A stretch of 64,000 bases of DNA, from positions 12,072,321 to 12,136,320 of the forward strand of contig NC_092578.1 of NCBI RefSeq assembly GCF_037975245.1, read 5' to 3'. The DNA comes from Apostichopus japonicus (taxonomy: Eukaryota; Echinodermata; Holothuroidea; Aspidochirotida; Stichopodidae). The notes under the pieces are model-generated. The model was not told where the DNA came from. It made no database searches and was given only the letters and a program-made list of their open reading frames with translations. The position numbers were made by a program, and so were the translations under genes. Positions 1 through 64,000 of this stretch are shown here, piece by piece. The first letter of the stretch is position 1; each line of letters starts with the position of its first letter.

Positions 1-719
1 TCTTTCTACAAGCATTCCTAACATTAATCATATCTTAAAGGCAATATTGCAGACCTGAATAGTTGTACCAACACCAAACTGTTCTCTTAAAGGCATTGAA
101 CACTCGCCCCAAACCGCGTTCCGCCCTCTGAAAAGTTAACTTTCCGTTGCTTGCAAGAAAAGTTTTTTTCTTGTCGTAACAAATGCAGACAGTAATGAAA
201 CGTAATACCTTGTTATCTTTTATCTGGACCTGAGATGTCCATCGCTGTTATGTACACTGTGCTGTGGGTATTGACCGTAGCTGCATGTATTGATTGTACA
301 CTAGTGTCTAATTACCAACGGTAGCAAGCTGTGTGTGTACTTTCTAAGATCGATGGTGGTGTCTAACACTTCTGTTACACCTAATTCGAAACTAGGTCAG
401 ATTACCGGCATCAGACGTTCCTTTGTGCGTGAGTCTTTACTCCCCTTTAAGTCATATGTGATAGAAGACGAGAATATACAATAATAAACTAGCAAACGCA
501 GAACTTACCGCTACTCTTCCGCCATTTTGTGGTGTAATACCTATAAACCAAGTACATATTTTACATTACATAAATTGAGATATCAGTGCGTGTTGGGGAG
601 GTGGGCGGGTAATGCGCACCTGTTCCTGCCAAATCCGAGGAAACAGTGACACATGTTCAATAGAACAGAAATTGTCCTAACCTTATACTTATAAGATTCC
701 CGTGATTTCAATAGGGTTT
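1..719. other. No recognisable feature
   Basis: AT-rich sequence with stops in all frames at short intervals. I see no coding exon, RNA gene or clear repeat. Confidence 0.5.
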
Positions 720-1200
720 TTCTACTCACCAATGTTGGTGTACATACCAAGCATGCATTTCATCAAGCTCTACTTTTGCAGTCATCGTTTTTACGAGGCT
801 TTGAAGACTTTAACCTCTGTTGACCTCAAATAACCTTTGACCTTCACCAATTTCATTCGCGATTTGGTATTCATCAAGGGGAGGGAGTGGGTGCACATAC
901 CAACTAGAACAACAGCAACGTTGTAGCTTATTGACTTTTGTACAATGACTTGTACAATCTATCTTGTTTCAAGCAATATGAAAGGGACCATACTATGTTG
1001 ATGGTTTGTGTAACTGGTGTTGGTAGACAACCAGCAAGACAGACAGGTAGACACTTTGCTATTGGTTAAGTCCACTGAGTTAAGTGCGCCATTTAACCTT
1101 TTTTTAGTAATCGTGTTTACAAGGTTCCAGACTTTGGAGTGTGTTGACATCAAATGGCCTTCGACCTCCACTACTTACTACTGGGTCCTTGTTCTCCCCG
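720..1200. repeat. Degenerate dispersed TGACCT-type repeat, about two units
   Basis: Two diverged units share the layout 'caccaa...tacataccaag...gttttacgaggct...ttgacctcaaatgacctttgacct'. One is centred near 730-880 and the next near 1090-1190. The same family recurs near 13.3, 21.9, 25.6, 26.8, 33.4, 41.2, 43.0 and 49.5 kb. It is non-coding. Short open frames crossing it on both strands are by-products of the repeat. Confidence 0.6.
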
Positions 1201-1230
1201 CGAGGGATGTTCATGCCAAGTACGAACTTT

Positions 1231-1999
1231 TATGGTGCGCCTAGTGTGCCATAAGTCCTGAAATCGACTTACGTCAAATTAAATCGACATATGTCAGTTT
1301 TCTCGTGCTCTCATTGGACAACCAATATCACATGTTGTTTCTAGTGTTCTGATTGGTAGAAATCAACATATGTCAAATTAAATTGAACCGGAGCTGTGGC
1401 CGAGTGGATAAAGGCGGTGGCATTTGAAGCAGTGGGGCTTAGCAATCGGGAGGTTCCGGGTTCAATACCCGGCCGGATCGTAGTAAGGTGGGTTTTTCAT
1501 CCAAGAGCAATATACGGTTTTCCCATCAGAAATGACTTTCTAAATTAAAAACTGCAAATTTGAGTTAAAATGTTGAATTGGAAGCCAACCGACGTGTAAT
1601 CCATAAGCCATTGCGGGTTTCTCCCACATTTGTGGTCGCTTGAGCGTCGTAACCAATTAAAATGCATATCAAGTTACTGCTGGTCTGTTTTGCTGGTTTT
1701 TCCCTGGTCATGGTTTCCAATTTTGGCATTTGTGCAAATCCTCATGTAAAGAACTTGGTGAAAATAACATAGCTTTTCAAATTTCAACCGTTTGGATTCT
1801 GGGGCCTCTAAATATACATATATAATTTAATCAGAGCACGAAAACCGACATATGACAATTCATTTGACATATGTCGATATCATGACTTATGGCACACTAG
1901 GCGTCGATTTCATCCAATCAAAGTACGAGAAACTTACATATGTCAATTTAATTCGACTTATGTGAATTTCAGGACTTATGGCACACTAGGCGCACCGTA
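1231..1999. mobile_element. Foldback/MITE-like element with long inverted ends
   Basis: The left end (TAYGGTGCGCCTAGTGTGCC..., from 1231) is repeated in inverted orientation at the right end (finishing about 1999). The inverted ends extend for roughly 70 bp through 'ataagtcctgaaatcgactta' type sequence. The right side carries a second subterminal copy of the 'gacttatggcacactaggcg' motif at about 1885-1906. Short palindromes of the form GACATATGTC recur in both arms. No coding sequence remains. The exact boundary and target-site duplication are not clear. A SINE occupies the centre. Confidence 0.7.
1388..1800 (+). mobile_element. tRNA-derived SINE inside the foldback element
   Basis: The head (1388-1480) looks like a type II (Ser/Leu-like) tRNA with a long variable region. 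It has an A box TGGCCGAGTGG and a B box GGTTCAATACC, the internal RNA polymerase III promoter elements. A body of about 300 bp follows, starting 'gtgggtttttcatccaag'. The acceptor ends do not pair into a clean tRNA and no 3' end is evident, so this is a SINE and not a functional tRNA gene. Its 3' limit is approximate. Confidence 0.65.
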
Positions 2000-2894
2000 A
2001 ACTGCAATCAGGATGTACGATTGGAGTTATCAGGCTTACAAGCTTGGGCGTCACAAACATACGTAGCCTACACACATACGCCATCACCGTTGCATATATT
2101 CCGTTTGCCTATGACAAGGAATCAAAACTTAAAGCCGTGATGCATCTTGTTTCCTTCTAAAGCTGTAAGTTAGGTTCGCACAGATATATTAAAACACTTA
2201 AAGACAACAAGATTTGCCCCAGTTTTAGCAGCGTAAAGTTATTGCTGTAACGCTAACCCAGCCTATTAGACCGAGTACTTATGGATATATACGACCCTAT
2301 TGTTACGTATTATGGTGAAATTGTTTGGAGTCATTGAACCAGTGAAGTCCAGTACGATCTTCCAAAACACGCCGTTTATCGTATCGGTTCATGAAAAGTG
2401 ATAAAGGACTCGAAACGCTTTGCTAAATGAAGTGTTCCTAACGACCTACCGCCAAATGCAAACCGGTAAGTACAGTCCAGACACACGATGTGAAAGGTGC
2501 CGTTATATGGTGCAAAGATGGGTGTACCTTCTTAACCTCACCCATCCGACTTGTCCATCTGCCCATTACTTACCTCGAAAACACCACTTCAAAGGCAATT
2601 TTCGAACAGAATGTTATATAAAGTTGCTTAGTATTCCGACAGAGAACTGTGATAGAATACATCAATCAAAGACAATCATAGGTTAGTTCGAGGTCATATG
2701 ACCGTATCAAATCTTATCGTGAATAGATGCCATGGATTCATGGATGTCCCTCGGTAAAGAGAAAGTCCTCCCCCTACCCCCACAATATCCTCAAAACACA
2801 CAAGAAATAGTAGAAACCTATTTATCAAACAGGCTCAACCTATAGCATATGTCAACGCAGTGCAGCGCATATCAACTGTGGTCCATTTTAATTT
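2000..2894. other. No recognisable feature
   Basis: An open frame at 2420-2686 has no recognisable domain and no supporting splice context. Nothing else stands out. Confidence 0.4.
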
Positions 2895-2904
2895 TACTAA
2901 AATA

Positions 2905-3010
2905 GATAAGGGAAAGAGTTATCTCAGTTGGTAAAGAACTGGAGCACTCTGGTTCGAATCCCATTTTTGCTAATCCTCTACTCTTTTTCCATTGTCCAAA
3001 ATTCACAGTC
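2905..3010 (+). mobile_element. Truncated tRNA-derived SINE
   Basis: An A-box-like 'tctcagttggtaaag' and a B box 'ggttcgaatccc' lie about 35 bp apart, with a tail ending 'ccattgtc..aaattcacag'. The anticodon region is collapsed. The tail resembles the next copy at 3205-3320, so the two belong to one SINE family. Confidence 0.55.
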
Positions 3011-3139
3011 ATTATTTATTTTAATTATATATTAGAAGACGACTTTCCCATGAAATTCCTTCTCTGCCGCTTCCTGCGTTATATCGGATGAAACTGGGCG
3101 AGATCCCTGATTACAAGATATACAAGATATACAAGGTAC

Positions 3140-3320
3140 TGTGGTTTTCTGACTGGCACCCCAGCAAAGAAACGGCTATATACGGATAGGGATCGCTATC
3201 AACTCAGGGCTGGATAGTTCAGTTGGTACAGCACTGGGCTTGTAACCCAGTTGTCTCTGGCTCCAATTCCGTTCTACTTATATATTTCTTTGCTGTTTAC
3301 CATTGTCTTAAATTTCCCAG
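3140..3320 (+). mobile_element. tRNA(Thr-like)-derived SINE
   Basis: The tRNA-like head at 3209-3275 has an A box 'tagttcagttggta', an anticodon arm 'actgggcttgtaacccagt' with loop TGT, and a degraded B box 'ggctccaattcc'. The tail contains 'ccattgtctt', as in the copy near 2990. The T-arm is mutated, so it is not a functional tRNA gene. Confidence 0.6.
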
Positions 3321-5087
3321 ACAGTTTTTTTCATGATATATATTGACGCTGTTATTTTATGAGTAAGGACAATAATTGTCAGACTTGAATGAAAGGGAGG
3401 AAGGGGGGGGGGGTAATTCACGTCCCCTTGCGACCCCAACGCCACCTGCTTTTGTAGGTCCATATTTGGCTGAAAAGTGGCTATAATTGTAATTGTGTGT
3501 GAGTGTGGCAATTTTGGGTAACCATTTTACAATGTGCCGCTTCGACTAACTGGGCTGGCTACCCAAATCCCATAATATTACTCGACTTCGTGAAATCTTT
3601 TCCATAAAAGAAAGTAAAATCTTTAGTTCCGTGGAATTAAAAGCGTGTTTTGTAAGGAAACCTTAACCAGGTATAATAAGGTTATTTAGCGTATCAAAAG
3701 GATATATTCCAAGAATTACAATCAATTATTTTGCGAAATCTCAACCGCAACACTTCTCCACTAATTAAGGACCTACGGTCAGAGCTTCAGTCTAAATTAT
3801 AATTTCAGTAATGGCAAGATAGAAATTCGAGTTGAAAATAAGGCCAGGCAGCCAACATAACTTTGTGATCTCTTGTCATGTTATATCAGAAGACATTTTA
3901 TGTTACACTGCACACAAGATATTTAACTGCAGACAATCCTTGAACACAACAGATCATACCGAGTTCTGGTACGCAGTAATGCAAATATACATGTGTGAAT
4001 TTAATCATTTACTTCTAGAGGGGTCTTGTACTCCTTAGATGGATCTACATCACATATAAAATCATCTATCCTATGCTTTTGAAGCCGACGATTTAGTATG
4101 GACTCTAGTCATGTTTTGCTGTTCACGTTACGCAGTTTTCAGGCTTTGACATCTAATGACGTCAAAACAACATTTGAAACTTAACAAGAAATTGTGTGTT
4201 ACTTGTAGTCAGTAAGATAGATCCATATGAAAGATGTACCAACTAAGTGAGACGTTTATCCAAGCTTTGCATTTAAATTAAAATATGACCACCGATATGG
4301 CCACCGACGATTTCACATCACCCTTGTGGTTCTAACTGGTCCATGACCTGTAAACAACACATATGCTATACTTCACAATCTAAAGCGAACTGAGTTTAAA
4401 GATAACCAACCATTCAATAGATTTTAAAGATGTAGGCTATATACACCAATATTGTTTTTTTTATGGGTGAAAACATCTTATGATCAGCGTTTTGGTGTTA
4501 AAATGTCCACATCAGCACAAGGAACATTTGAGAGTAGTCACTGTTCTGGAACAAGCATTGAAAGGCTTATAAGATATGACTATTAGTTCAGTCATTTTAA
4601 TAATTATTGAACACTGCTCTTTTCTCTTCAACAGTGTAGTACGTTAATCGCAACACCCAGCCCTTGGTTAAGAAAGGGAACAATTGCTTCTTTATGCATT
4701 TAAACTTGGCTCTCTTTCAAAGTAGTCCTAGCTATTATTCCATGTAGGAATCGGGTTACGTAACGAAAAACGCAATTGCACACAAACACGAGAGCGCGCG
4801 CGTGCACTTATGTTGTATCTATATAGCAATGTCTGACATTATAGACATTTGTGCAACCTATAAAGAACGCATTCTCTAAATTGAGTTTCCTAACATCTGG
4901 TTCCCTCCCCCTTCCCGCATTATCCACCCTCCTTCTACCACAAACCAACCCAACCTCTCTCCTACCGAGAAACTCGTACCGTTAAATGACGAACACAAGG
5001 CCTTCTATGGTCACTAAACAATTGCTCAAAATACTGCAAGATAGTTGATAAACTGACTGTTGTGTTCTGCATTAATAAACCGAAACA
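3321..5087. other. No gene recognised; simple tracts only
   Basis: Contains a G tract near 3405 and a short CG-alternating run near 4796-4802. No exon or structured repeat is recognisable. Confidence 0.4.
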
Positions 5088-5095
5088 AGGGCGTA

Positions 5096-5450
5096 GGAAC
5101 CGGGGGGCTGGGGGGCGCCAGCCCCCCCCAGTGAAAAATATGGGGGGCGGAAGTATCGTTCCGCCCCCCCCCCCCGCTCCGCAAGTCAGAAAACCCCTTT
5201 TTCATTTCCAAATGAGAAAAAAATCTCATTTGAAGCACCAAATTGCATCTAAGGCCAGGTGAAAATGCAAAATTCTTTACAAAATGGAGTGGGTGTTGAA
5301 GTGTGCTTTATTGCACCAAATTGCATCTGAGGCCACCTGGAAATGCAAAAAAAATCCAAAGGGGAGGGGGACACCCTCCCCTTAGACCCCTCCCCCAAAC
5401 CGGCCATCAAACTTCAGCTCCCCACTCAAAAGTACCTTCCTACGCCACTG
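5096..5450. mobile_element. hAT-type MITE with 8-bp target duplication
   Basis: The ends are inverted: the left reads CAAGGGCGTAGGAACC and the reverse complement of the right reads CAGTGGCGTAGGAAGG. The element is flanked by a perfect 8-bp direct repeat AACCGAAA (5088-5095 and 5451-5458). Eight-base target duplications and CAG(T/G)GGCG termini are hallmarks of hAT elements. Inside are G/C-rich foldback tracts and two copies of an 'attgcatctaaggcca' motif shared with the element at 10741. There is no coding capacity. Confidence 0.85.
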
Positions 5451-5491
5451 AACCGAAACATTGATGTTCCTTAATACGTGGTACATTGTCT

Positions 5492-5556
5492 ATGTGGGAG
5501 GTGGGGTCTTCCCCATGTGGGAGGTGGGGTCTTCCCCATGTGGGAGGTGGGGTCTT
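5492..5556. repeat. 23-bp tandem repeat, three copies
   Basis: Three near-identical units 'atgtgggaggtggggtcttcccc' start at 5492, 5515 and 5538. Because 23 is not a multiple of three, short open frames appear in all forward frames. They are artefacts. Confidence 0.9.
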
Positions 5557-5559
5557 TGC

Positions 5560-6719
5560 GACAGGGGAATGCATCGCACACACGACAACAGGTGTGGGTT
5601 GCATATACTCTTTGGTGTTCTCAACTGCAGACAGTTATATATATAGAGAGCTACCGATTACCCAACATGCCTGCCAATTGTCCGCTACCTGACTTGTCTT
5701 TTTAGTTATAGTGTACTGAAATTACTCGGGTAATATTCTACCATATACTGGACTTCGTACTGGACTTGGTTGTGTCATGAAGCTACAACAGTTAACAAAG
5801 TGGTTACGTTAGTTTTTGAACGGCTTAACGAAGGTGAGTAAAATATAATGAAGGGTTTCATTCTGACATATTTTCATCAGTGTTGCCATCATCACATTAG
5901 AGACCAAACAAACAAGACGTTCCTTCGAAGACACATATGGTTGGTGGGTTTATGAGTTACAATGTAATTAGATATACACATATATGAGCGTTTACCGGAA
6001 ATTAATGAATGCAACTCAATGTTCGAAAGTAATTATTGTCATACTTTGCAGATCAAAGACATGACTAATGACAAAAATGTATACGTCTGGTAAACTACTC
6101 TGTATCAAACTAGTATAAACGTTCAATACTAACATTCAATCCATCGAGCGCAACATAATCTCACATATCAATTTGCATGCAAAGAAGTGGCGGACATTTT
6201 CTGATATACGCAATAGGACATTAAAAGGCTTAAGTTGGAGACGTAATATGTTAGTAAATGACAATTCTAAGCAAATTAGTGGGACTACTGTGACTCATTT
6301 GGGAGGTCGGTTGTAAGCAGTTAAGTTGTAGGTAAGTTACACTGTATTGAAAGTAGCTAAGTAACACTTATTCCAAATAAAATGTAAGAAAGTCATACTG
6401 ATTCTAAATGTAGGTAAGAAACACTAATGCAACCTTAAATCTGTAAAATGCTCTGCGCTAAAGCTCCACTCCACTTCTCTGTCTTTTTTTCAGGGTATGT
6501 AGTGCTTCAGTTACCAAGTGTACGGTATACATGAAGACGGGTGCAGCTTATAGGCAGGTAGGGCAGTAGCTATATATAGTAAAGTCCTATTCTGTATTAC
6601 ACCATAAATATTATTGCAGCCGCATGAAAAGAACTGCAGGCACACGGACTCAGTAATGCAATAATTATCAGCAATGGTTTACATTCAAATATAACTGTTT
6701 ATGCACCAAACTGAAAGCT
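5560..6719. other. Start of intron 1 of the GDF8/11-like gene on the minus strand; nothing else seen
   Basis: The region downstream of the exon 1 donor on the minus strand should be intronic. I searched the minus strand from 1 to 6700 for a second prodomain exon or a cystine-knot exon and recognised none. Confidence 0.4.
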
Positions 6720-6725
6720 ACTCAC

Positions 6726-7293
6726 GTTTTTTAGGAAATAAAAACATATTCTCCGTTCTTGTAGAAGACTCCCTAGATGACTGTGGATCATCGTTCGGCA
6801 TAGGATTTAGAGTATGCTTTGGTCCAGAAAAGTGTTCATTTAGGATTCGTGTAAATTCGGCGTTTCTGGGAAGCGCGAAGTGGGAGGTGTTCGGCGGGCT
6901 CTTCATGTTGAGTTTTTCTAATATCGTTCGTTTTATGTATTCGATACGGTAGCGTTTAGCCTCCTCCTTACGGTGAAAGCAAGCAGGACACTGTGTTTCA
7001 TTTGACCGGTCAACAGAATGCATCTGGGGTGTTGCTGTAGGATCTTGGGAAGTAGCTCCCTCGTCTCTTACACCTTGTTCCCTACTCTGGGGATTATTTG
7101 CTTCCGGATTGACAATGTCTTCCTCTTCTTCTTCGTGTGGCTGTTGTAAATGAGGATTCCGTATAGGTTCTTGGGATTCACGCCTGAGTTCCCCGTGACC
7201 ATCCATGTGAATACTATGGCCATGGGCGATAAATTTAACAGAAGCACAGAGAAAGACTAAGCACAAGACAGATGTCCTGATAAAACGATTCAT
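6726..7293 (-). CDS. GDF8/GDF11-like (myostatin family) TGF-beta precursor, exon 1 (partial gene)
   Basis: Encodes the start of a secreted TGF-beta family precursor. The Met at 7293 is followed by a hydrophobic signal peptide (residues about 6-24). An acidic, low-complexity stretch (residues 50-90) follows, then the conserved prodomain start 'CPACFHRKEEAKRYRIEYIK' (102-121) and 'RTILEKLNMKSPPNTS' (122-137). This matches the C-x2-C...I..ILSKLRLK..PN(I/V)S pattern of GDF8/GDF11 prodomains. N-glycosylation sequons are NET (98-100) and NTS (135-137). Reading runs into a stop at 6718, but a strong donor (GTGAGT, 6725-6720) ends the exon after 189 codons plus one base. That phase-1 junction agrees with vertebrate myostatin exon 1 as I recall it. 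The acidic insert makes this exon longer than the vertebrate one. The later prodomain and the cystine-knot ligand are not visible. In vertebrates this family limits muscle growth; the role here is inferred only. Confidence 0.82.
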
Positions 7294-7365
7294 ATTGTTA
7301 GAGAAGCCTCTTGAAGATGGTGAACCTTAAGGAGAGTATACGGATGTGCACAACAGTCAGTTTTC

Positions 7366-7373
7366 TTTAAATA
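7366..7373 (-). promoter_or_regulatory. Possible TATA box of the GDF8/11-like gene
   Basis: TATTTAAA read on the minus strand lies 73 bp upstream of the start codon. A transcription start about 30 bp downstream would give a 5' leader of roughly 45 nt. The support is positional only. Confidence 0.3.
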
Positions 7374-7762
7374 CTAGTAGGCTACTTTTAATGCAATGTA
7401 GTAGTACTCGCGCAACAGTAGCACTTAACAAACGTGTACTGCAATGTAACTTGTATAAACAGCTCTCCTGTATACCTTGCCCTATATGCATTGAGCTGTG
7501 AACTGCAACCTTCGCACGAAAAGTAAACAAGGTCCGGTGAAGGAAATCTTGACTTGCGTTTCTTACTGCGATATCCGTCGATCCTAAATTCACAAATCAG
7601 GAAGATGCGGCAATTTCTTCTTGAACGAACGAGACAACTTAGGCGGCGAGAGACTTGCCGATTCCTACCAAGGTTCTAATGCACAATAAAGATTTCGCTT
7701 GCTGAACTGTTGGAAAAACTAACTTAGCGAAGTTTGCTGGTTGCTCTCGTCCGTCCCTGAAT

Positions 7763-7779
7763 CAGCTGGCAATCAGCTG
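7763..7779. promoter_or_regulatory. Paired E-boxes upstream of the GDF8/11-like gene
   Basis: Two CAGCTG E-boxes (7763-7768 and 7774-7779) start 11 bp apart, one helical turn, about 470 bp upstream of the start codon. E-boxes bound by MyoD-type factors are known in vertebrate myostatin promoters. Function here is inference. Confidence 0.3.
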
Positions 7780-8467
7780 ATTCCACGGCTCTGTCCAGGG
7801 TCGTTTAAGTATGAGTGTAGATGTCTGTGATTGGCTGTTATATTAGGATAGCCCCGCCCACGGCACGCGTAACTCATGAATGCGGTTCACATTTGGATTT
7901 TGTCGGGAGTTATTAACTGCTCAAGGAAATTCTGGAATCTTCTTTTTCTTTTGGTCTGAAGACTATATAAGTTAGTACTGCACCCACACGGAATGATTAT
8001 GAAGTATTTGTTCACCGTTATGGCACGCAATACTACTTCATTGGTTAAAGCTTAAGACAAAGTCAAGTAATAGACAATCACTAGCAGTTTGTGGGAAGGG
8101 GAAAATTTAGAAAAACTAGTTACCGAGGGAGATTGCAATCAAGATTGAGCAAGCAGTGAAAGTTTATTGGAGTACCACTGGGTCGAAGGGGGAGGGGACG
8201 AAAGGGAGAGTGTAAGAATGTTCAGAGCATTTCCGTTTCGTTTTCCTAGTAAGTTCTTGTGATGCTCACGCTACTCCCTTGCTAATGTAGAGGATAATCA
8301 AAAGAGATGTTGTCCAAGTCAGCTATTCAATTATTTATATAACAGTAAGATGTGTAGATCACACCACAAGTGTAAATACTAGACTAGTTTGTTTGTTTGT
8401 TTTGTTTATTGATATTCCCTTCTTCAGAATTTTGAGTCGGTGTCATGAAAGAAGGAAGAGTTCAACT

Positions 8468-8580
8468 AGCTCTTCATGTGGAGTTTGTCTAATATCGTAC
8501 GTTTTTATATAGGCCTATTCGATATTCGGTACGGCTATATTTAGAGAAAGCAAGCAGAACACTGTTTCACTTGAACAGTC
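8468..8580 (-). pseudogene. Decayed duplicate of GDF8/11-like exon 1
   Basis: This 113-bp stretch aligns along its whole length with exon 1 near 6897-7012, in the same orientation. Minus-strand translation gives 'KRTILDKLHMKS' where exon 1 has 'KRTILEKLNMKS', and 'QCSACF' where exon 1 has 'QCPACF'. Small indels and in-frame stops separate these blocks. The signal peptide and the acidic segment are not recognisable nearby. It is probably a partial local duplication, or the remnant of a tandem paralogue, about 1.2 kb upstream of the intact exon. Confidence 0.75.
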
Positions 8581-9216
8581 ATTTATTGAAGTAGACATAA
8601 TCTATACCTTTATTAATGACATCATATATATACATTGATTTCTCCATGTCTGATTCTAACTTTCGTTCGAAAATTCGTATTTAAAAAACGTATCGGGAGG
8701 GGAACGATACCATCTGAAGTCGAGGGCGCTGTACTACAATGGATTTGCTTCAACTGATAAATCAATCAGAAGAAATACATTGAGGCAAGTACTGTACTCA
8801 AAAGCCTCGTCTGGTGTCTATCGTTTCCAGCGGGAAAGTTGGAACACGGATAGGGAACGCCGGAAACGTTTAGCAGGAATGAGTAGACGCAACAGAAAGA
8901 AGCGAGTCAATCTGGGCACACATACGATCCCTTCCCCTGTCCCCCACATCCGTCCTCACTCACTAAAAGACAGAACAAAAGTAAGTTTTATTTTAGACAA
9001 GAAGACTACTATAACTAAAGTAATAAACGAACATCTGCTTCTCCCGTCGCATTTATGGTAACCTTATTGACTCCCGGAGATGTCCGTAGAACAGTGCACT
9101 GCTCGCCTACATAACGGTAAAAGGATTGTAGCACCGTCTGTAAAACTCTTACTCGGGGTGGACGGTACAACAGTAGCAGATTATGTTTTAAGTAACCTGT
9201 TTTTGTTGATTCATTG
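8581..9216. other. No gene recognised
   Basis: An open frame at 8780-9061 (+) is rich in Arg and Lys but has no motif I recognise and no supporting splice context. Confidence 0.35.
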
Positions 9217-9590
9217 TCGAAGGTAAAACGTATGGAACGCGAAAAGGACCACAACATATGATGATGTTTATGATGATCTAATTTTATACGTTCATGTACT
9301 AAAAACTTACGATCATGTACTAAACATATACGATGATGTACTAAAAAACTAAGATGTACATCAAAACATATACGATGATGTACTAAAAAACTAAGATGCA
9401 CATCAAAACATATACGATCATGTACTGAAAACTTGAGATGATGATGAAAAAGCGGAAGTTACAAAAAAGTGGCGTATGAATATCCATTTTTGTCGTTTGA
9501 ATACGCGTATTAATATTCATATATGGGGCGGTGCTTATATTGGATGAATACACGGGGTCGCTATTATTTTGCTCCCTGGTACGAAGGTTA
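9217..9590 (-). repeat. Interspersed element with internal 'tacatgatcgta' tandem units (copy 1)
   Basis: Related by inversion to 16040-16447. Both have the edge 'atggaacgcgaaaaggacc', a 'catatgatgatg' stretch, then about 20-bp units built on the near-palindrome TACATGATCGTA, then 'aatacgcgtattaatattca'. It is non-coding. Repetitive short frames (HDRICLVHDRK-like) come from the tandem units. Confidence 0.75.
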
Positions 9591-9726
9591 GTCGCAACGT
9601 ACGTAGTCATATACTTTCGTCGAAATAATAATACATGTAATGTTAGGGATAGCCTAGCTTAAGTATGTGTATAGGTCTGCCTTACTTAGCCTACGCGGGA
9701 TTTTTAAAATAAAACAATATACTACT

Positions 9727-9849
9727 AGTACTACTAGATATAAGAAATGGATTCCCAAGATACTACAGAAAAACGAATAGAGGAGTTTGTTAAAACGGGC
9801 TTTACCAATAAGGAAAATGGCAGATATGCTACATATAACTTTCAGGCCT
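9727..9849 (+). CDS. Short coding-like ORF, unidentified
   Basis: ATG at about 9747 in a good start context ('aagaaATGG') opens a 34-codon frame with ordinary codon use, starting 'MDSQDTTEKRIEEFVKTGF'. It stops near 9849. No splice donor is obvious and I do not recognise it. It may be chance or a remnant of a transposon ORF. Confidence 0.15.
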
Positions 9850-10595
9850 AAGGCAATGCCTACGTACAGTACAGAGTTTACTTTACTAACAAGTAAGTAT
9901 GTACTACTACTTCTAGTATAGCAATCTGCATGTCGTCAATTGTTCTTGTTTATGTTACAACTGCAGAGGCATTTATACCAATTAGGACCTTTTGGGCATT
10001 TGATGGACTATAGTTTTATTTGAGCGATGAAATGGCCAATGACCAACAACATTGAATCTGATGTGATGTGATATAGGCAAATGCATAGGCTAGGTTACTT
10101 TGGAATTAAAAAAAAAAAAAATAGAAATATGCCTAACTGCCTATTATACTGGTCAGTGTACGTGATTGATGAATATGGCACAGTTGTCACCAATGGACCT
10201 TAATAGAGAATTAAGTGACCTGGGCCATTATTTTTTGCACGAGAGATATGGGTCTCTGAGTTTGAGCCTAGCCTTAGGCTAAGCTAGCAGTAGCAATAGC
10301 ACTCTATGTGCAGTAGTATAAAACACCTTCAGAGCACTGCTTTTTCAGTTTCTCCACACTTACTACAGAGCTCTCAACTGACCCCGCAATTCGCGGGTTG
10401 GACCTGCATTCTAACACCCAAACCCGCGCAAGCGTCCGAAAAACCCGCATTGTAATTGTAAAGTATACATAAAAAGTTGCATCAAATTTTGACTTAAGTA
10501 GCAACCATCATTTATTTAGCATTTAGCATCATAGAAAAACACATTGCAAATTATTCTTCTTTCAGTAGGTGCCCGAAAAATTCTCAGCATATTGC
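9850..10595. other. No recognisable feature
   Basis: An A tract near 10110 is the only marked structure. Confidence 0.4.
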
Positions 10596-10599
10596 CCGA

Positions 10600-10668
10600 T
10601 TTTTCACCAAAAATAAGATTGGGGGCTGCAGCCCCCCCCCCCCCCAGCACCCCCGCCTCCTACGCCTA
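10600..10668. mobile_element. Fragment of a hAT-like terminus
   Basis: The sequence 'gggggctgcagcccc...cccccgcctcctacgcctatg' matches the edge seen at 19950-19996. Both end in the form CATAGGCGTA(G) when read inward. The partner end was not found. Confidence 0.4.
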
Positions 10669-10740
10669 TGTTTAGGGTAGACCTACCCTTTCTTTGCGGA
10701 AATTTTCCTGCACTTGCTCGGTGTTTTCGAGCTCCACAGA

Positions 10741-11374
10741 CAGGGGCGTAGCGAGCGGGGGGGTGTTGGGGGTGTCACACCCCCCCAATAATTTGGTCGC
10801 TGTCGGCAAATTTTGGGTCTGTCGGCAAAAGGAGAAAAGGTGAAGAGAGCGGAAGGGGAAGAAAGAAGGAAAGCTGAATAGAGAAAAGGAGAACGGGAGC
10901 TTCTTCCGTGCCAAATTTGACTTAAAATATGCACCAGATTGCATCTAAGGACGTTCAAAACTAAAAAATTTCCAAAGGGGAGGGGTAACCCCCTCCCCTT
11001 AGACCCCTCCCCCATTTCAGTCACCACTTCCAGATCCGTCGACAAATCAAATTTGACTTAAAATATGCACGAGATTGCATCTAAGGACGTTTCAAAACTA
11101 AAAAATTTCCAAAGGGGAGGGGTAGACCCCCTCCCCTTAGACCCCTCCCCCATTTCAGTCACCACTTCCAGATCCGTCGACAAATCAAATTTGACTTAAA
11201 ATATGCACGAGATTGCATCTAAGGACGTTTCAAAACTAAAAAATTGCCAAAGGGGAGGGGGACACCCCCTCCCCTTAGACCCCTCCCCCATTTCAGTCAC
11301 CACTTCCAGATCCGTCGGCAAATCAAATTCTCCACTGCCCCCCCCCCCAACAAAAAAACCTTCGCTACGCCCTG
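10741..11374. mobile_element. hAT-type MITE with perfect 8-bp target duplication
   Basis: The left end CAGGGGCGTAGCGA and the right end TCGCTACGCCCTG are inverted. They are flanked by the perfect 8-bp duplication TCCACAGA (10733-10740 and 11375-11382). Inside is a tandem array of about 136-bp units. Open frames across it are repeat artefacts. Confidence 0.9.
10913..11325. repeat. About 136-bp tandem repeat, three copies, inside the hAT MITE
   Basis: Units beginning 'aaatttgacttaaaatatgc' start at 10913, 11049 and 11187. Each contains 'gattgcatctaaggacgtt', a G/C foldback 'aggggaggg...ccctcccct' and 'cagatccgtcg'. Copies differ by a few bases. Confidence 0.9.
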
Positions 11375-11382
11375 TCCACAGA

Positions 11383-12080
11383 CTCAATTATATCATCCAT
11401 GATTCTCGTGAATTGAGACAGTATAATTATAATGAAGCAAATTTCTAAAATCGTATTTGATCGCCGTTTAATGTGCTTTGCCTTTAAAGCAGCAATTTGC
11501 GTTGATTCTCGAAATTTTCCAATACTAGGATACTATACCAATGACGTAAACTAAGCTAACTGTAAAAGTTTCAACTCAAACTATTCCCGAAAAGTGAAAA
11601 AATATTACATTTTCTGGTTTTCGTATTTTGAATCTTTGACTTCGATAGACTCCTCCCACTAAATGAACCTTGTGAATATGTATAACGGAAAAGGTACTTT
11701 GAATAGCAAGGTAAACAGTAAACAAAAATCAGCTGAGGAGATGTACGTATTGCGCGAAGGGACAGTTACGGCATATCTCATTGCATACGATGCCCTAAAA
11801 ACCCAAGAAAATTCGCCGCTCCGTGAAAATAAAACCTGCTTTGTAGCATGGATACATAAGAGAGAAAGTGATTGAACCAGCAAGAACTCGATCGGTACGT
11901 AACATTCTCTAGAACGATATTGTATCACTCTACTCGGTGTTACCGTGATAGGCTAGTTTCTGTAGTACAATCAGACCCATTAGTGTGTGGTTAGGCCTGA
12001 ATAACGTTATGTACACGCTGTGAATTGTGCACTAAAAGCAATGTATCCATGAGTGTAGCGCAATGGAGGCCGTTAGTTTC
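11383..12080. other. No gene recognised
   Basis: Frames at 11663-11875 (+) and 11659-11928 (-) overlap each other and show no known motif. I treat both as chance. Confidence 0.35.
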
Positions 12081-12645
12081 CGGATCCGTTAGTTTCCTCC
12101 CTTGAAAAACGTTAGCTTCCTCCTCTAACAACATGGGAGAAAATAACGTTTTTCAGGAGAGGAAAGTAACGTTTCTCATAAGGGAATGCAATAAGGCATA
12201 CTGGCTAGGCCATGTGGAGATTTAGGTAACTGCTCTGTAGCAAGTGCTTTGCAAAACTGTAGTAATTGCAATTGATGATTTAGGCGATTTTTATGATTAT
12301 GTGTGAGTGTAGTAAGTAACCTTTTTATTTTAAGTTTCATTCAACAAGCATATTAGTTTCCTAACCTGAATGCGATACTTTACTACCTTGATGTTGGGGA
12401 GGAAAGTAACGTTTTTAGGAGAGGAAACTAACATTTTCAGGGGAGGAACTAACAGGTCTAGAAACTGAAACCTAGGGCAACATGCAATGTCTGCTGTTCT
12501 ATAAATGTTATAGTAAAGTGTACAACCATTCCATGAAAGTGATATATAGCATGTAGTCATATGTCACCAGTAAATGAGAGCAATACATTTTAGCAGCTGA
12601 TCCAAAGACACGTTTATAATTTGTAACCTTTTGCTACCTTCTTAG

Positions 12646-12803
12646 CAACCATCTGGTGAGGAAACACCATGGAGGGCTGGCAGAAGTAGAGGACGGAGAG
12701 GTTAGCTCAGGTAACACCAGACAAAGGGACAACCCGGCTAACAGCAGCTGCAACTAGGAGGCAGGTAGAAGAACGCCAACAGGAGCGAATGGGAAATATA
12801 AGG
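12646..12803 (+). CDS. Coding-like exon remnant, unidentified
   Basis: A pyrimidine-rich acceptor ('ttttgctaccttcttag', cut after 12645) and a donor (AGG|GTACGT after 12803) bound a 158-bp stretch. The first third reads 'QPSGEETPWRAGRSRGRR'. After a one-base shift the rest reads 'RLAQVTPDKGTTRLTAAATR' and continues through 'QVEERQQERMGNIR'. The frame break suggests a decayed transposon ORF, or a splice choice I have wrong. No family recognised. Confidence 0.3.
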
Positions 12804-13239
12804 GTACGTTTCTATATGCATAATTGTGGGATTGGTGCAGAGTAACAGCTGGTAATTCTTTAAACATTAAACTCAGTGTAATAGCACAATGGCTTGCTCA
12901 ATTAAAAAATACTAGCAACATAAGTAGCTGGCTAGATTGTCATACTGAAAATAGTTATTTTACAGTGACATCAATTATCAAAGGGTTATATTAGCTAATC
13001 CTTTTTGGAAGCAAAATACAGTTTGTCTGAAATCAAGTTTTGAAAAACAGAGCACTTTGTAGTACTTGGTGTAGTGTTCAAACAATATATGTTATGTCTA
13101 TCTTCTTATATCACATGTATATTAAACACTCAAAGCGACAATCAATCAGTGCTGTCTATCATGAAAAGCAATGATATTGTAACTTAAACAAAATAAATGA
13201 CTCTTTTTTTTTTTTCTTCACTTTTCTTCTTAGGCAATG

Positions 13240-13880
13240 GTTGGTTGCTTGCAACCCATCCGGCACTCTTTTTTGATATATGTACACACAACATCTCAAG
13301 AAGTAAAAGTTGCTTGAATTCAAACTTGGTATATGTAGTCTTTATTGTTCCTTATTGATCCTTATTGTTTTTCATCGAGTTCAAAGGTCATTTGAGGTCA
13401 ACATTTGAAATCTGTGTTAAAACAGTATCTCAAGAAGTGTTAGTTGGTTGGACATCCAACTTGCTATGTAGATAGCACTTGGTAAGTAGATGAACCCAAT
13501 TGTTTTTCATGGAGGTAAAAGGTCATTTAGGTCAACAAATGTTCAACTCTTGAAACCTAAACAATATCAAGAAGTGAAAGTTGGTTGAACTTCAAACTTG
13601 CTATATAGGTGGCCCATGGTGAATAGGTAATACATTTTGTTAATCATGAAGGTCATTTTGAGGACAATAGTTTATATCCCGAGAAGTGAAAGTTGGTTTC
13701 ATGGCAAATGTTGATAACACTCGGTGGGTAGATAATCCCGTTGTTATGCTTACGGCCATTAGTGCTAATGCCATATCTCAAGAAGAGAAGTTGGTTAACT
13801 GTTACATTTTAATAAGTAGCCCTTGGAGAGTATTTGATTGCTATTGTTTTCCATAGGTCAAAGTTATCTTGGGTCAAAGA
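13240..13880. repeat. Tandem array of about 115-bp 'caagaagtgaaagttggttg' units
   Basis: Five to six diverged units carry 'atctcaagaagtgaaagttggttgaa', 'cttgctatat', 'tttttcatggaggt' and 'aaaggtcatttgaggtcaa'. The last part is the dispersed TGACCT-type module in inverted orientation. Confidence 0.7.
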
Positions 13881-14454
13881 TAGTCTCTATTTCCTTGACT
13901 TTATCATTCACTTGTATTCAGTTCTGTATTTCTTGATCAGTTGTATTACTTGACAAATATAGACTTGTTTACACTATCATCTAAGATTGTAGACATGTTA
14001 TTAATATTACATTTTCTTTTTGTGAAAGACATAATCATGGTTTTCTCTATTTGTCTGTGTTCTTTGACTTTACCGTTCAGGGCTTTGAATAAACACACAG
14101 TTTCTTTCACTGCTGTTCTTAATTCAATCTGCAAAATCTTCCAATTTAATGTGCTAATTTATTCTGAAACATGGACATTAATAAGCTTCAATACACATAA
14201 CAAGTTCAATTAAGTGCTCCTTTTTTAGTGATGAATGTGCTAAGAATACGTCTGCTGATCTTTACAACAACAAAAATTTAAAACAAGGAATAGTTCTTCG
14301 AGTCCAAACCTGACTCCAAACTAGTACATGCATTATGTTTTAGATCAATTGGCTGCGCATGACTAATGATTTTGAGAAAAGAAGCCCCCCCCCACCCCTA
14401 CTTCTTTTTAAATTACTGCAAAGTTGTAGGAGACATGCAGGTTTCAATCACTCC

Positions 14455-14727
14455 AACCTCCCGCCCCCCCCCCCACCCCAAAATAATATTACTTGCTGAA
14501 GCGAGGAAGATTTATAGATTTGACTTATTATAAAGTAGAACTAGGCCCCATCCTGCTCTGATGGCTTGCAACAAGCTGTGCAACAACTCCATTCCCACCC
14601 CCCCCCCCCACCAAAAAAAAATGATATCACTTGCTGATGCAAGGAAGACTAATAGATTAGACTCATTACAAAGTAGAGCTTGGTCCCATCCTGCTCTGAT
14701 GGCTTGCAAGAAGCTGTAAAAGAAGCT
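14455..14727. repeat. Tandem duplication, about 135-bp unit
   Basis: Two units each contain a C tract, 'tacttgctgaagcgaggaag', 'aaagtagaactaggccccat' and 'cctgctctgatggcttgcaa'. Confidence 0.8.
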
Positions 14728-14735
14728 GATGGAGG

Positions 14736-14934
14736 TTAGCTCAGGCGAATTGTACCAGAGATGTGCCTTGGGTCATCCTCAGCAAGAACAACACCTCCTA
14801 GTTGAGAATTGACATCATCAAGCCTCCGTCTAATTATGTCCTTCATCAGTTGCGGAATGTGCTTGTAACTATTCTTTTCCATAACAGGAACACAGGTCCA
14901 TCTGTCTGCAGACTTTGAGAAATTTCTTGTAAAC
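14736..14934 (-). CDS. Terminal coding exon of an unidentified gene or transposon ORF
   Basis: On the minus strand an acceptor ('ctactttcag') precedes 66 uninterrupted codons ending at TAA (14738-14736). The translation begins 'FTRNFSKSADRWTCVPVMEK', continues 'NSYKHIPQLMKDIIRRRLDD' and ends 'HISGTIRLS'. Codon use and the lack of stops in AT-rich DNA support real coding. The exon lies inside the motif-bounded block 12082-15355, so it is plausibly the 3' exon of a transposon-encoded protein. I cannot name the family. Confidence 0.5.
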
Positions 14935-15360
14935 CTGAAAGTAGAATCACAAAAAATAAACTATCAGGGAGGAAAGTAATGTTTCTCAGGGGAGGAATTC
15001 AAGCAAGAAGACATTTGGCTAGGCTACGTAGAAAGAGTTAGGTACTGAAGTAATTGTAATTTTAGATTTACGAGAGAAAATAACGATTTCAATGAAAGAA
15101 ACATTTTTCAAGGGAGGCAAATTGGCTAGGCTGTATGGGAAGAGTTATTTGTAGTAAAGGTAGAAAGAAAAATTCCTACAGTTATTGCACTTAGGACCTA
15201 GGCCTACTAAATTTATTCTTTCCACAAAGCCTAGCCAATATGCTTTCATCAGCTTCCTGGAAAAACGATAATTTCCTCCCCATGATTTAGGAGGTAAGAA
15301 ACGTTTTTAGGGGAGGAAACAAACGTTATTTAGGGCAGGAAACTAACGGGAACCGCCTGA

Positions 15361-16039
15361 ACATAGGCCTCATGATTTAGGCTACAGCAAACAAAATCAC
15401 TGCCATCATACATAGCCCATGCCTTGTAAGGTCTAGTGTAAAGTATCTATGCGTGAACGTTAGTTATCAAGAACGTAGACTTGTTGCAATTTGATAAGAC
15501 TATGACTGTGAAGAAAGAGTAAGAAAAGTAAGAGCGTTTAGCCTTACTGGCCTTGGTAGTGCTAGTAAATAGTAGGCTAAGTACCCTATACTAGTACTAC
15601 AGACTTAGTATAGGCCCTACTACTGGCCTAGGCTAAACTACACACTGTAGTAATAATAGTGGAGGCAGAGGTTCGTTCTCAGTTTCTCTCATCGATAATG
15701 AGAAGTAACGTTAAATCATGTAAACAAAAAATGTAACGAACAAATCTATTCTTTGCTCACCTGTCGAGTAGAAATCGAGCGACTTCTCGCTCGATTCACT
15801 CGCTCGAGAGCGAATCACTCTTCAGATGTAAATTCCTCTTCACTTCGCTCCATCTTTCCCATTGTTACTTAGTGTACATTCGTACGCACATGTATTATAC
15901 TGTATACGTTCCAGTACGTACGTTCAAATGCCAAAACAATTTTCACGGTCTTCTAAATATTCATACACACAGCTATTAAGTATTATTACAGCCAATCCTC
16001 AGTGAATATCACACACTTCAAATTAATAATATAGTATGC
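15361..16039. other. No gene recognised
   Basis: Contains a short TCGAGCGA-rich palindromic patch near 15770-15815 and nothing else notable. Confidence 0.4.
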
Positions 16040-16447
16040 TACCGGTACCCGTTGATTACAAAGTACCGTACCCCTAGGAATATCAAAGTTGATACCGAAG
16101 CCCCGCCCCTAGTGGTTCTTAATGAGTTTGTACTGAATATTAATACGCGTATGCAGACGCCACATATGAATATACATACGCGTATGCAGACGCCACTTTT
16201 TTTGAACATAACATTATTAGTACATGATCGTATTTGTTTTGATGTACATCGTACGTTTGTAGTACATGATCGTATATGTTTAGAACATGATCGTATACTT
16301 TTAGTACATGATCGTATATGTTTGGTACATGATCGTAAATTTTTAGTACATGGTCGTGTATTTTTAGTACATGATCGTATAAAATTAGATCATCATTAAC
16401 ATCATCATATGTTGTGGTCCTTTTCGCGTTCCATAAAGACGAACTTA
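16040..16447 (+). repeat. Interspersed element with internal 'tacatgatcgta' tandem units (copy 2)
   Basis: Inverted relative to 9217-9590, with the same outer edges. The core (16215-16390) has eight or nine units of about 20 bp containing 'gtacatgatcgtat'. Arrays of TACATGATCGTA, nearly self-complementary, could fold into hairpins. Confidence 0.75.
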
Positions 16448-16479
16448 CATGGGAAGGTGATGACCTGCGCGTTACACTA

Positions 16480-16745
16480 AGTTCATGCTGGTTTGAACTC
16501 ACTCTTTGATGATTACAATAACCCTGTAAACATTGGTGTAAGTCAAAGTTCTTTTTCAGGCCAACAGGCTTGAGAATCTTGCAATAGTTTGTGGAGGTCA
16601 AAGCTCATCTGAGGTCAACCCAATTGAGGGAACTCTTCGTACTCTGTAGGAGTTTCACATAAGTGAGTACAGGGATCCTACTTTGTCATCTGAAGGTCAA
16701 AGTTCACCTGAGGTCAACACAAGTGAGGGAACTCTTCCTACTTAT
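16480..16745. repeat. Tandem repeat, about 120-bp unit, two copies
   Basis: Units share 'aaggtcaaagttcacctgaggtcaac', 'caagtgagggaactcttcctac' type blocks and 'gtttcac/gtttcat'. Confidence 0.65.
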
Positions 16746-17200
16746 TACGAAGTTTCATCTTGAAATTTCTATTGGGAAATTTGGAAATTTTATCTCGAAA
16801 TTGGGAAGTCGCATCTCAAATTTTGACATTGTAAAACCCGATTGTTGACGTTTTATCTCGAACAATCTACGTTTCGCTAAAAATTCTAACATTGATTTTC
16901 GTATTTTGTGTCATATATTCCGATATTTTGAGGTTTCATCTGAACGATTTCAAAATTGTGACGTTTTATCACAATTTTGTTTAAAACTTTTATGTCAAAT
17001 GTTGATCCTTTTATTTGTCTGCCGCTTGATCTCTATAACTATCGGCCCTTTATTACGAAATTTCAACACTGCATCTCAACATTTGACGTTTTTACCCGAA
17101 ATCTGAACACTTTACATCTTGAAAATTTGACATTTCATATCGAAGGTAATTTGTGTAATATCGATAATAAAAATGAGAAATTCGACGTATTATGAGAGTG
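16745..17200. repeat. Degenerate minisatellite built on 'ttgacgttttatctcgaaa'
   Basis: About 18-25-bp units alternate 'atctcgaaattttgacgtt' type sequence. The inverse-orientation counterpart is at 26255-26545. The unit theme also resembles the array at 39369-40307. Confidence 0.65.
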
Positions 17201-17399
17201 AAAATGGCTCATTTGACTGTTCTAATGTCCGTAATGTGGTGTAATCATCCATGGTGGTTGGGCTAGAAGTTTGTTGGGACAAACGGATCATGGTTGAACA
17301 AAAACACCAGCACCTCCTCTCCATGCCTACAGTTGTCGAACCTTAATTTCTGTCCCAAACTCGAAATCTAATGGCAATTTTAAAATACATTTACTTGCG

Positions 17400-17700
17400 A
17401 TGAAGCATTCATCTATAGGATAAAGATAGCTCTAATTTCTGTACGAGATAATTCGAACAGGAATTGAAGTTATTTTGAAAAGGAATTAAATATATCTCTA
17501 GTTCGAAATAGAGATATCTGTAAACCTATTAAGAATTACTTTAATCCCTATTAATGACTCATTTTTTCATTCAAAGATAAGTTCAATTCTGTTAATTTAC
17601 GGATACCTCGAAGTTATTTAGGGATAGGTCTATCTCTAATTCATTTGTGGATATCTTTCAGTAATTGAAGACATCTTCAATTAATTTCGGAGTAAAATTC
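17400..17700. repeat. Degenerate self-complementary repeat ('agagatatctctaattc')
   Basis: Repeated 'atctctaattc', 'gaaatagagatatct' and 'ttgaagttatttt' blocks occur in both orientations. No coding. Confidence 0.5.
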
Positions 17701-18003
17701 AATTGCTTGCCACACGGACGCCATTCTTTATGAATTCTTTTATGAATTTATGAATAGGCTACCTTCAACAGTTGGTTCTGTTTTGATTGTAACATTTCTC
17801 GACAAACAAATGATTGAGCACAAAATCTTTTACTATATATTAAATTATGAATGGATTACTAGGCTTCCCAAAAGCCGTATCGAGGCGTGTGTTACACGCC
17901 TTTCACATTTAGTGCCCCTATATGCAGTGGCGTAGCTAGGATTTTTTGAGTGGGGGGGCCATGGGGGGGCTGTTCTTTCTTGTGGGGGGGGGGGCCGGAG
18001 GTT

Positions 18004-18045
18004 ACTATCTGAGCGGAGCGCCACCTTGGTTGGCGCGGAGCGTAC
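18004..18045 (+). repeat. Conserved hairpin module, copy 1
   Basis: Starts ACTATCT(A/G)AGCGGAGCGCCACC and ends GGTTGGCGCGGAGCGTAC. The inner GCGCCA and TGGCGC pair. Followed by a 'cagatcgcaggagatggcac' block. Other copies: 18289, 19204, 24441(-), 27433, 30507(-) and a broken one near 34426-34493(-). Confidence 0.85.
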
Positions 18046-18288
18046 AGAGAAAATTTGAGATTTCAGCACCCCCCAGATCGCAGGAGATGGCACCTGTGAG
18101 GCAAAATAGCAACCAAAAAGATGTGCAACTTTGGTGACAGAAATGCAAAAAAAAAATTTCTCTTTCATGCTGACTGGCCTTGTCAACTCAGCCAGACTTT
18201 TAACTTGAGTGAAGTTGACATCAAAGGCGTACGGGACCATTTCAGTTTGGGGGGGGCAGAACTTTTTGTGCCCGAAAGTTCCCGTGAC

Positions 18289-18331
18289 ACTATCTAAGCG
18301 GAGCGCCACCATCGGTTGGCGCGTAGCGAAC
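18289..18331 (+). repeat. Conserved hairpin module, copy 2
   Basis: Same module with GCGTAGCGAAC at the 3' edge, followed near 18367 by GCCGGAAACGGC, a 4-bp stem closing a GAAA loop. Confidence 0.85.
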
Positions 18332-18788
18332 AAGAAAATTTTTGGCACACAATGCCTCTCAGATTGCCGGAAACGGCACTTCTGAGGCCTTGCAAGTTGC
18401 ATCTAAACATTCTTTATTTATAATCTCACGTTTTAGAAATTTACAGTTCCCCAAAAATTTGGTAAATTAGAAGAAGAAAAAATGGTAACATCACTTTGAA
18501 GGGGAAAAATGGGACAGTATATTTTTTAAGCTGCTATATTTAGTTACTTTATTTATTATTTTAACACAGTACTCAGCTACCTCCAGAAAAACATTGTTCA
18601 ACGACACGTAGGCGGGATAATGTCGCTGTGTCGGGTGAGACTGCAATTTGTCTCACCAAAAAGTATAAAATATAACAAAGAATATGATAAACCTGTACTT
18701 CTAGGCTTGTAGACACTCCCCCCCCCCCCCCACCATCCATGAAAAAGAAAATGTTTCTTTTATACACTCATGTCGGGGATATCCAGGT

Positions 18789-19442
18789 CAAGGGCGGCGG
18801 AAGCACTTTTAATCTGGGGGGCACCGACATCAAAGGGCACTTTGCAGAAATTCGATTGGAATGATGCAGCGTTATATTCAGTACCCTTTATAACTCTTAT
18901 TGTATTATCTTATTTGTGTATACACATCACTCCATCAACGTCCCCCCCCCCCCCTCAAGGAAAATATGCATACTAGCACTGCAATATCCAATGCGCAAAT
19001 TGGGAAACAAGGAACAAGTTTTCTTTTGAGACAAAATGAGGTGAAATCATGCTAGTTGCTAATGTAGGAATCTTCCGAATTAGAGTTTTTTTTCTTGTTA
19101 ATATCTTAACAATTTTTTTCCATTCGAAAATGCTTTGAGTTTGACTCACAGAAATTCGTTAAAAGTCACGGGCTTAGCCAGGATTTGCAAAGTTGTATGC
19201 ACGGCTATCTGAGCGGAGCGCCACCATCGGTTGGCGCGGAGCGTACTTTTAGAAAATTTTTGGTTTTACAAACCCCTCAGATGGCCGGAAAAGGCCCTTC
19301 CCGAGTGTTCATTCTGGTTCCCTGGCCTCTTGCTAACTTGAGGCACCTCAATTTTTATGTAGAAAAAAGGCACATATCTAACCTGAGGAAAAGTGGGGGA
19401 GGGGCACGTGCCCCCTTTTTCCCCCCGGTTCCGCCGCCCTTG
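18789..19442. mobile_element. Nested hAT element, CAAGGGCGGCGG family (copy 1)
   Basis: Ends CAAGGGCGGCGGAA and TTCCGCCGCCCTTG are a perfect inverted pair. Flanks are ATCCAGGT (18781-18788) and GTCCAGGT (19443-19450), an 8-bp duplication with one mismatch. A sister copy lies at 28471-29210 with near-identical left 250 bp and right 60 bp. The middle here carries a hairpin module at 19204-19246. Non-coding. Confidence 0.88.
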
Positions 19443-19580
19443 GTCCAGGTATACAATTGACTAGTTAGAAGAAAAAAATTGATCGTGCAAAAAGCGTGGT
19501 AGCCCAGATGAACTGCGCTTACGGTGGTGTTACACGGAGATATTCGGGCATCATGATGCTAAATAAAGAAAATCATGGAA

Positions 19581-19581
19581 T

Positions 19582-19649
<68 letters not shown>

Positions 19650-19749
19650 TATGTTGATACTAGATGAGACTAGTGGAACACTAGTCTCATATAGTGGAAC
19701 ACTAGTCTCATATAGTGGAACACTAGTCTCATATATATATATATATATA

Positions 19750-19797
<48 letters not shown>
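19581..19797. repeat. (AT)n tracts enclosing a 21-bp triplicate palindrome
   Basis: TA-dinucleotide runs at about 19581-19650 and 19734-19797 enclose three tandem 21-bp copies of 'agtggaacactagtctcatat'. The first joins its left flank in a perfect palindrome, GAGACTAGTG-GAA-CACTAGTCTC. Confidence 0.9.
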
Positions 19798-19799
<2 letters not shown>

Positions 19800-19946
19800 C
19801 CAGAGGACAAGAAATTCGGGCAAAAGTCCTGAAAAATTCGGGCAGCCTAAGAGGAGAAAAAATATATATATATAGATATATTTTTCTCCTCTTAGGCTGC
19901 CCGAATTTTTCAGGACCTTTGCCCGAATTTCTTGTCCTCTGGAAAT
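19796..19946. repeat. 150-bp near-perfect palindrome
   Basis: Arms 19796-19861 and 19881-19946 are reverse complements with one mismatch, separated by an AT-rich centre of about 19 bp. Each arm contains two 'attcggg' motifs. Confidence 0.92.
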
Positions 19947-20642
19947 TTAGGGGGCAGTCTGCCCCCCCCCCCTGCACCCCCGCCTCGTATGCCTATGGTT
20001 GGCATCATTTGTTGTTTCAAGGTGTCAAGGCCTTTCTCCCAACTCAAACCCCTGTGGGCTACCGGTAGGTTGCAGGAAATGCCCACATGTGGACTTAAAT
20101 AGCATTAGAGGAAGGGGATGGAAGACTAACACGCATCGATGTTTCGGTAATGGTCCACATTGGTGGCTCGGTGCTAATTAGGCCATTTATTGGGTTTCTT
20201 GAGGCAGCTGTCATCAGAATCTGGGTTTTTGTGCCAATCGATGACCGATAACATGTATTGGTAGATATCGATATCGCGCAGCACATGCACAAGGTTCGTG
20301 GTGTATGGTCGCAACCGTCGCATCGACCATTGCCATGCCATGCTGTATGACCATTCTCATGATTACTACAGATATTGTATTATTCTTATTCTGACAGATG
20401 CAGACGAGAAAATTGTGTAACTCTATTTCCCAAATTATTGAACAAAAAATATTAGTGAATCCCACTGATGATTTTTTTTTTTTTTTTTTTACATTTTTTT
20501 TTTTTTACATTTTTTTTTTTACATTTTTTTTTACCCCATTCCCAGTGGGGGGGGGCCAGTGGGGGGCCAGTGGGGGGCCAGCCGATTTCATGAGGGGGCC
20601 CCGGCCCCCCAGGCCCCCCGTAGCTACGCCACTGCCTATATG

Positions 20643-21584
20643 CCTTTGCCTGTCTTGTCGGTTAATGAAATTTACAATTGGTGCCGAAGTTCTTGTGGTT
20701 GTTACTGCAAAATGCCAAAAGCTATTCTCAACAAGTATTCATGTTGGAATGAGAATTAATTCCTGCCGTACCCACGAAACATATCATAGGCCAAGAGCTA
20801 TAGTGATAGAAATGGAATGTTTGACCCCTTCAAGTGATTTAGGCCATCTGAGTCTGGAGAGTGGCCCGAGTAAAAGGGGGACCCCTCCACACGATCGTCA
20901 GTCGGGGGAAATGGTTCATTCGGGGTAATTTTTTTGTTTTTGCATTCAGCGGTGGAAGATTCAAACCACAACTGTGGATGTACCCTCACCCATCCCTTTT
21001 TCCAACCTCATAAGCCTACACCAGTACTTATTAGAAAACACCTAAGTTACAGTCTAAATATGCCTCAGAATGAACCGTTTGTCGTCTAACAGTATTCGTT
21101 GGGGAGGACCCTAAAGTAATATATAAGATAAGGCTGGAATTGACACAGGGCAGCACCCGCTCCATATAAAATCCTTTGTTCGCGGCTGGTCAACCCATAC
21201 TGGTTCAGGCCCCTATACCTTAATCAGTCGCTGAAAATTTCGAATTTATTATTATTTTTGGCGCAAACTTCCGTTCAGGGCTAGTCATGTAGAGCTAAAT
21301 TCTAGGCTAGTTCAAATATGCCTAGAAATGCATCATTTGACTTCAAGTTTATTTTTTCTGGAGGTGAACCCTCAAACCCTTATACATGGGTATCTTCTTT
21401 GATGGCCCCATGAAGTTTAGCAACCTCCTTTGTAAAATTCTTCATTCTTTCCTGGCCCTTCCATAACCATTCAGTTTCCTACCTTAATCTGTGTCGCTAG
21501 CCCAGACCCCTCTAAAAAGTCCCCAACACACACCCCTCCTCCATACGGTTGAAATTTAGCCAAAAGTAACACACCAGTATTTTA
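20643..21584. other. No gene recognised
   Basis: No exon or structured repeat is evident. Short open frames here overlap one another and carry no motif. Confidence 0.4.
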
Positions 21585-22110
21585 TTAAACCACAATGCAA
21601 AGTTCATTGAGGTTTCGATGACGTCATTGCACTAGACTTCTACTTGTTAACCAGAAATAGCTGCCACAATGTAAATGGCCTGAACAACTACTGTGATGTA
21701 CAATAACACTATGGCATGGTAAACGCAAGTCAGTCTACTGTACGTGACAATACACACCTCCACCAAAAACAATAGGACGGTATTGTACTCAATGTGATGC
21801 ATCCACACACAAAGTATGAGAAGTATCCACAATTCCCATCGTAAGATATCATGTAAAAGGGTTTTCAGAGTTGACCTCTGGTGACCTCAAATGAGATTTG
21901 ACCTCACAAGCAACAGGATTCTTGCACACAATATGGCAAATCCATATACCATGTATGAAAAGTATCCATGATATACTATGAGAAATTATGATTAAATGTT
22001 TTCAGGCCTCGACACTGAAATATTTATAAAAGTACTCGCTATTTGGCGACCATGACTAAAAATCTACTCCTCAAAACGCAAAATTCACTCGCCATAATGA
22101 CTGTTGTTCA
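21585..22110 (+). repeat. Interspersed repeat, third copy of the unit in the inverted duplication
   Basis: Closely similar to 26567-27050 (+) and to 42870-43340 (-). Shared landmarks are 'gcattgaggtttcgatgac', 'cagtctactgtacgtg', 'tacacacctccacca', 'caggcctcgac' and 'tatttggcgaccatgacta'. Similarity stops near 22110, so this is a truncated member of a family. Confidence 0.85.
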
Positions 22111-22372
22111 AATCGAGATATCGTGTTTACAAAGTTTCACAATTTGACCCCTGGTGACCCCAAATGACCTTTGACCTTTGAAAGAATAGGCATCTTCTAC
22201 TCAAACTGTCTTCTACCCCCTCCCAGCTGGTTGAATTCACCCATCTATATATAGTACACGATACATAAGTCCACAGTACATAGAGAAAAAAAAGAAACTG
22301 ACGAAAGATCAACTTTGAGAGCATACTTACATACATACTTACATACATACTTATATACATACTTACATTACT
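22110..22372. repeat. Dispersed TGACCT-type unit and a short 'acttacatacat' array
   Basis: 'cctggtgaccccaaatgacctttgacctt' near 22150-22180, then a 'tacttacatacat' microsatellite at about 22320-22372. Confidence 0.7.
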
Positions 22373-22439
22373 ATGAGAGCTCTTCCTGTCAGGGAAAGCC
22401 ATTAACCTGGTCATGAACTTCAAGAGAAACCAACAGTTG

Positions 22440-23860
22440 TAAAAGTTAAGTGACTATACACAGTAGGAAAGCTGGTTCCTTACTTATAATTTTATCATGT
22501 CATGAACAAATGAATTCACACCCTGAGACCTAGATTAGGAAGGAGAGTAGTTCCTGCTTTATTTCCCTTCAGAAACTTCAGGTAATAACCTTAATAGTAT
22601 ATTGTTTGTTATTACCCTCTGTAATGGTTGAAACGTATTTGTTTTTGTCATTGTGTGATCTTTTGGCCTAAACCTCAAAAGTTAACCTTTTCATAAAATA
22701 TATGTGCCCCTTTACGTTAGTAAAAGTACTGTTTTAAACGTTTGCAAGTTGGAAAAAAAAATCCCTTTTGTTATTTAAAACCCCTTTTTTATTTTTGAGA
22801 ATTGTAAAAAAGTAAGCAAATAATAGTGTGGTTTTGTTGATTTTTTTTCAAATATAAGAATTTGGGGTACAGAATGCTCATAGAGTCAATTTTGTCCGGG
22901 CATTTTGAGATGATCTCGTTGTTAACCACCCCCCCTCCCCCCCCCCCCTCAAGTCATATTTCTCACTGCTAATGGCTGAAGTCTTTTCCACCTCCTCCAA
23001 TTGCTTCATCTTTTCCATGAAAACATAATCACAACCTGTAAAGGCATGATATGCTGGGAGGTAAAACATAATCACAACCTGTAAAGGCATTAAAGGCTTA
23101 TGAAAGTTTGTCCATGCACTGGCTAGTTGGGTGAACTCAACCTACTTAGGAGGGGAGGGCTTGTGTGGGCCTAACTACTACTTGCAACCTGATATTGTGT
23201 CAGTTCTATTTTTCTTGTAATGTAGTGGTGTGCGGCATGGTTTCATAAAGTTTGGTTCATGAGTTCAACCGACTTGGGGCAGGGACTTGTGTGGCTTTGA
23301 TAACTCCTTTCCAACCTGATATTTTGTCAGTTTTCCATGTTTATTTTCATTTTAACGAGTATACTCGACATAAGATTGCAATTGATCCAACTAAGCTCCC
23401 CAGTTAAGGTTAATGGGCAAGTATTTGATTGTTTAGAAACATATTCATTTTAGCATTACTCACATATAAATAGCAATTTGGAAATTATTACAAAAATGTC
23501 CACTTTAACTTCTTTATTTGAATTGAAGCTTGGCCAGTGAAGCTAATAAATTACGCTTTTGTGCGATTTCCGCATCGAGTAGCGTCGATAATGTTAGCAA
23601 TAAGCACAATATGCTCAAACAGCTGTTTTTAAATATTCATATGTAGCTTGTAACAAGTCATAGCTAACGTCATCCAAGAAAATAATAATATGTTAATCGT
23701 GTAACTCCTCTATCTCTGCACCTACCGACACCCTTTCTGCTCCAACTAATCTGTCATGTAATATCTCCCACATCATAACATAAGATTTGTCGAGTTTTCA
23801 TAGCAGTTCGTCCAATGAATCAATCTGATTGTATGACATGTAAGTTATTGCTATATATAG
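22440..23860. other. No gene; two small tandem duplications
   Basis: A 28-bp block 'aaacataatcacaacctgta...' occurs twice (23021 and 23063). A unit of about 120 bp containing 'caacctgatattNtgtcagtt' occurs twice between 23100 and 23345. Otherwise nothing recognised. Confidence 0.5.
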
Positions 23861-24060
23861 GCTTATTTTACTATATAGGCTATACAGCAAATATACATAA
23901 TATTACAATATAGGCTATACGGAATATGTATTACCATATAGGTTAATCAGGTAAGGATATAGGAAATATATCTCACATTACTACACAGATTAGACAGAAA
24001 GTATATATTATACTATATGCTAAGCAGAAAATATAAACTAAATATGATATAAAACCCTTC
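23860..24060. repeat. Degenerate 'actatataggctata' tandem repeat
   Basis: Five or so diverged units of about 40 bp, AT-rich. Confidence 0.55.
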
Positions 24061-24121
24061 TTCGGTTAAATATTGATATAACTTCCTGGGTAGTAATTCG
24101 GAAGGGTTGGGAATCAATACC

Positions 24122-24546
24122 CAGTGGCGGAGCGTCCATACAGTCAGGGGGCGAATGCCCCCCCCCCTGACTGTATGGACGCTCCGCCACTGGGCGAATG
24201 CCCAGTGGCGGACTCAAATGGACTGCTGGCGCCCACTTTTTACCACTTTTTACGTATTCGCGATTATTGACTTTTTGATTGCGCTCTCATCTACCTATTG
24301 ACATTTCTCACATTTTCTTGCTGTAATTTTCTGACAAAATGCTCAAACGGCTATTTATTGTTCGTTTATCTGCAAATTAGCAAGGCCCGGAGAGGGTCAT
24401 TTCCGGCGATCTAGGGAGTATCTTTACTGAAAAAAATTCTGTACGCTCCGCGCCAACCTGTGGTGGCGCTCCGCTTAGATAGTGCCGAAAGCGCCCCTAC
24501 AGACCATTCTCGCCACCTCTGACCAATACCCCTAGCTCCGCCACTG
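24122..24546. mobile_element. hAT-type MITE with foldback left end, perfect 8-bp target duplication
   Basis: Left end CAGTGGCGGAGC and right end (reverse complement CAGTGGCGGAGC) are inverted. Flanks are the perfect duplication TCAATACC (24114-24121 and 24547-24554). The first 71 bp form a complete palindrome (arms about 30 bp), followed by a further CAGTGGCGGA start at 24202. A hairpin module in minus orientation lies at 24441-24483. Confidence 0.88.
24441..24483 (-). repeat. Conserved hairpin module, copy 4
   Basis: Minus orientation, GTACGCTCCGCGCCAACC... to ...GCGCTCCGCTTAGATAGT. Confidence 0.85.
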
Positions 24547-24554
24547 TCAATACC

Positions 24555-26250
24555 CTGACAGATTGTAATACAGCTCAATTTAAACCGTGCTAGTATGGAA
24601 ATTGTATGTGCAGTGCCATAGGCCAAGCCATCAGGTGGTGGGTAGGATTTGCCAGTTGAAAATGAACAATTGATACCCTGCAGTATGATTTAGGGGACTT
24701 GAAAATGTGACGGCTTGAGTGTGTAAGTCTATGGAGCAATTAATTATGGCGAACACTTTCAAGACATCCTCATGAACACTTTTCGCCTAGCAACGCCAAT
24801 ATCGTCATCATGTCAGCAGGCATATTTGCTTCTTTACATTGAAGAGAGATTGGTTATAAAGGTTCTGCAAACATCGGCCTGTCGGCTCTTGTATGTACAG
24901 GTGTTTAAATTAAGAACTCCAGATACTGCATGGATTACCGGCTTAACTCCATTCACACAGGTGTACCTAACTAAATAACTCACTGAGAGTTTTCTTTGCG
25001 CTCTGTTACACACTTATCATGAATACAGAGACACCTGTGTATACGTCATATCTCCTTTATCTGACTGTAAGAATATAGATAGTGCTATTCGTTGCCTTTT
25101 CATCTTCAGTTTGTCCACGAAGACACGTCCCACAATATTGACTATTTATCCGACACTTCAGTGTGTCCACTTGAACGTTTGTCGTCAACTTACCCCTCTA
25201 TTTTGTTCTTCAAAATGTTCAGGGCAATTATGGTGAGAGTTTTCGTGAGTTATTTTATCCCGTTTTAACTTCTCCCGGGACATGAAGCAAATACATTGAA
25301 GCGCAAACTACAGCATTGGTTCGTTTCATTGATGCCAAAACAGATCTTTGAAAGCTCGAGATCTTCCTTGACTAAAATTTGGGATCAATACTGATTACAT
25401 TTAACGAGACAAGAAAGCCAAGGATGCTTAGTGAATCCTTATCATAAAATGTTTGAAAACGTTGAGCAAACTTCACACACTGTTCAAACTGCACACACTA
25501 TTTTCAAGGTTTAGTATTGTTTCCATCAAATTACTTGTGAACCTACACATATCAAGTATGAAGTTCATTCTAGCTTTAATTTCGAGTAATTCATGGTCAC
25601 ATGGTTTTAGACTTGATCTCTTTTGACCTGAAATGACCTTTGAACTACATAAAAGCATTACGGTTGTTTTAACTCAGTAGGGTGGAGCTAATAAGACGTA
25701 TGGAGTTCATCGACGCTTTGTTTGTAACATTGTATTGTAGAAAAAGCGCTTGTTATTTTCAGAGTAGGACCAATTTCTCTTCGATTACAGGGTGCTGTCC
25801 TCCGGCATCCCAATGACAGCTAAGAGTCATGCCGTGGGTTTGTTGGTTCTAAAATAACTCTTCAAGATAGACACTCGGCTTTCACTGGCGTTGGGATGTA
25901 TTTAAGTTAGTACTGTACCGGTCGAGATGTATAGATTCTTGACCGTGAAGAAGAACTTAGGCCATTTCTGCACTGCTACTCTCTTGGTTGAATGAGCTTG
26001 AAATGTTCAGGAGACATTTTGTGTTGTATTTCAGTCCGTTCGTTTCTAAGCACACCCGTTAAGATAATGTGATCATGTAATAAGGGACTAGGCTTGAAAG
26101 TTGATAATACTAGTACTGTATAGGATACATTAAACGTGCACTACTTCACATATTCATTCAAGTGTTAATACTGGATTGTCGTTATTGATTGGTTAATGGT
26201 TTCAGACTATGAACACTGGTACACAATATCATAAAGATGAAATGTAATCA
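24555..26250. other. No gene recognised
   Basis: Only a single dispersed TGACCT-type unit near 25620-25640 is recognisable. Confidence 0.4.
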
Positions 26251-26254
26251 TTTG

Positions 26255-26545
26255 TTGATCAAATGGCGAGATTTCGAAACAAAACGTCGGAATTTTGTGA
26301 TAAAACGTCACAATTTCGAAATGAAACTTCAAATTTGCAAAATAAAACGTCCACATTTTGCAATAAATAACAAAATCTTGAGATAAATTTTGACATCGGG
26401 ATAAAATTGAGAGAAAACAAGTATAAATTTCGATATAAAACATTCAAAATTTGAGATAAAATGTTAAAAAAAATTGTTTTATAAAACACAAATATTTCAA
26501 TCTAAAACATCGATATATCGATAAAACGTAAAATCTTTTCGAGAT
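26255..26545. repeat. Degenerate minisatellite 'cgagataaaacgtcaaaattt'
   Basis: Twelve or so short units of the form 'gagatttcgaaacaaaacgtc'. Inverse counterpart of 16745-17200. Borders the left arm of the inverted duplication. Confidence 0.7.
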
Positions 26546-27432
26546 AGCCAACGTATCAGCTAAATGAACCAGAATGCAAAATGCATTGAGGTTTCGATGA
26601 CTTCATTGAACTAGACTTCTGCTTGTAAGTAACCAGCACTAGCTGTTACAATATAAATAGCCCGTACCACGGTTTTGATACAATTACACTATGGTATGAT
26701 AAACACAGGTCAGTCTACTGTACGTGGCTATACACACCTCCACCAAACAGAATAGGGGTCTTGTACTCAATGTTATGAATCCACACACCAATTATGAGAA
26801 GTATCCACGATTAGATATCATGTAACCTCTGGTGACCTCAAATGAGATTTAACCTCACAAGCAACAGGATCTTTTACTCAATATGGCAAATCCATATACC
26901 AATATATGAAAAGTATCCTTGATTTCTACCATGAGAAATCATGTTTTCAAGGTTTTCAGGCCTCGACAAATATTCAAAAGTATTCGTTATTTGGCGACCG
27001 TGACTAAATATGTACTCGCCAAATTTCACTCGCCACTAGGCCTATGATTGTTGTTCAAGTCTCCAAAGAACAGATCTGCAACATCAATACTTTCTATGAA
27101 CACATGTTAGGCAGTTGGGCTGATACATGTTGCTACGTAATTGCACATTGGAAAATTATGTTTCTGTGCAGTATGAAATTTACACTTTTTTTTCACCAAA
27201 AGTAAGTGTTAAACAAAGTAAAACATGTCGAATCATAAATAAACAGCTATGCATACTGTAATGTCTCAAACAATTAAAAATAAAACATCTGTAACAATAC
27301 CTACGAAGATAGCTTCGCTTCTATTACATTAGGGGTCCTATAATACTAAGCAAATACTGTATACAGTCAGGGGCGTCAATCCGATTTGAAACGTGGGGGG
27401 ACGTAATCGATTCGAGTATTCCGGCCGTAAGT

Positions 27433-27475
27433 ACTATCTAAGCGGAGCGCCACCATCGGTTGGCGCGCAGCGTAC
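27433..27475 (+). repeat. Conserved hairpin module, copy 5
   Basis: Same module near the left end of the 4.76-kb hAT, followed by 'cagatcgctggagatggcac'. Confidence 0.85.
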
Positions 27476-28470
27476 CAAGAAAATTTCAGATTTCAATACC
27501 TGCCAGATCGCTGGAGATGGCACTTGCCAGGCTGGATAGCAGCCATCTAGTTGCGTGATTTCGGGTGAAAATTACAAATTCGTCACTCAGGAAATCTGCA
27601 ATAAAGTTCATGCGACCTTCATTTTTGGTGGATTATTTCTTTTATTAGTGATTCCAATTGACATGAACATTAGAACCCAGTGCAAGTTGACAAATGATGC
27701 GGCGAACTGGAACCCCAGCCCAATTTTGCCATATGTTTCAGGATAGAATACCCCTCAATTGTTCGAACCCATGACAACTAACAATCTGTGAATAAATTTA
27801 CTTCGAAATGGGCACATTATATTGCACCAAGTCGGTCAAGGAATGACCCCAGGGCCTCAGATATAGGCCTACAGTATAGCTGGTGTGGGCTACCTTTTTG
27901 AATGAATGGGCCAGATTTTAGAAGCGAAAGATTGACAGGGCCGCACCTAACCAACGACCTGCTGTTGATTTGAAACCTTTGCTTCCGAGGACGTTCAAGA
28001 AATAGGTGTGTGTACTAATCTGTATTCACAAAAACATAATGTCAATACAGTCCAATTGATAATTAAAGGTGATAATAGACCTACCTGACAGCATCATAAG
28101 TGCAGATAAATTCTAGGCAGCTAGTTCGTTTTTTGTGATGATGTAAAAAATCACTGGCGGGCCGCATGTGGCCCGCGGGCCGTAGTTGCCCACCCCTGGC
28201 CTGTAGGAACGATGTCCCAAAATGTCCCGGACATATAGGCGAAGGAAGCTATCCGCCGCGACTGCATGTGAGTTTCTCGACTTGCCGTCCTGGGAGCCGT
28301 ACCCCAAAATTGGTGCATTTCCTCATACGCCATTATTAATAATTTAAATAACTAACTAATTAGGCACAGCCCAGATCCGAGTTCGTATAGTGAGCTTAGC
28401 GCAAATTTGGCCAAAAGTCGTCATACGCCAGCATGTTAAACCACCAATGACTTTTAATACCACCCGTGAC

Positions 28471-29210
28471 CAAGGGCGGCGGAAGCACTTTTAATCTGGG
28501 GGGGGGGGTGCACCAACGTCGAAGGGCACTTTGCAGAAATTCGATTGGACTGATGCAGCCTGATATTTAGTACCCTTTATAACTCTTATTGTATTATCTT
28601 ATTTGCGTATACACATCACTCCATCAACGCCACCCCCCCCCCCCCCTCAAGGAAACAATGCATACTAGCACTGCAATATCTAATGTGCAAATTGGGAAAC
28701 AAGGAAAAAGACAAAATGAGGTGAAATCATTATAAAGTCCAATTCCCTGCACACGCGATCGATACATGCATGAAAGCAAATGAAATATGTGAAAATACTG
28801 AAAGAAAAATAATTTTCTATGTGTTTTTCAATGGTTAAACTGATGTTATTATTATTGTAACGAGGCTTTCCCAATAAATGTAACCAATTTGGAAGGGTTT
28901 TAACACGGCAAATGATTGTATGTTATTGGCATGCGATGTAATAACCAACGCATGCCTATATGATATGCACATTAACATGTTGAATTTTGTAATATTTTTC
29001 GGGCAAGTCGTTACAGCCCCCAAAATCAAATTGGGCTACTACGACTGTGGTAGTAAATATTTAAAACGAAATATTTCATTCGACGTGGGTTTCGCTTTGT
29101 AAACTCTTTTTTAATTTAGAAAGTTTTATGTAGAAAAAGGGCACATTTTTAACCTGAGGAAAAGTGGGGGGCACGTGCCCCCTGTGCCCCCCCCGGTTCC
29201 GCCGCCCTTG
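28471..29210. mobile_element. Nested hAT element, CAAGGGCGGCGG family (copy 2)
   Basis: Perfect terminal inverted repeat CAAGGGCGGCGGAA and perfect 8-bp duplication CCCGTGAC (28463-28470 and 29211-29218). Sister of 18789-19442. Its middle contains a 'tgtgtttttcaatggttaaa' block that also occurs near 31240. Confidence 0.92.
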
Positions 29211-29342
29211 CCCGTGACACATTTCCAACGGGACTGTGTCAGTTTAAATGTATTGCTAGGTCTACGAGAATACATTTCTATGAAATTTGAAACAAGGATG
29301 GCAAGACAAGCCACTTTAATTATGTTTTCAGGACCTCACACG

Positions 29343-30727
29343 CAGTGGCGTCGCCAAGGGGGGCCAGGGGGCACGTGCCCCCTGGAAAACCTAGTGCCCC
29401 CCGAGTGCCCCCCATCTGAGATTTGGGTTGGTAAAAAAATATATAAATATTTTGTTATATTCAACTCCCATCATCTGAGTTGGTTTTTCATAAGGGCAAA
29501 GAAGCATAGTAATTCGTATTTTCTTCAAATGAGCTGCGAAAAAATGAACAAGTTTATCCTTGAACGTCGGGTATCGAAGTCGTAACCCGCGCCATCACAA
29601 CAGGTGTCGATATTTACATTGAATGTGTCAGTGCTCACGCCATACCAGCGGATATGCAAGTCCGCTTCGCGAGCTACATGACTGTGAGAAGGGAGGGTAC
29701 TGCAATATGTTGCCTTGGTCTGAGGTTGACAGGTTAGGAGCTGACGAAATGTGATAATGTGAGGGTCCGCAGGCACCATACTTGCCTATATTTGTGGACC
29801 CATATATTAACCCTGTTGTGTAGGGGGTGCAGAGGTCATTTGAGGTCAGATGCTTGTAGGAACAAATGGCGAATGTTCACACCTGCATACTGAGCCATAC
29901 TCGATGTGTGATCAAACTTTGGATTGCATGGTGAGATCCCTGATAGGAGCCAATAACGATGCTGGAACCTGTTACATCTTAATAGATAATGGGCGAAAAC
30001 GAGAAGGACAAGAAAGGAGTCGGGGTCATGCACACATTAATTCAACAAATGTAGGTTCTATTGATAGGGTTAGGCATAATATCGACAGCATGTGGTTCAT
30101 ATCCTCTGCAAAATTCTGCGCCTTGTTAAAATCATTACCTCAAAAATAGCAATTTCTGGAGATATCTTCAGATCGAATTTAGCATCAAATGTGGCAGCAT
30201 TTTGCATCTAGCCCATCCTCCGTATGCGAAAATTTTCCAAAGGGGAGGGGGGGGGGGCAGTGGCGGCGCAACCGGGGGGCCCCTTACTACACTCAAAAAC
30301 GTCTTTGCGAGTACACTACGAGTAATAGCTACTCTCTTAAAACACCATCGAATATACAAATTACAATGTTTTTACAGACTTTTACGTGCAATCTGAGAAA
30401 TTGCAGGCTTGAGACCCATATTTTAGGGCTAGGTATTCGCAGCATAAAACACTCGGGAAGTGCCGTTTCCGGCCATCTGGGGGTTTGAAAAACCCAAAAT
30501 TTTCTTGTACGCTCCGCGCCAATCGGAGGTGGCGCTCCGCTTAGATAGTCTCTACACATTAGCCCCCCCCCCCCAATAATTTCCCCGTTCCGCCGCGCCT
30601 GGAGGGGCACCCCCTCCCCTTAGACCCCTCCCCAGGACATTGATCCGTATCCACATAAGTGCCCCCCCATCAAATGCTGGTGCCCCCCCTGTGCCCCCCC
30701 AGACTGAAAAGTCTGGTGACGCCACTG
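29343..30727. mobile_element. Nested hAT element, CAGTGGCGTCRCCA family
   Basis: Left end CAGTGGCGTCGCCA and right end (reverse complement CAGTGGCGTCACCA) are inverted. Flanks are CTCACACG (29335-29342) and CTCACACA (30728-30735), an 8-bp duplication with one mismatch. Open frames at 29525-29779 (-) and 29850-30149 (+) carry no motif I recognise. It contains a further insertion at 30258-30601. Confidence 0.82.
30258..30601. mobile_element. Third-level nested hAT-like insertion
   Basis: Starts CAGTGGCGGCGCAACCGG and ends (reverse complement) CAGGCGCGGCGGAACGG. It interrupts a 'ccaaaggggagggg|caccccctcccct' foldback that is intact in sister repeats at 5360 and 11250. The flanking duplication is obscured by the G tract. 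A hairpin module in minus orientation lies at 30507-30549. Confidence 0.65.
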
Positions 30728-30920
30728 CTCACACATGCGCATGTATCGTCAGACTTAGAATAGGTCCCATGTGAGTGGTGGCTAAAGTGATGAAGGCATC
30801 CAAATAAATCAGTGGTTGTTCGTTGGAGTACTCACGCAAGTTACCTCGGTTGCTAGGTGGATCTGCATTTGGTAATCGGGTGAATTCTGGTCGGAGCGTA
30901 CTATGTAACCACCGTGTACC

Positions 30921-31330
30921 CAGGAACGTAGCTAAGGCCTGATGATTGAGAGGGGGGGGGGGGAGCGTGTCTATAGTGGCTGAAAATCCAACTGGATGGG
31001 TTTTGAAGCCAGAAAATTCCGACTGCTGCTTTGTACCCCCCCCCCCCCCCACCCTCGCGCTACTCGTCTACGATACGGTCAGTGTCGGACACCCAATCTT
31101 TCGATACATTTGTATCCACTGGCACTCATTTCACAAATTTATTAGCCCCCCCCCCCACCCCAACCAAATATTTTTGTGAAATTTCGGGCAAAATGCTGAT
31201 AATTTTTCAGGCACCTACTGAAAGAAAGATAATTTGCAATGTGTTTTTCAGTAGTTAAACTTATATTATTATTACCATTAATATTGTAACGACTTCCAAA
31301 TAACTCTAACCAATATGGAAGGGTAATCAC
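30921..31330 (+). mobile_element. hAT-like fragment, CAGGAACGTAGCTAAGG family (copy 1)
   Basis: The first 240 bp match 44836-45060 (shared 'ggcctgatgattg', 'ccaactggatgggttttg', 'aaattccgactgct' and 'cacttcacaaa/catttcacaaa'). The right part matches the middle of 28471-29210. No right terminus found. Confidence 0.6.
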
Positions 31331-31535
31331 TGTGGAGTAAACTCCGGTATCACTCAACAACAAGGTAACATGGGATGCGCTGCCACGGAATATGCTCCCT
31401 ATTTCATTTCCCCAATATTAGGGAACGGGCACCGTCTTTGAAACACCATCTACAACTAAACAACAACTATGTACAAGCTTTGGCTCTAGCTATGAAGTGC
31501 TGTCTCTTATGATAATGACGGAGCGCACTATTTTT

Positions 31536-32007
31536 CTACTGGAATCGCCCGAAGATGCGGCGTCTGTAATCCGAGGAACCAACGAACTTCTCTGCTAACT
31601 CCTCAGGCTTCAACTGGGCTAGACGTTCGCGGTGAATATGGCACACCATCACATGGTTCAGCCTATGTTGAGTCATGGTGCTCCGTAGCCATGTTTTCAA
31701 ACGCCTCAAAGCACTAAATTATCTCTCGACGAGGAGACGAGGAGGACCACAAGAGAGCTTCGACTTCACCAAACATAGCCCGTACCGCTGGATTCATCAA
31801 CTTGAATATTTGTCCATACCCTTCAACCGACGACGACTGGAACTGGCCTCGAAAGAAAGGCAGACTAAGCTTAAGATTGTCGGAGAGCTCAGGGTACCAA
31901 CTCACGAGATCTGGATGGAATTCTCCATTCAGCAACATTGAGTGATATTCGAGGATATGAATCCTGAGATGTGTAGTCCTAACCAAATAGAGCCACGTCA
32001 TTACTCT
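31536..32007 (-). pseudogene. Decayed hAT transposase, C-terminal dimerisation domain
   Basis: The segment runs from about 32007 down to a stop at 31536-31538 on the minus strand. The first part reads 'KRVMTWLYLVRTTHLRIHIL' and later 'FKLMNPAVRAMFGEVEALL'. After a frameshift near 31740 it continues 'FSALRRLKTWLRSTMTQHRL' and ends 'DYRRRIFGRFQ'. The 'ER-S-FSALRRLKT.LRSTM' block is the signature of the hAT C-terminal dimerisation domain (zinc-finger MYM/Tip100-like members). The Ser codon between ER and FSALRR is now TAA (31719-31721). The zinc finger and catalytic core are absent. The fragment lies just inside the right end of the 4.76-kb element, supporting its hAT assignment. Confidence 0.85.
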
Positions 32008-32429
32008 TTTTCCAAATGTGTGTGTGGGGGGGGGGGGGGAGGACATTTGATATTGTTTCCACCACCCATCGAAATGTGGGGGGGGGGACGTGTCCCCGTC
32101 CCCCTCCCCCTGGATTGACGCCCATGTATACAGTATAGCTATAGGTGTGCGCGAGTCCTTAGCCTATACAGTACCTCTCTGCTACTTTGAACCGCTATTC
32201 GATTTATCGCTATTACTCCATTACACTGTCTAAATCAAAGCGATCTTTACGCAATGAAATCTGAGGTTGTAAAAGCATCTATCTGCCACAAAACCCGAAC
32301 AGCAAAGAACAGCAAACAAGTCTCTAAAGTCTTGAAATTGTTGTATACTTTGCGAATTATGACTGTTAGCCAGTGGGGAAAGTGCATTGGTATATATCCT
32401 GACTGGTATTCTGCACGTTGTTGTGTTAA

Positions 32430-33086
32430 AAACGGCCAGGTCGATAACGCGGAAACCGCGGAAATTGATAAACTGAGTTCGGTAATCGAGATACCGGGTT
32501 CGATATCAACGGTTTCCGCGCTTTCCACGTTATCTACCTTGCAAGGTCGAAAACGCGGAAAGCGCGGAAACGAGAGGAATTTGTCAAGGGAGGGTGACGA
32601 AGTCTTTTGGGCGCATTTCAGCCTATATGCGCCAGGAAGGGTTGCGGGTTTAAAGCTATTTCATTAAATGTAGGTCGATAAAGCGGAAATCTTAAAGTTC
32701 ACAATGGATGAGTTAGATTATTTAGTCAAGGGAAGGTGAAAAGGTTTTTTGGGCGCATTGCAGCCAATATGCGCCAGGAGGGGTGGCGAAGGGCTAAGGT
32801 TTTTTTTTTAAATTAATGCATGTCGAAAGCGCGGAAATGTTTTTTTACACAATGAATGGCGAAACTATAGGAATTTGTCAAGGGAGGGTGAAGAGTTTTC
32901 GGCGCATTTCAGTCAATATGCGCCAGAAAGGTGATGGGGTTGTAGGCATTTTCTCTAAATGCAGGTCGAAAACGCGACCTTGCTATATAGCAAGGTCTTT
33001 AATGCGGAAAGCGCGGAAACTGTTGATATCGAACCCGGTATCTCGATTACCGAACTTCCGCGGTTTCCACGATATCGACCTGGCCG
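32430..33086. mobile_element. TTAA-targeted element with long inverted ends and three internal palindromic units
   Basis: TTAA occurs at both edges (32426-32429 and 33087-33090). The sister arm has a single TTAA at the same place (42005-42008), so this is an insertion with a TTAA duplication. Inverted ends of about 110 bp begin CGGCCAGGTCGATA. Between them are three tandem units of about 140 bp with 'gcggaaa', 'tttgtcaagggagggtga' and a hairpin GGCGCAT...ATGCGCC. A perfect 22-bp palindrome GACCTTGCTATATAGCAAGG(TC) lies near 32975. TTAA targets are typical of piggyBac and Kolobok. No transposase. Confidence 0.82.
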
Positions 33087-33867
33087 TTAACGAACCCAAT
33101 CTTTCCCAACGAGACGACATCCAACCTGAAATATGACGGATAAAAGTCAAATAGCACCGCTGTATGTACAAGAGTACATCTTTTTGCACGCAAAGTAAGG
33201 CCTCCGAGCTACACGTTGAAACCTATTCAGATATGTTCGAGTTGTCAGTTTTGAGTTTTAGATTCTACGGATACCCATAAGCTTATTTCAATTGCCAACA
33301 ACCTCCTGTTCGTATGGGGCGTAACGCACATGTTATCTGATAGACTGGTCGGTAGGAGAAACGGTAGCTTATATAACAAGATGTCCACAATTTGGCGTCT
33401 GGTGACTCCAAATGACCTTGGACCTCCAAAAAAACATGATGCTTCTTGTACCGAATGTTTCGCAACCACATACTAAATATGAGATTGGTCCAAGCTTTCC
33501 TTCTTGAGATATCGTGTTTACAATGATTTCACAATTTGACCCCTGGTTACTCCAAATGACCTTTAACGTCCATTAAACAGCTATAGGTTTTTTCCTATAT
33601 GTTGTTCTCTTATACACGAAATATGAGATTGGTCCAAGCTTCTCTTCTTGAGATGTCGTGCTTACAATGTTTTCACAATTTGACACCTGGTGACCCGAAA
33701 TTACATTTGACATTCTCTATAAACAATATGGTTCCTCTATTTAATTTGGTACACCTACTCACCAAATATGAGATTTGTCCAAGCTTCCCTTCTTGAGATA
33801 TCGTGTTTACAAGCGAGGCGTCACACACACATGCACACACACACACACACGCAAACCTGACTACATA

Positions 33868-33893
33868 GGTTCCTTTTGCTAAAGCAAGGAACC
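33868..33893 (+). repeat. Terminal hairpin of the dispersed TGACCT-type repeat
   Basis: GGTTCCTT..GC and GCAAGGAACC pair around TAAA. It is followed by 'aaaaag'. A counterpart with a different stem lies at 47716-47745. Confidence 0.6.
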
Positions 33894-34051
33894 AAAAAGA
33901 ATATTGAGGCACAGTCCCTTTAAAGGCCCACCCACTCAGCTCATTTGCCTCCCCCCCCCCCAGTAGTTCCTTTTTTTGCATGTAACAAAAACATGATTAC
34001 ACGAGGCTAACAATTCATTTTCACCTAACTTTCCCATACGGCTTCCTCTCA

Positions 34052-34157
<106 letters not shown>

Positions 34158-34369
34158 TACGGCTAGCACCAGAATGCCCTAGCGTGCATGTATATATCCA
34201 ATTACCTGTGTAAAACAACGAATATAAAAAACTCTATAGTGACGTAAAATCCTATTTCCCCCTAACAAGTCTTTTCTAATTTTTCTAAATAACCCTTCTT
34301 TTTTTAAGCTTAAATTTTTAAAACATGAGATCCCCAAATTAAGAAAGTTTAGATGCAACTGACAAGGCC

Positions 34370-34496
34370 TGGGACGTGCCACTTCCGGCAATCTGGGAGT
34401 CTTTCTTTGCAAAACTTTTCTACCTACGCTACGCGACAACTGATGAATGACAACTGATGAATGTTTAGATGCAACATCATCCGCTTAGATAGTGTC
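34370..34496 (-). mobile_element. Broken hAT-derived fragment with remnants of the hairpin module
   Basis: 'gtgccacttccggcaatctggg' and 'ccgcttagatagtgtct' are the two outer parts of the module block, in minus orientation, separated by a rearranged centre. No termini are visible. Confidence 0.5.
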
Positions 34497-34944
34497 TAGA
34501 GTTCTTTATAGGAATACAAAGGAATTATAATAGTGTTATGATGGTCTTTTTGGGGAAATGACGCACATACTAAAAAAAAAATCATTAAAAGGGCCATGGT
34601 ATATACGCACATCAAAGCATCACAAATGTAACAATTGGACGACACATGATGTTCTCGATGTTCCTCAACTGCCCTCTAGAGATTCTGCCCAAGCTGTGGC
34701 TCTGAGGTATCCTCTTTATCTTTATAGGTTTTTATGTTCCGGTAAAGTGAATGTGTCCCGATACTCAATAGAGTTTATTAAATGTTCATATGATGCCATA
34801 TGTGTGCAGGTTGTAGACATTTTGTGTGACAAGATTACTTTATTCTTAGTAATGCTTCTGTTATGGGGTTAAGTTTCAATTGTATTAATCTTGATAAAGG
34901 CCCTAAGTAACGCCCGGATGTTAAATAGAAAAGTCTTTCTTCAT

Positions 34945-35780
34945 TTAAGAAAGGCTTCTGACACTGGTCTGACGCTGGATTATCCCTATCATTAACGAGT
35001 GGTCTGGCATTAAATTATGCCTTTCAGTGACGAGTGACCTGACACTGGAGTATACCTTTCAGTGGCGCGTGACCTGACACTGGAGTATCCCTTTCAGTGG
35101 CGCGTGACCTGACACTGGAGTATCCATTTCAGTGGCGCGTGGCCTGACACTGGAGTATACCTTTCAGTGGCGCGTGACCTGACACTGGAGTATCCCTTTC
35201 AGTGGCGCGTGACCTGACACTGGAGTATCCATTTCAGTGGCACGTGGCCTGACACTGGAGTATCCCTTTCAGTGGCGCGTACCTGACACTGGAGTATCCC
35301 TTTCAGTGGCGCGTGACCTGACACTGGAGTATCCCTTTCAGTGGCGCGTGACCTGACACTGGAGTATCCCTTTTAGTGGCGCGCAGTCCGACGTTGGATA
35401 AGTGACGTAAAGTCTGACACTGAGTTATCGTGTATTATGACACTGAAGCATTCCTTCACGTGCCGTGAAGTCTAACACTGTATACCTTTTAGTGAAGCGT
35501 GGTCTGTCATACCCTTTCTAAGCGAAGCATGGTCAGAAATTGAATTTTCCCTTGAAGTAACCCGTGGGCTGTCACTGTGTTATCCCATTAGGTAACACGC
35601 GGTCTGGTACTGGATTATCCCTTCTAGTAACATGTTGGCTGGTACTGGATTACCCCTTTAAGTAACGGATGTTCTGAGACTGGAATCTACCTTTCAGCAT
35701 GGCTTTCAGTGTACTGGATTACCCTCTTAAAGAGATTCTTGGTCTAACACTATTATCCCTTTAGGTGTAGCGCAACCTGG
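34945..35780. repeat. 35-bp minisatellite
   Basis: The core at about 35025-35390 has ten near-identical units 'gacctgacactggagtatcc' + 'ctttcagtggcgcgt'. Increasingly diverged units continue on both sides, to about 35780 on the right. The decay outward from a uniform core is typical of a VNTR. Confidence 0.92.
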
Positions 35781-36731
35781 CAATTTATAATACTCTTTAA
35801 AGTTGAACTAGGGTTGAAGAATGTGCCTGTAAGTTTCTGGTTTATTCATTCTGTATTCATTTTTTTCAGTCATTACTTCAACTGATAGAAATTCACTGTA
35901 CATATTGAAGAAAATGTACCCTTTGGATATGCTGTTAAAACAGATATGGTTAAGGGTTTAGAGTGTTATTGTGGTCCTTGGATAACTAGCAGTTGTTGAC
36001 ATTCAGTGAAGCTTTTTAATTCGTTTTAGAATATCCCTAGAATCAAAAAGAATACTTTCTACGGAGGAAGGAGATGGAAGAAAATAAACCATTGTAACGG
36101 CTTGACCTTAAAGTGCAGTATACAGTGCTACACCGTGTATACGTTAGTCCCCCCCCCCCCCCTTTAACCAAGCTGACAAACAGATAGTAAATGTTTTACT
36201 TCAAAAATATTTCATTTATTCTACCACACGGGAACTTGTCACAACCTTCTGCTTCCCTCAGTTGGTCCCTCGGAGTCTCGAACTTACGTCAACAACTGGT
36301 CACGAATTCGTATGTGACAAATAAAAACAAAACAATAACAAGATCTCATTTTTTTGTCAGTTTATTACACAATATTACCGTTACCCTAGTAACCCCACTG
36401 AATACCCTCTTATGTGAAGTACATATTAAAAGTGATCCTTCTTGAGGTTATGACCGAGACGGCTTTTCTGTGACAGTTTAGGAGATACATGCAGACGTGA
36501 AGCGGCCACGTGGCAGTACTCACATATATAAGGAAATAAATGAAATGAAAAAAAGAAATCGTAGAAACTACTTGAAACACACCTGGGTTCATTTTATATA
36601 GTATCGTAAACAGAATGCTATCCTTCTGGAGGGGTAAAAGATCCCCAGGTAAACGATATCGTCAAGAAATGCACAGTCACCCTGAACTGCTAACATAGAC
36701 GTGAGTGTTGGGGCAGTTTTAAGGAGACCTA
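35781..36731. other. No gene recognised
   Basis: Contains a C tract near 36150. Nothing else. Confidence 0.4.
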
Positions 36732-36739
36732 ATGAGTAT

Positions 36740-37547
36740 CAGCGACGTAGCCAGGAATTTGCAAGGGGGGGGGGACACATTTTGATTGATTGATTTGATT
36801 TAAATGGGGGAAGGTATAAGGGGAGGGGTATCCCCCTCCCCTTTGAGAAATTTTTGAACAATTGAAGGTCCTTAGATGCTATCTGGTGCATTATCATATG
36901 ATATCATATTATCAGCAGATTTTGTTTCCGGTTTGAATTATTCGACGATCTTTTACATGTTCGATCTTTTACATATTATATCAGAAAGACAAACATAGTG
37001 CTCATTTATAAAAAAAATCCAGTAGGATGATTATTGTTTATTGTCCAATGTCTGGAATTAAATACATTTGACGAACTTAACTGACGGACAATACACTTGT
37101 ATATTCAGCAGTGTAATAATTATTTATAGGAAGCGCGTATCACGTATGATTGATAGCTTAGCTTCATAACATGCTGTTCGTGCAACAACTTATGACGAAT
37201 CATAGAAAGGATGAGAACGCACGCACGTTGTCGTCGCTGTGCATATACGGTCCGTGACACTCCATCGGGTGCGGTTAGGTAGGCTATATGTATTTTATTA
37301 CGCAGTGGCCAACGGTAGGATTGTAATAGGCTATAGGCTAGGGTTAGCTAATTGCATCTGCCAAACTAAGTAGTTGAATCAGTAGGCGTGAATGTTACAA
37401 CGATTATAATCGAGTTAACGGAGCTGACGAGTATTCAAGATCAAAAGAGAACTGACAAAATACCATGCCAAAAACAACAGTTTTTAACATTTGTTCGACA
37501 CTGAGAGGGGGAGCAGTTGCCCCCTGCTCCCCCTGGCTACTTCCCTG
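36740..37547. mobile_element. hAT-type element with perfect 8-bp target duplication
   Basis: Left end CAGCGACGTAGCCAGG and right end (reverse complement CAGGGAAGTAGCCAGG) are inverted. Flanks are the perfect duplication ATGAGTAT (36732-36739 and 37548-37555). The interior is AT-rich and non-coding. Confidence 0.85.
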
Positions 37548-37606
37548 ATGAGTATGACCCCACATAAGTAAACACCCTCCTGTAGATGGTTTTCAACAAA
37601 TGAAGG

Positions 37607-38175
37607 TTGAAGGATTGGTTCAGGTGTTTGACATGTCTATTTTGTATGAAAGAGCACAAAAAGAACAGTGAAGAAACTACCATGATAGAATGCTCTGTTA
37701 AGGAGATATGACACTTTGAAGATATCAAAATTTCTTTGAAAACGACTGGTGTAGAAAGACTTACTGTGAGGGTGTGACGTCACATCCTCACTTCCTTAAC
37801 ATTTGTGAATATATTTCTTTAAAAATTATTTACATTTTTTAACACATTTGAAAATATTATAATCAAAAGTTCTTCAGATGTTTAATCTCAAATACTTCCT
37901 TTGACAAATATGAAATCTCCTGACATATCTTTTGGTTGAAAGTCATGAAATCTCACAAAATATTAAGAGAAAAATACAAAGACTTTCATGAATGTGAGGA
38001 TGTGACATCACAGCTAGTCAGATTTCAGCACTGTCTACACAATATGATAAAACTTTACACTTGAACATCTCTTTAACCGAAAAAGATATTTGAACAGTTT
38101 TTTCACCATTGTGTTTCTTTTATTGTCCTCTTTCATATAACATAAACATGCATGACAACTGAACCAATCCTTTAA
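37607..38175. mobile_element. TTAA-type foldback MITE
   Basis: The left edge TTGAAGGATTGGTTCAG and right edge CTGAACCAATCCTTTAA (allowing one insertion) are inverted. The imperfect inverted ends reach about 190 bp inward to a 'gtgacgtcacatcctcac' / 'gtgaggatgtgacatcac' pair. It is probably a TTAA-targeting family with one target copy mutated. Confidence 0.65.
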
Positions 38176-39240
38176 GTAAGTAATTGATAATTCCATTCGA
38201 TTCTTAACATATCTTCATCCTGCTTTTCCATAGTAATAGTTGTAATATGAGAGCAAATTGAAATTTAAAACCTTTTCGATATATACAATATATATAATAC
38301 TTAAAATGAAATTGTGATGGCCTCGAACTGACAAATCTGATGTAAAGCGGGGAGTTGCCTCTCGGAATAGCAATTCCCTGCTTAGAGAGACACCGGCTAT
38401 AGCTATAGGCTATGTTTCAACCGTACTGGTCACGAAATATCAAAGATTAAAAACAAAGTTAATTTATAACATATTAATAGTTTCTTAACCTTGTCAACGC
38501 TTCTCGAAACGCTAAAAATGCGCGTGATGTTGTCAGCGTCAGATGTAGAAAGCCGTAAGAGCGTAAACAAGCCATAAATTAGGAACTGGAATGCACTCTT
38601 ACGTAAACAAAAACATTTGGCCTTTCTGACTGATGACTTGATAGATATTGCTCTTTGACCTTCGCCATTGTTTGTCGCATTCTGCCAATTGACAGCTGGT
38701 TGTTCTGTCAGAACCATTCAACATTTAACTAGTTTAGTTCGATGTTTGAATGTCAACAAAAGCATCGACCTTGTTATTCGTGGATTTATCATTTATCTTG
38801 ACTTACAAAACTGTAGCCCAAGTAATAGAAGAGAAAAGTAGTCCTAGAAGTAAAATTTTATTATTGCTGCCTGTGATTTCTTGGAAGGTTTATAAGATTG
38901 TTGCTATTTATGATGTAGAGATGAATTGAAATGATAGAGCCACATTATAAAAGCCTCATGCAGATCGGCATAGGTTGTACAGCTCCCAAGTATACATTTT
39001 GTAATTTGGATGCAGATTGTCCCTTTAGAGTATTTGATGAAAATATGTGGCAAGTCACTTTGGCGTATAGTCCAAAATCATAGATGTCTTTTAATATTTA
39101 AATATATCTTCACTAAATATATAAATTATATTTAAATCGCCCTACATTTTAAGCGGCTCCAGCGACTCCAGATTTTACCCCGTCTTAATAAAATCCTTGA
39201 TTCGCCTAAGGCCCTTTGAACCTTTCTGTACTTGCAGCAG
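38176..39240. other. No gene recognised
   Basis: A frame at 38430-38717 (-) has no recognisable motif. Nothing else seen. Confidence 0.4.
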
Positions 39241-39244
39241 ATAC

Positions 39245-39362
39245 TCATATATATGGTACAGCAACTACTGTTCATGTCCCACAACAGTGCATCAGTTATT
39301 ATACTTTGTGTTCGTAACACGGTAACATGTGTTACAGGTGACACTGTAACAACTGCAAAGCT
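39245..39362. repeat. Direct repeat flanking the foldback (left copy)
   Basis: 'ggtacagcaactactgttca' with 'tgtcccacaacagtg' and 'gtaacatgtgttacagg' recur at 40558-40650. A further inverted piece lies at 40648-40690. The foldback sits between these copies. Confidence 0.65.
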
Positions 39363-39368
39363 GTAACT

Positions 39369-40307
39369 TACGGAAGCGTAGAAGGGACATGGTGATGAAA
39401 GAGAAACAAACTCGTCAAAATGACAAAATTCAGAAAAATGACGTTTTGCCGAGTTTAACAACTCGTCAAAACGACAAAATTATTAAATTTGCCGAGATGC
39501 AACAAGTCGTCAAAATGACAAAATTCTGAAAATTGACGTTTTGCCGAGATAAAATAACTCATCAAAATGACAAAAATCTGAAAATTGACGTTTTGCCGAG
39601 ATACAACAAGTCGTCAAAATGACAAAATTCCGAAAATTGACGTTTTTGCCGAGATACAACAAGTCGTCAAAATGACAAAAATCTGAATCTTAACGGTTTG
39701 CCGAGATACAACAAGTCGTCAAAATGACAAAAATCTGAAAATTGACGTTTTGCCGAGATACAATAACTCATCAAAATGACAAAAATCTGAAAATTGACGT
39801 TTTGCTGAGATACAACAAGTTGTCAAAATGACAAAAATTTGAAAGTTGACGTTTTGTCGAGATAAAACAAGTCGTCAAAATGACAAAAATTTGAAAATTG
39901 ACGTTTTGTCGAGATAAAACAAGTCGTCAAAATGACAAAATTCTGAAAATTAACATTTTGCCGAGATACAACAAGTCGTCAAAATGACAAAATTTTGAAA
40001 ATTGACGTTTTGCCGAGTTACAACATGTCATCAAAATGACAAAATTCTGAAAATTGACGTTTTGCCGAGATACAACAAGTCGTCAAAATGACAAAATTCT
40101 GAAAATTGACGTATTGAGTTGTTGTATCTCGGCAAAACGTCAATTTTTAGAATTTTTTCATTTTGACGACTTATTGTATCTCGGCAAATTTAATAATTTT
40201 GTCGTTTTGACGAATTGTTAAACTCGGCAAAACGTCATTTTTCTGAATTTTGTCATTTTGACGAGTTTGTTTCTCTTTTATCACCATGTCCCTTCTACGC
40301 TTCCGTA
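39369..40307. mobile_element. Foldback element with about 190-bp inverted ends and a 53-bp internal minisatellite
   Basis: The left end from 39369 (TACGGAAGCGTAGAAGGGAC...) is matched nearly perfectly by the reverse complement of 40115-40307. GTAACT flanks both sides (39363-39368 and 40308-40313), a possible 6-bp target duplication. Between the ends lie about a dozen units of 52-53 bp, 'caacaagtcgtcaaaatgac' + 'aaaattctgaaaattgacgt' + 'tttgccgagata'. Non-coding. Confidence 0.88.
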
Positions 40308-40313
40308 GTAACT

Positions 40314-41024
40314 TGTTCCCATGTATAAGACAAAGAACTGCGAGACTGGACAAGGAGTCTATGAAGATGAGAATGCCTAAAAGATGAAGTAAAGGAGGTA
40401 CGGTACCGCTTCATTCCATTTCACACCTCTCTTTAAATCACGCCAATTCGTCATGCCGAGAACGAAGAAAGGCCATGTTCGGGTATATCCATAGGCCAAC
40501 TTATAGCATAAAACGACTAGATACGACTTCATTTTAGAATCGGAACTCGCACTAAATGGTTGGTACAGTACCTACTGTTCATGTCCCACAACCGTGGATC
40601 AGTAATGACTACTTTGCGTTCATAACACGTTAACATGTGTAACAGGACATGAACAGTAGTTACTATATACCAACTATGAGTATCGGCTGTTACTTGTCAG
40701 TTCCGCAGCAGATTTTGGTCACGTTCGGCTCCGCTGATCGTGTTCACTGAATCATTTGATTTTTGGTTTCGATGATAATCGTAACCTATGCGGTCATGCT
40801 GGCGGATGAGTGTGTGTGTGTGCGGTGGGTGCGTGTGTGCGTGCGTTTGTTTTGCTATCTGACCGAGGACTTGAACAAAAGAATTTCAGGTCCTCGGTTG
40901 TGATTTCTAAAGAATCACCACGTCCTCGGAAGAATTCTATTGTATGGGGTATTGTTAAAGTTAGGGTACGTGGATTTGAACAATGGAAAATACAATGGGG
41001 CCCTCGGTCTGAATGAAACACAAA
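40314..41024. other. No gene; edge of a repeat
   Basis: 40820-40920 matches 63925-64000 ('gaccgaggacttgaacaaaa', 'caggtcctcggttgtgattt'), a dispersed repeat. A GT-rich stretch lies near 40808-40850. Confidence 0.5.
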
Positions 41025-43340
41025 CATGTGTGTGTGACGCCTCGCTTGTAAACACGATATCTCAAGAAGGGAAGCTTGGGCCAATCTAATATTTGGTGTA
41101 TATGAGTACCGCATGAGTAGAAGAACCATATTGTTTAGTGGGGGAGGTCAAAGGTCATTTGGGTTAACCTTTTAACGATATCAAAAGAAGGAAAGCTTGG
41201 ATCAATCTCGCATTTCGTGTGAAGGAGAACCACATTAAGTTCAAGATGCCAATTGTTTTTGGTAGAGGTCCAAGTCCATTTGGGGTCACTAGAGGTCAAA
41301 TTGTGAAAACCTTGTAAACACGATAACTCAAGAAGGGAGGTTGGACGAATCTCATATTTAGAATGTAGTTGGTACACGTTCAGTACAAGATTTTATTGAG
41401 GTCAAAGGTCATTTGGAGTCACGAGACTCCAAATTGTGGAACCTTGTTTTATAAGCTACCGTCTCTCCCACAGACCAGCCTATTAGATATAATGTGCGTT
41501 ACGCCTCATACGAGTAGGAGACTATTGGCAATTGGAGATGAGCTTATGGGCATCCGTAGAATCTAAAACATAAAGCTCGACCAAATTTGCATTTGCCGCT
41601 CGGAAGCCTTATTTTGCGTGCAAAAAAAGTGAGTACTTTGCAGTACAGCGGTTCTATTGGACGTTTTTCGTCGTTTTTATTTCAGGTTGGATGTAGTTTC
41701 GTTGTGACCAGGCAGCGTTTATGAAACTTAACCGTTCGTCTAGTTAGAGTTTTTACTATGAACAATGCGAAATAATTGTGTAAAACGGTCTTAGTTTGGC
41801 AGTGAGTTCACGAGCTTTTGTCTGGATCGGCTGTTGATCTCAATTGTGTAGTGTCTTCCACCAGTTTCAGCATAGCTAGGCCTTAAAAGTAACGTTCCAC
41901 TTTCGTCACGTTTATGATTATGGGACAACTTGAACAAACCTGGGTAGGCATGTGAGCAATTTTATGTTGTCTAGGCCAGCAACGGTTGGGTAGAATAGGG
42001 TTCGTTAACACAACAACGTGAAGAATACGAGTCAGAATACAAATACACTTAAGATGGCAAAACATCTCCTTCATTATTTCTTAAGGCAATTTTCCTACTG
42101 GCTATCAGTCATAATTCGCAAAGTATAGAACAATTTAAGGGGTTTTGAGACCAGTTTGCTGTTGTTACTGCTAACAACCTCAGATTTGCGTAAAAGATCG
42201 CTTTGATTTAGGCAGTGTAATGGAGTAATAGCGATTTTTTTCGCGCATCAATCTGCAGATAAAAGACAGATAAATAATTGGGAAAATGTACGAAGTCGCC
42301 GCTCTAATCGAGTAGCGGTTCAAAGTAGCAGTGAGGTACTGTACATGCTTAGGACTCCCGCACACCTAGTTACTGTATACAGTACTGTATACAGTACTGT
42401 ATATAGTTACTGTATACAGTAACTAGGTGTGCGGGAGTCTGTATATGCTTAGGACTCCCGCACACCTAGTTACTGTATACAGTACTGTATACAGTACTGT
42501 ATATAGTTACTGTATACAGTAACTAGGTGTGCGGGAGTCCTAAGCATATACAGTACCTGCCTAGTAAAGTAGAGGAGCCCTAATTTAACAGAAGCCAAGC
42601 TATCTTTGTAGGTATTTCTTACAGATGTTGTATTTTAATTGTTCGAGACACTACAGTAGGCCTAGCTGCTTATTTATGATTCTGCGTCATGTTTTACTTT
42701 GTTCATTACTTACTTTTGGTGGAAAAAGGTTAAATTTCATACTGCACAGAAACATAATTTTCCAATGTGCAATTACTTAGCACCATGCGTCTGCCTAAGT
42801 GCCTAATATTTTTCACAGGAAGTATTGATGTTGTAGATCTGTACTATGGAGACTTGAACAGCAATTATAGCCTATTGGCGAGGGAAATTTGGCGAGTAGA
42901 CTTTTAGCCACGGTCGCCAAATAGCGAGTACTTTTAAAAATTTAGTCGAGGCCTGAAACCTTCAAAACATGATTTCTCATGGTAGAAATCATGGATACTT
43001 TTCATATATGGTAAATGGATTTGCCATATTGAGTACAAGTATCCTATTGCTGGTGGGGTCAAATCTCCTATAGGTCACCAGAGGTCAAACTCTGAAAAAC
43101 CTTGTACATGATATCTAACGATGGAAATCGTGGATACCGCTAATACTTGGTGTGTGGATCATAACACTGAGTACAATACCCGTATTGTTTTTGGTGGAGG
43201 TGTGTATAGCCACGTACAGTAGACTGACCTGTGTTATCATGCCATAGTGTTATTGTAACAGCTAGTTCTGGTTATACTAACAAGCAGAAGTCTAGTGCAT
43301 TGAAGTCATCGAAACCTCAATGCATTTTGCATTCTGGTTT
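41025..43340 (-). repeat. Right arm of the large inverted duplication
   Basis: Reverse complement of 26567-33833 minus its insertions. It holds the empty sites for the 4.76-kb hAT and for the TTAA element. It has about 276 bp (41708-41983) that the left arm lacks, bordered by 'gttg' microhomology. It also carries the expanded double palindrome at 42335-42557. Confidence 0.85.
42335..42557. repeat. Tandem double palindrome
   Basis: Two 89-bp palindromes (42352-42440 and 42452-42540), each 'ggactcccgcacacctagtt'...'aactaggtgtgcgggagtcc', are repeated with a 100-bp period. The centres are ACTGTATACAGT repeats. The outer flanks also pair ('gaggtactgtacatgcttag' with 'taagcatatacagtacct'), making the whole 223-bp block a palindrome. 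Confidence 0.95.
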
Positions 43341-44835
43341 CCCCTTAATAATTTCCATTACTCCTTAAAAGCTTCCAAATTACGTGTGCTACCTATCTTC
43401 CTCTTCACTTATTTCTCCAATCTGCTATTGTCTGTTTTACCTAAAATATGTAATTTAACCTAAAGGAGCCGTGCCTTGCATGCATGACTCGAATAGGATG
43501 TTTCATTCTGACCATGCTTCTCTGTTAAAACATCGGGGCACTGATATAGGGGCTAACAATGAAACTGATAGGCCTATATGAAACATATAGACGTAATAAA
43601 TATATTTATGAACCGTAGTTTCACATTAGACTGCTGCACCTTTCACGCAGTTGAAATCTTAAGAGCTCTCTAATTGTACTGTTATTCTAACCAAATTCGC
43701 GAAAACAAAAACACACCGTCATCGCATCCGCGATCGTGCGTATACGTAATAAGCGGTTAAAATAAACCTTGTGTTATTTTTGAACCCCATTCCTACAATA
43801 CGTGCCTAGAATCTTGAGGTTGCACACTACTGACTAGTGAGATCAGAAGAAGTGATATGATAATTTCGCTAACACTAACTGAAATAGCGCATAGTGTCCA
43901 GTCTTTCACGTAGGCCTTATGTCATGTAGGGAAGTGGAAATCTATAGGGGACAGCCCCCCCCCCCCCCCCTCCACACACACACAGGCTACGGCACTGTAC
44001 TTGGCATCAGTTAACTAAATCACAAAAATATATGTTGACATATGTACATAACTACTTAGCTAGTACTTGAGGTATCAGTCAGTCCCCAGCGGTGCAAAAA
44101 GTGCTTCTTTTCTTGTAGAATATGCACGACGTTTCATGACGTCACTCCTAATTAATATATAATTAGGTAAAACATCATTTTTGAAGGTCAATTTCTCAGT
44201 CACTAACCAATTTATATTTCTGATAATAGTTGAATTTGATGGAGGAAATGTGTTTAATCCAATCAATATTTACAAAAGACACAAGAAAGGAGTGGATAGG
44301 GAATTTCGGCCGTATTTTCCGAACGTAACTTAACAACTTTCGAACTGTTTAGAAGAATTGTTTTTTTTTTGCATGAATGTCATCATTTCCAATTTTTGAA
44401 AACTTGTATATTCGCTGAAGAAAACCCCTTTAACACAAGGTAATTTCCATTTCTCTATAAATCACCCTGTAACGAAGTCAAGTTCACGGCAAATATATAC
44501 ACACACGAATACAGGTTACGAATACAGGTTACGAGTAAAGTGGTGACTTTCCCGTTGGTATACGTATTGCGCGAAATGCTATAACTAAGCGTGATAAAAC
44601 TAATGGAATTGAATTGCTTATATCATCGAACTCCATGCTTATATCGAATTATATGAGGAACTATTCATGGCAGTGAAATGACTTTTCTGTGTGGATTGGG
44701 GCATAAGTACGCCTGGAGATAATGAAATACTCACTGCCAATACATCGATTTGGTACATCCACACATAACAATATGCAAGCGATGCCATATCGTAACAATC
44801 GCTACTTTTAGAACTAATTGTGGTATCGTACTATG
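43341..44835. other. No gene recognised
   Basis: Contains a C tract near 43955-43972 beside a possible hAT-end remnant ('ggctacggcactg', 43984-43996). No partner end is visible. Confidence 0.4.
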
Positions 44836-45060
44836 CAGGGACGTAGCTAAGGCCTGATGATTGGGGGGGGGGGTGTAGTGGCTGAAATTCCAACTGGATG
44901 GGTTTTGGAGACAGGAAATTCCGACTGCTACCTTGTACCCCCCCCCCCCCCTTGTACTACTCGCCAACATTAACATGTTGAACGCGCGCGTAAAATTATT
45001 TTTCGATACATTTGTACCACTGGCCCTCACTTCACAAACTTATTAATCACTCTGGTTAAG
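44836..45060 (+). mobile_element. hAT-like fragment, CAGGGACGTAGCTAAGG family (copy 2)
   Basis: Matches 30921-31140. Left terminus present, right terminus and target duplication not found. Confidence 0.6.
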
Positions 45061-45254
45061 TAACTGAGTATAGTTATCTGCTTGAAGGCTACATAGACTA
45101 CAAAAGCTATGTTATTGTATCAAAGGGGAAAACTTTTTATTTTCAACAAATTATATTCGACGACATAGTGAATTACCAAAAAATACAGTGCTTTTTACTA
45201 GCACGCTTAATATTATTTTCTTTGGGGGGGGTGGGGATATTTATCACTCACATG

Positions 45255-45700
45255 AAAAAAATTAAATTGTTCACTTCATTCCAACTGAGCATTCGGAATG
45301 AAGTGAACAATTAAACATTTTGCAGGAAAATGTTGACTTGACGAGATACGATAAGTTGCCAATTAAACATTTTGCAGAAAATTTTTCAATTGCTCAGTTG
45401 GAATAAAGTGAACAATTGAACATTTTGCCAAAAAAATGTCCAATTGACGAGATAAGATAAGTTGTCAATTAAACATTTTGCAGAAAATGTTTCAATTGCT
45501 CAGATGGAATGAAATGAACAATTGGAAATTTGCAGGAAAATTTCCAATTGAAGAGATAAGATAAGTTGTCAATTAAACATTTTGCAGAAAAATGTAAAAT
45601 TGACGAGATTATGATAAGTTTGTCAATTAAACATTTTTCAGAAAATTGTTCAATTGCTCAGTTAAAGCAACTGAGCAATCCAACATTTTTCTGATTTTTG
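45255..45700. repeat. Minisatellite with self-complementary units
   Basis: About 3.5 diverged units of roughly 120 bp, built from 'aagtgaacaattaaacattttgcag', 'caattgacgagataagataa' and 'aattgctcag'. Hairpins mark both edges: 'gttcacttcattcc..ggaatgaagtgaac' on the left and TTGCTCAGTT-AAAGC-AACTGAGCAA on the right. Confidence 0.75.
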
Positions 45701-47640
45701 ATAAGAGTTTATCTTGTTATCTAAACAATTTACTGAAAAATGTCAACTTATGGGGCAAAGTTTTTCTTATGTTGATGGCACTTTTAAGCTTCCGTAGATT
45801 AGCATTGAGCGTTTTAATTGTATACCATAGAGACAATGTATATCCTGAACTTACTTGAAGCTAGCGAACAGGGTCAACCCACCCAATAGCAAAATTAATA
45901 CATAAATTAACCGAATTGAAGCTGGCGAACGTTGTACAGTAGTTCTATTAGGCATTTTTTTTTAGAGTATTCAAAATCATACGAAGTTTTGCATGGTGGA
46001 GTATAAGGATCGCGAGATACAATTTCTCAATGTGACAAGGAAAACGTGGTAAATATGACTGATTAAAGGTCAATTTTGACCGAAAATTTTACGTCACACA
46101 CAAATTACAAAAATATGTGGAAATTAGAGTGCGACAGTCGGAAAAATTAGAGTGCGAGAGTCACATATATCATTTGAATAATAAGATGTTCCTCTTTTCA
46201 AAGACGACAAAAAATATTTCAAAAAATTGCCTTAGGTAACAATCCTGGGGTCAGTGTCCTTAAAACGAAGGTTACAAAGACAAAGGAATAACATAACAGA
46301 AAATTAGGCAGTCACTTCCTTTACATCATCAATGTGAGTAATTAGCTAATTGTTCATTCATATAAACAAAACTAGAATTGAGAAAAGACTTGTAAAATGG
46401 TCAATCTATGATGGATTTTGATGGGTATGCAAATATTTTTCATGATTTCTAATGCCTATTACAGTGATTAGGACAATTTTGTTCATAGGTGTCCATAGAC
46501 CTTTAGAAAACTGGCGGTAAAAGTATGTTGCCGTTCCAACAATTGCTAGTGGATGCAGACAATAGATACAATAGTTGAAATATAATTTAAAGCAGTTAAA
46601 TATAAAATTAAGTTTGATATATTTTATTTCAAAAAAATACGATATGAATCCAGGTTGTATTTCTATATCACTATTTATTTTGAGAAATGACCTTATATAG
46701 TCTTATCCACTGACCATTAGGTTAGTTCTTCATATGCAACACAAAACTCAGCATAATACTTAATACATAATACATTTAAGGTCTCAAATGACATATTCAC
46801 AATATGTTTACAAGGACAACTGGTATTGACTGTCGTCATAGGATGTTCTGCTGTCTAAATGAAGTTAAAGGAAAGTGTTTTGGTTGAGTTATTAGAATTT
46901 ATAACCAGAAAACGAAAATGTTTAGTGGTTCCGAACTTGGTTCAAACTTGACAAAGTCCATTTCGTGACAACGTATAAAAACACACATGCATGAATATTA
47001 ATGAGGTCAAATTTTATGATCCCCTAACCATCTACTGACTGTATCTATAGACTGCACTTACATTGTGTTATCCAAATACATATGTAGAAAGCTTATTGGA
47101 CATACTATTTCAGAGATATCTGAAGGTGGAAATTCATTCGTTAAGCCTTGCCCATTCATTTATATTTTCATTAATTTTCAGGATGGGAACTAAACAACAA
47201 TCTACTCATCACAGGGCATCTACCTACTAAGTATGACATTGATTCAATCTGTGGTTGTTGAGATATTGTGGTTACAAGCTGTTTTAGAAGATTTCACGTT
47301 GAGCTCCGTGAACATCTACTTACTATGTAGTTACATCAATTACCCAGTATGACCTAAGTGGGACATTCGGTTGAAGAATTAAACGTTAATCCCAGCCCAC
47401 TCATTAATATGCAAGATAGACCTACCAAGTACATACAGCCAGTTGGGACAGTTTTCTAACCCTAATACCTCTCTAAACTGTCCTACCATGTCACACTTCA
47501 AAGCACTCGTACTGACAGTATGAACAGTTCCTAACCTTTATCTGATAGAAAGGAGATATTCATACTGCTCATACTGACAATACAAGTGCTCTCAAGCGGG
47601 ACATGACAGTATACAAAAAACATATCCCAACTGGGTGCCA
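45701..47640. other. No gene recognised
   Basis: AT-rich, with no convincing exon, terminus or array. Confidence 0.4.
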
Positions 47641-47755
47641 AGTATGACATCAATCACATATTCTTGAGATACCGTGTTTACATGCTAGGGCATGACATGC
47701 CAACTTGACTGCATAGGTTCTGATGGATGCCAAAGCATCGGAACCAAAAACAATG
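47640..47755. repeat. Dispersed repeat tail with terminal hairpin
   Basis: 'gataccgtgtttacatgctag', then 'gactgcataggttctgatg' and 'catcggaaccaaaaa'. The hairpin at 47716-47745 corresponds to 33868-33893. Confidence 0.55.
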
Positions 47756-47888
47756 GATTAAATATAAAAGATATAAACCCTGGGCTTTTGTTATGACCTC
47801 ATAGTACAGACTGATATTCTTACACCCGCTGTGAAATAACTAGTCAAAACTTCTTTTCCCCGAATTTCCAGGAATTTTCTAATTATTT

Positions 47889-48128
47889 TTGAAACCTACT
47901 GTGTTGGCGGCCATTATGTATCGAGGGCGCTTCAAAATGACATCAGCGAGCCACATTCCCCTCTCTGCATATGACTTGTACACTTGCTTTCGGAGATCGT
48001 TCGGAAATTGGTGCAAAATGCCGGAGTGCCAATCAATTGGATGGGTGAAAAGAAGAGGGGAAGAAGGAGCATTGAAAGGAAAACAGAATTATGTTATTCC
48101 TGACGGGAAAAGGTTTCCAGAGAAATGA
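47889..48128 (+). CDS. Unidentified open frame
   Basis: A 79-codon frame, relatively GC-rich for the area, that includes 'FGNWCKMPECQSIGWVKRRG'. No family recognised and no splice support. The opposite strand has stops. It could be an exon or chance. Confidence 0.2.
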   Translation: MKPTVLAAIMYRGRFKMTSASHIPLSAYDLYTCFRRSFGNWCKMPECQSIGWVKRRGEEGALKGKQNYVIPDGKRFPEK

Positions 48129-48173
48129 GAACGTACAAAAGCACAAGGCTGCCCCTCCGTCGCAGAACTGTTA

Positions 48174-48371
48174 CTAGTGTTGACAGTATACTAGCATCAT
48201 AACTGTAACTGCCAATGTAGGCCACATATATGCGATTTGTTTAGCAAGCTCTAGGTCTCGTTGTCTCAGTTCCTCCACTGTGTATTCAGGCTCGATTTGT
48301 CCAAAAGCATCCATGTTCTCTTTTTTTCCAAAATTCCCGAGCCCCGATTTGACTTCATATTTAGTTGTCAT
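48174..48371 (-). CDS. Unidentified coding-like open frame
   Basis: The N-terminal half is coding-like ('MTTKYEVKSGLGNFGKKENM', then 'EYTVEELRQRDLELAKQ'). It becomes hydrophobic toward the stop at 48174, so a splice donor may lie inside it. Not recognised. Confidence 0.25.
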   Translation of the reverse strand: MTTKYEVKSGLGNFGKKENMDAFGQIEPEYTVEELRQRDLELAKQIAYMWPTLAVTVMMLVYCQH

Positions 48372-48572
48372 TTAGTTGTTGTGAACGGCGCATTGGAAAT
48401 GCTTTAGTTGTTGGGCCACACCTTAATTTCTTTGTTCAGGTTTTCCAAATTTTGATTACAATTTTCTAGTCAGTCCTCAGTTTTGCCTTGCCTATAATTT
48501 AGATATAACATCATTTAGCATGAACATGAAAGGGATACTGAATCTCCAGCTCAAAACAACTATATTTTGCAG

Positions 48573-48822
48573 TAAATGCCCCCAAAAAATCCTGATGTTC
48601 TGTTTTGATGAATTAAATATTCCTAATAATACATACTTTCCTCCTCCGAGGAACAAGCCAGGATTGAAGATAATGACAGTACAACTTAATTTTGACCAGA
48701 AAGCCAGTTGGCTTTGTGACTCCTTGCTCAAAATTTCAAATAACTATCTGACAAATATAGAGCAAGTTGTTAAATTTGTCCAAGAACTAATTAAGAACCA
48801 ACAAAGATCAGAGTATTTCTAG
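48573..48822 (+). CDS. Probable terminal exon of an unidentified gene
   Basis: An acceptor ('aactatattttgcag') precedes 83 uninterrupted codons ending at TAG (48820-48822) in strongly AT-rich DNA. The translation includes 'FDELNIPNNTYFPPPRNKPG', 'VQLNFDQKASWLCDSLLKIS' and an amphipathic end 'IEQVVKFVQELIKNQQRSEY'. The frame is open upstream to an ATG at 48520. The opposite strand is also open for part of it, but codon use favours plus. Preceding exons were not found. It would be convergent with MOB4. Confidence 0.4.
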
Positions 48823-48899
48823 CTCTTATTTGTAGCCTCCTTTGTGGGCATCAACCATTTCTCTCACTGGTAAGGATTTTGCAATATAGAATTTTTATT

Positions 48900-49200
48900 C
48901 CAAAATGTTTCAATATCTAGAAAACAGTCTTCCTAATGAAATATAGACTCATAGATGTATGAATGATAGGGCATGTTCTATTAATACCAATTTTGAGCTA
49001 GCAAATCAGTTCTGCTTCTATCCCGTTAATAATTGTTGTAAAAGAACAATTATTATCAATATCCAGAAATAACAGTCTTCCTATGTGAAATATAAACACA
49101 TTGATGTATGAATGAAAGGACATTTTCTTTTTACCAAGTTTGCAAGCAAGCAAATCAGCTCTGCCACCAACCATCCCTTTAATAATTGTTATTGTTGAAT
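48900..49200. repeat. Tandem duplication, about 148-bp unit
   Basis: Two units share 'aacagtcttcctaatgaaat', 'gatgtatgaatga' and 'ttaataattgtt'. Confidence 0.7.
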
Positions 49201-49499
49201 GAGAGTTAGGTGATATTGCTTATACACTTTGAAATATATTCACAACCTACTGCCAAAGCAAAAGTCATCTAGTATAATTAACAGTGGAAATGGCCAATTC
49301 TGAGATCATTTGAGATAATCTGTTGACCCACTTGAGCCAATTTTTGCACCATTTGAAATAACTTGTTGACCCTTTGAAGCCCAAAGGGTGAAAACTGACT
49401 TTGAAGCAGATTTCATTTCCTGGATGACTGTTTGTTTTGTGAAAGATTAAGCTATGTTCACCAAAAGAAAATCATAGCATTGAGAATTCACAGATTAAT

Positions 49500-49870
49500 T
49501 GTAGTTTAATTTTGGAGTTACCATGTTTAAAAGGTTTTCAGACTTTGGCACCTATGACCTCAATTGACCTTTGACATCTGCCAATTTCAATATGGTTTTT
49601 GCACTCACCAAGCTAGATGTACATATGATGTTCAAGAAAGATGTACTTCCTGAGTTTTGACTAGAATGTTGACATTTGACCGCCACCAATTTCAATAGTG
49701 TTCTTGTACTCACCAAGCTGGATCTGCATACCATGTATGACAGTTCAAAAAGATGTACATTTTTCAGTTATCCTGTTCACAAAGTTTTCATACTTTGACC
49801 TCTGTTGACCCCAAATGACTATTGAACTTTACAGAAAATAATAGGTTCTTGTACTCAATAAAACGGATCC
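49500..49870. repeat. Dispersed TGACCT-type repeat, three units
   Basis: Units of about 125 bp with 'tttgacctctgttgacccca', 'atttcaata' and 'cttgtactcaccaagctgg'. They lie in the likely 3' flank of MOB4. Confidence 0.75.
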
Positions 49871-50092
49871 ACATACTATGTATAAAGTTATTCAACCATG
49901 AACTTTTAGATTCACTTGAATACTGACAACGTTCTACATTTTCAAAATTTGTAAAGACAATGCTATACCTATGCTATATCTAGGATACAATTAATAATGA
50001 AAAATAATTTTAAAAAAACACAAAGTTATGGACAAGTGCAAACTTTCACATCAGTATTAAATAGGAGCAGAAATAGAAATAAGAAGTTGTTA

Positions 50093-50218
50093 TCAGGCTT
50101 CACTCTCATTAGGATCTGGTGGTACCTCTTCCAGAATTGGCACAATCAGGTTATCCTTAGCCATCAGCTTGTACTTGGTAACAAATGTTGTAAACCTCTT
50201 GCATAAGTGAGTTGCATT
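50093..50218 (-). CDS. MOB4: MOB4 (phocein), terminal coding exon
   Basis: On the minus strand the acceptor 'ttgttttttacag' is followed by 41 codons and a TGA stop (50095-50093). The translation starts '[20 protein letters not shown]' and continues '[11 protein letters not shown]' to a Glu-Ser-Glu-Ala end. This is the MOB4 C-terminus: '[20 protein letters not shown]' and the final ESEA match vertebrate phocein as I know it. The phase-0 junction joins exactly to the exon at 58460. MOB4 is a MOB-fold adaptor of the STRIPAK phosphatase-kinase complex and acts in the cytoplasm and at membranes. No AATAAA signal is obvious downstream. Confidence 0.95.
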
Positions 50219-50961
50219 CTGTAAAAAACAAAAGGGACAAATAGAAGGAAAGAATGTCAAGACTTTGGGGCTTTAGTGAAGTATGTAACCAGGAAACCAG
50301 ACGGTATGTATGAATAGTGATTTTGTGGCTCTTACATCAACATTAAGGCTTTTGAACACTGCAGATTAGCAAGTGGACCAACAAGGATGATTTCACCAAA
50401 TACATGTTGTGTCCTCACATTTATATGGTAAATAGATATCAGTTCCAACAATATAAAAGATATCATTCTGTGTATGCCTAGTTATGCATCATGCTCACTG
50501 ATTTATCACGTAAGAAAAGCTTCAAATATTAACCTTTGTTGACCCCAAGTGACATCAGAGCCCCCCCCCCTCCACACCAAAAAAATAAGGGTACTTTTGC
50601 TCAATGTAATTCATAAACATTCTGTGTATGCTACTGTTACCTTTTCAACTACCTCTTTGAAACAAGTGCAAAAGAATATCATCTCACACTAAATATTTAG
50701 CAACCACTTGGTAAGTATTTTCCAACTTGTCCCTGAAATATTGCACTAAGTTTTCATAGTGGACTTCTGAAGTTTCCTGGTGACCTCCAATGAACTTGTA
50801 CATTCACTGTTCACAAATAGCTCCCAGAATGAGAGCTACCCACCTATAAGATATGACATGAATGGTGTCCTTTTGGTATCTAGTGAGTAGAAGTTTGGTG
50901 TCTGTCTTGAACATGCAAGGGGGTTTTACATTCATAATGAGGACCCTATTGTTCCATGTAC

Positions 50962-51001
50962 CAGGGAGCTGCTACTCTAAAGTTAGAGTAGCAGCTCCCT
51001 G
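50962..51001. repeat. 40-bp palindrome flanked by a 7-bp direct repeat
   Basis: CAGGGAGCTGCTACTCTAA pairs with its complement, ending ..CAGCTCCCTG. CATGTAC flanks both sides (50955-50961 and 51002-51008). Confidence 0.9.
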
Positions 51002-51070
51002 CATGTACCATAACCTTAACTAAACCCCAAAACAATAGAATTCTTCCAATGGTGTGGTGACTCCTTTCAA

Positions 51071-52010
51071 AAATCTTGCAAGTTGGTTGAAGTTTCTTCC
51101 AAGATCACAAGCTTAAACCAGATGATAGATACTGTACTGTAGCAAAAAACAATATCAGTGACTGAATGTTACAAGTTAAGCATAGAAGTATCTATGCCAT
51201 TGTATGAGAAAACAAGGACACTGAGGGTATACAGCACTTGGTACAAATCAGGATAACTCGATTTAACTCTTGATATAACTCTTAAAGTTCTTAGAACTGA
51301 AAATCTTGCAAGTTGGTTGAAGTTTCTTCCAAGATCACAAGCTTACACCAGATGATAGATACTGTACTGTAGCAAAAAGCAATATCAGTGACTGAATGTT
51401 ACAAGTTAAGCATAGAAGTATCTATGCCATTGTATGAGAAAACAAGGACACTGAGGGTATACAGTGGTACAAATCAGGATAACTCGATATAACTCTTGAT
51501 ATAACTCTTAAAGTTCTTAGAACTGAAAATCTTGCAAGTTGGTTGAAGTTTCTTCCAAGATCACAAGCTTAAACCAGATGATAGATACTGTACTGTAGCA
51601 AAAAGCAATATCAGTGACTGAATGTTACAAGTTAAGCATAGAAGTATCTATGCCATTGTATAAGAAAACAAGGACACTGAGGGTATACAGCACTTGGTAC
51701 AAATCAGGATAACTCGATTTAACTCTTGATATAACTCTTAAAGTTCTTAGAACTGAAAATCTTGCAAGTTGGTTGAAGTTTCTTCCAAGATCACAAGCTT
51801 AAACCAGATGGTAGATACTGTACTGTAGCAAAAAGCAATATCAGTGACTGAATGTTACAAGTTAAGCATAGAAGTATCTATGCCATTGTATAAGAAAACA
51901 AGGACACTGAAGGTATACAGTGGTACAAATCAGGATAACTCGATATAACTCTTGATATAACTCTTGATATAACTCTTGATATTACTCTTGATATAACTCT
52001 TGATCTGCAA
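51071..52010. repeat. Higher-order tandem array, 230/226-bp units (A-B-A-B)
   Basis: Units anchored on 'cttgcaagttggttgaagtt' start at 51075, 51305, 51531 and 51761. Units 1 and 3 carry 'cagcacttggtac' and 'gatttaactc'. Units 2 and 4 carry 'cagtggtac' and 'gatataactc'. So the true repeat is a 456-bp dimer. It ends in a 12-bp array 'ataactcttgat' (51945-52005). Confidence 0.93.
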
Positions 52011-52243
52011 GAAGGTAAAGTTGCGTAAACACGCTCTATGATGTGTATTACTGTGACAAATATTCAACCCTTTCATAATAGTGTAAGAAATTTAAGATAG
52101 TGAACTTGAAGGTGACCTGTATTTATGGTTTAATTACCCATTTAGTGAAGGTCACTTTAACATTCAAAATGAGCATTAAATAGTAAGGTATGCGGACTAT
52201 AGCTACTAGATTGCTTCCAATGACAAACAATCTGTACTTTAAC

Positions 52244-52277
52244 CAGGGAGCTACTACTCTAGAGTGGCAGCTCCCTG
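52244..52277. repeat. 34-bp palindrome flanked by a 7-bp direct repeat
   Basis: CAGGGAGCTACTACTCT...GGCAGCTCCCTG, imperfect in the centre, flanked by CTTTAAC (52237-52243 and 52278-52284). Same ends as the 50962 palindrome. Confidence 0.85.
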
Positions 52278-53807
52278 CTTTAACACAAAATGACCAACAC
52301 TCTCAAATTTCATTCCTCCATAGTAAACAATAGCAAACAAATCCGAAAAGTTGTGATGTTAATAGCATGATTTAAAGTCTAAAAATATCAAAGCACTTGC
52401 TGTCACATGTGATTACCACCTCTTGCTCTTCTTATCCTCTCTTGGGGAATAAAGAGTGGATCATTACTTTCAGACACAGTAATCTGAGTCAATGGAAGTG
52501 ATTAGACCGTCTTCAAACCCATAATGAGAGCCATTTTGATTATTCCTGCGCCCCATAAATCATACTCAAGTGGGACTTGAAAGGCCAACTCACTAGAAAA
52601 GTGAAGTAGGAGACATCTTGTTAACAGAAATGACTGGAACTTGAAATAAAACATTATTAGAGATGGTGATGAGTTGTCAGTTCTTCTTATTTGATGGATT
52701 GTTTAAATCTCTTCCGGAAGGAACTATAACATTCCATCTGTCTGTTCCTTTTGATTGAGACCATGAAATTTAATCATTTCCTACCAAACCTCTCAAATAC
52801 AAATGAGGACAAACAGAGGCTTAACTGCTTCATTTTGACCTAACATAATATCCAGCCTACAGTAATTGAGGTAATACTACTGTCACATGCTACCAATTTT
52901 ACAAGTACATTATTGAAAACAAATATTCGCGGAGGGTGAAACCCATATCAGACTGTTTGGTGATATAAAGTATCTGTTGTTAAAGTTAGGCTTATAATGG
53001 AAGAAGCGATATCCTGATCAAACATTTTTGGAGTATGAAAGATTGAATGTCTGGAAAAGAGGTATACTAGATGAATTGGCTACGAAGATATGAAGATATT
53101 TAAGCGTTTAGAAGTCTAAAAGAAAAGATATATAATTATGGTCGGGGGTTTTCCAGATTCGACTATAAAATAGTTCTTAGTTAAAGATCTTTTTTCTTAG
53201 GGTTACAGGTATATTACTGTAGAGGAGGAGGGGGGGGGGGTAGATTGCAGGAGGATATGGGCATTAAACATATAAAAGTTTATGAATGAGCAATGAGGCG
53301 AATATGCAGATTAATCTAGTGGTAGCGCAGGGGAGTGGGGAGGAGGGGCGGATTATTATGCGGATATCAAACAATTTTTTTTTTTGCACACCTATAATTT
53401 GCATGATGAAGAGATCAATATTACAAAAACAGTCAACTACTTGAAGAGACCTCATCTTTTCTGATCCTTGGACAAAGTGAACTAATGTGTCTGATTCACA
53501 CACAAGTGGTGATTAGTCACAGAACAGAATCTTCCAATGTATGAGTGATGGCTCAAAAATGCAATCTTCTTCAGTAACCAGATTAGAAGTGAAAGGAGGG
53601 CATACAGTATCTCTAACACTGTTAAACAGGCACTCACACAGTACTGTAAATATTTCTGTATGTGATCTTCATGAACGTAGATGCAAATAGGAACTAAATC
53701 TATGTAAAATTAAGAGATGGGGCTAACTACATAAACTGCATTGAGTATGACACTCTGATAACATCCAAGAAACATATGACAGCAGTTCTGAGTCACCAGC
53801 CCTCAGA

Positions 53808-54942
53808 TGACTAAGCCCAGAGATACTGCCACTACCATGACTAGGCCCAGTGACACTGCCACTACCATGACTTAGCCCAGTGATACTGCCACTACCATGA
53901 CTAGGCCCAGTGACACTGCCACTACCATGCCTAAGCCCAGTGATACTGCCACTACCATGACTAAGCCCAGTGACACTGCCACTACCATGACTAGGCCCAG
54001 TGACACTGCCACTACCATGACTAAGCCCAGTGACACTGCCACTACCATGACTAGGCCCAGTGACACTGCCACTACCATGACTTAGCCCAGTGATACTGCC
54101 ACTACCATGACTAAGCCCAGTGATACTGCCACTACCATGACTAAGCCCAGTGACACTGCCACTACCATGACTAAGCCCAGTGACACTGCCACTACCATGA
54201 CTAAGCCCAGTGACACTGCCACTACCATGACTAAGCCCAGTGACACTGCCACTACCATGACTAGGCCCAGTGACACTGCCACTACCATGACTAAGCCCAG
54301 TGACACTGCCACTACCATGACTAGGCCCAGTGACACTGCCACTACCATGACTTAGCCCAGTGATACTGCCACTACCATGACTAAGCCCAGTGATACTGCC
54401 ACTACCATGACTAAGCCCAGTGACACTGCCACTACCATGACTAAGCCCAGTGACACTGCCACTACCATGACTAAGCCCAGTGACACTGCCACTACCATGA
54501 TTAAGCCCAGTGACACTGCCACTACCGACTAATCCCAGTGACACTGCCACTACCATGACTAAGCCCAGTGACACTGCCACTACCATGACTAAGCCCAGTG
54601 ACACTGCCACTACCATGACTAAGTCCAGTGACACTGCCACTTCCATGAATAAGCCCAGTGACACTGTCACTACCATGACTAAGCCCAGTGATACTGCCTC
54701 TACCATGACTAAGCCCAGTGATACTGCCACTACCATGACTAAGCCCAGTGATACTGCCTCTACCATGACTAAGCCCAGTGATACTGCCACTACCATGACT
54801 AAGCCCAGTGATACTGCCACTACCACGACTAAGCCCAGTGATACTGCCTACTGCCACTACCACGACTAAGCCCTATGACACTGCCACTACCAATACTAAG
54901 CCCAGTGATACTGCCACTACCTCGACTAAGCCCAGTGACACT
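53808..54942. repeat. 30-bp minisatellite, about 37 copies
   Basis: Unit 'ctaagcccagtgacactgcc' + 'actaccatga'. Because 30 is divisible by three and few units contain stops, long frames stay open on both strands, including one of 367 codons (53723-54826, minus). These are artefacts: the frame has no start context and the repeat sits inside the MOB4 intron. Variants (cttag, ctagg, gatac) recur with a 270-bp (nine-unit) higher-order period, for example at 54081 and 54351. Each unit contains the inverted repeat CAGTG-A-CACTG. Confidence 0.97.
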
Positions 54943-55039
54943 TACCTGTTGCTTCATAACCTTACTGATACATAATCGCATCAGACTGTCACATCCATTT
55001 ACTTTCATTTAGGTCTCTAGAGATCAAAATCCCAATCAT

Positions 55040-55665
55040 TGACATACAGTACTTTAACATGTCTGCATTTAAGTTTGCATCACTCAATGTGATTCCCATG
55101 GTGAAGTCTGTTATTAGGTTTATAGCATCATTCAATTCATTTAACTTCCAACTGTGAGGTTAATATTTAAGTTAGCATTAATTAATGTGATTCCCCATTC
55201 TGAGGTTTGTATTTAAGTTAGCATCAATCAATGTGACTTCCCATTGTGAGGCTAATATTTAAGTTAGCATCAATCAATGTGATTCCCATGGTGAATTCTG
55301 TATTTAAGTTAGCATCAATCAATGTGATTCCCAAGGTGAAGTCTGTTATTAGGTTTATAGCATCATTCAATTCATTTAACTTCCAACTGTGAGGTTAATA
55401 TTTAAGTTAGCATTAATTAATGTGATTCCCCATTCTGAGGTTTGTATTTAAGTCAGCATCAATCAATGTGACTTCCCATTGTGAGGCTAATATTTAAGTT
55501 AGCATCAATCAATGTGATTCCCATGGTGAATTCTGTATTTAAGTTAGCATCAATCAATGTGATTCCCAAGGTGAAGTCTGTTATTAGGTTTATAGCATCA
55601 TTCAATTCATTTAACTTCCAATTGTGAGGTTTATATTTAAGTTAGCATCTACCATAATAATTTTA
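55040..55665. repeat. 235-bp higher-order tandem repeat of about 58-bp subunits
   Basis: The marker 'gtgaagtctgttattaggtt' recurs at 55101, 55336 and 55571. Subunits share 'atttaagttagcatcaatca' and 'atgtgattccca'. Confidence 0.93.
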
Positions 55666-58459
55666 TTGTCATCTTCACAGCAACATATCCTGATGCCCTG
55701 TTGGCTAAATTTAGGTGGTTTTATTTGTTTCTAAGTTCAAATGCCAAAAGCTTATACACATCAATAAAATGAATGAAGTAAATTCTTCATTTACTTTGCA
55801 TGAAAATAAGACTAGAAACAGAAGCCTCTATTATCAACCCTTTTTTGCAAGCCTCTCTATGAAGGAAACTCTATACTTCCTTTCCATAACTAAAGAAAGA
55901 AGGTATTGTAAAGACTTTTCCATAAAGGTTGTGATTAAAATTTTAATGGGGTGTGAAATTACTCATCGCTATGGCCTAGTACAAGGTTGTTCCAATCTGT
56001 GTCTTATACTGGCTTTTTCATTAATTTGATCCTGTAAGGGATGCATCATTCATGGACAGAAAACTTTTCTGAGGAAAATGGGATTTCATGCATGGCTGCT
56101 TGCTATAACTATTTAGAAATTAAAAATGAGTAACACCTACTGTACTGTAAGCATCTTTGGTCGTCTAAACTGATGTAAGTGAAATGTTGTAGGAAATTTA
56201 CTGAACATCTTTAACATCTCAAAAAACACATTATTAGTGTTCAGAGACATTCAAAATGAATATAAAACTTGTAATTACAGGGCCCTGAGACTTGTGACTC
56301 ACTGGCTTATACTATGACGGTCACTAGAGTGAAAATATATGGTACACAGAGCAGTCTCAGAAAAACTCCAGCAGTCACAGAAAAATATTTATTCAGCAGC
56401 TTTAATTTTCAGGTTGAGGTTTCCCAGTTTTTGTGTTTTCTTTATAATATGTAACTCACTTATTGACAGAGGCCTGTAATGATATGTTAAAGGGACTTGC
56501 AGAAATGAAATTCTAGGGAAAACCTTAGCAGATAATGAAACATTCCAAATATATCAGGTTTCAAGAAAAAAAAAACAATATCATCATAGGGAAGGTAAAG
56601 CTTTGAAGAACAGAATACTCTGTCATAACATCACAGCGTATTCAGACTTCACAGGGAGAGTAGAAGAGTTGGAAAAACAAATACATCTATACTTGAGAAT
56701 GCATATACATGAGAATATACAAGAGAGAATAATGATCTACTGTACAACCAGTAGTGTATGGTGGGAAAGAGTGGGAAACTAGCCTAAGCAGTTTGGAAGG
56801 ACTATATGAATTTTAATGGTGCGATAACCAATCCCCAAAACAGTCCCCAAGACCCCTCCCTAAGCAAAAACGATACTTATTGGGCTGGGCACGATTGGTA
56901 AAACTTCTTTTAGTATCCAATGGATGAAAAAAACTAGAATCATTGGTCACCGTTCTGAACGAATTACGTAGAAATTAATCCAGAAGAAAAAATGTACTAT
57001 GCTGGCACTTTGGATGGTAGAATGAGAAGGGAGGGCATTGACCGGAGGTTACCAGTTCATTCTAGGCACGGTAGAATGAGAGTGCTAAGGTTGTGAGGAG
57101 ACAGGTAAGCGAGGAGCAGAGTCAATACCATGTTTAAAAGCCACAATAAAATGCACAATTACAAATGATTCACAAGTCTTGCTAGTATGTCTGCCAGCCT
57201 TCAAGCAATAGGACCGTCAACAATGATCTTGAAAATACCACATGTGTGTAGTTGCTACAATAGAGCTATATCACAGACAAGTGGCAGCTGTACCTCTCTT
57301 AGATTATCTAATCTTAGATTATCTAATAAGAGGCTAAAGTCAATCTGATCCCAAAGTAAACAGATCATTTTATAATCTAGCTTTCTATACTGTTTAATTG
57401 CTTAGGCCAAGTTCAATCATTTCAGTAACAATAACATGATGATCATAATTATAATTACTGGCGAAGGCAGCAATGTTTGCTTTATTCAGTCTGGATTCTT
57501 GCTACATATTTTTGTGACAAAACTGTTAAAGGTTAATGAAATTGGTTAAGGGCATTTTTTGCCACATGGAATTGAATTAATTATTTCTCTGTCAAAATTC
57601 TCTACCGTTTCTGTGCATCATTTATATCATTAACAAAAGCTGAACGGGCCTTACACTTCCCACCAATACCAGTCAATGCTTGGCTATCCACAACAACTTG
57701 GAGTTGAATGGAGTCACATCAAGTGATTAAATTCCAATGAACTATGCAGACCTGGGGATTTCCCTGTAGTAGCCCGAGAGGCAAACATTTAGGTGCTTGT
57801 ACTTTGCTGGTTAAGTAAACTAAATATGTAAGGTAAATGCACTTCGACAAGAATGTAAAAAAGACGTGCTACTGACTTATCCATGATTGCTTACATGTTT
57901 TAAACCAATCTATTTATCCTGCGGCAACATATTCTAAGTATAAAATATCCTGATCCATAAAAAGGACTGCAAAGTTTTCAATAAATCTTTTCATACAAAT
58001 ATTGTGTTTTGATGATCCTTTCACAAACTCAATCACTTGTTTTTCTCAGCAGACTGGAGGATTAACTTAACAATTTCATCTGGTAGTCTTCTGTGTGAAG
58101 CAACAACTTTCAGATTACAATCTTCTTTGTGTCTTTTAAAGGAAGACTTCAGGCAGAATCTTGTTTAAATGTCACAGTCCATAAAATAAACAATGAATGT
58201 ATGTCAGTTCTGAAATACTGCTGAAAGTCAAAACCTATCATGATATTGATGTTTATCCATTGTTACATAAATTCTAATAATTCCACAAAAGAATGTTCTC
58301 TTATCTCAATTTTTGCAACAGCCTGACCATGGACTACACCCAACAACCAAGTTTGAAATAGAATTCAAAGAAATGATTTGAGGCCAAAAAGATCATAGGT
58401 TATTCAATTGATTTTTGCATTCCTCTACATTGCTCATGCTAAATCTACTGGGTACTAAC

Positions 58460-58651
58460 CTCATGTTCATCAAAAAGAGCTCTATGATGAAAGTATGCGT
58501 GAGAAAATATCCGGTAAATTCTGCGGCAGACAGAACCTAATTTAGCAACAGAAGATTCCTTGATACTAACTCGGCTGGGAAAGTATTTATTACTGTTAAG
58601 TAGACAAGCGGCCCCATCCAATGTATGCCTGGTGTAATCAATGGCCGGACA
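58460..58651 (-). CDS. MOB4: MOB4 (phocein), core MOB-domain exon
   Basis: A 64-codon phase-0 exon on the minus strand. The acceptor is 'tattttttttttgcag' just above 58651 and the donor is GAG|GTTAGT. It begins '[20 protein letters not shown]' and continues '[20 protein letters not shown]'. It ends '[20 protein letters not shown]' + DEHE. It is almost identical to vertebrate phocein. The H-x4-H in 'SHAYFHH' supplies the two histidine zinc ligands of the MOB fold; the cysteine pair is in the preceding exon. Only ALFDEH differs notably from the usual QIFDEY. Confidence 0.97.
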
Positions 58652-61329
58652 CTGCAAAAAAAAATAGAAAAATAACTGCTGCATCTCATACATTTGTCCC
58701 TTTGGCATACTTGCTACAAATGTTTAAAGGTAAAGCCAGCTTTATCTCTTTTTTGGAAAGGAGGGAAAGGTGCATCAGAACCTATACTTGAGGATCACTC
58801 ATGCAGTAACATGTGGGAGTTGTGCATTGAAGAGTGTAGTAACAGACAATGGTTCAACATTACTTTACTTGAAGGGGAGGGGGAAGGGGGGAGGACAAAC
58901 TTTACTACCACTCAGAAAAGCACACAAATGGTCAATTGATTCATACAGGCATGTTTTCCATAAACAGTGGTAGCACCTGAAAGTACCATTTAAAAGTTCT
59001 TGTATTTCTTTTAAATTTTGTTTTCTACATGAGGAATGAAGGTATGATATGAGATAATATATGATATTGTGTAGAAAATTTCAAAATAATTTTGGGACAT
59101 AATGATGCCATCATTATTAAAACTCAAATCACCATAATAACACTTTATTCTGCTGTATAGAGAATGTCAAATATCAACTCCAATCCTTACAACTGCCTCA
59201 ACAATGTTGAAGCATGAAAATGACAAAATGCCTGGAGACTGTTGAAACTTGACTCCAATCACCAAGTTTAACATTTCATTGCCTAAAGAATATTGAATCT
59301 AATCTCCAATCACTACAAGGACGTTACAAGTATGTTAACTCAACTCAAATCACCTCAATGATATCATATCGCGATGAGAATGTGAAAACCAACTCCAGGA
59401 CTGGACAAATCCTATGCGCCAGGTTCAGGGCACTAAACATATTCAGGTGACCTACTTTCATCAGGCAGGCCACCAACATTCAATTTGCAAAGAAAATCTC
59501 ACTAGTCGAGCTTTGTGTTGTACAAGCGAGTACTGCACAAGACTGAATGTACCCACTGAAGCCTTGGCAAGAAATTGATTATACCCCATTCATGTAAAAC
59601 CACTGTGGTAAAATATGGCACAAAAGTTGTTATCTCACATTTTCAGGTATTTATATATTTCCTAAAGTATGTTTAACTCAACTCTAATTTCCACAATGAT
59701 ATTACAAGAATTTTAACTCAACTCCAATAACGAAAATCATGTTATAAGAATGCTCACTCAACTCTGATCAACACAATGATGTTATAATATTGTTAACACA
59801 ACTTCAACAACTGCAAGCAATACTGCTTGGATAATATAACTAGGAAGGCTGTGATGGACATTTTCCACCTAATCATGATTTAGAAGGTAAAAGATGCCCA
59901 TTTCACTCAGGAGTTTAAGGCCATTTTTCAAATTATTCTCAGCTGCACTTTGAGAATACAGTATGAAATTGATAACAGGAAATGACTGATCATGAATATT
60001 ATTCAGGTAAGCAATCATTATGAGCAGTATGACATGTTATCCAATTTCAAGGAGCAGTGGAACAGTCTATCATCATATACTGTTTTAGATAAACAGGATT
60101 ACAACCCAAGATTGAGTGATCATTCAGAATAGAGGGGGCAGTCTACACATTTTCAGTCAAGATATTCAGTCCTTCAGACTGAGGTCCCATATTAAAGACC
60201 AACTATGGAGGCAAATTTTTTTGGGGGGATTTTCCATTAATTTAAGAGTTTACATACCCATAATCAACATGTGTAAAAAATAATCTTCGAAAACCTACTA
60301 TAACCCATCAAAAAACGACCACGAAAATGGACATTTTGGGTAGTCACGTGACATGAACCTCTGGAATGTCTGAAAACAGAGATTGACCCAAAGGAGCCTC
60401 TGGTCACCGTGTGACGTCATTGTTTGTATACCGCGAAAATCAAACGCTGATATAGGCACTGTTTGTACACAGATAGCGATCAATTGTACTGTTTTTGACT
60501 TCCAATTTCAAGCGTTTGAAAAGCTGTTAGCTTAAAACAAGCACACATGAAGGTTAACAACTAGTTTTAAGACAATTATAAGCAGAAATTTTAGTTAAAT
60601 TGGTTATTTCATTAGCAAAATTTCCACTCAAATGGAAGCATCTTTTACATAGCGGAGCGTCAATAGATCCGTACGGTACAATATACTGTAGAACATGCAA
60701 GCAGCTTGGCGATTCCGTAATACAATTTGATCGCAAGATACCGTAAACTGAACAGAAGAATAGACCTAAAAGATGCCTCATGCGTGATATGTGACGGGAA
60801 AATGGCTTACGTTACTGTCAACGAATTACCAAAAAGACACTAAACATAATCGAACAACTACGAAAAGACGCTGACCCGAATCGACCAGGGTAGCATATAC
60901 ATTACTAAGCTTCAGCTGAACATAGTACTTACTCGTTTTAATATCCAAAAGTACAAACACAGAAAAAGTATCCTTTCAATAAACAAAATTTAGCAGTGAA
61001 TATCCAAATCCACGTTTCTCGTTCAATCCTGGGCGAAATACTACCGTGACTCTGTGTAATTCCATAGAGTTAGGTCTAGTTGAAACAGGCCTTGACCAGT
61101 TACATCCCACAATCACAAGACAGTCACTAACGAAATAAAACGTCCGATCGCTACATAGAACCGTTTTTATTCAACTCCTTGGACCATGCAGATGCCGGAA
61201 TAAACATAACGGACAATATAACACAATGTAGCACGAACTCACGATACTGGAATACAACAAAGGAAATAGATAAATGCGATGAAATCCTATAGCATGACTA
61301 TTTACACATGCTGTGAGCTATACATGTAC

Positions 61330-61349
61330 CATGGAGCTATAGCTCCATG
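61330..61349. repeat. 20-bp perfect palindrome flanked by a 7-bp direct repeat
   Basis: CATGGAGCTATAGCTCCATG flanked by CATGTAC on both sides (61323-61329 and 61350-61356). Confidence 0.85.
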
Positions 61350-61634
61350 CATGTACTAACAATGCTACCCTATAGGCACGGTATATACACGGTCATCTCT
61401 TACGGTAAATATTATACTGTCAATTGCGTGATATAATGTTACATGTAAGGACGTCAAGAGCTTGTTTACTGTCAATTTCACATTAGCTATGTCCGGCCAT
61501 GGTCCGACACAGCTATCGACAGAATATAACTTTCGCAGAATGAGACATTTGCAGCTTACACAGAGGCAGGGTCATGCATGTGGACTCATGGGCATGAGAT
61601 ACTCCGGGTGCTGAAAAATCTTTCCGCGTGGATC

Positions 61635-61757
61635 TCAAAAATTGATCCAAAGTCTGCGGCGTTTTAAGTCGGTTCTTTTACTCGGAAATCTAAAAAAGCT
61701 GATGCTTTTGTTGGATGAGGTATAACTGCAACCTCCAACAACAAAGAATTGTGGCAT
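61635..61757 (-). pseudogene. Truncated THAP-type zinc-finger N-terminus (transposon-derived)
   Basis: Starting at Met 61757 the 40-residue frame reads 'MPQFFVVGGCSYTSSNKSIS', then 'FFRFPSKRTDLKRRRLWINF', then stops. It fits the first half of a THAP domain: MP at the start, the second Cys of C-x4-C, SFFRFP, and the invariant Trp. The first Cys ligand is Phe, and the C-x2-H half is lost after the stop, so it cannot fold as a normal zinc finger. An in-frame start further upstream (61850) exists, but THAP domains normally begin at the M-P used here. Confidence 0.72.
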
Positions 61758-62163
61758 TTCGGGGGAAAAGGAGTAATATCGTTGATGTTTTTGGCAGCTC
61801 AAGTATACAACTTTACACACTAAAAGTATTGTTGTGAGTGAGGTATACAAACAGTGACGTCACATGGTCACCTGATGTCTTCGGAATGTTTCAGAAATGT
61901 CTGAAACAGGTTTCATAAAAAGCTGACTTTTCTTCACATTTTTCACGTATTTAACGTCCGAAATTGGTAAAGTTAATTACAGCAATGTAATTGGAGTGAG
62001 TTAAGGATTACATACATGCAAAATGGTGGGATTTTATGTTCATCGAAAAGTCTCCATAGTTGGTCTTTAAACATAATTGGTTATAAAATTTAAGAGGCAT
62101 AAAAGTATGAGAAAGCATTTCTAACATACAGAACCCAGACTTATCTTTTTGCATGGTGCTCAC

Positions 62164-62250
62164 CTCTTTTGGGGTTTTATGGGCAGCGCAAAGAAAAATC
62201 CACTGTTCTGTAGCAGTCATTTGTGTGCAGGTGTCTGGATTGCACTCCCC
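62164..62250 (-). CDS. MOB4: MOB4 (phocein) exon with the zinc-binding cysteines
   Basis: A 29-codon phase-0 exon. The acceptor is 'ttctttgctag' and the donor GAG|GTGAGC. It reads '[20 protein letters not shown]' then 'CAAHKTPKE'. The C-x4-C (CNPDTC) forms the zinc site with the histidines of the next exon. Continuing past the donor gives a 70-codon frame to 62008, which is intron read-through. Vertebrate phocein has Ser where this exon starts with Gly. Confidence 0.96.
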
Positions 62251-63011
62251 CTAGCAAAGAATGAAATATTACAATAAATTTAAACTAATACAGCAATTAT
62301 TTATATGAAATTAAACTACACAACAATCTCCTCTTAAAAGGAAAATCAATGAAAGGATGCCATAACTTCAGTAATATCCAAGAGACATGCAATATACCTG
62401 TGAGAATGAGCTTTTATAAAACTCTGGTTCAGAACTCTCTGTATGGTCATTTAATTCCTTATAACCACATTTTGTTTCAGCATTTGAATTAAAACAATAA
62501 ACTCACAGCTATGCTTTACCAATATTGTTTATTGCCTTTTACAGTTACGGTCATATGACTATAGATATAGATATATACAGTGTCATTAAATTTTCACTTT
62601 CACACCTATTTGCAGAGTTTGAAACTTCCATTCATAGCATAAAGATGTGGACAAAACTAGTCACATGTTTTTCTTTTTCTCAACATACTGTAAATCACAG
62701 TCTCAGTTTATTTAGATATGAGTCTTGCAATGTTTTAGTTGTTTTGACAATGTTCCAGTCCTGTGCAGTTGCAGTAGTGCTCAACACCATTATACAAACA
62801 AACTCTGAACTCAAACCTGTTTTCTATTTTTCAGCTTTTACAAGTGAATAGGTCAAAGCAGTTCACCACCACAATATAAACATAACCTGAGACTCACCTG
62901 TTACCCACAATGTTTAGCTTTTACTGTTGGGTACAAGAGAAGGGCTCATCACTTTTCTACAAATGTACTCAGACCTCTCACCTATTATACCAACATTTCC
63001 TGAATTCTCAC
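62251..63011 (-). other. MOB4: MOB4 intron, 0.76 kb
   Basis: Donor CAG|GTGAGA (63011) and acceptor CTAG (62251). No structured repeat seen. A frame at 62525-62851 (+) has no motif. Confidence 0.85.
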
Positions 63012-63054
63012 CTGTAATTTAACAGCTATTCCATTAAGTTCCAAACAAAATTGT
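63012..63054 (-). CDS. MOB4: MOB4 (phocein), 43-bp micro-exon
   Basis: The acceptor 'ttttgatctttcag' and the donor CAG|GTGAGA bound 43 bp. Its first base completes the Arg codon left open by the previous exon. The result is (R)QFCLELNGIAVKLQ, which matches the phocein segment between the 'KYEHLR' and 'ECxPDTC' blocks. Length and phase agree on both sides. Confidence 0.95.
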
Positions 63055-63593
63055 CTGAAAGATCAAAAAGAAAGTTAACAGCGAGCATTCCTCCAATGTC
63101 ACCCATTCATTTCAGGGAGTTTACTGAATTGTATATGTTCAATTGGAGAGGCCACCTTCCTGTACTGATGATATTGAAAGTATATCAGTGACCTTGGAAT
63201 CAAATCTAACATCTGTTATAAAACTTAGAGGTTTCAGCCAATCCTTTTCTCTTATGGGGTTACTACTTTCAAGCAACTGGGTGTGAATGAAAAGTGGGAC
63301 CACATTAAAATAATCTGATGATATTCAAAGTAAACACTTGTCCTTGGCACCAAATCTAACTTCTAACATCTGTTTTACCAAGATATTATTTGTTAATTCA
63401 CATATTTTGAACAACCTGTAATATTTGAATCACAAATATCCTAATGTCACATAGTTTTATAAAAGATGGGCAGGGCTTGAGTTCTTTTTGCTTCAGTAAC
63501 TCCTACATCGTATGCAATACACCCTTGTAATATGCAAGGCACTGATGAAAGACAAGGTACCAATTATACTCCTGTATGATTGTGACTGATTAC
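63055..63593 (-). other. MOB4: MOB4 intron, 0.54 kb
   Basis: Donor AAG|GTAATC (63593) and acceptor at 63055. Nothing else seen. Confidence 0.85.
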
Positions 63594-63694
63594 CTTAAAT
63601 GTTCATATTTCCACACTCCCTCGTCTTGTCCATCAGGGGCTGCTAGGATTCCATCAACATTACTGATATCCTGTGCGATACTTTGTTGTATATA
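63594..63694 (-). CDS. MOB4: MOB4 (phocein), N-terminal region exon
   Basis: The acceptor 'cttattgtccacag' precedes 33 codons plus two bases. The translation is '[20 protein letters not shown]' then '[14 protein letters not shown]'. It matches the phocein 'YIQQNI....[17 protein letters not shown]' block with moderate divergence in the first half. The exon upstream, with the start codon, is not in the remaining 300 bp and must lie beyond the right edge. Confidence 0.95.
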
Positions 63695-63860
63695 CTGTGG
63701 ACAATAAGAATGTCAGATCATGATAAAGGTACAGCATCACATGTTGCCTACAGGAGTATATCCATGCTTCCATTGTCTCTGCTCCGTGTACAGTATGGCA
63801 AACAACTGTGTAGAACTCTATGGGCATCTTCCTATCAGGATACACTTTCTATAGTTATCT

Positions 63861-63891
63861 CATCTCCCTACATGTAATGTATAGGGAGATG
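63861..63891. repeat. Small hairpin CATCTCCCTA...TAGGGAGATG
   Basis: Ten-base perfect arms around 'catgtaatgta'. It resembles the other micro-palindromes but lacks a flanking direct repeat. Confidence 0.75.
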
Positions 63892-63924
63892 AGGTACTTC
63901 ACCCCACATCCGACATGATGGGCG

Positions 63925-64000
63925 TGTGCATGTGTGCACTTGTTTTGTATTCTGACCAAGGACTTGAACAAAACACTTCCAGGTCCTCGGATGTGATTTC
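63925..64000. repeat. Dispersed repeat fragment, also at 40820-40920
   Basis: Shares 'aggacttgaacaaaa' and 'caggtcctcggNtgtgattt' with 40855-40910. It runs off the right edge. Confidence 0.7.

Follow-up and report, generated by a model that had tools for sequence, protein, structure and literature searches.

Independent, oppositely oriented copies of a HINE/DINE-1-like family in Apostichopus japonicus, one of them an apparent mosaic of two lineages

Two inverted arms and a truncated third copy

The window (the whole 64,000-nucleotide stretch of Apostichopus japonicus DNA analysed here) contains two long collinear arms in opposite orientation, the left one split by further transposon-like elements, as well as a third, truncated copy of the same unit (Table 1). 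All three had been picked out in the initial annotation, and comparison of the window with itself bears this out: the arms pair in four inverted blocks, 42547-43339 with 27363-26567 (81.7% over 835 columns), 42306-42381 with 32204-32125, 42083-42235 with 32388-32206 and 41025-41707 with 33833-33104 (75.3%), and the best of these scores 803 bits, against a maximum of 33.7 for the right arm compared with 50 two-base-block shuffles of the window. The arms had been placed correctly, but their ends had been set too short, the real ones lying at 40765 (right) and 33893 (left). The third copy is real and truncated; no 5′ end was found for it.

Table 1. Features of the three family copies and of the elements inserted in the left copy (window coordinates)
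Feature	Position	Strand	Evidence
Third copy, 3′ part of core and 3′ end	21587..22114	-	self-comparison, 3′ border, tree, motif
Left copy (apparent mosaic), split by hAT-type and TTAA insertions	26567..33893	-	5′ end 33893, 3′ end ~26567
Left copy 3′ subTIR TCATCGAAACC, type A	26590..26600	-	motif search
hAT-type element, 4,759 bp	27367..32125	.	8-bp TSD GTATACAG on both sides, 8/8
Nested element, 1,385 bp	29343..30727	.	flanks CTCACACG/CTCACACA (7/8), terminal CAGTGGCGTC
TTAA element, exactly 657 bp	32430..33086	.	~110-bp imperfect terminal inverted repeats
GTTG at deletion scar of left copy	33107..33110	-	arm alignment
Left copy 5′ terminus, type B, GGTTCCTTGCTTTAGCAAAAGGAACC	33868..33893	-	fold -6.6 kcal/mol, z -2.99
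Right copy of HINE family, 2,576 bp	40765..43340	+	5′ end 40765, 3′ end ~43340; GGTTTCGATGATAATCGTAACC, CTCAATGCATTTTGCATTCTGGTT
5′ subTIR GGTTTCGATGA with partial inverted repeat ATCGTAACC	40765..40786	+	fold -4.7 kcal/mol, z -2.87
End of GT tract and tandem repeats	41025..41450 (right limit approximate)	+	~120-145 bp units, TGACCT-type
Private palindrome expansion	42334..42558	+	self-complementary 91%; 100-bp unit x 2
3′ subTIR TCATCGAAACC (43306-43316), palindrome AATGCATTTTGCATT, terminus CTGGTT	43306..43340	+	copy comparison, fold

Origin of the arms

The arms had been interpreted as a unit first duplicated locally in inverted orientation and then hit by two transposons on one side, with the hedge that the unit might itself be a mobile family. 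It is the hedge that the genome searches uphold: the unit is dispersed over many contigs of the 671.6-Mb genome, in at least 124 pieces in one search (40 candidates scored) and in 44 in a second, the query's own place being included in both. Many dispersed copies had been chosen beforehand as the mark of a repeat family, and we therefore treat the unit as one.

A segmental duplication would fit two collinear inverted copies lying about 7 kb apart, and the left core is about equally close to the right arm (90.2%) and to its nearest fetched copies; however, the right arm is only third nearest (after copies at 90.4 and 90.3%), and over the core 12 of the 16 genomic copies compared resemble the right arm more closely than the left arm does, so that copies elsewhere are equally close or closer. 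The two arms are not sisters in a core tree that is star-like, with several low supports and a split support of 84 at this point (16 of the 20 fetched copies were used; L010, L016, L017 and L019, whose core pieces fell short of 450 bp, were left out). Moreover, the arms stop at the family's own ends and have nothing in common outside them: no match between the flanks, 400 bp each, exceeds 15 bp, and because they are unrelated a duplication of the locus is contradicted. The 5′ ends of the arms also differ, being of two types (see below), and we consider a local inverted duplication extremely unlikely. An assembly artefact is likewise an unlikely source of the arms, because the copies have diverged (75-82% identity in gapped alignments, 90.2% at aligned core columns) and their flanks are different. 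The arms look like two old, separate copies of a common, non-coding mobile family, and a supposed structural rearrangement thus gives way to a dispersed transposon family.

Ends and anatomy of the family

From 5′ to 3′, the family is built of a subTIR with an inverted repeat, a GT microsatellite, tandem repeats (the TGACCT-type units vary in number between copies), a core, a second subTIR and a terminal palindrome. The type-A 5′ border, subTIR and partial inverted repeat, occurs in nine of the 20 fetched copies and in the right copy, where it reads GGTTTCGATGATAATCGTAACC from 40765; a 5′ end was sought in all 20 and not located in the other 11. Together with the next five bases (one position A or G), this end has 163 exact copies in the genome, and its reversed control has none. 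The 3′ border CTCAATGCATTTTGCATTCTGGTT is present in 18 of the 20 and, a few groups with common flanks aside, the sequences next to it are different. In the right copy the 5′ and 3′ subTIRs (40765 and 43306) are complementary at 11 of 11 positions, and the 3′ palindrome AATGCATTTTGCATT folds at -6.5 kcal/mol (z -3.48). With up to one mismatch allowed, the subTIR occurs four times in the window, compared with 0.77 expected (one of 100 shuffles had as many); all four occurrences are exact, and each lies at the end of one of the family copies. All ten type-A ends, and that of the left copy as well, have at least TT in front of them. At one locus, L017, the joined flanks were compared with the genome, and no empty site appeared among the matches listed (40 scored out of 99 candidates), which are all on C7; the joint is crossed in part by three of them (query 26/27-120, 84-87%), one lying at L017's own 3′ end.

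Judged by these sequence features, the anatomy of the unit is that of HINE/DINE-1, non-autonomous Helentrons, an already known kind of element. The presence of an 11-bp motif inverted at both ends could also be taken to mean a cut-and-paste transposon whose terminal inverted repeat is GGTTTCGATGA and whose 5′ hairpin is accidental, but this motif reaches the terminus on one side and lies some 24 bp inwards on the other, with the palindrome after it, no target-site duplication is seen in the ten flank pairs compared, and the layout agrees with DINE-1/HINE feature by feature; we hold a cut-and-paste element to be very unlikely. We propose that one family of non-autonomous Helentrons (HINE/DINE-1-like) inserted at this locus twice, independently and in opposite directions; by analogy with published families, a Helentron Rep/helicase/endonuclease would copy such elements in trans, via a rolling-circle intermediate, into T-rich DNA.

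Later changes in each copy

After insertion, the left copy would have lost about 280 bp and gained a hAT-type and a TTAA element, the former being itself struck by a second hAT-like element. That both insertions are later than the copies, as had been suggested, agrees with their absence from the other measured copies among the 20 fetched outgroups; specifically, the hAT-type site is unoccupied in 17 of 18 measurable ones. The hAT-type insertion is real, with a target duplication and TIR-like ends (TCAGGGGCGTCAATCC/GGATTGACGCCCAT), and interrupts the left copy within its CTGTATACAG motif; two of the element's open frames, when scanned, gave no Pfam match. The nested element has long genome matches that are 94-98% identical. 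The TTAA element, presumably piggyBac- or Kolobok-like, has TTAA on either side (32426-32429 and 33087-33090) where the right copy has one TTAA, in keeping with the duplication claimed for it, and its inverted pairs in the genome span about 2.7-3.0 or 7.2 kb, suggestive of longer parent elements.

The deletion that had been proposed for the left arm is supported too: the missing segment has GTTG at both edges and measures 284 bp from GTTG to GTTG when placed on the right copy, and a 276-bp piece (41708-41983), used to test for its presence, is found in all 20 fetched copies. A gain in the right copy was rejected because these 20 other copies carry the segment. The right copy, for its part, carries private extra sequence that the initial annotation had not separated: between anchors, its palindrome site measures 227 bp, whereas among 18 fetched copies in which the site could be measured 17 have 48-66 bp and the eighteenth (L019) has 558 bp and a different insertion (the anchors for this site and the hAT site could be placed in 18, all of the 20 but L027 and L028). 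Here the central quasi-palindrome would have grown into inverted and direct copies of itself. A separate MITE is not favoured, since the extra is built from the family's local stretch in just such copies. As two separate copies, one later struck by other transposons, the locus is mostly ordinary, and it makes a clear case of filled and empty sites with many outgroup copies.

A probable second lineage at the left 5′ terminus

The type-B 5′ terminus of the left copy (GGTTCCTTGCTTTAGCAAAAGGAACC) has 570 exact copies in the genome and none of its reversed control, and it matches 49 of the first 50 bases of an end that lies upstream of an intact Helentron, while the body and 3′ end of the copy are those of the type-A family. 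The left copy therefore looks like a mosaic of two lineages, in which the subTIRs are mismatched because the 5′ terminus comes from one family and the body and 3′ end from the other: its type-A 3′ subTIR does not match its type-B 5′ end. We assign this terminus to a second lineage, most likely one of Helentrons that retain open frames in the genome; template switching or recombination within the GT tract is the probable way in which it became attached to the body of the family.

Alternatively, a separate type-B element or remnant may simply adjoin a 5′-truncated family copy; type-B ends are common enough for this, and the meeting point, a GT tract, is simple sequence. However, apart from the hairpin itself there is no AGCAAGGAACC-like 3′ motif at that place, and the 71 bp from hairpin to body fall inside the 47-80 bp range of the type-A copies L009, L016, L019 and L027; we think such an arrangement unlikely. 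If the left copy is a mosaic, it may even have jumped as one, the termini of two Helentron lineages working together despite mismatched subTIRs, an idea that we offer as tentative and rather doubtful. In that event the rolling-circle machinery would recognise the 3′ subTIR/palindrome independently of the 5′ hairpin, and GT microsatellites would be exchange joints at which HINE families swap 5′ ends. Mobile mixed-end mosaics would thereby give HINEs a route to a new autonomous partner and the microsatellite between 5′ terminus and body a role. For the explanation as a whole (independent HINE/DINE-1-like insertions, later changes in each copy and a left 5′ terminus from a second lineage) our confidence is high.

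Candidate autonomous partners

Open frames of 2,064-2,489 aa are found in seven of nine Helentron regions, and one scanned frame contains OTU, PIF1 and endonuclease domains. C1-C7 contain four Helitron_like_N matches, of which one is a weak fragment and the other three each have a type-B 5′ end on the same strand, 9.6-10.9 kb upstream. A complementary 3′ motif, GCAAGGAACC, follows the Helentron frame in five of seven (it was not found in C14 and C15); the proposed 3′ end of these type-B Helentrons has no folding advantage over shuffles (z 0.20). These Helentrons, with their type-B 5′ end and complementary 3′ motif, are a candidate autonomous lineage for ends of that type, and its elements, going by two end-to-end distances, seem to be about 16-17 kb long. 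A type-A autonomous partner was sought in the same nine regions: none contains an exact type-A subTIR, and the one match with one mismatch, in C5, lies beyond the likely 3′ end. Another HINE family (subTIR GATTCTTCGCC) lies downstream of a Helentron in L058.

Comparison with known systems

Among described families, Cg_HINE of Crassostrea gigas, in the account of PMC7492417 available to us, is alike in its 11-12 bp subTIR with complementary inverted repeat, short microsatellite, variable spacer, central tandem repeats, 3′ subTIR, palindrome, T-rich target and dispersal in both orientations. Its sequences are other than those of the A. japonicus family, and its right flank is 60 bp as against a core of about 1.7-1.9 kb after the repeats here. 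That account relates no autonomous oyster element to the oyster HINEs and leaves their partner unresolved, whereas a candidate autonomous lineage is at hand here for one kind of 5′ end. Tsp of sea urchin and Pearl of bivalves are named as DINE-1-like or HINE in PMC4067079 and PMC7492417. The DINE-1/HINE elements and Helentrons, as portrayed in the portions of PMC4067079 and PMC2374699 available to us, combine a subTIR, an inverted repeat, a microsatellite, central repeats and a 3′ stem-loop, as in A. japonicus, with an endonuclease-bearing Rep/helicase as partner, for which there are candidates here; unlike them, the left copy here has two differing subTIRs, and the autonomous elements seem to reach the length given above.

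Two copies of a dispersed family

Comparing the window with itself bears out the collinear inverted blocks described in the initial annotation (the best block scores 803 bits; the highest value among 50 shuffles is 33.7), and a search of the genome (671.6 Mb, 35 contigs) confirms its hedge that the unit might be a mobile family, since copies are dispersed across many contigs. With 40 candidates scored, the right arm matches at least 124 genome pieces, its own place included, and those above 500 bits, its own place aside, show 79–94% identity and lie on many contigs. The core of the left arm matches 44 pieces, its own place included, among which the right arm is absent; the top four others by score, on contigs C3, C8, C23 and C19, are 84% identical.

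Our comparison sample was 20 family copies fetched from the genome (loci prefixed L). The 3′ border was seen in 18 of them, and the DNA past it is unlike between copies, excepting groups with shared flanks: L010, L023 and L024 on C11, L025 and L026 on C1, and L017, L018 and L028 on C7; the flank of L015, on C22, is similar to that of the C7 group. Such groups suggest that larger segments were duplicated afterwards, or that the copies inserted in repeats. For L017, a search with its two flanks joined gave 40 scored matches, of 99 candidates, and because all are on C7, a segment holding one insertion of the family seems to have multiplied on that contig (over approximately 1.8–12.2 Mb); three of the 40 span the joint partly (84–87%), one of them at L017's own 3′ end. 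The family's own 5′ border (‘type A’) was found in nine of the 20 copies and in the right copy, preceded each time by at least two T, and the 5′ end was not located in the other 11. These borders set the limits of the two copies in the window.

Features of the locus (window coordinates)
Feature	Position	Strand	Remarks
Right copy	40765 to about 43340	+	Order: 5′ end, GT tract, tandem repeats, long core, 3′ end
Left copy	33893 down to about 26567	-	
hAT-type element	27367-32125		In left copy; GTATACAG on both sides
TTAA element	32430-33086		
Foldback element	39369-40307		52-bp tandem repeats and long inverted arms
Long tandem arrays	53807-54942, 51070-51965, 55062-55648		Units 30, 230, 235 bp

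The initial annotation had taken the arms for a local inverted duplication. We reject this origin because the flanks of the two copies are unrelated, with no match longer than 15 bp between them (400 bp each side), and because their 5′ termini are of two different kinds. Identity to the right copy over the 3′ core is higher for 12 of 16 genomic copies (up to 93.3%) than for the left copy (90.2%), and one tree split, with support 84, marks off a group that contains the right copy but not the left; the tree is star-like and its other supports are low. Among the copies nearest to the left copy, the right copy ranks third, by tenths of a percent, the one result that could be compatible with duplication. 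The locus is, very probably, of an ordinary kind, holding two copies from a new family of HINE elements (non-autonomous Helentrons) and nested insertions that came later.

Insertions and other later changes

The polarity of insertions and deletion was set by using the 20 fetched copies as outgroup. The coordinates first proposed for the two insertions hold to within about one base, and the TTAA element, with a TTAA on each side, measures exactly 657 bp. Both insertions are, as had been suggested, later than the copies, their sites being uninterrupted or unoccupied in nearly all outgroup copies. None of the 20 has an interruption at the TTAA site, where 16 keep the four letters intact and L009, L010, L023 and L024 carry substitutions, and 17 of the 18 copies measurable at the hAT site have nothing inserted. 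In the remaining one, L019, a different insertion starts, by eye, like the foldback element; these foldback-like ends sit in the region where the left copy received its hAT-type element. The outer hAT-type element was in turn hit by a nested element of 1,385 bp, which has 8-bp flanks and matches long stretches of the genome at 94–98%. In the genome, relatives of the TTAA element are often arranged in inverted pairs that span approximately 2.7–3.0 or 7.2 kb, and the element therefore looks as if the two ends of a longer one had come together.

The deletion suspected in the left arm is likewise upheld: all 20 outgroup copies have the 276-bp piece, so the deletion, with two GTTG at its limits, took this piece and a few further bases from the left copy. 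Private to the right copy is a 227-bp stretch (48–66 bp in other copies) built of its own inverted and direct copies, an expansion that may have come about by template switching at a hairpin.

Ends of the family and the probable mosaic left copy

The right copy begins with GGTTTCGATGA and a partly complementary ATCGTAACC, and ends with an internal TCATCGAAACC, a palindrome, AATGCATTTTGCATT, and the terminus CTGGTT. The tandem repeats (approximately 120–145 bp), which vary in number from copy to copy, are the TGACCT-type units recognized in the initial annotation. Allowing at most one mismatch, TCATCGAAACC has four occurrences in the window, against 0.77 expected (one of 100 shuffles has as many), all exact and each at an end of a family copy. 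Folds of the right-copy ends beat shuffles (z −2.87 at 5′, −3.48 at 3′).

The left copy starts instead with GGTTCCTTGCTTTAGCAAAAGGAACC (‘type B’), a 26-mer with 570 exact occurrences in the genome and none for its reversed control. The genome holds 50 Helitron_like_N matches, and of nine Helentron regions read, seven have open frames of 2,064–2,489 aa and two are broken; OTU, PIF1 and endonuclease domains were recognized in one frame. The type-B places listed extend only into C7. On C1–C7, a type-B end lies 9.6–10.9 kb upstream, on the same strand, of three of four matches, on C3, C4 and C5 (open frames of 1,597, 2,447 and 2,064 aa), and each of these three ends is preceded by at least five T; the fourth match is a weak fragment on C4. 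Downstream of the open frame, five of seven Helentrons read have GCAAGGAACC, the complement of the type-B start, then GCAGTGCCCTTGGGCTCTTGTT, then differing DNA; neither sequence was seen at C14 and C15 in the stretches read. Given type-B ends upstream and the complementary sequence downstream, these Helentrons most likely have type B as their pair of ends, although shuffles fold as well as the presumed type-B 3′ end (z 0.20), which counts against this reading; the Helentrons would have presumed lengths, from two end-to-end distances, of approximately 15.9 (C5) and 17.2 kb (C4).

Over the first 50 bases of the C5 type-B end, the left copy agrees at 49, counted by eye; beyond the GT tract follows the type-A family body, closing with the type-A 3′ subterminal inverted repeat (subTIR). 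The ends of the left copy thus do not match, and it may either have moved as a mosaic or have been made into one in place. L026, which starts with GGTTACTTGC, might be a decayed second mosaic and is a lead. This mixed-end left copy is the one point at the locus worth following.

Helentrons as the likely machinery

C17 (37.2 of the 671.6 Mb) carries 32 of the 50 Helitron_like_N matches, with 30 in the stretch from 15.7 to 24.4 Mb. Frames are short or interrupted in many of them, and a few of the matches are pieces of one gene; six others lie inside 20.2–20.6 Mb of C22. Downstream of a broken Helentron at L058 (C17:19759500-19769400) lies a second HINE family, with subTIR GATTCTTCGCC / GGCGAGGAATC as read by eye, which has the CTGGTT end in common and related TGACCT-type repeats. 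The exact type-A subTIR was not found in the nine Helentron regions, where one match with a single mismatch lies past the point where the C5 element probably has its 3′ end.

We infer that the family is probably copied by rolling circle by Helentron machinery, because Helentrons are present in the genome and the layout of the right copy is that of DINE-1 and HINE elements as set out in three papers (PMC4067079, PMC2374699, PMC7492417). In the first (PMC4067079), DINE-1/HINE-type elements are described as mobilized by Helentrons, which have an endonuclease on the Rep/helicase.
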